From Actinomadura sp. KC216 (GTDB lineage: Bacteria > Actinomycetota > Actinomycetes > Streptosporangiales > Streptosporangiaceae), in assembly GCF_004348535.1 (NCBI RefSeq), contig NZ_SMJX01000045.1:1-39643 (forward strand): a stretch of DNA of 39,643 nucleotides, written 5' to 3'. A program made the translations under genes and the position numbers. Positions 1-39,643 of this stretch are shown in pieces. Every line of letters starts with the position of its first letter. Within the stretch, counting starts at the first letter, position 1. A model generated the notes under the pieces. It saw only the letters and a list, made by a program, of their open reading frames with translations, searched no databases and was not told where the DNA came from.

Positions 1-1
1 C

Positions 2-304
2 CCCGATGGCGGATGCGAATTGCTGGACCAGGGCACCGACCCGCCCCTGGGCGTCCGCGAACTGCACGTCCCCCGCCCTCAGGCCAGCATTCAGTACCGG
101 CCTGGCGACACCTTCGTGCTCTACACCGACGGGCTCATCGAACGCCGCGGCGAGGACATCGACACTGGCCTGAACCGTCTCGCCGGCAGCCTCGCCGATT
201 GCGCTCGGCTTGGCACCGAGGAACTGGCCGACACCCTCCTGGACCGCCTCGGCGTCGCCGACGGAGGCGCCGACGACATCGCCCTGATCATTGCCCGGCT
301 CTAG
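2..304 (+). CDS. SpoIIE/RsbU-type PP2C serine phosphatase, C-terminal end (5' partial)
   Basis: The frame is already open at the left edge and closes at TAG 302-304, so only about the last 100 residues are visible. They show the usual end of the SpoIIE/PP2C-like phosphatase fold: a PDGGCELLDQG turn, PPLGV, the strand GDTFVLYTDGLIERRG containing the conserved TDGL(I/V)E metal-site motif, and a final DDIALIIARL with the paired aspartates. Members are Mn/Mg-dependent phosphatases acting on anti-sigma-factor antagonists, and in actinomycetes are often fused to PAS/GAF sensor domains. Any such sensor would lie outside the window, so the signal is unknown. There is no sign of damage in the visible part. 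Family assignment is firm; which sigma-factor cascade it controls cannot be said. Confidence 0.85.
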   Translation, partial: PDGGCELLDQGTDPPLGVRELHVPRPQASIQYRPGDTFVLYTDGLIERRGEDIDTGLNRLAGSLADCARLGTEELADTLLDRLGVADGGADDIALIIARL

Positions 305-346
305 GATCCCGGCAGAAGGACCAACGGCCACGCCAGCGCCAGCAAG

Positions 347-615
347 TCATCCCTGAGCCGAACCCCAGTTCTGTTCGCCCCGAGGGCCGCCGTCGCGAGG
401 AATGCCGCGATCGTCTCGCCGGGGAATCAGACCGCGCCCGGCATCCGCCCCTCGGCGAGGACGGCGGTCGGCGGGGTCGCGGCACAGACACCGAAGTGGG
501 TGAAGACCGCGCTCCAGAAGGCGTCGAGATCTGTCACCGACCATTCCCAGAGTTCCCGGTAGGAGGCGAACTCCAGGCCGGAGCGCGAGCGCAGCCCGTC
601 AACGAACTTGCGCAT
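347..615 (-). pseudogene. Acetoacetyl-CoA synthetase N-terminal remnant
   Basis: Reading leftwards from 615, the translation matches the amino end of acetoacetate-CoA ligases: RSGLEFASYRELWEWSVTDL, then DAFWSAVFTHFGV, then EGRMPGAV. A TGA at 427-429 sits where the family has Trp (PGA-W-FPG), so it looks like a Trp-to-stop change. The same frame continues as FPG and jumps to ETIAAFLATAALGA, which in intact enzymes lies some tens of residues further on. The gene therefore has both a nonsense mutation and an internal deletion, and nothing of the AMP-binding core remains. It lies beside a second metabolic remnant on the same strand, so this is a decayed segment. The identification rests on remembered family sequence and is good but not searched. 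Confidence 0.6.
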
Positions 616-697
616 CCCCGATCCTTCGGGAAAGGCGGATCTGACGGTGCGGAAGGGGGCGGATCACTATGGTGCCGCTCCTTAGGCGAGGTCGAGG

Positions 698-1000
698 GCA
701 GCGGCGGGCGACGCTGTCGGTGTCCAGGCCGTGATGGCGGTCGACGTCCTCCAGTCTGCCGGACTGCCCGAACTCGGATACGCCCAGGTGGACGGCGCGG
801 ACCCCGTGAAGTCCGGCGAGGAACGCGAGGGTGTGCGGGTGTCCGTTTAGCAGAGTGACGAGCGGCGCGGCGCGCGGGGAAGGCCGCGTCGAGGATCCAC
901 GTGGGCGCGCCGCTGCGCCCCGATCGTGCCTGGACCGCCTTGAACAGCAGGCCGGGGCCGGTCACGCGGACGACGGCGGCGGCGACGCCGACAAAGCCGA
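698..1000 (-). pseudogene. Transketolase / pyruvate dehydrogenase E1-like C-terminal remnant, frameshifted
   Basis: Two minus-strand frames join into one recognisable piece. The first (about 1000-850) reads VTGPGLLFKAVQARSGR and APTWILDAAFPARRAA. After a frameshift near 850 the second (about 850-700) reads LLNGHPHTLAFLAGLHGVRA, then HLGVSEFGQSGRLEDVDRHH and GLDTDSVAR. The HPHTLAFL and LGV-x2-FGQSG motifs are typical of the C-terminal domain of transketolase-like thiamine diphosphate enzymes (PDH E1 type). The N-terminal cofactor and catalytic domains are missing, so this cannot be a working enzyme. It lies head to tail with the acetoacetyl-CoA synthetase remnant. Confidence 0.55.
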
Positions 1001-1002
1001 CC

Positions 1003-1516
1003 ACTACGACCTACCCTGGCTCGGCCCACGAGCACGCGCCGCGATCGAGTACGGCGACGACGGCATCGCACCGCCCGCGATAGCCGGTGGCATCACCCTC
1101 CTGGCAGCCGAATGCGTCGTCCCACCTCTACTACAGGCTGGGCTCTGGCCAGTGCACCCCTTCGCCCACCAGGCGCTGGTCGACCTTGGCGACCAGCTCC
1201 CCTTCCACTGGCGCGAACTCAAACAACTCCAACGCCGTCACCTGGCCACCCTCGGGCTCAGCCACGACGCCTGCAACCCGTAACTGCGCGAGAGCTTCGC
1301 CGAACTGGTCGAACAATCCCTCATCGAGGGCGGACTGCGACCGCTGCACCGCATCCTGAACGAAGGCTCACCCTTAATCGAATCCGGCCTGGTGGACCCG
1401 ACGGCCTCAAGATCATCGTGGACGACCTAGAGATCGGGCTCTACCGCGAAGAACCCCACTCCAAGCTGGTCGAAGTCATCACTCTCGACCAGGCCGCACG
1501 TGCGTTTCTGACCTGA
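1003..1516 (+). pseudogene. Unrecognised decayed coding remnant
   Basis: From about 1003 the third plus frame has strongly GC-biased third codon positions and reads YDLPWLGPRARAAIEYGDDG onwards to a TAA at 1281-1283. The same frame then continues with equally good codon use (LRESFAELVEQSLIEGGL) to about 1390. A frame change leads to a closing stretch, KIIVDDLEIGLYREEPHSKL, with a stop at 1514-1516. The pattern suggests the 3' part of one gene broken by a nonsense codon and a frameshift. I do not recognise the family and see no catalytic motif. Its last 38 bases overlap the end of the convergent acetyltransferase gene. Confidence 0.35.
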
Positions 1517-2033
1517 TCCACTCCGAGAGATCGAGCCGCTCGGCCCGCCGCGCCATCAGATACAACCGGGCATGCGTCCGCTGCTGCTCGCGCACCAAGG
1601 CGAAGCCCTGCGTCTGGTTGTAGCGGGCCACCTGCTCGAAATGGCAGTGTCTCCGCACCCAGTCCACACCGAGCAGGGCGGCTCGATCCACGGCCCACCA
1701 CGCCATCAACGTCCCCGGCCTCACCCCCGGCTCCCCGCGCAGAGCAGGGTCCGTGATCGATCCCGACAGATACAGGGCAGGCTCGGCCCGCTCAGCGTCG
1801 GTCCAGCCCCAAGGCGGGCCCTGATCCTGCACAAGGATCTGCCCCACCACACCGTAAGCGTCGTCGTCCAGAACCCACACGTCCCCACCGGGGTTGTCGC
1901 ACTGAGCGACCAGATCGTCCAGCGCGTCCCTCCAACTCGGTAGACCGCGCGTCTCCAGCCAGGCACACCGCGCCCGCACCATCCGGGCGACTTGACCGCG
2001 ATCCGCGCTCGTCGCAGGCCGCATCTGAAGCAT
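1479..2033 (-). CDS. GNAT-family N-acetyltransferase-like protein
   Basis: This 184-residue protein opens with MLQMRPATSADRGQVARMVR, the usual first strand and helix of a GNAT fold (LRPAT-x-D), followed by a CAWLETRGLPSW segment seen in a group of actinobacterial acetyltransferase-like proteins. A central helix contains GTLMAWWAVDRAALLGVDWV, and the C-terminus RYNQTQGFALVR matches the typical YxxxGF motif that closes the acetyl-CoA pocket. The start at 2033 was chosen because the longer frame upstream is antisense to the TetR remnant; ATG 2024 is an alternative. No clear Shine-Dalgarno is visible. The substrate is unknown; the family acetylates amines on small molecules or proteins. Confidence 0.65.
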   Translation of the reverse strand: MLQMRPATSADRGQVARMVRARCAWLETRGLPSWRDALDDLVAQCDNPGGDVWVLDDDAYGVVGQILVQDQGPPWGWTDAERAEPALYLSGSITDPALRGEPGVRPGTLMAWWAVDRAALLGVDWVRRHCHFEQVARYNQTQGFALVREQQRTHARLYLMARRAERLDLSEWIRSETHVRPGRE

Positions 2034-2051
2034 CCGCCCATTGTGCGCCCA

Positions 2052-2318
2052 AACGCTGAGATGCTCAGGCAAGGGCTCAGTCCCTCCGATGCGGACGCCC
2101 CCATCGCCGGCGCGGTCGATGAGCTCCTCATGGCAGAGATCGAGCGAGGACAACGTGACGGCGATCTCGACGCCACCGTCCCGGCCCAGTGGATCGAGCG
2201 CATTGTGTGGAGCATCGTCTACACCGGTCTCCACGCCGTCGGCGACGGGCTCGTCGCACGACACGGCGTCGATGACCTGATCCGACGCACCCTTCGCGGC
2301 GCGATCAGCGCACGATGA
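2052..2318 (+). pseudogene. TetR-family regulator, C-terminal remnant
   Basis: The frame ending at 2318 carries a typical TetR ligand-binding C-terminal half: helices DELLMAEIERGQRDGDLDAT, PAQWIERIVWSIVYTGLHAV and VDDLIRRTLRGAI. The N-terminal helix-turn-helix that should lie about 100 residues upstream is absent; that DNA is instead the opposite-strand start of the GNAT gene. The remnant cannot bind DNA as such. It may be the leftover of a divergent TetR that once controlled this acetyltransferase, but this is inference from position only. Confidence 0.55.
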
Positions 2319-2434
2319 GACAGACTGACGGCAACGCTGGCAGCAAGGGCGAACTGTTCAGGTCCGTGGGTCTGGTGCAGTACGTGAGGGCGCACCGGAC
2401 TTCGGAACGTGAGGCAATGCGTCGCGTGACCTAG

Positions 2435-3294
2435 GGCGTGTCTCAAAGTGGGATGAGCGGCATGTCCAGCGCCCGACATAGTGAGGTTTCCGGTACAGGA
2501 GTCATCGACCAAGAAAACCCTGAGTCCCGGAGACCTCGTGGCCACCCTAGCGGTGACGAGGCGGTTCGACCTGACCGATGAGCAGTGGGCGATCCTGGAG
2601 CCGCTGCTGCCGGTGCCCACGCGACCGGGTCGACCGTCCAAGTGGATAAAACGCCAGCTCATCGATGGGATCCGCTGCCGGTGCGGACCGGTGCGCCGTG
2701 GCGGGACGTGCCGGAGTGCTACGGCTCCTGGCACGCGGTCTACGCGTTGTTTCGCCGCTGGCAGCGCGCCGGGGCCTGGGCGCGCATCCTGGCGGCCCTG
2801 CAGACCCGGGCGGATGCGTCCGGGCTGATCTGCTGGGAGGTGAACGTGGATTCCACGGTAGTGCGGGCGCACCAGCATGCCGCCGGGGCCCGGCGGCGTG
2901 GTGATCTGCAGCGTGAGCCGCCCGCGGGTGCGGCCGCCGAGCCGGACGATCATGCGCTGGGCCGTTCCCGTGGCGGGTTGTCGACCAAGGTGCATCTGGC
3001 CTGTGAGCAGGGCCAGCGGCCGTTGTCGCTGGTGGTGACGGCCGGGCAGCGTGGGGACGCCCCGCAGTTCGAGGCGGTGACGGCCCAGATCAGTGTCGCC
3101 CGGCCGGGACGGGGCCGCCCACCGGCCTTCGACCCGATCGACTACCGCGGCGACCACGCCGTCGAGTGCGGCATCAACCGACTCAAACGCCACCGGGCGG
3201 TGGCGACCAGGTACGACAAGCTCTGCGTCCGCTACCAGGCAGTCCTTGAGATCACCGCCATCAACGAATGGCTCCACCTTCTTCGAGACACGAC
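2435..3294 (+). mobile_element. IS5-family insertion sequence, damaged copy
   Basis: The element is bounded by imperfect inverted repeats. The left end (2431-2448) reads CTAGGGCGTGTCTCAAAG, and the reverse complement of the right end (3281-3298) reads CTAGGTCGTGTCTCGAAG, 16 of 18 matching. CTAG at 2431-2434 and 3295-3298 probably represents the duplicated target, as is usual for IS427-type IS5 elements. The total of about 860 bp and the transposase are typical of the group, but the copy is internally damaged. A lone end with the same sequence as the right terminus lies at 5961-5978. Confidence 0.8.
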
Positions 3295-3298
3295 CTAG
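2481..3298 (+). pseudogene. IS5-family transposase, frameshifted and internally deleted
   Basis: The N-terminal part reads [18 protein letters not shown] and [16 protein letters not shown], then the frame is lost near 2676-2682 and continues one frame over as [22 protein letters not shown]5-group elements can use programmed frameshifting, but here a single missing base in a conserved [14 protein letters not shown] stretch is the simpler reading. The first catalytic Asp is present in [12 protein letters not shown] and the final Glu region in [18 protein letters not shown]. The segment between, normally DRVLADKAYSS and about 50 residues, is missing: [11 protein letters not shown] runs straight into PAFDPIDY. 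The second catalytic Asp is therefore lost and the protein should be inactive. The stop TAG lies in the flanking CTAG. Confidence 0.75.
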
Positions 3299-3419
3299 CG
3301 GACGGCGGAAGGACAAGACGTCGCCCACCACGAGTGGGTGCACCGGCCCCTTTACCGGGCCGGTGCAGACTCAGCGCCCTTCTTCATCGGTTCCGCTGCT
3401 GGCATGGACTCATCCCGGC

Positions 3420-3657
3420 GGAACGGCCGGATGGACGAGACCGGCGAGGACTACGCCGCCGCTGAGGTCGTCGTCACCGACTCCGCCAACGAGGTCATCT
3501 GCCGTCCAATTGCGGCTGGACGGCCGGGATGGTCTGCCCGGAGTGCCCGGGTGCGGTTGCTACGACCACTCGTGCTTGACGGCACCGCGAGTACATGCAC
3601 GAGGACGACCGCAACGAGCTGGGCGATGCGCATGCCGCCCGCGGCTACTGCGGATGA
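3420..3657 (+). pseudogene. Possible remnant of a small Cys-rich protein
   Basis: Three plus-strand frames together give a protein-like string: DETGEDYAAAEVVVTDSANE, then SNCGWTAGMVCPECPG, then CGCYDHSC, then REYMHEDDRNELGDAH ending at a TGA near 3655. The frame changes, each explainable by one or a few lost bases, fall between these blocks. The CxxxW, CPECPGCGC and HEDD patterns suggest a small zinc-ribbon-like protein. I recognise only the general style, not a named family. It directly follows the IS element, so an intact gene may have been damaged with it. Confidence is low. Confidence 0.3.
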
Positions 3658-3678
3658 CGATTCAGGAAAGCGCGCATC

Positions 3679-4110
3679 CTAATACTGGCAGCGGTAGGTG
3701 ATCGTGTGTCCGTCTGAGACGTTTCCTGAGTAGATCCAGCCGTGTGGAGCCGCGCCGCCGACACTAACGTAGTACCAAATGTTCCCCGCATTGCTGTAAT
3801 CATAGCACCAGCCGCCGAGTCGCGTGCCTTTGCGGAGTGTGGCGGTAACGCTGTTACAGCCCTGACCGGGCCCGTCTCTGAGCCAGATAGCCTTCTCTAC
3901 GGTGGCACCGCCAGGGCCATTAGTATAAGGCTCGGATTCGCAGCTTCTGGAGATATTCGCTGGTGTCCGGTTCGGCGGCTCGTCCGCCACGATCGATGAC
4001 GCATTCTCCGATCTGACAGGGGAGGCGTTCGCTGCTGCGGGGGACGCTATTACGCTGAGTCCCGCGACGGTGAGGCTGATGGTGAGAGCTTGCAGGGCTT
4101 TTCGTGCCAC
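3679..4110 (-). CDS. Secreted SH3-like (SH3b) domain protein
   Basis: The 143-residue product starts at GTG 4110 behind a GGAGG at 4115-4119. Residues 1-30 form a Sec signal peptide: MARKALQA, a hydrophobic core, then ASPAAANASP with an AxA cleavage site. The mature part contains a bacterial SH3-like fold: AIWLRDGPGQGC, then LRKGTRLGGWCYDYSNAGN, then WYYVSVGG and GWIYSGNVSDG. Four cysteines (near residues 56, 84, 102 and 141) could form two disulfides outside the cell. Such small proteins bind peptidoglycan or peptides at the cell surface; the target here is unknown. It lies 109 nt downstream of the AraC regulator gene on the same strand. Confidence 0.7.
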   Translation of the reverse strand: MARKALQALTISLTVAGLSVIASPAAANASPVRSENASSIVADEPPNRTPANISRSCESEPYTNGPGGATVEKAIWLRDGPGQGCNSVTATLRKGTRLGGWCYDYSNAGNIWYYVSVGGAAPHGWIYSGNVSDGHTITYRCQY

Positions 4111-4219
4111 TTTTCCTCCCGCGTGGATAACGCGATTAGTCCGGTGAGAGCTTGCCCTTTCCTTCGGGAAAGGGCCGGTACGCAGACCAGTGTGCCGCCG
4201 TGATCGACGGCGTAGTTGC

Positions 4220-5245
4220 CTATGCGTCCTGAACTCTTGACGTTGCGTCCGAGGTTCGGCTGCTCCCTTGCCTGAGGTGCCGATAGTCGCGAGGAGACAT
4301 GCCGAACGTCCTGCGGAAGACGCGGCTGAAGTGAGCGCTGCTGGTGAAGCCCCACCGGGCGGCGATCATGCTGATCGGGTGCTTGTCCTGGGCGGGGTTG
4401 GTGAGGTCGCGGCGGCACCGCTCCAGGCGGCGTTCGCGGATCGATGCGGCGACCGTGGTGTCGTGGCCGCTGAAGATGTTGTGCAGGTGGCTGGTGGAGA
4501 TGTGGTGAGCGGCCGCGATGCTTGCGGGGGTCAGATGAGGGTCGGCGAGGTGTGCGTCGATGAAGGCATGGATGCGCGTGATCAACACCCGGTGGCGCGT
4601 CTCCGGCGCTACCGCGGTTTCGGCCTCCAGGCGGTGCGCGCACAGCGCGGTGATGAGGTCCATGGCGATGGTCGACAGCCGTGTCGCGTCCGCCGGCGTG
4701 TGGCGGCTGAATCCACTGCTGAGCTCGGTCAGACACTGCAAGACCAATGCCCCGAGCCCTTGCCCGCTGGGCAGCCTGGTCGCCAACAGGCGGTCCACGG
4801 CGGCACGTCTGAACGGCAGCCGATCTCGCGGGAACTGGGCCATCACTACAGTGGACGTCCGCGCGGCGCAGCCACCGTCCGGGAACATCGTTCCTTGAAA
4901 GGGGTGGGATGAATCGTAGAAGAGCAGTTCTCCCCGACTTACAGTGACCGAATTGCTGGCCTGAGTGAATTCGTGATGCCCGTCAAGGCTGAAGGACAGG
5001 TGGCAGACCTCGGGGTCCCCTCGGGCGATCAGTTTGTCTGACCGATACGCCTGGGACACAGGTAAAGTGATCTCGGTCACTTGCAGAGTATCGAACTGCA
5101 GTAGCCGACCACGCACATGGTAGTCGGCTTTGGAGTCACTATGGACCACGGTGGGCATGAGGGACCGCTCACGTAGCTGATGGGCCCACTGCTCGAATCG
5201 TTCTGCTGGGGGAAGGTGAGTGTTTGAAATATCAATTTCGATCAT
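4220..5245 (-). CDS. AraC-family transcriptional regulator
   Basis: The C-terminal 100 residues carry two helix-turn-helix motifs of the AraC/XylS type: LTPASIAAAHHISTSHLHNI, then HPISMIAARWGFTSSAHFSR and VFRRTFGMSPRDYR, the last being the family signature. The N-terminal half (about residues 10-180) looks like the AraC_binding_2 sensor domain (QWAHQLRERSLMP, VCHLSFSLDGHHEF). Of two candidate starts I prefer ATG 5245 (341 residues), which has GAGG five bases upstream; GTG 5251 adds two residues. It may regulate the secreted SH3 protein just downstream or genes elsewhere. The effector is unknown. Confidence 0.85.
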   Translation of the reverse strand: MIEIDISNTHLPPAERFEQWAHQLRERSLMPTVVHSDSKADYHVRGRLLQFDTLQVTEITLPVSQAYRSDKLIARGDPEVCHLSFSLDGHHEFTQASNSVTVSRGELLFYDSSHPFQGTMFPDGGCAARTSTVVMAQFPRDRLPFRRAAVDRLLATRLPSGQGLGALVLQCLTELSSGFSRHTPADATRLSTIAMDLITALCAHRLEAETAVAPETRHRVLITRIHAFIDAHLADPHLTPASIAAAHHISTSHLHNIFSGHDTTVAASIRERRLERCRRDLTNPAQDKHPISMIAARWGFTSSAHFSRVFRRTFGMSPRDYRHLRQGSSRTSDATSRVQDA

Positions 5246-5407
5246 CTTCACCTCGATTTAGATATAGATCAGACATGCGCGGAGGCGATCGGTCCAGTCC
5301 AGTGCTCTAGCTGGGTGATCTGGTTAGACTGTAAAGGAACCACCGGCCTCGATATCAAGCCCTCATCCCAAAGCGGATAGGAAGGGTGCTGTTAACCGAT
5401 GTCCTAA

Positions 5408-5833
5408 TTAGGAGCCGCAGAGGACGGAGCGGCGGACCCGTCCTATCGCAGGCGCCCGCGCGGTGGGATGGACGGCTGTGATGACGAGAGCACCGACGCC
5501 TGGGTCTGGTCCCGCCGCCGGTCGTTGATCACGAAAGACCGAACGGTCCACCGCGCCAAGGCGGCTTGGCTCGCCGGTGGCGGCGCTGTTCCCACGACCG
5601 CTGGAACACCATAAGCGCAACAGGTCGCGGCACCTACCACCCCGAATGCGGGCGCCAAGGCGGCGAAGGTCTTGTTGCGGCGCAGGTGCACTGCACCAGC
5701 ACCGGCAGCGCCTGACGGTCGGAGGCAGCCGCCGCCACCGCGAACCCAGGCGCCGGCGGTGCCGCGGGACGAGATCAGCCACGAACGTGCGGCACAAGCG
5801 CGTCAGATCGAGGGCAGCCCGATAGAACAGCAC
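5408..5833 (-). pseudogene. DDE transposase (IS5/HARBI1-like) N-terminal remnant, frameshifted
   Basis: The minus-strand frame from 5833 reads MLFYRAALDLTRLCRTFVAD and RHRRRLGSRWRRLPP, matching the start of a group of actinomycete HARBI1-like transposases. After a frameshift near 5710 another frame carries HLRRNKTFAALAPAFGVVGA, which fits the helix-turn-helix that follows (HLR-x-ETFA-x-LA-x-GFGVG). The match fades after about position 5560 and no catalytic DDE residues can be placed. No clear inverted repeats were found around it. The remnant lies between the AraC gene and an orphan IS end. Confidence 0.5.
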
Positions 5834-5960
5834 CAGGGCTCCCGGTGGAGACTCGGCGACCGGGTCAGCGCCATGCGCATTCGACGGTCAGCACGCAAAA
5901 TGGGCTGATCATTCCGGAGCCTGCTGCCCTAGTGATCACGACACACCGTCACGCACCGGA

Positions 5961-5978
5961 CTTCGAGACAAGTCCTAG
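5961..5978 (+). repeat. Orphan IS5-type terminal inverted repeat
   Basis: CTTCGAGACAAGTCCTAG differs at only two of 18 positions from the right end of the IS element at 3281-3298, in the same orientation and with the same CTAG border. No transposase or partner left end is adjacent. It supplies the stop codon of the leftward DHFR-like gene: TAG is the complement of 5975-5977. Confidence 0.6.
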
Positions 5979-6565
5979 TGGTGAATGACGCGGTAACGCG
6001 AAACGATCGCGCCGCCGTTGAACACCTTGGCATCGGTCAGTTCGAGGCCGAGGTCGATCGTGAGTCCCTCGAACACCTGAGGTCCGGCGCTGAGGACGGC
6101 AGGGCTCACGGCGAGCAGGTACTCATCGATCAGACCGGGCGCGGCGGCGATCGGCGCGAGGGTCTTGGGGCCGCAGGACAGGATGATGTCCTTGCCGTCC
6201 TGCCGCTTCAATGCGGTGAGTTCGTTGACCAGATCGCCTCGGAGGACCAGACGGTCGGTGGCGGGTGGCAGGGTCGTGGAGAAGACGACCTTGGTCATGT
6301 TCCGTTGCACCCTGGCGAACTCGCGGTCTGCGGCGGTGATGACGGGCGCGTCGTCGGGCGTCTCTCCGCGGGCGACCCTGTCCCACCAGGGCACGATCGC
6401 CTCGTAGGTCGTCCTGCCCATGGCCCAGGTGTCTGCCTGGGAGAACTGCTCGGCGATGTAGGCCGTTTCCTCCTCGGCCCACGGGAACGGCTCCCAGAAC
6501 GCCCCCTCGGCGTTGGCGATGCGGTTGTTCACGGTGGTCTGCATGTGGAACACGATCTTTCGCAC
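5975..6565 (-). CDS. Dihydrofolate reductase family protein (RibD C-terminal-like)
   Basis: The 196-residue protein has the RibD_C/DHFR-like fold: MRKIVFHMQTTVNNRIANAE at the NADPH-binding first strand, TWAMGRTTYEAIVPWW (the GR-x-TYE motif), TKVVFSTTLP, and LSCGPKTLAPIAAAPGLIDE. The start at GTG 6565 follows a good GGAGG eight bases upstream (6574-6578); the longer frame from 6592 has no such site. Members are NADPH-dependent reductases of unknown small substrates, and few act as folate enzymes. Its last codons abut the orphan IS end, so the extreme C-terminus may have been changed by an insertion or excision. A WYL-regulator remnant lies upstream. Confidence 0.8.
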   Translation of the reverse strand: MRKIVFHMQTTVNNRIANAEGAFWEPFPWAEEETAYIAEQFSQADTWAMGRTTYEAIVPWWDRVARGETPDDAPVITAADREFARVQRNMTKVVFSTTLPPATDRLVLRGDLVNELTALKRQDGKDIILSCGPKTLAPIAAAPGLIDEYLLAVSPAVLSAGPQVFEGLTIDLGLELTDAKVFNGGAIVSRYRVIHH

Positions 6566-6784
6566 CTGGACGGCCTCCCTGGTCGTGATCACTCGCAGGA
6601 AAGACCATCCCCGGCGCGAAAACTTATCGGTGTCCGAGCCACCGACAGGCGCCGACCATGATCCTTACGCCCGAGGTGGCGGGCGGGCAGCGCGACGAGC
6701 GTGGACCAGCGGCACCACCATGCCGTTGAGGTGTCGCCGCGGTCGTGCGTGCTCATCACGAATGCGACCGGTCGCCGCGCGGGA

Positions 6785-6940
6785 CGGTCTGGAGCGCGAT
6801 CGCCGCCGCGACGGCCTGGCCCTCGTCGAGGACGACAGGTGGCAGCCGGGTGGCGCGACCGAGCCGGTAACGTCCGGCCCGCCCTCGGCATGCTGTTTCC
6901 GCCTTGACGATCATCGAGACCGGCGTCCCCGGTCGGTCGC
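6785..6940 (-). pseudogene. WYL/YafY-type transcriptional regulator remnant
   Basis: One minus-strand frame reads RAGRYRLGRATRLPPVVLDE followed by GQAVAAAIALQTV. This closely follows the segment joining the N-terminal HTH to the WYL domain in YafY-like regulators (GGYRLG-x-GTRLPPL-x-LDDDEA-x-A-x-A-x-GL). No helix-turn-helix is readable upstream and no WYL motif downstream, so only a scrap of about 45 residues survives. WYL regulators are often found beside DHFR-like or VOC genes, which fits the neighbour. Confidence 0.45.
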
Positions 6941-7028
6941 GCCTCGATCCGATGGGCGGGGCGGTCCCGGGGCGGTGCCCACCGAGGTGGGACGACCGTA
7001 ATGTTCATAGCGGCCGGTGGGAGGGACC

Positions 7029-7279
7029 ATGCGGAAAAGGCCGGGGACGGCTTCAGGGGTCGGGATGTTGTTGGCCGAGGTGGTCGGCGGTGCTGTCATC
7101 TCGGTGGGGAGCGGGGCCTTCGGGCTGGAGACGCGAGTCACAGCGTCCCGTCTCCCGGCGGGGACCGGTGGATCGCCCATCCCGGCAACGTCATCGGTAC
7201 CGGTGTACTCCTGACGCTGTCCGGAATCGCCGCCTTGGCCTGGGGCGGCCATCGGTTGAGGTCCACCCGGCTTGATTGA
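7029..7279 (+). pseudogene. Small membrane protein, apparently frameshifted
   Basis: An ATG at 7029 behind GAGGG starts MRKRPGTASGVGMLLAEVVG, with a hydrophobic, glycine-rich helix. Near 7165-7175 the good reading moves to another frame, which continues NVIGTGVLLTLSGIAALAWG (a second hydrophobic segment) and ends with a basic tail at 7279. The joined product would be about 83 residues with two membrane segments. A sequencing error or true frameshift are equally possible. No family recognised. Confidence 0.35.
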
Positions 7280-7817
7280 TCCCGTCCCGGATGTCGCCCG
7301 CGCCGACGGGCGCCCCCCGGGTTGTCGGCACCGCGTCCGGCGAAGTGGCGCTGTCATTCGGTGGTGCTCCGCGGCCGCCCGGCGACGGCGGTGCGGGGGA
7401 TGCCGGACGCAGGAGCCGCATGTGTTCGTCACTAGGTATCGCCACCATGTAGGACGTGGTCAGAGCACTGGTGGATTCCTCCTGGCGGCCATGACCGTGT
7501 GCGAGTGCGAGGCAGTGACGTCGCAAGGAGGACGGGTGTGGTTCGTCCGGTGCCGTCGTCGGTGGATGCGGGGGAGCGTGTCACCTTCTGGGTTCTGCGG
7601 CGGTTTCCGGCCGGGGCGCGGCGGCGGAGGTAGGTGTTCATGATCCAGCCCTAGCGGGCGCGGGCGGATCGCAGGCGAACCGGCACGCCGCCGACCCGCG
7701 GGGAGACGGAGTGGAGCAGTAGTGCCAGCTTCAGATCGTCAAGCCGGACGATGGCGGTGAACGGATAGGTGTTTCTCCCCATCGTGTCTTATTGCGACTT
7801 CCTTGCAACTGCGACCT
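7280..7817. other. Intergenic stretch with no recognisable gene
   Basis: No frame here shows convincing codon bias and family features over more than about 50 residues. The only hint of translation is a 31-codon frame from GTG 7538 to TAG 7631-7633, preceded by a strong AAGGAGGA at 7525-7532 and reading VRPVPSSVDAGERVTFWVLR. This could be the beginning of a truncated gene. The transcription start for the riboswitch-led operon should lie near the right end, but no clear promoter stands out. Confidence 0.4.
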
Positions 7818-7984
7818 GTGTCACCATTGCGGGGTAGGCGACGGCGGACGAGGAAGCCGGTGCGATTCCGGCGCGGTCCCGCCACTGTGATCGGCGAGCG
7901 GATCCCGACGACGCCACTGCCCGCGCGAGCGGGCGGGAAGGCCGGGACGAGCATCGACCCGAGAGCCAGGAGACTCACGCGGTC
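7818..7984 (+). promoter_or_regulatory. Cobalamin (B12) riboswitch
   Basis: The stretch has the conserved blocks of the cobalamin aptamer in order: AGGAAGCCGGTGCGATTCCG at 7850-7869, GCGGTCCCGCCACTGTGA at 7871-7889, GCCACTGCCCG at 7912-7922 paired with CGGGAAGGC at 7934-7942, and GAGAGCCAGGAGACTCA at 7961-7977. It ends about 50 nt before the substrate-binding protein ATG at 8034. In the linker, CTCCTC can pair with the GAGGAGAG of the ribosome binding site, and GGGGCGGATCTCCCC can form a hairpin. Control is therefore likely translational, shutting the operon off when B12 is plentiful. The aptamer is clear; the switching mechanism is inferred. Confidence 0.9.
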
Positions 7985-8033
7985 GCCTCCTCGACAGGGC
8001 TGGGGCGGATCTCCCCAGAGAGGAGAGGGCAGC

Positions 8034-9101
8034 ATGCCCAGAGGCACAACATGCCCGGTCACGCGCCGGACGGCCGCATGCCGGGCCGCCGCCGTACGCT
8101 CCGGTACTCGTATGCGGGCAGCGGTGTTGGCGCTGTTCGTCGCGGTCGTGCTGGTCTGGGTCTCCGGATGCGGCGGCGACACGGGACGTGCCGGAGACGA
8201 CCGCGCGGGAGCGGCGCCGTCCGGTTTCCCGGCGACGGTGGCCAACTGCGGGGTGACGACCACCTACCAGCGCCCGCCGAAGCGTGCGGTGTCGCTGAAC
8301 CAGCACGCGACCGAGGTGATGCTCGCTCTCGACCTGGAGAAGTCGATGGTCGGGACGGGCTACCTCGATGACCGGATCCTCCCGGAGTTCCGGGCCGCTT
8401 ACGACCGGGTGAAGGTGCTGTCGAAGGAGTATCCCTCCTACGAGGCGCTGCTTGAGGCCGAGCCCGACTTCGTCTACGGCGGATGGGCGAGCACATTCGA
8501 GGACGGCCGCAGCCGGGCCGCGTTGAAGAAGGCCGGGATCGACACCCACCTCAATATCGAGGAATGCCCCAAGGGCCCGGTGACCATGGCCACGGTCGAG
8601 GAGGAGATCCGGACCGTCGCCAAGATCTTCGGCGTCCCGGACCGGGCCGAGCGGCGCATCGCCGCGCTGCGCGCCGTCCTGGAGCGGGTCAAGGCGCGGC
8701 TCGCCGAGCCGGCTCCCGCCGCGACCCCCGTCAGGGTCGCCGTCTACGACAGCGGCGACAAGACCGTGTACACCGCGGGCGGCGCCGGGATCGGCAACGA
8801 GATCATCCGGCTGGCGGGCGGGACCAACCTGTTCTCCGACGTGAGCAAGGCCTACGGGGACGTCTCGTTCGAGCAACTGGCCGCGCGGGCGCCCGAGGCC
8901 ATCGTCATCTACGACTACGGAGACCAGCCCGCCGAGGACAAGAAGAGATTCCTGCTGTCCAGCCCGGCGCTGAAGGACGTCCCCGCCATCAGGAACAAGC
9001 GGTTCGCGGTCCTGCCGCTGTCGTCCACGGTGACCGGCGTCCGAGCGGCCTCCGCTGTCGAGTCGCTGGCCCGCCAGCTGCACCCGGACCGGTTCGGATG
9101 A
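8034..9101 (+). CDS. ABC transporter substrate-binding lipoprotein (PF01497, BtuF/FepB-like)
   Basis: The 355-residue product starts at ATG 8034, preceded by GAGAGGAGAGG. After a basic N-terminus there is one hydrophobic stretch, AAVLALFVAVVLVWVSGC, with a VSGC lipobox (Cys 45), so the mature protein is lipid-anchored outside the membrane. The fold follows the periplasmic-binding family PF01497: KRAVSLNQHATEVMLALDLE, PSYEALLEAEPDFVYGGWAS, a long helix linking two lobes, then ARAPEAIVIYDYG. This family binds cobalamin or ferric siderophores. The B12 riboswitch favours a corrinoid or cobalt-related cargo; the nearby FhuF-like reductase equally allows a metal chelate. The stop overlaps the permease start by ATGA. 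Confidence 0.88.
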   Translation: MPRGTTCPVTRRTAACRAAAVRSGTRMRAAVLALFVAVVLVWVSGCGGDTGRAGDDRAGAAPSGFPATVANCGVTTTYQRPPKRAVSLNQHATEVMLALDLEKSMVGTGYLDDRILPEFRAAYDRVKVLSKEYPSYEALLEAEPDFVYGGWASTFEDGRSRAALKKAGIDTHLNIEECPKGPVTMATVEEEIRTVAKIFGVPDRAERRIAALRAVLERVKARLAEPAPAATPVRVAVYDSGDKTVYTAGGAGIGNEIIRLAGGTNLFSDVSKAYGDVSFEQLAARAPEAIVIYDYGDQPAEDKKRFLLSSPALKDVPAIRNKRFAVLPLSSTVTGVRAASAVESLARQLHPDRFG

Positions 9102-10189
9102 CCGGCCTCGCCGAGCCACGCGTCTCCGGCGGACGGGCGCCGGTCGCCGCCGCCCACCGCGCCCGCACCCGCCTTCCCTATCCGCTGGTCCTGGCGCTGT
9201 TCGGCGGGCTGGTGCTGGTGGCGGGCACGGCGGGGATCGCCGCGGGCTCGGTGCGGATCCCGCCCGGCCAGGTCTGGGGCATCCTGCTCCACCAGCTTCA
9301 TCCCGCCCTGGCGGACCCGGCCTGGTCACCGGTCCGCGAGACGATCGTGATGGACGTCCGGCTGCCCCGCGTGCTGCTGTGCGCGGTGGTCGGAGCGGGC
9401 CTGTCGGTCTGCGGGATGGCCCTGCAAGCCGTGGTCCGCAACCCCCTGGCCGACCCCATGCTGCTGGGCGTGTCCTCGGGCGCGATGGTCGGCGCGGTGC
9501 TCGTGGTGGTGTTCCCGGTCGCGTGGTTCGGCATGTTCTCCATGCCGCTGGCCGCCTTCGCGGGCGCGCTACTGGCGTTGGTGCTGGTGTACTTCCTGGC
9601 CCGCTCCGGCGGACGGATGACCACGGTGCGGCTGGTGCTGGCGGGCGTCGCCACCGCCGAGGTGCTCACGGCGGTCGCGAGCTACCTGGTCATCACCTCC
9701 GACGACCCCCGCGCCGCCGAATCGGCGCTGCGCTGGATGCTCGGCGGCCTGGCCGGTACCACCTGGACGCTGCTGTGGCTCCCCGCCGCCGTGGTCCTCG
9801 CGGGCACGGCGGTGCTGCTCGGGCTGTCCCGTCCGCTCAACCTGCTGCTGGCCGGGGAGGAGGCCGCCGCGGCCCTGGGCCTGGACGTGCACCGCTTCCG
9901 CGGGGCGCTGTTCACGCTGGTCGCCCTGATGATCGGCGCGATCGTCGCGGTCAGCGGCTCCATCGGGTTCGTCGGGCTGATCATGCCGCATGCGGTGCGG
10001 CTGCTCGTCGGCGCCGACCACCGCCGCGCCCTGCCCGCCGCGGCCCTGCTCGGCGCCGGGTTCCTGATCCTCGCCGATCTGGCCGCGCGGACCCTGATCA
10101 GCCCCGAGGAGGTCCCCGTCGGCATCCTCACCGCTCTGGTCGGCGGCCCCTTCTTCCTCCTCCTGATGCGGCGGAAGGCGGCGCGGTGA
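9098..10189 (+). CDS. FecCD-family ABC permease (BtuC/FepD-like)
   Basis: The 363-residue protein has about ten hydrophobic segments and the FecCD landmarks: RLPRVLLCAVVGAGLSVCGM, ALQAVVRNPLADPMLLGVSS with the conserved NPLA-x-P-x-(L/I)-G, GALFTLVALMIGAIVAVSGS, and IGFVGLIMPHAVRLLVGADH, the GFVGL-x-(V/I)PH-x-(A/V)R motif. It forms the homodimeric membrane channel used by B12 and siderophore importers. The start ATG 9098 overlaps the upstream stop, and the gene overlaps the ATPase start by GTGA, so the three genes should be translationally coupled. A single permease gene, rather than an FepD/FepG pair, is more like BtuCD than many siderophore systems. Confidence 0.92.
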   Translation: MTGLAEPRVSGGRAPVAAAHRARTRLPYPLVLALFGGLVLVAGTAGIAAGSVRIPPGQVWGILLHQLHPALADPAWSPVRETIVMDVRLPRVLLCAVVGAGLSVCGMALQAVVRNPLADPMLLGVSSGAMVGAVLVVVFPVAWFGMFSMPLAAFAGALLALVLVYFLARSGGRMTTVRLVLAGVATAEVLTAVASYLVITSDDPRAAESALRWMLGGLAGTTWTLLWLPAAVVLAGTAVLLGLSRPLNLLLAGEEAAAALGLDVHRFRGALFTLVALMIGAIVAVSGSIGFVGLIMPHAVRLLVGADHRRALPAAALLGAGFLILADLAARTLISPEEVPVGILTALVGGPFFLLLMRRKAAR

Positions 10190-11001
10190 CCATGGACGCG
10201 CCGACCACGGGCACCGGCCCCCCGGCCGGGACGCTGCGGGCCGAGGAGGTCTCCGTCGTCATCGACGGCCGGACCCTGGTGGACGCCGTCTCGCTGACCG
10301 CGGCGCCGGCAGAGATCGTCGGGCTCGTCGGCCCCAACGGCGCCGGGAAATCCACCCTGCTGCGCACCTTCTACCGCGCGCGGCGCCCCACCTCGGGACG
10401 GGTCCTGCTGGACGGCGAGGACGTCTGGCGCATGCCCGGCAAACACCTCTCCAGGCGCCTGGCCGCCGTCCTCCAGGAGACGCCCGGCGACTTCGAGCTG
10501 ACCGTGTACGACGTCGTGGCGATGGGCCGCACCCCGCACAAGCGCGCCTTCCAGGGCGACGACACCGGTGACCGCGAGATCATCACCGGATCGCTGGCGG
10601 AACTGGAGGCCGCGCACCTGGTCGACGCGCCGTTCGATCGCCTGTCCGGAGGCGAGAAGCAGCGCGTCCTCATCGCCCGCGCGCTGGCCCAGCGAACCGG
10701 GATCCTGGTCCTGGACGAGCCGACCAACCACCTGGACCTGCGGCACCAGATCGACGCCCTCCGTCTCGTCCGCCGCCTCGGCGTCACCGCGGTCGTCGCC
10801 CTGCACGACCTCAACCTGGCCGCCTCGTTCTGCGACCGCCTCCACGTCCTGGACGCCGGCCGGACCGTCGCGACAGGGCCACCGGGTGACGTGCTCACGC
10901 CGGAACTGCTGGCCGACGTCTACCGCGTCGACGCCGAGGTCGCCGAGCATCCCCGCAGCGGCCACCCGCAGATCACCGTTCTTCCCCCAGGACCCATCTG
11001 A
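10186..11001 (+). CDS. ABC transporter ATP-binding protein (BtuD/FepC-like)
   Basis: This is a complete nucleotide-binding domain of 271 residues: Walker A GPNGAGKST, Q-loop AAVLQETPGD, signature LSGGEKQRVLIARALAQ, Walker B ILVLDEPTNHLD and the switch His in VVALHDLNLAA. The sequence between (LTVYDVVAMGRTPHK) is typical of ATPases paired with FecCD permeases. GTG 10186 overlaps the permease stop and has GGAAGG eight bases upstream; ATG 10192, two codons later, is possible. It should drive uptake through the permease just upstream. A 109-nt gap follows before the FhuF-like gene, with a 14-bp direct repeat but no evident terminator. Confidence 0.93.
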   Translation: MTMDAPTTGTGPPAGTLRAEEVSVVIDGRTLVDAVSLTAAPAEIVGLVGPNGAGKSTLLRTFYRARRPTSGRVLLDGEDVWRMPGKHLSRRLAAVLQETPGDFELTVYDVVAMGRTPHKRAFQGDDTGDREIITGSLAELEAAHLVDAPFDRLSGGEKQRVLIARALAQRTGILVLDEPTNHLDLRHQIDALRLVRRLGVTAVVALHDLNLAASFCDRLHVLDAGRTVATGPPGDVLTPELLADVYRVDAEVAEHPRSGHPQITVLPPGPI

Positions 11002-11036
11002 GAAATGGCGAGCCGATGACCCGGATATCGCGTGGC

Positions 11037-11075
11037 TGAACTCCGAAAACCCGGCGGAAGGTGAACTCCGAAAAC
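11037..11075. repeat. 14-bp direct repeat between ATPase and FhuF-like genes
   Basis: TGAACTCCGAAAAC occurs at 11037-11050 and again at 11062-11075, 25 bp apart start to start. It lies in the 109-nt gap after the ATPase gene. It may be a regulator half-site pair or a simple local duplication; nothing in the sequence decides between them. Confidence 0.5.
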
Positions 11076-11110
11076 GTCTGCCGGTTGCCGCGGAAAGGAG
11101 GACCGCATCC

Positions 11111-11851
11111 ATGACGCGTCTCTCGCCCGTCTCGCCCGACACCGTCATGGCGGCGCTCGCCGAGGCCGCCTCGCTGGGCGGCTTCTTCGCGATCGCCGTG
11201 GGAGGCCCGGAGACCGGATGGCGACCGGCCGACGACGCCTACGCCGACGGCATGCAGGACCTGGTCGACGCCACCGCGCTGCGCTACGGCGCCGCCGAGA
11301 TGCGGATCGCGGCCTCGATCACGCAGCTCGGGCATGCGGCGCGGCTGTGGTCACCGGTCCTGTACGGTGCGGCCGCGCACGGCATCGTCCTCGACCTGGG
11401 AGAACTGCGGCGGGCCGAGAGCGGTCCCGCACTCGGTGTCCCGGCCCCGCGAGGCCACCGCGTACCCGCGCCGGACGGGCGCCTCGCGGAGGCGCTCTAC
11501 CAGGCGGTGGTCGTCCGGCACTTGGACCGCCTGGCGGCGGGCCTGCGCGTCAAGGTCGCCGCCGGCCTGCTGTACGGCAACGCGGCCTCGGCCCTGGCCG
11601 AGGCCGCCCGCGCGACCCTGACCGCCCGCCCGGAACTGCACGCCGGCCTCGCCGAGCTCACCGGGGAGCTGCTGAGCACTGGCCGTCTCTCCGGGACCGG
11701 GCGGATCATTTCGGCCCGCCTGGGCTTCCGGCGCCGCAGCTGCTGCCTGTACTACCGGGTTCCGGACGGGGAGAAGTGCGAGGACTGCTCATTGGCGAAG
11801 CAGGCCGGCGATCAAGGAATTGCGGAAAAGAACGCGCTCGGCCCCCGTTGA
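11111..11851 (+). CDS. FhuF-like (2Fe-2S) siderophore-iron reductase family protein
   Basis: The 246-residue product starts at ATG 11111 with GGAGG at 11097-11101. The N-terminal two thirds are helical and alanine-rich (ADGMQDLVDATALRYGAAEM, then ASITQLGHAARLWSPVLYGA) as in FhuF. The C-terminus carries RRSCCLYYRVPDGEKCEDCS, that is CC-x10-C-x2-C, the FhuF [2Fe-2S] ligand pattern. In the family this cluster reduces ferric iron in a siderophore so that the metal can be released in the cytoplasm. Under a B12 riboswitch the substrate could instead be a cobalt(III) or corrinoid complex; that is inference. It sits between the importer and the peptide/YcaO genes, linking uptake with the RiPP part. 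Confidence 0.8.
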   Translation: MTRLSPVSPDTVMAALAEAASLGGFFAIAVGGPETGWRPADDAYADGMQDLVDATALRYGAAEMRIAASITQLGHAARLWSPVLYGAAAHGIVLDLGELRRAESGPALGVPAPRGHRVPAPDGRLAEALYQAVVVRHLDRLAAGLRVKVAAGLLYGNAASALAEAARATLTARPELHAGLAELTGELLSTGRLSGTGRIISARLGFRRRSCCLYYRVPDGEKCEDCSLAKQAGDQGIAEKNALGPR

Positions 11852-11889
11852 CCGCTAAGCCGATATCCACTTACGCTACTTGCAACTAG

Positions 11890-11914
11890 ATCGCAGGTGC
11901 GCAGAACTTGCGAT
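11890..11914. promoter_or_regulatory. Inverted repeat upstream of the small peptide gene
   Basis: ATCGCA at 11890-11895 and TGCGAT at 11909-11914 form a perfect 6-bp inverted repeat with a 13-nt spacer, 40 nt before the start of the 43-residue peptide gene. The gap between the FhuF-like gene and the peptide gene (102 nt) is unusual for this otherwise tight operon, so a separate promoter or operator for the peptide is possible. No -35/-10 pair can be assigned with confidence. Confidence 0.3.
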
Positions 11915-11953
11915 AGAGGGTGCATGTTCTGTGCGCTCCGAAAGGAGACCGCC

Positions 11954-12085
11954 ATGGCACACCACGGATTCGCCGAGCCGGAGGAGCCCCAGAAGGGGCT
12001 GAAGTCCCACACCCCCGCGGTGGACGCCCCGTTCGAGTGGCGCGAGGACCGCGAAACCGAGCAGGCCGAGGAGGCCGAGAACTGA
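11954..12085 (+). CDS. Candidate RiPP precursor peptide, 43 residues
   Basis: ATG 11954 has AAAGGAG at 11941-11947, one of the best ribosome binding sites in the operon. The product starts MAHHGFAEPEEPQKGLKSHT, continues PAVDAPFEW and ends in a strongly acidic tail, REDRETEQAEEAEN. There is no Cys; the only residues a cyclodehydratase could heterocyclise are Ser18, Thr20 and Thr35. The middle segment K14-W29 is the best guess for a core, with the acidic end as a follower; an N-terminal core at MAHHGF is an alternative. No signal peptide or double-Gly site is present. Position just before the YcaO gene, small size and the hairpin after it support the precursor role. No described RiPP class is recognised. 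Confidence 0.65.
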   Translation: MAHHGFAEPEEPQKGLKSHTPAVDAPFEWREDRETEQAEEAEN

Positions 12086-12107
12086 CCGACTACTGACCGG
12101 GTGTCGG

Positions 12108-12131
12108 GGGAGCGGCCCGCGGGCCGCTCCC
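12108..12131. terminator. Perfect 24-nt palindrome after the peptide gene (attenuator or mRNA-stabilising hairpin)
   Basis: The halves GGGAGCGGCCCG (12108-12119) and CGGGCCGCTCCC (12120-12131) are exact reverse complements, giving a GC-rich stem of up to 10-11 pairs. It starts 22 nt after the peptide stop and lies before the YcaO start. There is no T-tract, so it is not a standard intrinsic terminator. Such hairpins behind RiPP precursor genes commonly raise precursor mRNA over enzyme mRNA; that role is inferred. Confidence 0.6.
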
Positions 12132-12175
12132 TCACCCCTCAACCGGGCGGGACGGGAAGGAGCGATGAGGAGCCG

Positions 12176-13594
12176 GTGAAAGCCCAGATCGTGCGCGGCG
12201 ACCGATCGGGTCTCGTCGAGCGGGTCGAGCTCGACCGGCCGCGGGTGCGTCCCGTCCCGTCGTGCGTCTCCTACAGCGCCTGGGCGTCGTCGCATCCCCA
12301 GCACGCGCCATGGACGGTCGACACCGTCACCGGCGGTGCCGCGCTGGCCGATCACGAGGCCGCCCGCCGGGCCGCCATAGGCGAGGCCGTCGAACGCTAC
12401 TGCGCGAACGTCGTGCCTCCCCGGCTTCCCACCGGATCGTTCACGGCGCTCCGCCGAGCGGGCGCGGACGCGGTCGACCCGCGCGAGTTCGCGCTGTACT
12501 CGGCCGCGCAGTACGCACACCGCGGCTTTCCCTTCGTCGCGCTGACACCGGGCCTGGAGATCGCCTGGGCACCGGGCCGCACGCTCGATGGCGACGACGA
12601 GATCCTCGTGCCCGCCTCCCTGGTCTACGTCAACTACTTCCGCGGCGAGCGCGCCGCCGAGCCGCCCACCAACTACCCGTTGCTCGCCGGGACGGCCGCT
12701 GGGACGAGCGCGCTGGAGGCGACCCTTCCCGCGCTGGAAGAGCTGTTGGAACGCGACGCGGTCACGCTCTGGTGGCTCAGCGGAGCCCCCGCGACCGCCC
12801 CCGCCTTCGAGCCGGACGCGAACGGGCCCCTGGCGACCGCGCTCACCGAGGCCGAGCGGGCCGGGCTGCGCGTGTCCCTGCTGCGCATCCCCTCGACCTT
12901 CGAGGTGCAGGTCGCCGGAGTCTTCGTCGAGGACCCGGCGCGCCGGCTGGTCGCCTTCGGCAGCGCCTGCCGCCCGGCGCCGGAGGCGGCGACCGCGAAG
13001 GCGTTTACCGAGGCCCTCGGCATGCACGAGGCGGGCCTGGACCTGCTGGACGCCGGCGGACCGTTCTGGACAGCCGTCCGCGCAGGGAAGATCACCGGCC
13101 GGCCGTACCGAGCCCATCGCAGTGACCGCGCCTACCTCGACGGCTTCCGCCCGGATCTCCGCGACGTCAACGACGTGCGGCTGCATCTCCAGCTCTACCT
13201 CGACCCGCGGGCGCAGGACGGGCGGCTGGCCCGGCTCCGCCACCCCAGGCCCGCTCACCCAGCACCCGCTCATCCCGCCCCCGCTCACCCCGGGTCCGCC
13301 CGCGCCGAGCCTGCCGCCGTTCCGGCCGGGCCGCACCAGCGGCTCGGCCGCTACCTGAGCCTGCTCGACGACCAGGGGCTGCGCGCCGTCGTAGTCGACC
13401 TCACGACCCGCGAGGCCGCGGAGGCCGGGCTGAGCGTCGTCCGCGTCATCGTGCCGGGCCTGTACTCCAACGCCCCCGCGGCGTTCCCTTTCCTCGGCGG
13501 CGAGCGGCTCTACCGAGAGCCGCCGGCGCGGGGCTGGACGCCCGGCCCGCTCACCGAGGACGGCCTCGTCCGCGACCCCCTCCCGTTCTCCTGA
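12176..13594 (+). CDS. YcaO-domain protein (RiPP cyclodehydratase-like)
   Basis: The 472-residue protein has YcaO landmarks in order: SYSAWASSHPQHAPW, then AARRAAIGEAVERYCANVVP (the EA-x-ER ATP-site helix), GTAAGTSALEATLPALEELL and ERDAVTLWWLSG (the E-x2-ERDA-x-(A/T)LWW block shared with azoline cyclodehydratases), and TAKAFTEALGMHEAGLDLL. YcaO enzymes phosphorylate a backbone amide and insert an oxygen, sulfur or nitrogen nucleophile. No E1-like/ThiF partner domain is fused or encoded nearby. A His/Pro/Ala-rich repeat linker (about residues 355-385, HPAPAHPAPAHPG) splits the C-terminal part. The end is DPLPFS, only a partial match to the PxPxP tail. GTG 12176 follows GAGGAG/GGAAGGAG; the exact start is uncertain. 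Confidence 0.85.
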   Translation: MKAQIVRGDRSGLVERVELDRPRVRPVPSCVSYSAWASSHPQHAPWTVDTVTGGAALADHEAARRAAIGEAVERYCANVVPPRLPTGSFTALRRAGADAVDPREFALYSAAQYAHRGFPFVALTPGLEIAWAPGRTLDGDDEILVPASLVYVNYFRGERAAEPPTNYPLLAGTAAGTSALEATLPALEELLERDAVTLWWLSGAPATAPAFEPDANGPLATALTEAERAGLRVSLLRIPSTFEVQVAGVFVEDPARRLVAFGSACRPAPEAATAKAFTEALGMHEAGLDLLDAGGPFWTAVRAGKITGRPYRAHRSDRAYLDGFRPDLRDVNDVRLHLQLYLDPRAQDGRLARLRHPRPAHPAPAHPAPAHPGSARAEPAAVPAGPHQRLGRYLSLLDDQGLRAVVVDLTTREAAEAGLSVVRVIVPGLYSNAPAAFPFLGGERLYREPPARGWTPGPLTEDGLVRDPLPFS

Positions 13595-13620
13595 CCCACC
13601 CCACCTGGAAGGAACGCCCC

Positions 13621-14643
13621 ATGCGTCTCGGGCTGGCCCTGGGCTACGGCGGAGAGCCGATCGAAGACGTGCTGCCGATCGTCGAGCACGCCGAACGCAT
13701 CGGCGTCGACTCGGTGTGGAGCGTCGAGGAGTACGGCCCCGACGCCGTCAGCGTCCTCGGATACCTCGCCGCCGTGACCGAACGCGTCAAGCTCGGCACC
13801 GCCGTCATGCAGATCCCCGCCAGAACCCCGGCGGCCACCGCGATGACCGCGATGACCCTGGACGTCCTGTCGAACGGACGCTTCCAGCTCGGTCTCGGAC
13901 TGTCGGTGCCCTGGATCGCCGAGGGCTGGCATGGGCAGCCCTACGCCCGCCCGCTCCAGCGCGTCCGCGAGTACGCCGAGATCGTCCGCAAGGCGGTCGC
14001 GCGGGACGAGCGCGTCCACCACGAAGGCGAGATATACCAGCTTCCCTACCATGGGCCCGGGTCCACCGGACGGGCACGGCCAGTCCGATCGGAGATGGAA
14101 CCGCTACGCTCGCGCATCCCGCTCTACCTGGGCGCCATCGGCCCGAAGAGCGTCGCGCTGGCGGGCGAGATCGCCGACGGCTGGCTGTCGGGAATGTACG
14201 CCCCCGAGCATGAGAAGGCCCTGACCCGTCCCCTCGACGAGGGAAGCCACCGGGGCGGGCGCGCTCCCGGCGACGTCAAGATCGCCCCGATCCTGTACGT
14301 GGCCCGCGCCGCGACGGCGGCCGAGGGGCGCGACGAGCTGCGCCCGCTGTTCGCGCACCTGATCGGCGCCGCCGGCGCAGGCGTCCGCAACACCTATTTC
14401 GACGTGGCCTGCCAGATGGGATACGAAGGCGCGGCCCACGACATCCGCGACCACCTCGCCGAAGGACGCAGGGACGACGCCGCCGCGGCAGTCCCCGGCA
14501 CGCTCCTCGACCAGGTCGCGCTCGCGGGGCCGCTCCCGGCGATCGTCGACCGGATCTCCGCCTGGAAGGACTCGCGCGTGGAAACCCTGATCCTCCTCAG
14601 CCGCGACACCGAACTGCTGGAAGCCGCGCAGGCCGCCCTGTGA
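13621..14643 (+). CDS. LLM-class (F420/flavin-dependent) oxidoreductase
   Basis: ATG 13621 follows GGAAGGA. The 340 residues make the luciferase-like TIM barrel typical of F420-dependent enzymes: MRLGLALGYGG, ERIGVDSVWSVEEYGPDAVS, RVKLGTAVMQIPARTPAATA, LDVLSNGRFQLGLGLSVPWI, EGWHGQPYARPLQRVREYAE, and IPLYLGAIGPKSVALAGEIA followed by DGWLSGM. In RiPP pathways enzymes of this class reduce or oxidise the peptide backbone or heterocycles. Lying between YcaO and the exporter, it is most simply a tailoring enzyme acting on the YcaO product. F420 rather than FMN is inferred from similarity to the actinobacterial group. Its stop overlaps the start of the MATE gene. Confidence 0.85.
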   Translation: MRLGLALGYGGEPIEDVLPIVEHAERIGVDSVWSVEEYGPDAVSVLGYLAAVTERVKLGTAVMQIPARTPAATAMTAMTLDVLSNGRFQLGLGLSVPWIAEGWHGQPYARPLQRVREYAEIVRKAVARDERVHHEGEIYQLPYHGPGSTGRARPVRSEMEPLRSRIPLYLGAIGPKSVALAGEIADGWLSGMYAPEHEKALTRPLDEGSHRGGRAPGDVKIAPILYVARAATAAEGRDELRPLFAHLIGAAGAGVRNTYFDVACQMGYEGAAHDIRDHLAEGRRDDAAAAVPGTLLDQVALAGPLPAIVDRISAWKDSRVETLILLSRDTELLEAAQAAL

Positions 14644-15995
14644 CACCCGCGGAGCCCACCGGCGAAACCGCGCCCGCCCGGCCGGGCACCGGGATGCGGT
14701 CGATCTGGAAGCTCGCCCTCCCGCTGATGGTCGCCGGGCTCACCCAGATCTCGCTCAACGTCGTCGACACCATCCTGCTGGCCCGGCTCTCGACGAGCGC
14801 CCTCGGCGCGTTCGCCCTGGCCGCCCCCGTCTATCTGGTGGCGCTGGTCATCGTCCGCGGCTGGGCCACCGCCGTCCAGGTGAAGGTGGCCCAGCATCAC
14901 GGCGCGGGGCGTCGCGGGGAGGTCGCACAGGTCGTCCGGACCGGAGTACTTACCTCCGCGGCCGCCGGAGTCGCCGTGGGCGCTGCCCTGTACGTCACCG
15001 CCGTACCCGTGCTGACCGTCTTGGGCGCCGACGACGACCTGATCGGCCCGGGCGCCGGCTACCTGCGCGTGCTCGCCGTCGCCGTCCCGTTCGCGGCGGT
15101 CTCCTTCACCCTGCAGGGCGCCTGCGCGGGCATCGGCGCGACCCGTGTCTCGATGTACACCGCGCTGCTGGCCAACGCCGTCAACCTGCCCCTCGGCCTG
15201 CTGCTGATCTTCGGCGCGGACCTCGGCGTGCACGGCGCCGCGGCCGCCACTCTCGCCGCCACCGCCGCCGGCACCGTCTACCTGCTCGCCTACGCCAGAA
15301 CCAGGTTCCCTCGCGTGCGGGCCGTCCCCGCCGCCACCGCCCAGATCACCCGCGGCCTGTGGCGAATCGGATGGCCGGAGATGTGCGCGATGGGCATCGG
15401 CTACTTCAACGAGGCGCTGCTCGCCGCGTTCGCCGCCCGGATGAGCCCCCACGACCTGGCCGCCTACCGCATCGTCGACAACCTCACGCTCGTGCTGTTC
15501 ACCGTCCTGACCAGCGCCGCCACGGCCATCACCATCCTTGCCGGACAGGCACTCGGCGCGGGCGACCGCGACCGCGCAGAAGCGTGGCGGCGCGCCGGGC
15601 TGCGGCTGCTGTCGGTCCTGCTCCTGGTCCCCGCCGCCGCCGTGTTTCTAGGCGGCGGCCCGCTGACCTCCCTGATCGCCTCCGATCCGGCGGTCGCCGA
15701 CCGTGCCTGGTCGGCCATACCTCTGGCGCTGTTCAGCCTGGCGCCCCTGCTGCCCGCCCTCGCCTACGGGGCCGCGCTGCGCGCCGCGGGCGACACCCGC
15801 TCGGTCATGGTCGCCTCCGTTGTCGGTGACTACGCCGCGCTGATCCCGCTCGCCTGGCTGCTCGGCGTCCATCTGGGCCTCGGCCTGCCCGGCCTCTACC
15901 TCGCCTGGACGGCGTTCGGGGCCCTCTACTCCCTGCTACTCCGCCGCCGCCATCGCCAGGCCCGCCGGTCCCGCACTCAACCCGCGCAGACCTAA
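14640..15995 (+). CDS. MATE-family efflux transporter
   Basis: GTG 14640 overlaps the upstream stop (GTGA). The 451-residue protein has about twelve hydrophobic segments in two pseudo-symmetric halves: SIWKLALPLMVAGLTQISLN, VVDTILLARLSTSALGAFAL and, in the second half, IGWPEMCAMGIGYFNEALLA and AFAARMSPHDLAAYRIVDNL. The order and the WKLALP-x-(M/I) opening match MATE (Na+- or H+-coupled) exporters. As the last gene of the operon it probably exports the modified peptide, giving a cycle of synthesis, export and re-import through the FecCD-type system. The array of CRISPR repeats begins only 18 nt after its stop. Confidence 0.9.
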   Translation: MTPAEPTGETAPARPGTGMRSIWKLALPLMVAGLTQISLNVVDTILLARLSTSALGAFALAAPVYLVALVIVRGWATAVQVKVAQHHGAGRRGEVAQVVRTGVLTSAAAGVAVGAALYVTAVPVLTVLGADDDLIGPGAGYLRVLAVAVPFAAVSFTLQGACAGIGATRVSMYTALLANAVNLPLGLLLIFGADLGVHGAAAATLAATAAGTVYLLAYARTRFPRVRAVPAATAQITRGLWRIGWPEMCAMGIGYFNEALLAAFAARMSPHDLAAYRIVDNLTLVLFTVLTSAATAITILAGQALGAGDRDRAEAWRRAGLRLLSVLLLVPAAAVFLGGGPLTSLIASDPAVADRAWSAIPLALFSLAPLLPALAYGAALRAAGDTRSVMVASVVGDYAALIPLAWLLGVHLGLGLPGLYLAWTAFGALYSLLLRRRHRQARRSRTQPAQT

Positions 15996-16013
15996 ACGCC
16001 TAGGTCAGCCAGA

Positions 16014-16165
16014 GTGCTCCCCGCGCACGCGGGGATGGTCCCCAGACCAGGAACTTGATCATGACGGGTTCCGGGTGCTCCCCGGCGTACGCGGGGATGG
16101 TCCCTTGAAGCCGGGAACGGCGAAGACGACGTCGGCGTGCTCCCCGCGTATGCGGGGATGGTGCC
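16014..16165 (+). CRISPR. Orphan type I-E-like CRISPR mini-array, three repeats and two spacers
   Basis: Repeats lie at 16014-16042 (29 nt), 16075-16104 (30 nt, one inserted base) and 16137-16165 (29 nt, 3' end altered). All have the start GTGCTCCCCG and the core GCGGGGATGGT of actinobacterial type I-E repeats, with a short CCCCGC/GCGGGG hairpin. The two spacers (16043-16074, 16105-16136) are both exactly 32 nt. The degenerate last repeat implies the leader side is at the left, but only 18 nt separate the first repeat from the MATE stop codon, so no leader fits. No cas gene is present in the window. The array is probably a stranded relic. Confidence 0.88.
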
Positions 16166-16660
16166 GCACGTGGCGCGACCGAACCGCGACCGCTCCTCAT
16201 CGACGGACGGTCCTGTGGGGGGCCGCGGTGGACTCCGCAAGGGGTGCTCCTCCCGTGGCGGGCAGGCGGACGGGTGTGCTTGCTGTCGCTCCGGCGCACC
16301 TCCGGGGCGGGTGCGGGTGCTAACGGCGAGGTTGCGATCTTGGATGGGTTTGGGTGACCGTTCGATCCCTGCGACTCCGCCGCGAGAAGCCAATGAGCGC
16401 GACGGCACCCTGAACGGGCCCTCGGAGCGGGCTTTAGACCCCCCGTCCCGCTTGCTCTGCTCTCGCCGTTCAGGCGCATCGCGTCTGGTCTGGCAGGGGT
16501 CACTCAGCAGCCGGAGATGACGACATAGTCCCTGTTTACTCCCGAAATACTCCCAACGGGAGCCAACACTGATCAATGGCGACAAATGAGTGATCTTGAT
16601 ATATATGCAGGTCATGCGGCATCGTTCGATGGTCACCACCCTTTGCCAACCGTAGTCCGT
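16166..16660. other. Non-coding stretch with AT-rich arm next to the attachment site
   Basis: No convincing reading frame or integrase is seen. From about 16505 the base composition falls well below the window average. There is an inverted repeat, CTCCCG at 16539-16544 and CGGGAG at 16557-16562, with a near-direct repeat of ACTCCC inside it. Short repeats in AT-rich DNA beside a tRNA or tmRNA 3' end are what arm-type integrase binding sites look like; this reading is inference. Confidence 0.4.
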
Positions 16661-16697
16661 GGAAAGACGCGGGTTCGATTCCCGCCACCTCCACGAG
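16661..16697 (+). ncRNA. 3' fragment of tmRNA (ssrA)-like gene, probable attachment site
   Basis: The run GACGCGGGTTCGATTCCCGC (16666-16685) followed by CACCTCCACGAG contains a complete T-arm (GCGGG-TTCGATT-CCCGC) and the 3' acceptor strand. It closely resembles the end of bacterial tmRNA (GGACGCGGGTTC...CTCCACCA), except that ACCA is replaced by ACGA. No D-arm, anticodon arm or tmRNA body precedes it, so this is a 3' piece only. Such pieces arise when an integrative element recombines into the 3' end of ssrA or a tRNA gene. The terminator after it supports orientation: native downstream flank to the right, element to the left. A tRNA fragment is the alternative. Confidence 0.6.
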
Positions 16698-16698
16698 T

Positions 16699-16750
16699 CG
16701 GGCGACCATGGTCGGCGCTTCGAGCCTTCCAGGTCGCCCGCAGTTTTTTT
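16699..16750 (+). terminator. Intrinsic terminator after the ssrA-like fragment
   Basis: CGGGCGACC (16699-16707) pairs perfectly with GGTCGCCCG (16732-16740), followed by CAG and a run of seven T (16744-16750). This is a classical rho-independent terminator, as expected directly behind a stable RNA gene. Confidence 0.75.
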
Positions 16751-16910
16751 CGGGGGGGACGCCCCCCCCGGTTCTGGTCGGCGGCTTTCGCGTTGCAGCC
16801 CCTAGACGATCGGCAAGCAGCTTGGTGAGTCCAGGATGACGGCTGGGTGCTCGGGAAAGCGCTGTCAGCGTTGCGCGAAGAGGTCGATCGATGTCAGCGG
16901 CATCGGTGCT

Positions 16911-17537
16911 TCACTTGCGGTGTTCTCCGGGTGTTCCATGCACGCTGCGTCTGGCGGCGTTCGCCTGCCACTCGCGGCCGATGGAGCGCATCAGTGCCGG
17001 GTATACCCCGAGGTAGCGGAAGGGCTTGATGGCGGCCATGTAGAGGGTTCCCCATAGGCCGTTCGGTTTCACCAAGACGGCCATCTGGCCGCGGTAGCCG
17101 CCGGACCCGTCCGGGACCCAGCCGATGTGCATCACCGCGTGCACGGTCTTGTTGCCCATCTCGGCGGCCCACTCGTCGTCTCTCTGGTAGAGGGAGGTGA
17201 ACGGGGAGGAGCCGAGGTCGGGGCCCTGGGGGCCCTCGCGCAGGTCCGTCGGCAACCGGTCCCGCAAAGAGGGCACCCGGGCGCCGACGCCGGTATCGGA
17301 CCTGTCCCAGCCGAGCAGCTTTCCGAACTTCCAGCGGACGGAGAACAGCGCCCTGGAGATGGGCCCTTCTCCTGTCACGCCGCCGCGGACCCCATCGGCG
17401 ATCTGGCGCACCAGCCACACCAGGTCGTCGGGACCGCCGGGGGTGGGCAGTGCCCACACGTCCTCCACCGTGAAGTCGCCGACGATCTCGTGGATTCTCC
17501 AGGGGCGGTCGGTGTGGGCGGTTCGAGGAAGTCGCAC
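16911..17537 (-). CDS. DUF2867 domain-containing protein
   Basis: The 208-residue protein starts at GTG 17537. It matches the DUF2867 pattern: TVEDVWALPTPGGPDDLVWL, KFGKLLGWDRSDTGVG, TSLYQRDDEWAAEMGNKTVH, AVMHIGWVPDGSGGYRGQMA and IKPFRYLGVYPALMRSIGRE. The fold belongs to the SRPBCC-like group with a possible ligand pocket; no activity is established. It is divergently arranged with a TetR gene, and a palindrome that this regulator probably binds (17553-17568) lies 16 bp upstream of its start. It is therefore likely the target of the TetR. Confidence 0.8.
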   Translation of the reverse strand: MRLPRTAHTDRPWRIHEIVGDFTVEDVWALPTPGGPDDLVWLVRQIADGVRGGVTGEGPISRALFSVRWKFGKLLGWDRSDTGVGARVPSLRDRLPTDLREGPQGPDLGSSPFTSLYQRDDEWAAEMGNKTVHAVMHIGWVPDGSGGYRGQMAVLVKPNGLWGTLYMAAIKPFRYLGVYPALMRSIGREWQANAARRSVHGTPGEHRK

Positions 17538-17552
17538 GAGCAGGCCCCTATC

Positions 17553-17568
17553 TATACGGTGGCGTATA
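17553..17568. promoter_or_regulatory. Operator palindrome 1 (TetR site, DUF2867 side)
   Basis: TATACGGTGGCGTATA is an inverted repeat of TATACG/CGTATA with a 4-bp centre. It shares its half-site with the palindrome at 17587-17604; the centres are 35 bp apart, between two divergent starts. Confidence 0.65.
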
Positions 17569-17586
17569 CATTCAGCTTAGAACCAT

Positions 17587-17604
17587 GTATACGCCCCCGT
17601 ATAC
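17587..17604. promoter_or_regulatory. Operator palindrome 2 (TetR site, regulator side)
   Basis: GTATACGCCCCCGTATAC is a perfect 7-4-7 palindrome 27 bp upstream of the TetR start. With the related site at 17553-17568 it suggests autorepression and repression of the DUF2867 gene by the same TetR protein. Confidence 0.7.
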
Positions 17605-17631
17605 TCGGGGGGATGTGAGGAGCTGCACACC

Positions 17632-18189
17632 ATGGGCGCGACCCGCACGCCACGGGGCAAATGGATCGAGGAAGGCTTGCGGGCGCTGGTCGCAGGCGGC
17701 CCCGAAGCGGTCCGGATCGAGGCGCTGGCGCAGGCGCTCGGCGTCAGCAAGGGCGGTTTCTACGGGTACTTCCGCAACCGGGACGCGCTGTTGGTCGAAA
17801 TGCTCGACGCCTGGGAGTACGAGGTCACCGAGAGCGTGATCGAAGAGGCTGAGAGCGGCGGGGGCGATGCCAGGGCCAAGCTGGAGCGGCTGTTCTCCAT
17901 CGTCGCCACCGCCGACGGGACCGTGCGAAGCACCACCGCCGAATTGGCGATCCGCGACTGGGCTCGCCGCGACGCGACCGTCGCCGAGCGCCTGCGCCGC
18001 GTCGACAATCGCCGCATGGATTACCTGCGTTCTGTGTTCTCCTCCTTCTGCCCCGATGAGGACGAAGTCGAGGTCCGCTGCCTGATCGCGGTCTCGGTGC
18101 GCATCGGCAACCACTTCCACGCCGCCGACAACGGCAAACGCAGCCGCGCGGAAGTGATGGAGCTGATCAGGCAACGGTTGCTGGAATAG
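17632..18189 (+). CDS. TetR/AcrR-family transcriptional regulator
   Basis: ATG 17632 follows GAGGAG (17616-17621). In the 185-residue product the helix-turn-helix is complete: WIEEGLRALVAGGPEAVRIE, ALAQALGVSKGGFYGYFRNR, DALLVEMLDAW, the GVSKGGFYGYF block being the TetR recognition helix. The C-terminal domain (about 60-185) is helical, with WARRDATVAERLRRVDNRRM, and probably binds a ligand and forms the dimer. Two related palindromes in the 94-bp gap to the divergent DUF2867 gene are the likely operators. The ligand is unknown. Confidence 0.88.
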   Translation: MGATRTPRGKWIEEGLRALVAGGPEAVRIEALAQALGVSKGGFYGYFRNRDALLVEMLDAWEYEVTESVIEEAESGGGDARAKLERLFSIVATADGTVRSTTAELAIRDWARRDATVAERLRRVDNRRMDYLRSVFSSFCPDEDEVEVRCLIAVSVRIGNHFHAADNGKRSRAEVMELIRQRLLE

Positions 18190-18281
18190 ACCATGCCCGG
18201 CTCGACCGGTGGTCAGCGCCGCCCGACCCGCCACGTGCGCGCCGTCTTCTGAACCGGACGATCGTCGCCTTTAATGGCCCG

Positions 18282-18833
18282 ATGTCCCAGCCGCGCCCTG
18301 CGACTCCCGTTGTCGGGACCATCGCGCTCGTGCTCGTCGGCGGCGCGGTCGCCACGGGCGTGGGCGCGATCCTGATGTTCATCCGCTTCCACCCGTCCTC
18401 GTTGCTCGACGAGGGGATCCGGGACTCGACCGCCTACCACGCGCTGGCGTGCGCCATCATCGGCTTCATCACGGCGGTCGGTCTCCTACCGACCCGCCCG
18501 CGCGGGCCCGCGGCCCCGATCGTCGCGGTGATCGCCGGGTACGTCGCGCTCAACATCGGCGTCCGGTGCGCTGTCATCCTCGACGCCGTCACCAACGGCA
18601 CGCCCTTCGACATCGTCTTCATCTTCACGGTGCTGGATCCGGGCTTCAGCCGCTGGGATCTGCTGGCACCCGCGGTGGCCGGGACGGTCGCCGGCGTGCG
18701 CGTCGCGATGGTCGCCCGAAAGCCCGCTCAACCCGCGGGCGGCTTCGGCGTCCCACCACGGCCACCGGCCCCGGGTGGACCTCAGGGTCCGCCTTCACCG
18801 AGCGGCCGGGGCCCAGGTCGTCCCGCAGGGTGA
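18282..18833 (+). CDS. Four-helix membrane protein of unknown function
   Basis: The 183-residue frame has four hydrophobic segments at about residues 11-34, 52-70, 79-99 and 126-143 (for example VGTIALVLVGGAVATGVGAI and ALACAIIGFITAVGLL). It ends in a Pro/Gly-rich tail (GGFGVPPRPPAPGGPQ). No Shine-Dalgarno is obvious before ATG 18282. The last 50 nt run through DNA that also carries a minus-strand remnant, so the true C-terminus may be shorter or fused. No family recognised. Confidence 0.55.
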   Translation: MSQPRPATPVVGTIALVLVGGAVATGVGAILMFIRFHPSSLLDEGIRDSTAYHALACAIIGFITAVGLLPTRPRGPAAPIVAVIAGYVALNIGVRCAVILDAVTNGTPFDIVFIFTVLDPGFSRWDLLAPAVAGTVAGVRVAMVARKPAQPAGGFGVPPRPPAPGGPQGPPSPSGRGPGRPAG

Positions 18834-19012
18834 TGCCCTTCGTGGACGCAGGGTGCCGCCCCGTAAACCAATCCGGGCGTCCCGTCGACCTTCCGGACGT
18901 CGGTGTGGGCGGACAGCGCGGCCAGCACCGACGGCGAATTGTCGAGGGCCTGCTCGGGGCTGAGCACGGTGACCCTTGACAGCTGGGACGAGGCAAGGAG
19001 CCGGGCACTCAT
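18782..19012 (-). pseudogene. Unrecognised minus-strand gene remnants
   Basis: A 76-residue frame starts at ATG 19012 (MSARLLASSQLSRVTVLSPE, QALDNSPSVLAALSAHTDVR). Its ATG overlaps the stop of a preceding minus-strand frame that reads DVLLRTGRTPQPGRTRVAAP then GGTVE (about 19090-19010). The ATGA junction suggests two genes of one operon, of which only the end of the first and part of the second survive. Near 18850 the better codon use moves to another frame (DDLGPGRSVKADPEVHPGPV), implying a frameshift. I do not recognise either product. Confidence 0.35.
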
Positions 19013-19175
19013 TCCACGGTGCCGCCCGGAGCGGCGACCCGCGTTCTTCCCGGCTGCGGGGTCCGGCCGGTACGAAGCAGGACGTCATTGATCGACGCCG
19101 AGGTCCCTGACCTGTGAGGCCGGGTGAGGGGCCTCGGCGGGCGGTTGGGCCCTGGACGCTCCGGTCAGTGCCTGG

Positions 19176-19616
19176 TCAGGGCTCCAGGTCGGCCACGCCC
19201 TTGCCGCTCAGCATGTCGATCGGTACGGAGGCCTGGTCGTGCGCAATCAGCCAGTCATCGTCGATCTTGCGAAAGCCGAAGGTGGCCCGGACCCACGTGC
19301 CGCTCGTGGCCGTTCCGTCGCCCAGCGTGCCGCTGAGCCGGCCGAAGCAGTGCCCGTAGGCGACATCTGTTCCCACGGTGAGCTTCAGGTCGCGGACCTC
19401 GTACGACACCTCTCGGAAGAGCGTGAACACGTTCGTCCAGTTCTTCAGCTTCGCCGCGATCCCAACGTGCTGCAGCGGCGGCTCAATGTCGAAGGACACG
19501 ACGTCCGCCGCGTAGACCTGCTCCAGGGCCTTCAGGTCCTTGCCCCGGATCCCTTCGACGATCTTGTCGACCTGCTGGCGGATCCTGGCTTCGTCGACCT
19601 CGTGCTGTGCGGGCAT
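19176..19616 (-). CDS. SnoaL-like / nuclear transport factor 2 family protein
   Basis: The 146-residue product starts at ATG 19616 with GAAGGAG five bases upstream. It has the cone-shaped NTF2-like fold used by SnoaL/DUF4440 proteins: a first helix RIRQQVDKIVEGIRGKDLKA, LEQVYAADVVSFDIEPPLQH, then strands VSYEVRDLKLTVGTDVAYGH and WVRATFGFRKIDDDWLIAHD, followed by QASVPID. The last block (F-x-K-x-D-x-DW-x-I-x-HDQAS-x-P) is typical of ketosteroid-isomerase-like members. These are often small hydrolases, isomerases or binding proteins of unknown substrate. No operon partner is adjacent. Confidence 0.8.
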   Translation of the reverse strand: MPAQHEVDEARIRQQVDKIVEGIRGKDLKALEQVYAADVVSFDIEPPLQHVGIAAKLKNWTNVFTLFREVSYEVRDLKLTVGTDVAYGHCFGRLSGTLGDGTATSGTWVRATFGFRKIDDDWLIAHDQASVPIDMLSGKGVADLEP

Positions 19617-19783
19617 GAACACTCCTTCGATCATTGAGGGGCCTCGGCTTCTCACCCCTATGACGAAGTGGCCCTCTGAAGTGTGATGTCTCGCTAGAAG
19701 CCATCTGGAACGCCATCGGCCCTTCGACCGCCCGTGTTCGCCGGTGGGAGCGCTGCGCCTCCTCGTCCCGGTCGTGCGGTTAG

Positions 19784-19866
19784 GACCAGCTCGGCAAGGC
19801 GATCGCGCACTACGGCCGGATCCTCAAGACCCCGCGCATCCTCACCTACGCCGTCGATGGGCCCGC
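19784..19866 (+). pseudogene. Tn3-family transposase scrap
   Basis: A short frame reads DQLGKAIAHYGRILKTPRIL followed by TYAVDG, matching the stretch of actinomycete Tn3-type transposases normally written as LG(K/Q)A(I/L)-x-(H/E)YGRI-x-KTLH-x-L-x-YVD. An in-frame TAG precedes it at 19781-19783 and the match ends at about 19866. Only this fragment of a protein of around 1000 residues survives. Confidence 0.5.
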
Positions 19867-19922
19867 CGTAACCCCTGATGGTGAACGTGCCCGTGAGCTC
19901 GCGGCAGCCTGTGTGGCTCCGT

Positions 19923-20153
19923 TCAGGGCATGTAGCCGTTCTCCCCGACCCACCGGCTTTCCGGTGGCTTCCTCAGCTGATTGCAGTGGTAGCTGGGGAG
20001 GTCGGGGCCCTGGGCCGCGGCGGCGGGCATCGCCGGGCCGGTCACGGCCAGGGCGGTCACGGCCAGGGCGGCGAACAGTGGTGGGTGCGCCCGTCGAGGG
20101 GGCGGACCCGGTCGCCGATGACGATCCGGCGGCCAAGGTGCTCGTCTCGGCAT
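19923..20153 (-). pseudogene. Possible small secreted protein, remnant
   Basis: From ATG 20153 a minus-strand frame gives a basic N-terminus, a hydrophobic segment PLFAALAVTALAVTGPAMPA with AAAAQ as possible signal-peptidase site, and a short mature part PDLPSYHCNQLRKPPESRWV ending at 19923. Downstream another frame continues protein-like text (HTGCRELTGTFTIRGYGG), so the original may have been longer and frameshifted. No family recognised and no good ribosome binding site. Confidence 0.25.
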
Positions 20154-20510
20154 CGCGGCGGGCCTGGCACCAGCGCGAGCGGCAGTAGCCCTCGCGGAGC
20201 CGTAACACATCGCGCGCAGCGCCCGGTCGACGCCGCGACCAGTGGATGGGCGCCTGCTGGTCGCCACCGGCTTTGATGTAGGAGCACCCCTGGGCGGGCC
20301 ACGACCAGGTCGCCGTGGTGTGCTCGGACCGCTTTCCAGATCGCGACGAGGGCGCCCCGGCCGGAGGAGTCGCAGAAGGCCCTCCACTCGGGTCCGCGTC
20401 ACCACCCGAAAGGTAGCTGAGGGTAGTCGTCATTGCCGAGCGTGGCGGGGGCGGGTATCGGCGCGGCGAGCAGGGGTGGCCAGACCGCGCGGCGGCGGGT
20501 ATCCGGTGGT
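20154..20510. other. Intergenic stretch with scrambled coding-like fragments
   Basis: Minus-strand frames show short protein-like runs, such as DVLRLREGYCRSRWCQARRD and DEHLGRRIVIGDRVRPLDGR, in different frames with no joining open frame. This looks like decayed coding DNA. I cannot name the gene and see no RNA gene or repeat. Confidence 0.3.
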
Positions 20511-20876
20511 CTATGGGCCTGGAGTACGGCCCAGTGCCGCCTGGACGATCTGGATCGCTTCGGTGGGGTCGATGCCGAGGCTGGTGGTGATCGCCGCGTA
20601 TTGACCGGCGGCGCGGTGGGCCTGCTCGCGGGCCTGTTCGCCTGCGGCCGAGACATATGAGCCGGCTCGTCCGCGGGTCTCGATCAGTCCGGCCTCCTCC
20701 AGTTCCCGGTAGGCCCGGCCGACGGTGTTCACGGCGAGGCCGAGATCGGCCGCCAGGCGGCGGATGGTCGGCAGTCTGGTGCCGACGGCGAGCGTGCGGT
20801 CCTGGATCTGCCTGGCGAGCTGGGCCCGGAGTTGCTCGTACGGCGGCGTCGGTGAGGCCGCATCGATGACGATCAT
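20511..20876 (-). CDS. GntR-family regulator, YtrA-like
   Basis: The 121-residue protein starts at ATG 20876, overlapping the stop of the upstream membrane protein gene (ATGA). The N-terminal 75 residues form a winged helix of the GntR type: PPYEQLRAQLARQIQDRTLA, VGTRLPTIRRLAADLGLAVN, TVGRAYRELEEAGLIETRGR. The tail of about 45 residues has two helices, as in the short YtrA subfamily, which has no large ligand-binding domain. YtrA regulators usually control an adjacent membrane or ABC gene. A long perfect inverted repeat upstream of the operon (21680-21723) is a candidate operator. Confidence 0.88.
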   Translation of the reverse strand: MIVIDAASPTPPYEQLRAQLARQIQDRTLAVGTRLPTIRRLAADLGLAVNTVGRAYRELEEAGLIETRGRAGSYVSAAGEQAREQAHRAAGQYAAITTSLGIDPTEAIQIVQAALGRTPGP

Positions 20877-21667
20877 CGGGTGTCCATGGCCCGCCGTGCC
20901 GCCGCCGCGACCTCGGCGCTGCGGAGCTGGATCAGCCAGAGCGCGATGACGCCCGCCACCACGAGCGCCAACGCGACCACGTTCCACCAGCCGAGCGATT
21001 CTCCGTGCAGGAAGATGGCCGGCAGCGCCCACGCCAGGCTGGGTGTGACCAGGGCGCGGGCGTCCTCGACCCGCATGATGACATCGGCGGTGAGCGACGC
21101 CTGGTCCTGCGCCACGGCCGGGCTCGCCAGCACCTGGTGCAGCTGCATGATGATTCCGGCGCCGGTGCCTGCCAGGCCGATCAGCACGACGACCGCCCCG
21201 GATCGCAAGCCGGAGTCTGAGATCGGCAACACGCTCACCGCCAGCAGCAAGGCGCCGGTATAGGTGCCGGCCACGAACAGGGCGTACGGCCGGCCCAGCA
21301 CCGCCGGCCAGCCGAGCTCGACCGGGTGGGCCACCCGCCGGGACAGGTGCGCGCCGAGCCTGCGGTCGACGCGCCGCACCCACCAGCCCAGCAGCCACTG
21401 CGCCACCAGCAGCCCGGCCGCCAACGCCGCCAGCACCAGCAGCGGCGGCCAGGAGGAGGTGACGTCGGCGGGCAGCGTCAACGCATGCGTTAGCGCCGCG
21501 CCGACTATGAACGCGGCCAGCAGGAGGCTGTCGGCGACCTTGGCGCGCCGCCGCGCCGCCAGCCGCGCCGCGAGCAGCGGGGACGGCTCGGTATCGGCCA
21601 GACCGTGCCCGGCCAGCCACCGCCTGGCCTCCGTGTGATCGGCTTCCGAGTGATCGGCCTGGCGCAT
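20873..21667 (-). CDS. Integral membrane protein paired with YtrA-type regulator
   Basis: ATG 21667 is preceded by AGGAGG (21673-21678), so the longer frame from 21817 is rejected. The 264-residue protein has about six hydrophobic segments (VADSLLLAAFIVGAALTHAL, LLVLAALAAGLLVAQWLLGW, YALFVAGTYTGALLLAVSVL, SGAVVVLIGLAGTGAGIIMQ, then AIFLHGE and VVALALVVAGVIALWLIQL). A basic loop LLARRRAKVADS-like stretch precedes the first. No transporter signature is recognised. Overlap with the GntR gene indicates a two-gene operon whose regulator probably represses it. Confidence 0.75.
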   Translation of the reverse strand: MRQADHSEADHTEARRWLAGHGLADTEPSPLLAARLAARRRAKVADSLLLAAFIVGAALTHALTLPADVTSSWPPLLVLAALAAGLLVAQWLLGWWVRRVDRRLGAHLSRRVAHPVELGWPAVLGRPYALFVAGTYTGALLLAVSVLPISDSGLRSGAVVVLIGLAGTGAGIIMQLHQVLASPAVAQDQASLTADVIMRVEDARALVTPSLAWALPAIFLHGESLGWWNVVALALVVAGVIALWLIQLRSAEVAAAARRAMDTR

Positions 21668-21679
21668 GCCGCCTCCTAA

Positions 21680-21723
21680 TGTCGCAAAGATTGTCTCAAC
21701 AGAGTGAGTCATAGTTTGCGACA
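21680..21723. promoter_or_regulatory. 9-bp inverted repeat upstream of the membrane protein/GntR operon
   Basis: TGTCGCAAA (21680-21688) and TTTGCGACA (21715-21723) are perfect inverted copies separated by 26 bp, starting 12 bp before the first gene of the operon. Position and symmetry suggest the operator of the YtrA-like regulator. Confidence 0.5.
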
Positions 21724-21969
21724 ATGTCAACCGGGTCGGACAGTCTCGCGACTCGGCCGCGTCGCCCCGGTCTTGTTGCCCAGCAGCAGTCGAGGCATGG
21801 CTGGGGGACGGCATCATGGAGGAGGCAACGGCGTTGGTCTCGTGGGTCCCGGCTTCTGCTCGAACTCTCAGGCCGCCGGCGAGAGCGCCTTGCAGTTGTC
21901 CGGAAGTTCGAGGGAAGCACTCTGGGGTGCGCTGGTCGCCTTCGGCGGCGACGAGTTCCGGATCGCCGG

Positions 21970-22488
21970 TTACGGTAGCGAGCGCTGGAGCAGGAGCGTG
22001 TCAAGCCACCTGCCGTGCTTGAGCCCGACGGCCGACAGACGTCCGACCTCGTCGAATCCGCATGATCGGTGGAGTGCGGCCGACGCGGGGTCGCCGGTCT
22101 CGACCACCACGGCGACCATCTGCCGCATTCCGGTGGCGGCGCTGTCGGTCAGCAGCCCCCGCAGCAGCCGGCGGCCGGCGCCACGCCGCGCCGCCCCGGC
22201 GGCCACGAAGACCGAGTCCTCGACCGTGTGCCGGTAGGCCGACCGCGAACGCCACGGCTTGCAGTAGGCGAAGCCGGTGACCTCTCCCGCGTCCTCGGCG
22301 ACCAGGAACGGCAGCCCCTGGGCACACGCCCCCTCCGCGCGGCGCCGCCAGTCGCCGAGCGTCGGCGGATCCTCTTCGAGGGTCACCACGGTGTTCAGGA
22401 CGTAGTGGGCGTAGATCCGTGTCACCGCGCGCAGATCGTGCGAACCGGCCGGCCGAACGACCACGCCGCTGTCCCGCACCGTCGCCAC
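21970..22488 (-). CDS. GNAT acetyltransferase, phosphinothricin acetyltransferase-like
   Basis: The 172-residue protein starts at GTG 22488 behind GGGAGTGAGG. It follows the PAT/YncA group closely: VVRPAGSHDLRAVTRIYAHY, VLNTVVTLEEDPPTLGDWRR, a variant of AGEVTGFAYCKPWRSRSAYR, HTVEDSVFVAAGAARRGAGR (RRGAGRRLL is the acetyl-CoA motif A), and PASAALHRSCGFDEVGRL-type ending with H. Family members acetylate amino groups of small molecules such as phosphinothricin, methionine sulfoximine or other amino-acid analogues. The gene diverges from an XRE-cupin regulator with a palindromic operator between them, so it is probably that regulator's target. Confidence 0.85.
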   Translation of the reverse strand: MATVRDSGVVVRPAGSHDLRAVTRIYAHYVLNTVVTLEEDPPTLGDWRRRAEGACAQGLPFLVAEDAGEVTGFAYCKPWRSRSAYRHTVEDSVFVAAGAARRGAGRRLLRGLLTDSAATGMRQMVAVVVETGDPASAALHRSCGFDEVGRLSAVGLKHGRWLDTLLLQRSLP

Positions 22489-22502
22489 AACCTCACTCCC
22501 TC

Positions 22503-22531
22503 TACTATAGGAGAATTAGTACTCTATAGTA
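22503..22531. promoter_or_regulatory. Palindromic operator between GNAT and XRE-cupin genes
   Basis: TACTATAG (22503-22510) and CTATAGTA (22524-22531) form a perfect 8-bp inverted repeat with a 13-bp centre. The right half also belongs to a smaller palindrome GTACTCTATAGTAC. It fills the 48-bp gap between the two divergent starts, 5 bp before the regulator ATG, so the XRE protein should be able to shut off both genes. Confidence 0.7.
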
Positions 22532-22536
22532 CAGGC

Positions 22537-23118
22537 ATGGAATTCGACCTTCAAGCCCTCGGTGAACTACTCCAGCGGCTGCGCACCGAGCGCGCGCTCA
22601 CGCTGCAGGAACTGGCCGATCGGTCGGCCGTGAGCGTCAGCATGCTCTCGGCGGTCGAGCGTGGCGCCAAGGCACCCACGATCACCGTTCTCGCGCGCAT
22701 CGCCGGAGGGCTCGACCTTCCCCTGGCCCGCCTGGTGGCCGCTCCCGATCAGGAGCGAATCATCGTCCGGCGCGCCGCCGAACAGGACGTGAGCGACCAC
22801 CCGGGCGGCTGGCGGCGCGCCATCCTGTCTCCCGTCGTGCCCGGCGTGAACCTTGAACTGCTCCGCGCGACGCTCCCGCCCGGCTGCGACGCCGGATCCT
22901 TCCCCGCCTACGCCCCCGGCTCACACGAGTACGTGGCCGTCGAAACAGGCCGCCTCCAACTGACCGTGGGCAGAACCCGCCTCCACCTGGAGGCCGGCGA
23001 CTCGGCCTACTTCGCCGCCGACATCGCCCACGGCTACGCCAACCCCTCGCCCGAAGACGCATGCGCCTACTACGTGGCCGCATTGATCATGCGCCCGAGA
23101 AGCCGCCGCCCCACCTGA
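22537..23118 (+). CDS. XRE-family regulator with C-terminal cupin domain
   Basis: In the 193-residue product residues 8-63 are a helix-turn-helix of the XRE type: LLQRLRTERALTLQELADRS, AVSVSMLSAVERGAKAPTIT, VLARIAGGLDLPLARLV. Residues 110-185 are a small cupin: PPGCDAGSFPAYAPGSHEYV, AVETGRLQLTVGRTRLHLEA, GDSAYFAADIAHGYANPSPE. The cupin presumably senses a small ligand and changes DNA binding. ATG 22537 was preferred over the long upstream frame because the latter runs antisense through the acetyltransferase gene. The ATG lies just after the palindromic operator, so self-control is likely. Confidence 0.88.
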   Translation: MEFDLQALGELLQRLRTERALTLQELADRSAVSVSMLSAVERGAKAPTITVLARIAGGLDLPLARLVAAPDQERIIVRRAAEQDVSDHPGGWRRAILSPVVPGVNLELLRATLPPGCDAGSFPAYAPGSHEYVAVETGRLQLTVGRTRLHLEAGDSAYFAADIAHGYANPSPEDACAYYVAALIMRPRSRRPT

Positions 23119-24096
23119 CCGTGCCGCCCCCAACGAATCGGCCGCCTGATCGTCGCACCCAGCGCCATCCGGTGGCGCGCGGTGGTCGTCCGACATGTCT
23201 TCCCTGGAGGCCGAGCGCCGGCTGACGGAGCCGCCCGCGGGCGACGAGATCGCCCGGCTCCGGGTCGCCGCCGCCCGCGAACGCGCGTTCCTGCCAGCCG
23301 TGTTACCTGCCCTGCACATCGGCTGCTGCTTGTCGGAAGGTTTCGATGGCTTCTGTTGCAGCGGCGGCGGGCAGGGTGAACGGCGCACCGAGAGTCCGCC
23401 GGACGCCACCACCGGGCTCGGGCGGCGCCATCCGTCGCGACACCGGACGCCCCGCCTCGATTTCGCACCGCGCCCGCCGCGCCACCCGCGCCGACGCTCT
23501 GGCCGAGGACGCGCGGCAGGCCCGCCTCGCCGTCGCTCCGCCCTACACTCGTCCGCTGCCTCCGTCGCAGCCTACGACGTTCTGCTGCAGCGGCGGCCGC
23601 GGGCCCGGTAGGCCGCGCCGCTTCCCGGGCATGCCGGGGTCCGCGGCCGCCGGTCAGTCGGGCAGGTCGGCGATCGTCGCGATGATGGGCTTGATGCGGC
23701 CCGGGGTGTAGTGGCAGGGCCGCCTGTCGCGAGCCGCTCAGGGAGGCGGTGGGGAGGTCCTTGGGCCAGGCGGTCCCAGCGCCTTCGCCAGTGTGAGGCC
23801 GCCCGAGACCATGGCCAGTGCTCTGCCTCGGCGTTTCGGAGGTGCGGCGGCCCAGCGGTGCTGGTGGGCGCTTTTGGTGGTCTGGCAGTGTCAGCTGTTC
23901 CACGTCGGTAGGGTCCCGCTCGTTGATCTGGTCCAAGACCTGGCGTTGCCGAGCGCGGCCGAGTCGATCTCAAAGCCGTGTCGCCGCCATGTTTCCGGGG
24001 ACTCATTGGCAGCGCTGGCGAGGTTGTGCGGCTTCTGCTGCGGCGCATCGGCCGCCGCCGAAATTCCGCGGCGATCGGGCCGTCATGCCGCCGCCG
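23119..24096. other. Nearly 1 kb without a recognisable gene
   Basis: Long open frames exist on both strands, but they are low-complexity Arg/Ala/Pro-rich frames expected by chance at this GC. None combines codon bias with family motifs. A motif like TTCTGCTGCAGCGGCGGCC recurs in variant form near 23351, 23580 and 24031, which may be leftovers of a duplicated gene. One minus-strand run (TPGRIKPIIATIADLPD, about 23660-23710) is protein-like but unassigned. The DNA is probably decayed and borders the large foreign-looking gene to the right. Confidence 0.4.
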
Positions 24097-26712
24097 TCAA
24101 CGGATGAACTGGTACCGGATCCAGACCTGGATCTCCGTCAGTGTGCTGAGGTCCAAGCCCGAGTCGAATTGCTCCTGCGGGATCGTGATCTGCCAGTCCC
24201 CGCCCACGCCTCGGCCCCAGAACGCCAGTGATTGCGGGGCGGTCAGAGGCGGGTCGTCACCGAGCCCCTGGTCGGGTGCGAGTGGTGTTGTCGTGGCAGG
24301 CCGGGTGCTGATACGTGGCTGCAACAGTTGGATTGCGATGGTGTTGTCGGACCGCCGCTGCTCGTAGATCCCGCCATGCCGCACCTCGCACGAGACCTCC
24401 CCAGCCGGGTGCGACGCTCCAACGAGCGCCAGCCGCACGCTCCTGATCTTCGCGTCAGAATGGCCGGCTGGAATCTTGGACGCGTCGACCCGGAACGCGA
24501 ACTGATGCCGCGTCTTGAGGTCGCTCAACTGCGGATCGGCGGACGTGAACGATCGCCTGATCGTGTCCTGATCGTGCTGCAGACTGAAGTAGGAGGTGTA
24601 GTCCATCTGTATTTCGAGCGGCTTGAGAATATGCGCCCACGACTCCTCGAGCTTCTGCACGAGCTCAGGTCCACTGATATCTCCTTCGTAGTAGTCTTGT
24701 GCGTCATCTGGGCTGATCAGGCCGGCGTCGAGGAAGAGGTGTTGCTCCTCGTTCTTCAGCGTGTATATCTCCACCGATCGCTGTGCCCGAAACGCGAAGC
24801 TCAGCAATGCGTCGGCCTTCGACTGGGCGGTGGCGATCGCCAACATCCCCGCGCGCGTGATGGAATCGGCGTCCAACTTCATGTCGCGCTCTAGTGCCTT
24901 TGCTTGCTTTACGAGCCCCTCCGTGCGGGTAAGTCGGGCTTGGCTCGCGTCGACGCGCTGCTGGGCGATCGCCGCGCGGCTCTGGGCAAGCAGAAGTTGG
25001 TGGGTGAGCTCCGTGCCACGTCTGACCAGGGCCATATATTTGGAATTATCGGCGGCCGTCTGCGCCTGGCTGAGCCTTTGCGCGATGGTGATGAAGTTGA
25101 CGATCGACCTGCCGGCCCCGATGACGGCCGACACATCCTTGTCGACGGCCTCATAGGCATCCTTGACCGCTTTGGTGTCGGCGATTTCGCCCGCGAGCAT
25201 CGCCTTGACGATCGGCTCTGAATTGGTGATCAGCGAGTTGGCCAGCGTAGCCATGTGGGGAACCAAGGCCACAAGGCTGACGCCACCGGTCGGCACCGCC
25301 GTCGCCACGGCTATGACCGCGCCGGCGACCTCGGCGAATGAGCCGATGATGTCGCCGATGCCAACGGTTGGCGAGCGATTCTGCCGTTGCAGCTCCTCCA
25401 GGGCCTTGCGGATATCGCTCGTCGCCTGGTCCAGCATTTGCTGCGCGTAGTCGACCTCGTCACCCGCCAGTTGCTGTTCCGATTCGGCGATTTCGAGGTC
25501 GTCCTTGCAGTTGTCGCGCGCTGCAAGTGCCTCCTGATGCTGCAGCTTCACGAATTCGGACAGTCGGTAGGACATCCCTCCTAGGATGATCGTGCCGACG
25601 CCCCTGTTGAGAAAGTCCAGCACCAGCGTCCCGAAGCTTGTGAACGCGTAGTTGTATTCATTGAAGCTGGGCAGCAAATCGAGATCGTGCGGAAGGCCGA
25701 GTGCATTGTTTCCCCCGCCCACCCAGACAGCGTCTTCATCCGACGGGTAGCCCACGAGCTGCTCTTGGAGGCGCTTGGCATCCACATTGTCGGGTTGGAG
25801 TTCGAGTGCTCGCTCGAATTCGATGGCGGCAAGCCGGGCGTACTCACGCCGCTCCGGCACACTCCGGTTGTACTTGTGATAGAAGTAGTCGCCGGTAATA
25901 ATTCGGAACGGAGCCCAGTAGTTCGCGTAGGATGGCCCGGTACTGTCGAGTAGGGGTCGCAGCCCGGCCGGATAGTCGGCCTCGGCGACATTGGTGTAGT
26001 TGATCTGCCCATCGACGCCCGGAGCGCCGTCCGTTCCGGGTTGTCCATCGACCGGCGTACCCTCGCTGTATACACCGTTGGCGCCCGCCACCCCTCCCGG
26101 AGCCCCTGGTCCGCCGCTGCCGGAGCTGGCGTCAAGAATCGGCTCCGTGTCGTCGACGATGCTGGTGAAGGTGATCGTGCCACCTTTACCGCCTGTACCG
26201 CCGTCGCCGCCAGGACCGCCATTGCCGCCCGGGGTTCCGGGACGGATCTCACTCGGCTTCAACACATATTCTCCGGTAGTAGAAGTCGGATTCCACGGCT
26301 CCTCCGGGACAAAGACCTGTTGCTCCGGGGTGCTATACCCGTCAACCCCTGGCGTGCCATTTGCACCCGTACTGCCTCCGGCCCCGGTGCCTCCCACAGC
26401 GCTGACGTGCGCGTTGATCGACCGGCGGCACATCACTGTCACCGACGCACCGGGCTCGCCGTCGCCCCCTCGCCGGCCCGGATCGGAGGAGCCGACACCG
26501 TCGACCCCGCGCGCGTCGATCATCCCATTCGTGCCGTCATAAACGTCGGCAACGATGATCAGGTGCCCTTTAGTGATCCGCAGATTGACCCCTGGGTCAT
26601 GTTCGACCCGCCGACCCAGCAGGAAAATGGGCCCGGCGCCGGCCTTCTGGCAGAATTCTTGTAGCCGAGTACCGACCTTCACAACGTCACGTATGTACGG
26701 ATTGGCGACCAT
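24097..26712 (-). CDS. Large protein with collagen-like Gly-rich blocks and Tc-toxin A-like C-terminus
   Basis: ATG 26712 has GGAGG ten bases upstream. The 871 residues divide into: 1-65, a beta-rich start (VNLRITKGHLIIVADVYDG); 66-125 and 158-235, Gly-X-Y-like blocks (GGNGGPGGDGGTGGKGG; GQPGTDGAPGVDG); 286-320, a TPR-like repeat (YARLAAIEFERALELQPDNV); 376-447, a coiled-coil-like helix; 449-495, a hydrophobic helical segment (FAEVAGAVIAVATAVPTGGV); 500-700, long helices; and 735-871, a beta domain ending WQITIPQEQFDSGLDLSTLT. That last part resembles the TcB-binding domain of insecticidal toxin TcA subunits (W-x-I-x-IP-x-E-x-FD). There is no signal peptide. Base composition looks lower in GC than the neighbours, suggesting transfer. 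The toxin reading is tentative. Confidence 0.7.
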   Translation of the reverse strand: MVANPYIRDVVKVGTRLQEFCQKAGAGPIFLLGRRVEHDPGVNLRITKGHLIIVADVYDGTNGMIDARGVDGVGSSDPGRRGGDGEPGASVTVMCRRSINAHVSAVGGTGAGGSTGANGTPGVDGYSTPEQQVFVPEEPWNPTSTTGEYVLKPSEIRPGTPGGNGGPGGDGGTGGKGGTITFTSIVDDTEPILDASSGSGGPGAPGGVAGANGVYSEGTPVDGQPGTDGAPGVDGQINYTNVAEADYPAGLRPLLDSTGPSYANYWAPFRIITGDYFYHKYNRSVPERREYARLAAIEFERALELQPDNVDAKRLQEQLVGYPSDEDAVWVGGGNNALGLPHDLDLLPSFNEYNYAFTSFGTLVLDFLNRGVGTIILGGMSYRLSEFVKLQHQEALAARDNCKDDLEIAESEQQLAGDEVDYAQQMLDQATSDIRKALEELQRQNRSPTVGIGDIIGSFAEVAGAVIAVATAVPTGGVSLVALVPHMATLANSLITNSEPIVKAMLAGEIADTKAVKDAYEAVDKDVSAVIGAGRSIVNFITIAQRLSQAQTAADNSKYMALVRRGTELTHQLLLAQSRAAIAQQRVDASQARLTRTEGLVKQAKALERDMKLDADSITRAGMLAIATAQSKADALLSFAFRAQRSVEIYTLKNEEQHLFLDAGLISPDDAQDYYEGDISGPELVQKLEESWAHILKPLEIQMDYTSYFSLQHDQDTIRRSFTSADPQLSDLKTRHQFAFRVDASKIPAGHSDAKIRSVRLALVGASHPAGEVSCEVRHGGIYEQRRSDNTIAIQLLQPRISTRPATTTPLAPDQGLGDDPPLTAPQSLAFWGRGVGGDWQITIPQEQFDSGLDLSTLTEIQVWIRYQFIR

Positions 26713-27435
26713 GCGAAAACCTCCATGGTGACGACCCAGGCCTATAGCAAGTGTTCCGTTCTGTTCACCTGCGAAGGTTATTATCTGAAGACGAGCAAAT
26801 TGTCGCTATTTGACATTCATGTCCAGTGGTCAGACGAGCAAGCTCGATCTCTTCTCTTGACATCCGCCAATACGGCGAACGAGTTCGGTCAAGAAGGTAT
26901 GTGAAGTTTCAGCATGCCTGCGGGAACCTGCTAGTAGGCTGCCGCGATGGGCCTGTATGGTTTTCAGGGTACGTCATTAAGGCGACGGGCTGTCATTATT
27001 ACAGGCCAATCATCCCTATGTCATCTTTGACAAGGAGCTGATTCCATCTTCATCGGGCTCGGTGTTCGAGGGAGTGGATGGTGGACCACAGCGCTCAGAC
27101 GGGCTGTCGTGAGCAGTGGGCCCTGCGTAGGATGTGCCACTTTGGGGGCGGCGTCGTGTCGGTCGACCGCACAGAGCTAGCGCGACGCGCTTTGGGCGTG
27201 GTCCTCCCGGCATCCCTTGCGCCTTTCCGGCAAGGTCTGGGGCTCGGCCGTGGTGGTCGACAACCTTGACGCCCTCACGAATTGCGCCACCGGGCTGCCA
27301 CACTCTCCCTGGCCGTCGGAGTCGAGATGAAGGTGGTCAGGAGAGACGCTCGGCCATGGACGGTCGTCCTTCACGTTGACGTCTACGCCTCCGTGGTACC
27401 CGAGGTCTTCAAGGAGGCCGCGGACTCGGGCCCTC
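26713..27435. other. AT-richer upstream region and gene-free DNA
   Basis: Between the start of the 871-residue gene and the zinc-ribbon gene no frame is convincing. The first 300 bases are clearly richer in A and T than the window average, as often seen upstream of transferred genes, and the promoter for the leftward gene should lie here. I cannot assign -35/-10 boxes with confidence and see no RNA gene. Confidence 0.35.
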
Positions 27436-27669
27436 GTGTTGACACTGAAGTGTCCCCAGTGCGGCGTGACCAGCGGTCCCTGCCTGACAGGGAAGGGAAG
27501 AGCAAGGCGCCCGTCCGAGACGATGATCCACCGTGCCCGGATTGTGGCGGCGGGGAAGAGGCTCGCCGAGATCGAGGCGCAGAGCCACAGCGCAGTGGAG
27601 CGGTTGAACGAACGGATCCACCTCGCCCGCCTGGTTGAGACGGCGGGACGAACGTCCGAGGAGGTCTGA
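27436..27669 (+). CDS. Small zinc-ribbon protein
   Basis: From GTG 27436 the 77-residue product opens MLTLKCPQCGVTSGPCLTGK, then GRARRPSETMIHRARIVAAG and a helical tail KRLAEIEAQSHSAVERLNER. The CPxCG-x4-PC pattern followed by a basic G-x-x-R-x-x-x-x-x-x-HRAR stretch matches small actinobacterial and phage proteins annotated as zinc-finger domain-containing. The fourth zinc ligand would be the His. Such proteins are thought to bind nucleic acid; no role is established. The start is uncertain, as no strong ribosome binding site is seen. Confidence 0.5.
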   Translation: MLTLKCPQCGVTSGPCLTGKGRARRPSETMIHRARIVAAGKRLAEIEAQSHSAVERLNERIHLARLVETAGRTSEEV

Positions 27670-27814
27670 ACCCGACCTTCACCGAGGCCCACTCAGGACC
27701 GAACAGCGTTGGTGGCGCCGGACGGATCATCCTCTGCCCGAGAGTTTGTCCGGGCAGATTCATCCTGGGTGGGATGCGAGTGCCGCCTGCCCCCGACCAA
27801 TGGGGCCAGTAGGG

Positions 27815-28294
27815 CAGGCGGATACTCAGGCGGCAGTGCCCGTTGTCGAACATCGCGGCCAGCGCCTTGGCGGTGCGGTCGTCGAGGTGCGGGACGAGCG
27901 CGGACCGTGGGTGTAGCTTGCGGTGCCCGCCACCTTGCCCGCGGTGCGGGTTGTGGGCGCGTGCCATGACCTGCGCGTAGGGGGTGACCTGGGCCTGGCA
28001 GCGGAGGGCGGGGGCGAGGTCGAGGAAGGGTTCCAGGGCGGTGACGGCCGCGCCGGTGTCGGCGTCCGACCACATGACGAGGGTCTGGGCGACCATGGCG
28101 CCGCCCTGGCGGGTGAGGGTGAGGAACGCCGTCAGTTGCCGCAGGTTGCTCTCGACCAGTTCGCCCCAGCGTTGGAGGAAGCCGGCGGTGTCGGACGCGT
28201 CGTGGAGGAAGACGGCCAGGACGACGTCGCCGACCTCGGCGGCCTCGATCTCCAGGGAGGTGACGACGCCGAGGTCCTGGCCACCGCCGGCACC
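27815..28294 (-). pseudogene. FAD-linked (berberine-bridge-type) oxidoreductase remnant
   Basis: The minus-strand frame from about 28294 reads GAGGGQDLGVVTSLEIEAAE, then TAGFLQRWGELVESNLRQLT, QAQVTPYAQVMARAHNPHRG and LVPHLDDRTAKALAAMFDNG. This is the middle of a BBE-type FAD oxidoreductase, normally starting RGGGGNFGVVTSLE. The FAD-binding N-terminus and the C-terminal BBE motif are missing on either side. At its upstream end it collides with a polyketide synthase remnant read on the other strand. Such oxidoreductases are common tailoring enzymes in polyketide clusters. Confidence 0.55.
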
Positions 28295-28677
28295 GAGGAC
28301 AAGCGCGACTTCCTGCGCGAACTCGGCGTCGCCCACGTGGCTCAGGTCGCCTTCTTCGCTGGCGTCACGGCGGCCGGCGTCGCCTCGGCGGACGGTGACA
28401 CCCTGCTTGCCGAGCTGGGCCGGACACCCGACGACCGGGACCGCCGCACCCTGCTGGAGGCCCGCATCGCCGACCATGCCGCCACCGTGCTGAACCTGCC
28501 CCCGGAACGCGCGGCCCAGGACTCCCTGACCGCGCTGGAACTGCGCAACCGCATCCAGCGCGACACCGGCCTCGACATCCCCCGCACGATCATGTGGACG
28601 CACCCGAGCGTCACCGCCCTCACCGGTTAGGTCCTGGACCGGTTCACCGACATCGACCAACCCGACAAGGACTGACC
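28274..28677 (+). pseudogene. Modular polyketide synthase remnant (ER scrap and ACP)
   Basis: The plus frame reads EVLATAGTEDKRDFLRELGV followed by AHV, the nucleotide-binding part of a PKS enoylreductase (ATAGT-x-EKR-x-FL-x-LGV-x-HV). After a short unrelated link it becomes an acyl carrier protein: RRTLLEARIADHAATVLNLP, AAQDSLTALELRNRIQRDTG, LDIPRTIMWTHPSVTALTG. The DSL serine that would carry phosphopantetheine is present. The ketoreductase domain expected between is deleted. An in-frame TAG at 28628-28630 interrupts the frame, which then continues VLDRFTDIDQPDKD to TGA 28675-28677. The remnant is the 3' end of a PKS gene and precedes a DUF5988 gene, a typical PKS neighbour. Confidence 0.6.
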
Positions 28678-28680
28678 GCG

Positions 28681-28872
28681 ATGCCCGACACCACCGCGGT
28701 CTGGCTCAAAGGCGGCCCCGAATCCCTAAACGGCCGCCGCACCACCCGCCCCGGCACGGACAAGATCACCATCCCGCGCTGCGGCGGCTACGAGCACTTC
28801 GAGCCGACCGGCCGTCACGAGGACGGGCTGCCCGTCTACCAATGGTCCTACCGAACCCGGATCGCCGGATGA
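28681..28872 (+). CDS. DUF5988 family protein
   Basis: The 63-residue product starts at ATG 28681, three bases after the PKS remnant frame ends. It reads MPDTTAVWLKGGPESLNGRR, then ITIPRCGGYEHFEPTGRHED, then VYQWSYRTRIAG. The GGP-x-x-L, IP-x-x-GGYEHF and W-x-YRT(R)IA motifs are those of DUF5988, small proteins found in or beside actinomycete polyketide clusters. Their function is unknown. It appears intact although the PKS gene it probably served is decayed, so it may be a bystander. Confidence 0.65.
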   Translation: MPDTTAVWLKGGPESLNGRRTTRPGTDKITIPRCGGYEHFEPTGRHEDGLPVYQWSYRTRIAG

Positions 28873-28912
28873 CCTGTCCACGAGGCGCCCTTGCGCGGGA
28901 ACCGCGTGCCGC

Positions 28913-30043
28913 TCATGTCAGGGGGACGTTCCATGCGTCGTACGCGTAGACCCAGTCGGCGTCCGCGGTGGACTTGAGCCAGGTGTTGCCGCGCGAGCCG
29001 ATCTGGATCCGGCCGGTTCGCGGCAGCCGGGCGGCCTCGTAGGCCTTGAGCGCGCCCTCGACGTCGCCGGGGCGTCCGGCGACCGCGCGTGCGAGGACGA
29101 CGCCGTCCTCGATGGCCATCGCCGCGCCCTGGGCCATGAACGGCATCATCGGGTGCGCCGCGTCGCCGAGGAGGGTGGCTCTGCCCTCCGACCACCGCGG
29201 CAGCGGATCGCGCACGTAGAGCGCGGACTTGAGCACCGAGTCGCAGGCGTCGAGCAGAGCGCGCGCCTCCGGGTGGAACGTGTCGTAGCTCGCTCGCAGT
29301 TCCTCGACGTCGCCCGGCGCCGTCCACGACTCCTCCGTCCAGCTCTCCTGGGGCGTGGTCGCGAAGATGAAGGTGTCCTTGCCCCGGTTGAGCGGGAAGG
29401 TGACGATCTGCGTCGCCGGGTCCGGTCCCCACCACTTGGTGAACGCGCCGAGGTTCGGCACGTCCAGCCGGTCGGCGGGGACGACGGCGCGGTACGCGAC
29501 GACCCCGGTGAACTCCGGGTTCTCCTTGCCGAAGAGCACGGTGCGCACGCTGGAGTGGATGCCGTCCGCGCCGACCGCGGCGTCGACCTCGGCGCCCGCG
29601 CCGTGCTCGAAGGCCAGCCGGACCGGTGCCCCGGCGTCCGGCCGCCCGTCGAGCGCGGTCAGCCGGTGGCCGTGCCGGATCACGTCCGGCGGCAGCGCCT
29701 GCTCCAGGGCGGTGAGCAGGTCGGCGCGGTGGATGGTCAGCTGGGGAGCGCCGTACTTCCGCTCGGCCGTGTCGCCCATCTCCAGCCGCGAGGTCTCCTC
29801 ACCGGTGTCCCAGGTGCGGCTGATCCGGTGCGTGGGCCGGGCGGCGGTCTCCCGGACGGCGTCGCCGACGCCGAGCCCGTCGAGGGCGCGGACGGCGTTG
29901 GGGGTGAGGTTGATGTCCGCCCCCACATAGCCGAACTCCGGGGCCTGCTCGAACACCGTGACCTTGTGGCCGAGGCCGCGGAGGGCGATGGCGGCGGTGA
30001 GGCCGCCGATGCCGCCGCCGACGATGCCGATGTGCTGGCTCAA
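28913..30043 (-). CDS. FAD-dependent aromatic monooxygenase, 6-hydroxynicotinate 3-monooxygenase (NicC)-like
   Basis: The start is TTG 30043, with AAGGAG five bases upstream; the longer frame reads antisense DNA. In the 376 residues, QHIGIVGGGIGGLTAAIALR is the FAD Rossmann motif, then EYVGADINLTPNAVRAL-like text, VGADGIHSSVRTVLFG (the DG motif) and RATLLGDAAHPMMPFMAQGA followed by AMAIEDGVVLARA (GD motif). The end, RGNTWLKSTADADWVYAYDA, closely resembles the C-terminus of Pseudomonas NicC. NicC converts 6-hydroxynicotinate to 2,5-dihydroxypyridine with loss of CO2. Here the substrate may be a related hydroxy-aromatic acid; exact specificity is unproven. It is the last gene of the eight-gene operon, 14 nt after the dehydrogenase. 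Confidence 0.8.
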   Translation of the reverse strand: MSQHIGIVGGGIGGLTAAIALRGLGHKVTVFEQAPEFGYVGADINLTPNAVRALDGLGVGDAVRETAARPTHRISRTWDTGEETSRLEMGDTAERKYGAPQLTIHRADLLTALEQALPPDVIRHGHRLTALDGRPDAGAPVRLAFEHGAGAEVDAAVGADGIHSSVRTVLFGKENPEFTGVVAYRAVVPADRLDVPNLGAFTKWWGPDPATQIVTFPLNRGKDTFIFATTPQESWTEESWTAPGDVEELRASYDTFHPEARALLDACDSVLKSALYVRDPLPRWSEGRATLLGDAAHPMMPFMAQGAAMAIEDGVVLARAVAGRPGDVEGALKAYEAARLPRTGRIQIGSRGNTWLKSTADADWVYAYDAWNVPLT

Positions 30044-30057
30044 CTGTTCTCCTTGGT

Positions 30058-31560
30058 TCAGTCCGCCCAGGCGATCGGGCCGGACATGCCCATGTAGATG
30101 CTCTTCTGCCGCTGGTAGGCGCGGATGGCGCCGAGCCCCTTCTCCCGCGACGAGCCGCTGTCCTTCACGCCGCCGAACGGGGTGGCGATGGACAGCTGCT
30201 TGTAGGTGTTGATCCAGACCGTCCCGGCCTCGATCGCGCGTGCCAGCCGCCATGCCCGCGGGAAGTCACGGGTCCAGATGCCGCAGGCCAGCCCGTACGC
30301 CGTGTCGTTGGCCGCGGCCACCAGGTCGTCCTCGTCGCGGAAGCGCAGCGCGACCAGGACCGGCCCGAAGATCTCCTCGCGCACCACCCGCGCGCCGGGC
30401 CCGAGCCCCTCGATGACGGTCGGACGCAGGTAGCTTCCCGCCTGGAGAGACGGGTCGGAGGGCCGCGCCCCGCCCGCCCGCACGACACCGCCTGCGGCGA
30501 CGCCGTCCGCGATGTACCCCTCGACGGAGTCCCGGTGCGACGCCGTGATGAGCGGGCCGAGCTGGGTGCCCTCGGCGCGGGGATGGCCGACGCGCAGCCG
30601 GTCGGCCTTCTCCGCGATGCGCGAGACCACGTCGTCGTACACCGCGTCGTGGACGAACAGCCGCGACCCCGCGATGCAGGACTGCCCCTGCGAGCTGAAC
30701 ACGCCGAACAGGACGCCGTTGACCGCCACGTCCAGGTCGGCGTCGGGCAGGACGATCGTGGGCGACTTGCCGCCGAGCTCCAGCGACGTCGTCTTCAGGC
30801 GGGTGGCCGCCGTCGCGGCCAGCGCCCGGCCGGTGCCGGTGCCGCCGGTGAACGACACGTGACCCACGCCCGGATGCTCCACGAGCGCCTGGCCGACCGT
30901 GCCGCCCGGCCCCGGGAGCACGCTCACCAGCCCCTCCGGCACACCGGCTTCGAGCAGCAGGGCCCCGAGTTCGAGCGCGAGGAGCGGCGTCCACGCCGCG
31001 GGCTTGACCACGACGGCGTTGCCCGCGGCCAGGGCGGGCGCGACCTTCTGCGCCTCGGACGCGATCGGGCTGTTCCAGGGGGTGATCGCGGCGACCACGC
31101 CGATCGGCTCGTGCACCGAGAAGGCGAGGTGGTCGCCCCTGGACGGCGGGATCGCCCCCTCCTGGCATTCCAGGACGGCGGCCACGTACCGGAACGTCCC
31201 GGCGGCGCTGGCGACGAGGGCGCGGGTCTCGGCGAGCGGCTTGCCGTTGTCGCGGCTCTGGAGGACCGCGAGCTGCTCGGCCCGTTCCTCGATCAGGTCC
31301 GCGGTGCGGACGAGGTAGCGGGCCCGCTGGTGGGGCAGCAGATCCCGCCAAGCCCGCGCCGACCGGGCGGCCTCACCGCGTCGCACGGCGGTGTCGACGT
31401 CGACGGGTGCCGCCGCGGGCAGGCGGGCGACGACCGTGCCGTCGGCGGGGTCGTGGGAGACGAGCTCGGCGCCGTGGCCTTCGACCCACTCCCCCCCGAC
31501 GAGGATGCGGCCCGCCGGGGCGAGCCGGGATCCGGTGGATTGGACGAGGGGGTCGGTCAC
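30058..31560 (-). CDS. NAD(P)-dependent aldehyde dehydrogenase
   Basis: The 500-residue enzyme starts at GTG 31560, overlapping the stop of the ThDP enzyme gene. All family landmarks are present: PWNSPIASEAQKVAPALAAG with Asn163, SFTGGTGTGRALAATAATRL, LELGGKSPTIVLPDADLD with the general base Glu261, GQSCIAGSRLFVHDAVYDDV with the catalytic Cys295, and EEIFGPVLVALRF. The closest style is the betaine-aldehyde/hydroxymuconic-semialdehyde group. In this operon it would oxidise an aldehyde formed by ring cleavage or by the decarboxylase encoded just upstream. A much longer frame reads on through the upstream gene antisense to its codons and was rejected. Confidence 0.92.
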   Translation of the reverse strand: MTDPLVQSTGSRLAPAGRILVGGEWVEGHGAELVSHDPADGTVVARLPAAAPVDVDTAVRRGEAARSARAWRDLLPHQRARYLVRTADLIEERAEQLAVLQSRDNGKPLAETRALVASAAGTFRYVAAVLECQEGAIPPSRGDHLAFSVHEPIGVVAAITPWNSPIASEAQKVAPALAAGNAVVVKPAAWTPLLALELGALLLEAGVPEGLVSVLPGPGGTVGQALVEHPGVGHVSFTGGTGTGRALAATAATRLKTTSLELGGKSPTIVLPDADLDVAVNGVLFGVFSSQGQSCIAGSRLFVHDAVYDDVVSRIAEKADRLRVGHPRAEGTQLGPLITASHRDSVEGYIADGVAAGGVVRAGGARPSDPSLQAGSYLRPTVIEGLGPGARVVREEIFGPVLVALRFRDEDDLVAAANDTAYGLACGIWTRDFPRAWRLARAIEAGTVWINTYKQLSIATPFGGVKDSGSSREKGLGAIRAYQRQKSIYMGMSGPIAWAD

Positions 31561-33200
31561 GACGGCTCTCCAGGGACGTGCACGGGCGGGGTGAAGGGCT
31601 TCGGCATGGGCGGGTACGACGCGAGGTCGATCTCGACCAGCACCGGGCCCGGGCGAGCCACGGCCTGCTCCAGCGCGGGCGCGACGGAACCGGGATCGGC
31701 GACGCGGAGGTACGGCAGGCCGAGGCCCTCGCACACCGCGCGGAAGTCGGGGGTGGCGAGGTCGACGCCGGCACGCGGGCGGCGCATCGCGTCCTGCATG
31801 TTGCGCAGCACGCCGTAGCCGCGGTCGTTGAAGACCAGCAGGACCAGCCAGGGCGACTCCTGCGCCAGCGTCATCAGCTCGCCGAAGTGCACCGCGAGCC
31901 CGCCGTCGCCGACGATCGCGACGGTGGGCAGGTCCGGGCGGGCCGCGGCGGCGCCGATCGCCATGCCGAGGCCCTGCCCGATCCCGCCGCCCCGCGGGAA
32001 GACGTTGGTGCGCGGGTCGTGGATCTCCAGCAGCCGGTTGCCCCACGAGCTCGACGCGATCGTGACGTCGCGCGCGATCACGGCCTCGCGCGGCAGCGCC
32101 TTGCGGAGCGCGTCGGGGAAGGCGGCGTGCTCGCCGAGTCCGGCCCGCTGGTTCTCGCGCACGGCGGCACGCGTCGCGCGGACGCGCTCGGCCCACGCCG
32201 CCCGCAGCTCGGCCCCGCCGGCCTCCAGCAGCGTGACCAGCGCGTCCAGGAAGGCGGCGGCCTCGGCGGCGAGGCCGAGGGTCACGGGGAACACCCGGCC
32301 GATGGCCGCCGGGTCGAGGTCCACCTGCACGTGCCGCTCCGGCACGGACAGGGTGTAGTCGGCCGTCTCGTTGGAGCGGAAGTGGGTGCCGACGCTGAGC
32401 AGCAGGTCCGCCTCGGCCAGCAGTGCCCGGCCCGCTGGGGCGGTGGCGTAGTTCCCGACGCAGAGTTCGTGGTCCTCCGGTACCGCGCCGCGTCCGGAGT
32501 TGCTCGTGAACAGGGCCGCCCCGAGCGTCTCCGTGAGGCGGCGCAGAGGCCCCCCGGCCCGCGCGGCCCCGCCGCCCGCCCAGATCGCGGGACGCTCCGC
32601 GGCGCCCACGAGGCGGGCGACCTCCACGACCGCGTCCGGATCGGGGGCCGCCGTCTCCGGGGCGCGGGGCGGCGCGGGAAGCGGGCCGTGCTCGGCGTAC
32701 TGCAGGTCGATCGGCCACTCCACGCTCACCGGCCCGCCGGGGGCCGCGAGCGCGGTCCGCGCGGCGCGCTGGAGGATCTCGCCGGCCGTCGCCGCGCCGC
32801 CGATCGTGGTCGCGGCCTTGGAGACCGCGGCCAGCATGCCCGGCTGGTCCTTGGTCTCGTGGATGAATCCGCGTCCCGAGCCGAGGTAGGGCGTGTCGAT
32901 CTGGCCGGTCACGTGCAGTACCGACGTGCCGGAGCTCAACGATTCGACCAGCGAACCGGCCGCGTTGCCCGCTCCCGTCCCGGTGCTGGTGAGCGCGCAT
33001 CCGAGCCCGGCGCGGGCGCGGGCGTACCCGTCGGCCGCGTTGACCGCGGTCGCCTCGTGCCGCACCGGGACGAACCGCAGCTCCCGGTCGACGGCCTCGA
33101 CCAGCGGCAGGTTGTGCACGCTCACCACGCCGAAGACCGTGTCGACGTCGAATCGCCGCAGCACGTCGACCAGCAGGTCGCCGCCGTTCCTCGCGGTCAT
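31557..33200 (-). CDS. Thiamine diphosphate-dependent decarboxylase/synthase (benzoylformate decarboxylase- or acetolactate synthase-like)
   Basis: ATG 33200 follows AGGAGA. The 547-residue protein has the three domains of the POX/ALS group: an N-terminal Pyr domain with the cofactor-activating Glu49 in RHEATAVNAADGYARARAGL, a central domain (AERPAIWAGGGAARAGGPLR), and a C-terminal PP domain with the Mg-ThDP motif, GDGG at 431-434 and N458-D459 (LVLLVFNDRGYG). RGGGIGQGLGMAIGAAAARP precedes it. Members cleave or join 2-oxo acids. With an aldehyde dehydrogenase directly downstream, a 2-oxo-acid decarboxylase giving an aldehyde is the simplest role, but carboligation cannot be excluded. Confidence 0.85.
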   Translation of the reverse strand: MTARNGGDLLVDVLRRFDVDTVFGVVSVHNLPLVEAVDRELRFVPVRHEATAVNAADGYARARAGLGCALTSTGTGAGNAAGSLVESLSSGTSVLHVTGQIDTPYLGSGRGFIHETKDQPGMLAAVSKAATTIGGAATAGEILQRAARTALAAPGGPVSVEWPIDLQYAEHGPLPAPPRAPETAAPDPDAVVEVARLVGAAERPAIWAGGGAARAGGPLRRLTETLGAALFTSNSGRGAVPEDHELCVGNYATAPAGRALLAEADLLLSVGTHFRSNETADYTLSVPERHVQVDLDPAAIGRVFPVTLGLAAEAAAFLDALVTLLEAGGAELRAAWAERVRATRAAVRENQRAGLGEHAAFPDALRKALPREAVIARDVTIASSSWGNRLLEIHDPRTNVFPRGGGIGQGLGMAIGAAAARPDLPTVAIVGDGGLAVHFGELMTLAQESPWLVLLVFNDRGYGVLRNMQDAMRRPRAGVDLATPDFRAVCEGLGLPYLRVADPGSVAPALEQAVARPGPVLVEIDLASYPPMPKPFTPPVHVPGEPS

Positions 33201-33236
33201 GGTGTCTCTCCTGTCGGGGTTCGCATCGGTTTCCGG

Positions 33237-34025
33237 TCAGAACAGGCCGCGGGCGACGCCCCCGCAGACGTCGAGCGCGGCGCCGGTGACGTAGGACGCG
33301 CGCGGCGACAGCAGGAAGGCGATGGCCGATGCCACCTCCCCGGCGGTGCCGAAGCGGCCGAGCGCGATGCCCCGGTCGGCGGCCAGCCGGCGCTCCCACG
33401 CCTCGTACGTCTCGTCCGTGCCGAGCGCGTCATGGCGGCGGCGCCACTGCCCCGTGTCGACCAGGCCCAGGCAGACAGAGTTGACGCGGATGCCGCGCGC
33501 GGCGTACTCGATCGCCATCGACTTGGTCAGGTTGAGCAGGCCGGCGCGCGCCGCCGAGGTGGTGACCAGGCGCGGCTCCGGCTGCTTGGCCAGCACCGCG
33601 TTGACGTTGACGGCCGCGGCGACCGGCGACCTCTCCAGCCAGGGCAGCGCGCTCCCGAGGACGTTCAGGACGCTGCCGAACTTCAGGTCGAACTCGTCGC
33701 GGAAGTCGTCGAGGACGACGTCGTCGAGCCCGGCCATGCGCGACTGCCCGGCGTTGTTGACCACGCCGTCGAGCCCGCCGAAGGCGTCCACGGCCTCGCC
33801 CACCATCGCCTCCACGGCCGCGGGGTCGCGGACGTCGCACGGGACGGCGAGCAACCGTCCCGCCGGTGCGTCCAGGCGTTCCACGGCCGATCGGAGTTCG
33901 CCGGCCCGGCGTCCGCAGGTGACGACGCGGGCGCCCTCGGCCAGGAGCAGGCCGGTGGTGGCGAACCCGACACCCGAGCTGCCGCCCGTCACGAGGTAGG
34001 TGCGGTCACGCAACAGCAGGTCCAT
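33237..34025 (-). CDS. SDR-family protein lacking the canonical catalytic residues
   Basis: The 262-residue protein starts at ATG 34025. The Rossmann features are intact: RTYLVTGGSSGVGFATTGLL (TGxxxGxG at 13-20), CDVRDPAAVEAM, NNAG at 90-93, and GIRVNSVCLGLVDTG, plus the end SPRASYVTGAALDVCGG. The active site is not: the usual YxxxK reads T-S-A-A-R (residues 156-160, LVTTSAARAGLLNLTKSMA), and the catalytic Ser region reads NVNAV instead of N-x-SS. A dinucleotide should bind, but proton transfer by the normal Tyr/Lys pair is impossible. Some SDR relatives use other residues or act as lyases or binding proteins. It lies between the cupin and ThDP genes in the operon. Confidence 0.82.
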   Translation of the reverse strand: MDLLLRDRTYLVTGGSSGVGFATTGLLLAEGARVVTCGRRAGELRSAVERLDAPAGRLLAVPCDVRDPAAVEAMVGEAVDAFGGLDGVVNNAGQSRMAGLDDVVLDDFRDEFDLKFGSVLNVLGSALPWLERSPVAAAVNVNAVLAKQPEPRLVTTSAARAGLLNLTKSMAIEYAARGIRVNSVCLGLVDTGQWRRRHDALGTDETYEAWERRLAADRGIALGRFGTAGEVASAIAFLLSPRASYVTGAALDVCGGVARGLF

Positions 34026-34033
34026 GGGGCGGG

Positions 34034-34540
34034 TCAGTCCCGCAAGACGCCGTGCATGGCGGAGGTCTCGGGGTAGGTCGGCACCTGCGGCTTCCGCGTG
34101 CCGATGATCACGCAGAAGAGGGCGTCGGTGTCCCCGTTGTTCTTCAGGCTGCGCGGCGTGCCCGGCGGGACCACGATCATGTCGCGGTAGCCGAGCGTGC
34201 GCTTCTCCACCTGGCCGTCCCGGTGGATGCCCACCTCGATCTCGCCTTCGAGCACGAAGAAGGCCTCTTCGGCGTCGTGGTGGGTGTGCTCGGGGCCCTC
34301 CGCGCCCGGCGGCAGCAGCATGTTGGAGAAGGTGAAGCCCTGCGACGGGATCGTGCGGCGGTCGCCCTCGTGATTGCCGGTGGCTCCGGAGCCGACGTAC
34401 CGGATCTGCGCGCGGCGGAACTGGTCGCCGGCCTTCGCCTGGAAGCCGAGGGTGTCCCAGTCCTCGTGGCGCGTGGCCTTGGTGAGGATGAGGGAGTCGG
34501 TGAAGGCGGCGAGGTCGGAGTCCTCGTATCGCAGGGTCAT
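34034..34540 (-). CDS. Cupin-domain protein
   Basis: The 168-residue product starts at ATG 34540, overlapping the hydrolase stop by ATGA. A single cupin barrel is seen: GFTFSNMLLPPGAEGPEHTH, HDAEEAFFVLEGEIEVGIHR, DMIVVPPGTPRSLKNNGDTD, ALFCVIIG. Cupin motif 1 is well kept: G-x5-HTHHDAEE-x-FFVLEGE supplies the His-His-Glu metal ligands. Motif 2 (PPGTPRSLKN) has no usual His, so the metal site may have one ligand less. Small cupins in aromatic catabolic operons act as dioxygenases, isomerases or decarboxylase helpers; which applies here cannot be said. Confidence 0.82.
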   Translation of the reverse strand: MTLRYEDSDLAAFTDSLILTKATRHEDWDTLGFQAKAGDQFRRAQIRYVGSGATGNHEGDRRTIPSQGFTFSNMLLPPGAEGPEHTHHDAEEAFFVLEGEIEVGIHRDGQVEKRTLGYRDMIVVPPGTPRSLKNNGDTDALFCVIIGTRKPQVPTYPETSAMHGVLRD

Positions 34541-35355
34541 GACGCTTCCTTCCGTTCGTTGCTGACATCTGGGGCTTCACGGCCGAGCCGGTCGGCGATC
34601 CCGGTGAAGGCGCGCAGCCAGGCGTTGACGATCGCGGGCCGCTCCTGATTGGCGAGATGACCGGCGCCGGGCACCGTCACCAGGGCGGTGCCGGGAATCC
34701 CGGCCGCGATCTCGCGGGCCCGCTCGGGTCCGGTGACGGTGTCCTCGGCGCCCGCGAGGACGAGGGCCGGTGCCGAGATCCGGGGCAGGTCGCCGCGCAG
34801 ATCGGCCGAGGCCATCGCCTCGGCGGCGGCGGCGTACCCCGGGAGGCGCACCGCTTCCGCCATGGTGGTAACGACGGTCTCCACCAGTTCCGCTCTGGCG
34901 TCCGGTGACAGCAGCCGGGGGCCGCGCTCGCGCGCGAACCCCTCGGGACCGAGGCGCGCCAGGTCGGCCGGCCGCTCCCGCATCTGCGCGGCACGTTCGG
35001 GGGTGGTCCCGGAGCCGAGGCTGGCGCCGATGACGGTGAGGCTGCGGACCAGGTCGGGCCTGGTCGCCGCCATGCGCAGGGCGATGACGCCTCCCCACGA
35101 CACCCCGACCACGTGGGCCGGGCCCGGGCCGAGCTCGGCGCGCAGCAGGCCGGCGGCCTCCTCGACGTACCCGTCGAGGCCGGGGGACCGCGCCGGGCCG
35201 GGCGATCCGGCATAGCCCGGCGCGTTCCAGGCGACCATGGTCAGGACGTCGCCGAGGGCGTCCAGCTGGGGCGCGAAGGAGGCGGACGACGACCCGATCC
35301 CGTGCAGCAGGAGGGCTCCCGGCCCGCGACCGGACCGGCGGAAGGACACGGCCAC
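34537..35355 (-). CDS. Alpha/beta hydrolase
   Basis: The start is GTG 35355, directly after the upstream stop. In the 272-residue product the fold is standard: GALLLHGIGSSSASFAPQLD (oxyanion HG), WNAPGYAGSPGPARSPGLDG, the nucleophile elbow AHVVGVSWGGVIALRMAATR (Ser in GVSWGG), APALVLAGAEDTVTGPERAR (acid Asp in GAEDT) and VPGAGHLANQERPAIVNAWL (catalytic His). Hydrolases of this type open meta-cleavage products, and NicD of nicotinate breakdown, which removes formate from N-formylmaleamate, has the same fold. Its place beside an extradiol-type dioxygenase fits ring-fission product hydrolysis; the substrate is not known. Confidence 0.88.
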   Translation of the reverse strand: MAVSFRRSGRGPGALLLHGIGSSSASFAPQLDALGDVLTMVAWNAPGYAGSPGPARSPGLDGYVEEAAGLLRAELGPGPAHVVGVSWGGVIALRMAATRPDLVRSLTVIGASLGSGTTPERAAQMRERPADLARLGPEGFARERGPRLLSPDARAELVETVVTTMAEAVRLPGYAAAAEAMASADLRGDLPRISAPALVLAGAEDTVTGPERAREIAAGIPGTALVTVPGAGHLANQERPAIVNAWLRAFTGIADRLGREAPDVSNERKEAS

Positions 35356-36177
35356 TCAGATCACCCCGCTGGGACGGCCGGCGAGCGCGGCGAGCGAGCG
35401 GAGGACGGCATAGGGCACCACGCCGCTGGTGCGCGGGTTCTCCGGAGAGGGAAGGTTCTGGATCTCGAAGCGGTAGGCGCCGCTGGGCCCTTCGGCCTCG
35501 ATGAGGTGCCGGGTCAGCGCGGCCGAGGGATCGGCCATCAGCCGCACCTCGACCAGGTCGAGGTCGCCCACGGCCCATCCGACCGTCGCGGCGAGGTTGA
35601 GCGAGCGCGGGAACAGGCGTGCCGCCTCGCGCGCGCCGCCGGTGAACACCTCCACGGGCCGGTCGGTCCCGCGCAGCCGGGCGGCGGCCGGGCCGTCCAT
35701 CCACGGCTGGACGAGCGTGGCGGGCAGCTTGGCGGTGGTCACCGCGACGCGGGTCAGCGGTGCCTGGGCGGCGGCCGCGGAGAGGATGTCGAGGCCGCCG
35801 GCCGCCCCGGAGGTGAGCAGGAGGCGGCCGGGCCCGGCGGCGGCGACGGCGTCCGCCACCGCCGGATCGCAGAGCGCGCCGACCGACGTGACGAGCAGGT
35901 CGACACCATGGTCGAGGATGCCGGCGGCGCTCTGTGCCACGACCGCCTGCCCGGCGCACTCGACGACCACGTCGGCGCGGTCGAGCGCCGTCGCCAGGTC
36001 TACCTGCGGAACTCCGGCTCCCTGGACCGGGCGGTCGTCCACCAGCGCGACGGGCTCGACCCCGGGCAGGCGTCCCTCGCGGAGAGCCGAGATCACGGCG
36101 CCGCCGATGGCGCCCCCGCCGATCACCGCCACGCGCGCCGAACCGTCGCGCCGGACGATGCTTGCGGCGCGGCTCAC
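35356..36177 (-). CDS. L-aspartate dehydrogenase-like NAD(P)-binding protein
   Basis: GTG 36177 overlaps the VOC stop (GTGA). The 273-residue protein has an N-terminal Rossmann motif RVAVIGGGAIGGAVISALRE, VVVECAGQAVVAQSAAGILD, DLLVTSVGALCDPAVADAVA, and RLLLTSGAAGGLDILSAAAA, then the C-terminal domain (TTAKLPATLVQPWMDG, RLFPRSLNLAATVGWAVGDL). The SVGAL-x-D and SGA-x-GGLD blocks mark the aspartate dehydrogenase (NadX) family. True NadX makes iminoaspartate for NAD synthesis; in a catabolic operon a related oxidation or reductive amination of a ring-derived acid is more likely. No NAD-synthesis genes are nearby. Confidence 0.82.
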   Translation of the reverse strand: MSRAASIVRRDGSARVAVIGGGAIGGAVISALREGRLPGVEPVALVDDRPVQGAGVPQVDLATALDRADVVVECAGQAVVAQSAAGILDHGVDLLVTSVGALCDPAVADAVAAAGPGRLLLTSGAAGGLDILSAAAAQAPLTRVAVTTAKLPATLVQPWMDGPAAARLRGTDRPVEVFTGGAREAARLFPRSLNLAATVGWAVGDLDLVEVRLMADPSAALTRHLIEAEGPSGAYRFEIQNLPSPENPRTSGVVPYAVLRSLAALAGRPSGVI

Positions 36178-37106
36178 GGCGCGGTCACCCGCTCCGGCGC
36201 GTCGGCGAACACGCCGCGGTCCTCGACGCCCGCCATGTGCGCGCGGACCTCCCGCGACGGCGGGCCCGCCGTCCCCCACAGGTCGGCCAGCTCGGGCACG
36301 CGCCGCCAGACGCGGCACAGCCACTGGTCCTCGACGACCTGCGCGACGTCGGAGGTGTACTCGCACACCAGGCCGGCCGGGTCGGCGAAGTAGGAGAAGG
36401 TGTTGTTGCCGGGACCGTGCCGCCCGGGCCCCCACAGCGGCGTGATGCCGTGGTGCTTGAGCGAGCCGACGCCGCGCATGAAGTGGTCCATCGACGCCAT
36501 CTCGTAGGCGACGTGGTTGACCGAGGTCCACGCCGCCTGGTTGAAGGCGATGCTGTGGTGGTCGCTGTTGCAGCGCAGGAAGGCCATCTGGTGCTCCGAC
36601 CAGTCGGAGACCCGCATCCCGAGCACCTCGGTGTAGAAGGCGACGGCGGCGTCGATGTCGACGGTGTTGAGCACCACGTGCGTGACGCCCACCGGCACGG
36701 CCCGGTCGCGGCTCATCGGGGTGACGGCGTGCACGTCGCAGCTGAGTTCGATGCGGCGGCCCTCGGGGTCCACCAGCTGCAGCCCGTAGCCGCCGCCGGC
36801 ATCGTCGAGCGGGCCGGGCTCGCGCAGCAGGGGCACCCCGCGCGCGCGGAGACGGCGGCCTGCCTCGTCGATCTCGGCCGGGGTGCGCACCGCGAAGCTG
36901 ATCCGGCCGAGCGCGTTGCGCTCCGCCCGGGAGAGCTGGAGCACGTGGTGGTCGGGGCCGGTGCCGCGCAGCCACGCGTCGTCGGTGCCGTGCTCGACGA
37001 CCGAGAGCCCCCAGACCTCGCTGTAGAAGTCCGTGCAGGCGGCCACGTCCGGCACGCTCAGCTGCACCGAGCGCAGCGAGTGGAGTCGTACGACGGGCTG
37101 GTCCAT
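36174..37106 (-). CDS. VOC-family extradiol-type dioxygenase (two-domain)
   Basis: ATG 37106 is preceded by GGAGG. The 310 residues form two VOC repeats: SVQLSVPDVAACTDFYSEVW in the first, VTHVVLNTVDIDAAVAFYTE in the second. The second domain keeps the 2-His-1-carboxylate iron site of type I extradiol enzymes: His143 (VTHVVL), His198 (VNHVAYEM) and Glu249 (VCEYTSD). Spacing agrees with catechol 2,3-dioxygenases. It should cleave a catechol- or dihydroxypyridine-like ring next to the hydroxyls. It is the first gene of the minus-strand operon, with a perfect palindrome 22 bp upstream, so it is probably the most directly regulated step. Confidence 0.85.
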   Translation of the reverse strand: MDQPVVRLHSLRSVQLSVPDVAACTDFYSEVWGLSVVEHGTDDAWLRGTGPDHHVLQLSRAERNALGRISFAVRTPAEIDEAGRRLRARGVPLLREPGPLDDAGGGYGLQLVDPEGRRIELSCDVHAVTPMSRDRAVPVGVTHVVLNTVDIDAAVAFYTEVLGMRVSDWSEHQMAFLRCNSDHHSIAFNQAAWTSVNHVAYEMASMDHFMRGVGSLKHHGITPLWGPGRHGPGNNTFSYFADPAGLVCEYTSDVAQVVEDQWLCRVWRRVPELADLWGTAGPPSREVRAHMAGVEDRGVFADAPERVTAP

Positions 37107-37127
37107 GACACCTCCGGTTGACTCAGA

Positions 37128-37142
37128 GCTTAATCATTAAGC
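37128..37142. promoter_or_regulatory. Palindromic operator upstream of the catabolic operon
   Basis: GCTTAATCATTAAGC is a perfect 7-1-7 palindrome 22 bp before the VOC gene. It lies in the 296-bp divergent gap with the MarR gene and is AT-rich against a GC-rich background, as MarR operators usually are. Confidence 0.7.
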
Positions 37143-37311
37143 ACTAAGGCAAATTGGGTCAAGTCTCCCGTGGAAGTCGACGCGGGAGTCCGCCATGGTC
37201 CGGCGGGCTGGCCATGACCTCGCAGAGCAGCGGTGTTGGCAGCGCCATCGCACGCCCGCGGCGCCGCCGGGCGGCCGTCCGGCCGACCTGGCTAAGAACG
37301 CTAAGGACAGT

Positions 37312-37331
37312 AAAGCTTCTATCTAAGCTTT
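37312..37331. promoter_or_regulatory. Inverted repeat upstream of the MarR gene
   Basis: AAAGCTT (37312-37318) and AAGCTTT (37325-37331) are inverted copies 6 bp apart, about 70 bp before the MarR start. The AAAGCTTT core recurs at 38183-38190 before the M24 gene, suggesting a shared site for autoregulation. Confidence 0.55.
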
Positions 37332-37402
37332 GTTTCACGGTCCCGGACTGTTATCGTTGGCGCCCGATCCTCCCCGGCTCAGATACCTAGACAGGCACGC
37401 GC

Positions 37403-38026
37403 GTGACCCGACGAACCGGCAAGCGTTCCGCGGACGAGACGTCCCGCACGACCGGAGGCGCCTCCACCCGCGACGTCCCGGCCGGCGCCGAGCAGGCCCC
37501 GGACGCGCCGGGGCCGGAGGTGGGCGCCGCCGAGCCCGACGAGGTCGAGCGGATCGTCGCCGAATGGCGGGCCGAACGGCCGGGCCTCGACCCGGGCAGC
37601 ATCGCCGTCCTCGGCCGCGTCAACCGCTGCGGCCTGCTGGTCCGCAACCTGTCCAACCGGCTGTACGACGAGTACTCGATCAACCAGTCGATCTTCGACG
37701 TGCTGGCCGCGCTGCGCCGGATGGGGCCGCCCTACCGCAAGACCGCGCGGGAGCTGGCGGCCTCGTCGCTGCTCACCTCGGGCGGCATGACCATGCGGCT
37801 CGACCGCATGGAGCGCGATGGGCTGATCCGCCGCGTCCGGTCGACCGACGACCGCAGGAGCGTGTTCGCCGAGCTGACGCCGGCCGGGTTCGCGCTCATC
37901 GACCGGATCATCGACGTCCATCTCGAGCGCGAGCGCCAGATGCTCGACACGCTCACCGCCGAGGAGCAGGAGGAACTCGCCCGGCTCCTCCGCAAACTCG
38001 AGCACCGGCTCCGCGAGCTGAGCTGA
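37403..38026 (+). CDS. MarR-family transcriptional regulator
   Basis: The 207-residue product starts at GTG 37403. A polar, disordered N-terminus of about 45 residues is followed by the MarR winged helix: RVNRCGLLVRNLSNRLYDEY, RKTARELAASSLLTSGGMTM (recognition helix), RLDRMERDGLIRRVRSTDDR with the wing DRRS, then LTPAGFALIDRIIDVHLERE and a final dimer helix. MarR proteins repress catabolic operons and are released by pathway acids or phenols. Position between the divergent operon and the M24 gene, with related palindromes before all three, makes it their likely common regulator, comparable to NicR in nicotinate breakdown. Confidence 0.9.
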   Translation: MTRRTGKRSADETSRTTGGASTRDVPAGAEQAPDAPGPEVGAAEPDEVERIVAEWRAERPGLDPGSIAVLGRVNRCGLLVRNLSNRLYDEYSINQSIFDVLAALRRMGPPYRKTARELAASSLLTSGGMTMRLDRMERDGLIRRVRSTDDRRSVFAELTPAGFALIDRIIDVHLERERQMLDTLTAEEQEELARLLRKLEHRLRELS

Positions 38027-38374
38027 CCCTGCCCCGCACGCGGTCGAGCGCCGCCCGCGTACCCGGCGGTGCACGCGCGACCCGCGCCGCATATCCTGAA
38101 ACACCCCTCTGAACTGGGCATACTCTGCAGCCGCGGCCTCCGACCCCAGCCGCAGACCGTCTACACGTCAATAACTCAGCACAAAGCTTTAATGACCTAA
38201 GTCTTGCGTAGGTGAGATAGCGCGGTCTATGGTCACGGCAACGTTCGGTCGACCAGCAGGTCACAGCCCTCGCCGCCGGCTCGGCCGGCGGGCGCGCCAG
38301 ACGCCGCCCGGCATGCACCGCCGGGCCCGCCCGGCCCGCCATCGGCCGCACGGAGGACCACGAAAGGAGCATTC
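38027..38374. promoter_or_regulatory. Leader region of the M24-fold gene with MarR-like site
   Basis: No gene is seen here. AAAGCTTT at 38183-38190, followed by AATGACCTAAGTCTT, repeats the core of the palindrome upstream of the MarR gene and partly that of 37128-37142. The surrounding 60 bases are AT-rich and probably hold the promoter of the hydrolase gene starting at 38375. A frame starting at 38229 is a shadow of that gene. Confidence 0.5.
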
Positions 38375-39643
38375 GTGCCGACCCAGATCATCGCCGGGAC
38401 CGCCTCGAAGGACACCGCGGCGGACGGCCCCGGACGCGCGCACGACGAGCGCGCGTTCCGGATGCGCCGCACCCGCGAGTTCATGGACGAACAGGGACTC
38501 GACGCCCTGCTGGTCTTCGGTGCCGACCGCAGCGACCGCTACGACGCGGGCCAGTACCTGTTCCGCGACCGCCGCTACCAGCACTTCGTCGTCCCCCGCG
38601 AGGGCGAGCCCACGATGGTCGCCTTCGCGGCCCAGGTCGCGGCGCAGCACATGCTCACCCGCGAGCGCGGGCTGGAGACCTGGATCGACGACATCCGCGT
38701 CGGCCCCGGCCCCGAGCTGCTGCCCGCGATCGTCCGCGAGAAAGGGCTCGCGTCCGGCCGGCTCGGCGTGATCGGCGCCGGCTACGGCTCGCCCTTCTAC
38801 CCGGGCGGATGGGTGTCCAAGCCGGTCTGGGACGCCGTCAGCGAACGCCTCCCCGACGCCGAACTCGTCGACGTCACCCGCGACTACGGCCTGGTCATGG
38901 CGCGGCGCAGCGACGAGGACCTGGAGCATCTCGCCACCGCGGCCGCCGCCGGGGACGCGGCGATCGAGGCGATGATGGCGGCGGCACGGCCCGGCGTGGA
39001 CGAGACCGCCCTGTACGCCGAGGGCATCGCCGCGATGCTCCGCCGCGGGATGCGCGTGACGTGGATGCTCTTCCAGACCGGGCTGGACAACTACGCGTGG
39101 GGCGAGCCGACGTGGCTGACCCGTCCCGAGCCCGCCCGCGTCCTCGGGTCCGCCGACATGGTGTGGGCGGAGATCTTTCCGAACTACGCCGAGCTGAACA
39201 CCCACGTCAACATGAGCTTCACGGTCGGTACCCCGCCCGCCGAGACGCTGCGCTGCGCCGAGGTGGCCCGCGCCAGCTACGAGGCCGGGCTGGCGGCGAT
39301 GCGGCCGGGCGCCACGTTCGCCGGCGTCTGCGCGGCCATGGAGGAGCCCCTCACCGAGGCGGGGATGTGGCACCTGACCCCGCAGCTCGCGTCCCTGAAC
39401 CCGCTGCTGTCCGGGGGCGGCTCGGGCCTCGGCATCCGCGAGAACGTCCCCTCGTTCGCCGACGCGTACCCGCACGCCGACGGGCACGCGGGGCCGTTCT
39501 TCGACTTCGAGATCCAGCCGGGCATGACCTTCTCGCTGCAGCCCGACGCCCGGCTCGGCCGACACGGCGCGATCGTCGGCGGCGTCGTCGCGGCGACCGA
39601 GACCGGCTGCCGCGAGTTCAACACCGTCTCCACGCGCCTCAAC
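38375..39643 (+). CDS. M24/creatinase-fold hydrolase, metal ligands apparently replaced (3' partial)
   Basis: GTG 38375 follows AAAGGAG with a 5-nt spacer; 423 codons are open to the window edge. The N-terminal domain (RMRRTREFMDEQGLDALLVF, then WIDDIRVGPGPELLPAIV) and a pita-bread C-terminal domain (RSDEDLEHLATAAAAGDAAI, GVDETALYAEGIAAMLRRGM) match Xaa-Pro peptidase/creatinase proteins. The dinuclear metal ligands are not conserved: the D-x10-D strand reads WAEIFPNYAELNTHVNM (Glu and His), the GHGIG His region reads GGGSGLGIRENVP, and the EP motif reads QPD. The protein is therefore more like metal-free creatinase than a peptidase. It may hydrolyse a C-N bond in the neighbouring catabolic pathway; that is inference. 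Confidence 0.8.
   Translation, partial: MPTQIIAGTASKDTAADGPGRAHDERAFRMRRTREFMDEQGLDALLVFGADRSDRYDAGQYLFRDRRYQHFVVPREGEPTMVAFAAQVAAQHMLTRERGLETWIDDIRVGPGPELLPAIVREKGLASGRLGVIGAGYGSPFYPGGWVSKPVWDAVSERLPDAELVDVTRDYGLVMARRSDEDLEHLATAAAAGDAAIEAMMAAARPGVDETALYAEGIAAMLRRGMRVTWMLFQTGLDNYAWGEPTWLTRPEPARVLGSADMVWAEIFPNYAELNTHVNMSFTVGTPPAETLRCAEVARASYEAGLAAMRPGATFAGVCAAMEEPLTEAGMWHLTPQLASLNPLLSGGGSGLGIRENVPSFADAYPHADGHAGPFFDFEIQPGMTFSLQPDARLGRHGAIVGGVVAATETGCREFNTVSTRLN

What the first reader, a model, noticed from the sequence alone, without database searches (positions are those of the whole stretch)
7818..15995. A cobalamin-riboswitch-led RiPP locus with its own importer, FhuF-like reductase and exporter
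Seen: a clear B12 aptamer, then substrate-binding lipoprotein, FecCD permease and ATPase (overlapping starts), FhuF-like [2Fe-2S] protein, 43-residue peptide, YcaO, LLM oxidoreductase and MATE exporter, all on one strand. Known: B12 riboswitches normally control B12 import, synthesis or B12-independent isozymes; YcaO plus a small peptide and tailoring enzyme is the signature of RiPP synthesis. Inference: the modified peptide may be made when B12 is scarce, exported by the MATE protein, bind a corrinoid, cobalt or another metal, and be taken back through the FecCD system and released by the reductase, in effect a peptide metallophore or corrinophore. I know of no described RiPP class with this wiring.
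Basis: partly seen in the sequence, partly recalled or inferred. Interest (0 to 1): 0.92.

Follow-up and report, generated by a model that had tools for sequence, protein, structure and literature searches.

The report
Likely metal-scavenging peptide gene cluster
A soil bacterium related to Actinomadura carries a conserved gene set that probably makes a small modified peptide to capture scarce nickel or cobalt, with peptide production apparently controlled by nickel and uptake by vitamin B12.

Summary
The anatomy is confirmed: cobalamin riboswitch (7800-7996), SBP/FecCD/ATPase importer, FhuF-like protein, 43-aa peptide, SagD-type YcaO, F420-type LLM enzyme and MATE exporter. The peptide is a real gene with relatives in Actinomadura, Streptomyces, Streptosporangium, Spongiactinospora and Nonomuraea (HTPAVDxxFxW). 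The interpretation changes. The riboswitch's conserved 3' hairpin abuts the first gene's RBS, so it probably controls the importer or FhuF-like gene, not the peptide. The peptide has its own promoter overlapping TTGCRA-N5-TYGCAA, close to the published box of Nur, the nickel-responsive Fur-family repressor. A model of this operator also finds sites before sodF, nikA-like and cbiM genes in these genomes (cbiM in the host), and the host has a Nur orthologue. A sister group with the same peptide core has the box but, in cis, neither upstream riboswitch nor FhuF-like gene. In A. spongiicola the locus lies beside cobN/cobO/cobB. Best reading: a ribosomally made nickel/cobalt metallophore, produced when nickel is low, whose importer and putative Co(III)-releasing reductase are gated by B12. 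Regulation is well supported by sequence; metal binding is inferred. It lies outside the streptamidine clade, but may show what such importer-linked YcaO peptides do.

The parts
7792..7808 (+). Nur-box-like operator TTGCGA-CTTCC-TTGCAA at the 5' edge of the riboswitch
   Evidence: 0 mismatches to TTGCRA-N5-TYGCAA; same place in L001 and L003 and in L163 and L165; model R1 hit in own genome E 0.0016 (this site was one of the 18 the model was built from)
7800..7996 (+). Cobalamin riboswitch aptamer (RF00174)
   Evidence: 88.3 bits
8000..8030 (+). Conserved hairpin CTGGGG-CGGATC-TCCCCAG abutting the RBS: probable translational expression platform
   Evidence: like sequence in L001, L002, L003, L005, L006, L009 and, as far as printed, L007; no U-run in the window; L006 has a U-run further downstream
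8034..9101 (+). Substrate-binding lipoprotein (Peripla_BP_2)
   Evidence: PF01497; AlphaFold model pLDDT 85, nearest 4n01/4mlz
9098..10189 (+). FecCD permease
   Evidence: PF01032 4.3e-95
10192..11001 (+). Importer ATPase
   Evidence: PF00005
11111..11851 (+). FhuF-like protein with C-terminal CCx10CxxC motif; putative reductase
   Evidence: PF11575 over cut-off; motif kept in 20 of 21 aligned rows, own included, altered in decayed L087
11848..11877 (+). Promoter-like TTGACC-N18-TACGCT of the peptide gene
   Evidence: read; similar elements before other peptide genes (by eye). The consensus scan did not flag it
11880..11917 (+). Nur-box-like operator (TTGCAA-CTAGA-TCGCAG) with a second, weaker set of half-sites
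   Evidence: R1 hit E 1.6e-4, best in own genome (this site was one of the 18 the model was built from)
11954..12085 (+). RiPP precursor peptide, 43 aa
12107..12131 (+). G+C-rich hairpin after the peptide stop, no U-run; hairpin-like sequences at this place in other loci (by eye)
12176..13594 (+). YcaO (SagD-type), standalone here, with an N-terminal extension in some relatives
   Evidence: TIGR03604 over cut-off; longer forms in L003, L006, L009, L011
13621..14643 (+). LLM-class F420-dependent oxidoreductase
   Evidence: TIGR03559 341.4 over 335
14640..15995 (+). MATE exporter
   Evidence: TIGR00797 over cut-off

Best explanation
The locus makes, exports and re-imports a ribosomally synthesised nickel/cobalt metallophore. 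(1) When intracellular nickel is low, Nur releases the operator at the peptide promoter, and the 43-aa precursor and then YcaO, LLM and MATE are expressed (operator: shown; Nur binding: inferred). (2) YcaO, with the LLM flavo/F420 enzyme, modifies the backbone around the invariant His-Thr-Pro to make a chelating site (inferred; an imidazole-oxazoline or an amidine is the guess). (3) MATE exports the product (inferred from family). (4) The SBP/FecCD/ATPase importer, and with it or apart from it the FhuF-like protein, are made when B12 is low, because the riboswitch masks the RBS of the first gene (riboswitch shown; translational mode inferred from the conserved hairpin). (5) The imported Co complex, which air turns into inert Co(III), is reduced by the FhuF-like protein to release Co(II) for CobN (inferred; it would explain why, within the RiPP loci, riboswitch and FhuF-like gene come and go together, and why the nickel-only sister group has neither in cis).
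For: Operator: 17 of 22 peptide loci have a box with at most 1 mismatch within 110 bp, against 0 of 20,000 GC-matched windows of 90 control stretches; 30 group-3 stretches (526 kb, some overlapping) have none. It is close to the Nur consensus tTGCaa-N5-ttGCAA given in PMC3919588. Model R1 hits outside the RiPP loci, all 16 with E up to 0.21: sodF 4, nikA-like 2, cbiM-cbiQ 1 (own genome), TsaD paralogue 3, FecB-like SBP 2, transposase 1, unclear 3; sodF and nikABCDE are known Nur targets. The host has a Nur orthologue, 161.8 bits to 3EYY against 57.5 for the next. Importer: in 13 of 13 intact group-1 genomes searched against 7 of 29 congeners without the peptide; a riboswitch within 0.6 kb upstream of 27 of 29 such SBPs. 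In RiPP loci riboswitch and FhuF-like gene co-occur in cis: 13 loci with both, 10 with neither, none mixed. Cobalt: in A. spongiicola the locus is beside a chelatase-type gene, cobO, cobB and cobN; cobN in 24 of 25 genomes. Broken peptide genes with importer and riboswitch kept (L087, L088, L175) fit piracy of a public good.
Against: No metal binding shown. The importer also occurs without the peptide (7 of 29 congeners), and eight riboswitch-led importer stretches (L164-L168, L170, L171, L173) have no FhuF-like gene beside them, so riboswitch and FhuF-like gene are not coupled outside the RiPP loci and the importer may have another cargo. Fold search cannot tell the SBP's cargo: heme, Ni-His, siderophore and B12 binders all match. 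The FhuF-like protein matches FhuF only at its C-terminus and its model finds no confident fold match. Streptamidine, from a distantly related cluster, bound none of seven metal ions tested and the mutant had no phenotype (PMC8442711). At the riboswitch the box is found only in five Actinomadura loci (5' edge), L088 (-77) and L174 (-47); 16 of the 20 riboswitches have none. L003's peptide has no good box (4 mismatches), L074's has 3. The window's own upstream neighbours that were scanned are not B12 genes. R1 was built from RiPP-locus sites, so its hits there are circular. Loci are related, so the p-values are not independent.
Confidence: 0.55

Rival explanations
1. Nickel-only RiPP metallophore (both groups); the riboswitch-led importer is an ordinary corrinoid or cobalt importer that sits next to it and has nothing to do with the peptide.
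For: Peptide operator is Nur-type in both groups; the importer occurs without peptide in 7 of 29 congeners and in 5 of 8 sister-group genomes, apart from the group-2 RiPP locus in 4 of those 5; eight riboswitch-led importer stretches have no FhuF-like gene beside them; B12 importer models are among the weaker matches.
Against: 13 of 13 intact group-1 genomes have it against 7 of 29; operon-like placement before FhuF-like gene and peptide in most group-1 loci.
Confidence: 0.17
2. Corrinophore: the modified peptide binds corrinoids and brings them back through the importer when B12 is scarce.
For: Riboswitch upstream of the importer or FhuF-like gene in 12 of 14 intact group-1 loci; the invariant His could be an axial ligand (inference).
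Against: The peptide's own operator is of the nickel regulator's type; the sister group has the same peptide core without riboswitch; 24 of 25 genomes have cobN and so probably make B12.
Confidence: 0.12
3. The peptide is an antimicrobial or signal made under metal starvation rather than a chelator; the importer only scavenges metal or corrinoid.
For: YcaO peptides are often antibiotics (general knowledge); MATE export; no self-evident ligand-rich core in the window's copy.
Against: Core is nearly invariant across genera; repeated linkage to two different FecCD-type importers, including L008, where a group-2-type importer lies upstream instead of the riboswitch-led one.
Confidence: 0.11
4. Independent genes that happen to be neighbours.
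For: Importer can be in trans.
Against: Peptide, YcaO and LLM stay together in the 22 loci with an intact peptide that I read, in two well-supported clades; MATE in all 14 group-1 ones, as fragments in L073.
Confidence: 0.03

Closest known systems
Streptamidine (ami) family of actinobacterial YcaO RiPPs (PMC8442711)
   Same: Small precursor, SagD-like YcaO, FecCD-type importer encoded beside it, authors suspected metal import, function unknown.
   Different: Separate YcaO clade (100/100); precursor has no ALV motif and its HMM does not find AmiA (AmiA scores -0.8 to 0.1, below the best of 2,000 shuffles at 8.6); LLM and MATE instead of AmiE and ABC exporters; one FecCD gene, not two; a FhuF-like gene and Nur-type boxes, neither found in L207-L216 and L218-L221. 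Riboswitches were not searched for in those loci.
Nur regulon of Streptomyces coelicolor (sodF, nikABCDE)
   Same: Box sequence nearly the same, spacing the same; box also before sodF and nikA-like genes in these genomes.
   Different: A RiPP gene as target is not mentioned in the passages read or in the listings of my literature searches.
Methanobactin (copper RiPP metallophore; recalled)
   Same: Ribosomal metallophore with MATE export and dedicated re-import.
   Different: Pfam and NCBIfam scans of the eight genes show YcaO plus LLM and no methanobactin-type modifying enzyme; Ni/Co-type control, not copper.
B12-riboswitch-controlled cobalt/B12 importers (recalled)
   Same: Riboswitch before a FecCD-type importer.
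   Different: Importer sits with a RiPP maker and a FhuF-like gene.

Membership tests
Cobalamin riboswitch RF00174 | Score over gathering cut-off over the whole model | tested here: met
   88.3 bits, positions 1-189
TOMM / SagD-type YcaO RiPP | YcaO over TIGR03604 cut-off | tested here: met
   281.9 over 219.25
TOMM / SagD-type YcaO RiPP | Azol(in)e or amidine in the product | not testable with these tools
   needs mass spectrometry
Streptamidine family | Precursor with motif A or B sharing ALV | tested here: not met
   no ALV in 14 precursors; AmiA not found by the HMM. The paper notes 22 network members without the motifs, so this alone is not exclusive
Streptamidine family | YcaO inside the ami clade | tested here: not met
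   groups 1+2 form a 100/100 clade apart from the six rows labelled ami (HLSATH seen in L207, L209, L211, L212; a variant in L221; none found in L214)
Streptamidine family | amiB, hydrolase amiC, nitroreductase-like amiE | tested here: not met
   none of the eight genes is named as a hydrolase or nitroreductase; amiB itself was not compared
Nur regulon | Nur box tTGCaa-N5-ttGCAA at the promoter | tested here: met
   7792 exact to TTGCRA-N5-TYGCAA, 11880 one mismatch; that pattern widens the published consensus at two positions
Nur regulon | Nur orthologue in the genome | tested here: met
   L108, 161.8 bits to 3EYY
Nur regulon | Nur binding / Ni-dependent repression | not testable with these tools
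   bench test
FhuF ferric-siderophore reductase | C-terminal [2Fe-2S] CCx10CxxC | tested here: met
   PF11575 36.6 over 20.5
FhuF ferric-siderophore reductase | Full-length FhuF model or fold | tested here: not met
   TIGR03951 26 bits under 63.85; no confident fold match
BtuFCD B12 importer | Equivalog cut-offs | tested here: not met
   BtuF 48 of 234, BtuC 269 of 461 bits
F420-0 transporter (TIGR03868/69/73) | Curated cut-offs | tested here: not met
   178.5/392, 291/437, 282/372 bits
LLM F420 oxidoreductase TIGR03559 | Curated cut-off | tested here: met
   341.4 over 335

The most novel reading that the evidence does not exclude
A ribosomally encoded cobalt (and nickel) metallophore with two-input logic: nickel-controlled production and B12-controlled uptake and reductive Co(III) release; the sister group is the nickel-only version, and loss of riboswitch plus reductase marks the switch of metal. 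By extension, other FecCD-linked YcaO peptides of unknown function, streptamidine included, may be trace-metal or corrinoid carriers.
Probability: 0.38. Interest if true: 0.92.

Novelty: new variant of a known kind. Interest (0 to 1): 0.8.

Why it matters
The listings of my literature searches (open-licence PubMed Central papers only; two searches listed 20 of 168 and 20 of 103 papers) showed no ribosomal metallophore for nickel or cobalt and no RiPP tied to Nur or a B12 riboswitch. If true, it gives a cargo and a logic to a class of importer-linked YcaO peptides whose function is open, suggests a way soil actinomycetes compete for the cobalt needed for B12, and supplies a reductase hypothesis for releasing kinetically inert Co(III), all testable with a few cultures.

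Tried and rejected
Rejected: 'F420-0 transporter' and BtuFCD labels (all under cut-off). Tested and not supported: sequence homology of our precursor with AmiA; only a MAFFT alignment by eye suggests HLSATHSNALVENPF ~ SHTPA-VDAPF, and the HMM score is below shuffles. The generic promoter/terminator scan found nothing. Backgrounds for the operator: random windows of the same loci gave 84 of 20,000 with at most 1 mismatch, real sites included, and a GC-matched background was spoiled because it drew from loci that hold real sites; redone on control loci. SBP fold search does not discriminate cargo; FhuF-like fold search gave nothing confident. N-terminal extension of longer YcaOs: no NCBIfam match; Pfam not run on it. 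sodN of the host has no box with at most 1 mismatch, as expected if it is regulated indirectly (abstract passage of PMC3919588). FhuF-like genes were not searched genome-wide. Rfam was not run on the ami loci. No metagenome scan was allowed.


Full report
1. Observation. The window lies in a genome of the same genus as Actinomadura spongiicola (G029 and the genome of L001 give the same coordinates). The importer's best NCBIfam names (F420-0 transporter, BtuC, corrinoid ATPase) are all under their cut-offs.

2. The peptide is real and conserved. A scan of genome contigs for the YcaO gave 41 loci. Two groups share the peptide: group 1 (L001-L009) and group 2 (L011, L012, L013, L023). Fourteen precursors, own included, align with 12 invariant residues (M1 A2 H3 E8 H19 T20 P21 A22 V23 D24 F27 W29). 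A peptide HMM search of 345 genomes of the order found 21 with a match, own included; 20 stretches around hits were read, and L217 was added from a Streptomyces search. Among six group-1 genes codon changes are 19/23/144 by position. Group 1 has MATE in all 14 intact loci, in L073 only as fragments. Group 2 (8 loci: L011, L012, L013, L023, L080, L084, L085, L086) has no MATE and no FhuF-like gene; downstream of LLM, five (L013, L023, L080, L084, L086) have a different SBP/FecCD/ATPase and further ABC ATPases, L011 and L012 show the SBP but no FecCD, and L085 is cut by the contig end. A 56-row YcaO tree gives group 1 (15 rows) 100/99, group 2 (7 rows) 100/99, both together 100/100. Streptomyces members inside group 1 suggest horizontal spread (inference).

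3. Riboswitch. Of 14 intact group-1 peptide loci (window, L001-L009, L073, L074, L076, L217), 12 have the riboswitch upstream on the same strand; L004 and L008 do not (L004 had nothing even at E up to 1). Group 2: 0 of 8, though in L012 one lies divergently before an SBP. Its first gene is the SBP or, in L003, L006 and L076, the FhuF-like gene, never the peptide in these loci. The 3' flank carries a hairpin that abuts the RBS in the window and six relatives and, as far as printed, in L007; L006 has a U-run further down. This suggests translational control of the first gene; that is inference.

4. A second switch. Just upstream of the peptide lie a promoter-like TTGACC-N18-TACGCT and an inverted repeat TTGCRA-N5-TYGCAA. 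[quoted passage not shown] Best box within 110 bp of the 22 peptide starts: 0 mismatches 9, one 8, two 3, three 1, four 1. Control: 20,000 GC-matched windows of 90 other stretches gave none with 0 or 1 and 87 with 2. The window has exactly two boxes with at most one mismatch, 7792 and 11880; 30 group-3 stretches (526 kb, some overlapping) have none. The box overlaps the 5' edge of the riboswitch in five Actinomadura loci (window, L001, L003, L163, L165), and lies at -77 in L088 and -47 in L174; 16 of the 20 riboswitches have no box with fewer than 3 mismatches, and most of those in the stretches have none nearby.

5. Independent check that the box is Nur's. Model R1, built from 18 RiPP-locus operators, was run on 16 genomes; its hits at the RiPP loci are circular. 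I looked at all 16 hits outside the RiPP loci with E up to 0.21: Fe-SOD 4, nikA-like 2 (SBP family 5, which also holds peptide binders), CbiM/CbiQ 1 (own genome), TsaD paralogue 3 (one, L144, 90 bp before another cobalamin riboswitch), FecB-like SBP 2, transposase 1, unclear 3 (Pfam on one or two of each named kind, the rest by eye). Three to four chance hits would be expected. Nur represses sodF and nikABCDE (PMC7055735, passages). In L002 sodF with its s-SodF element and a box with one mismatch lie directly before the riboswitch. The host's L108 protein is a Nur orthologue next to ygfZ (by eye), as PMC4531530 describes for Nur (passages). Other riboswitch stretches of the host (L099-L103) have no box with at most one mismatch.

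6. Importer and FhuF-like module. The same SBP family is in 13 of 13 intact group-1 genomes; in G349, G370, G317 and G352, where it is missing in cis, a copy elsewhere stands behind its own riboswitch. It is in 5 of 8 group-2 genomes, in all four genomes with a broken group-1 peptide gene (G027, G363, G098, G099; the last two also hold group-2 peptides), and in 7 of 29 congeners without the peptide (that all 29 were in the peptide search is inferred from handle numbers, as its list of negatives is cut, but one search shows no group-1 or group-2 YcaO in them). Fisher p: 3e-6 over all, 0.008 within the genus (4 of 4 against 7 of 29), without correction for kinship. 27 of 29 such SBPs have a riboswitch within 0.6 kb upstream; both exceptions are in G062. 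In the RiPP loci riboswitch and FhuF-like gene go together in cis (13 with both, including L175; 10 with neither). Outside them they do not: L163, L172 and L174 have both, L169 has a more distant FhuF-like gene, but L164-L168, L170, L171 and L173 have a riboswitch-led importer and no FhuF-like gene beside it. L008's genome keeps riboswitch-importer-FhuF elsewhere (L172). L009 has both importer types in tandem.

7. Decay. L082 (HMPAVD, no YcaO found nearby, importer in fragments), L087 (HTLAVD, frame lost, no YcaO), L088 (fragment) and L175 (leader and promoter gone) are broken peptide genes; L087, L088 and L175 keep riboswitch and importer, and G013 has importer and FhuF-like gene without peptide (L163). 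That is what cheating on a public good would leave, though other reasons are possible.

8. Cobalt. In A. spongiicola the locus is beside a chelatase-type AAA/VWA gene, cobO, cobB and cobN, back to back with the riboswitch; in G013 cobN lies close to the riboswitch-led importer. The window's own upstream neighbours that were scanned are not B12 genes. cobN is in 24 of 25 genomes searched (miss: G264, 63% complete; in G027 in three pieces).

9. Mechanism. Nur-type control says nickel; the B12 riboswitch says cobalt status; in the RiPP loci the FhuF-like gene follows the riboswitch. A Co chelate oxidises in air to inert Co(III) and would need reduction to give up its metal, while Ni(II) would not (general chemistry, recalled). 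So group 1 may be a cobalt(-nickel) version and group 2 the nickel version. Shown: genes, riboswitch, operators, co-occurrence. Inferred: Nur binding, peptide chemistry, metal, transport, reductase function.

10. Known relatives. The streptamidine paper (PMC8442711; sections 6, 7, 9 and passages read) describes YcaO peptides beside fecBCDE genes, suspected metal import, and found no metal binding and no phenotype. I found ami loci (L207, L209, L211, L212, L213 with HLSATH; L221 a variant). They form a separate YcaO clade and the precursors are not alike above chance. 'Riboswitch' has 0 occurrences in the paper's main text; its supplement was not open to me, so I cannot say whether group 1 or 2 is in its data set.

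11. Structure. SBP model pLDDT 85: nearest 4n01 and 4mlz, with heme, Ni-His, siderophore and B12 binders further down. FhuF-like model pLDDT 85: no match under E 0.3.

Noticed in passing
window 16014-16165: Three 29-nt repeats (GTGCTCCCCGCG..GCGGGGATGGTCCC) spaced 61-62 nt, a short CRISPR-like array just behind the MATE gene.
   Followed up: partly
window 2585-3298: IS4/5-type transposase, upstream of the locus.
   Followed up: no
window 28913-37106: FAD monooxygenase, TPP enzyme and glyoxalase/dioxygenase-type genes; could be an aromatic degradation cluster.
   Followed up: no
L046 / L104 (host contig C99): The host has a second YcaO locus of group 3 with a second YcaO and an SBP; no Nur box with at most 2 mismatches.
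   Followed up: partly
L144, L147, L150: TsaD (Gcp) paralogues preceded by the Nur-type box; in L150 divergent from an alanyl-tRNA synthetase-like gene (by eye). Possible metal-sparing paralogues.
   Followed up: no
L154, L156: FecB-like SBPs directly behind a Nur-type box, outside the RiPP locus, in two genomes with group-2 peptides.
   Followed up: no
L175 (G099 C11): YcaO, LLM and MATE frames present although the peptide gene has lost promoter and leader; the same genome keeps a group-2 peptide on C6.
   Followed up: partly
L003, L006, L009, L011: YcaO with a long N-terminal extension that has no NCBIfam match in the three tested (L003, L006, L011); the window's YcaO lacks it.
   Followed up: partly
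L014, L038: YcaO relatives on contigs binned as Holophagales and Lysobacterales MAGs; possible mis-binning or transfer.
   Followed up: no
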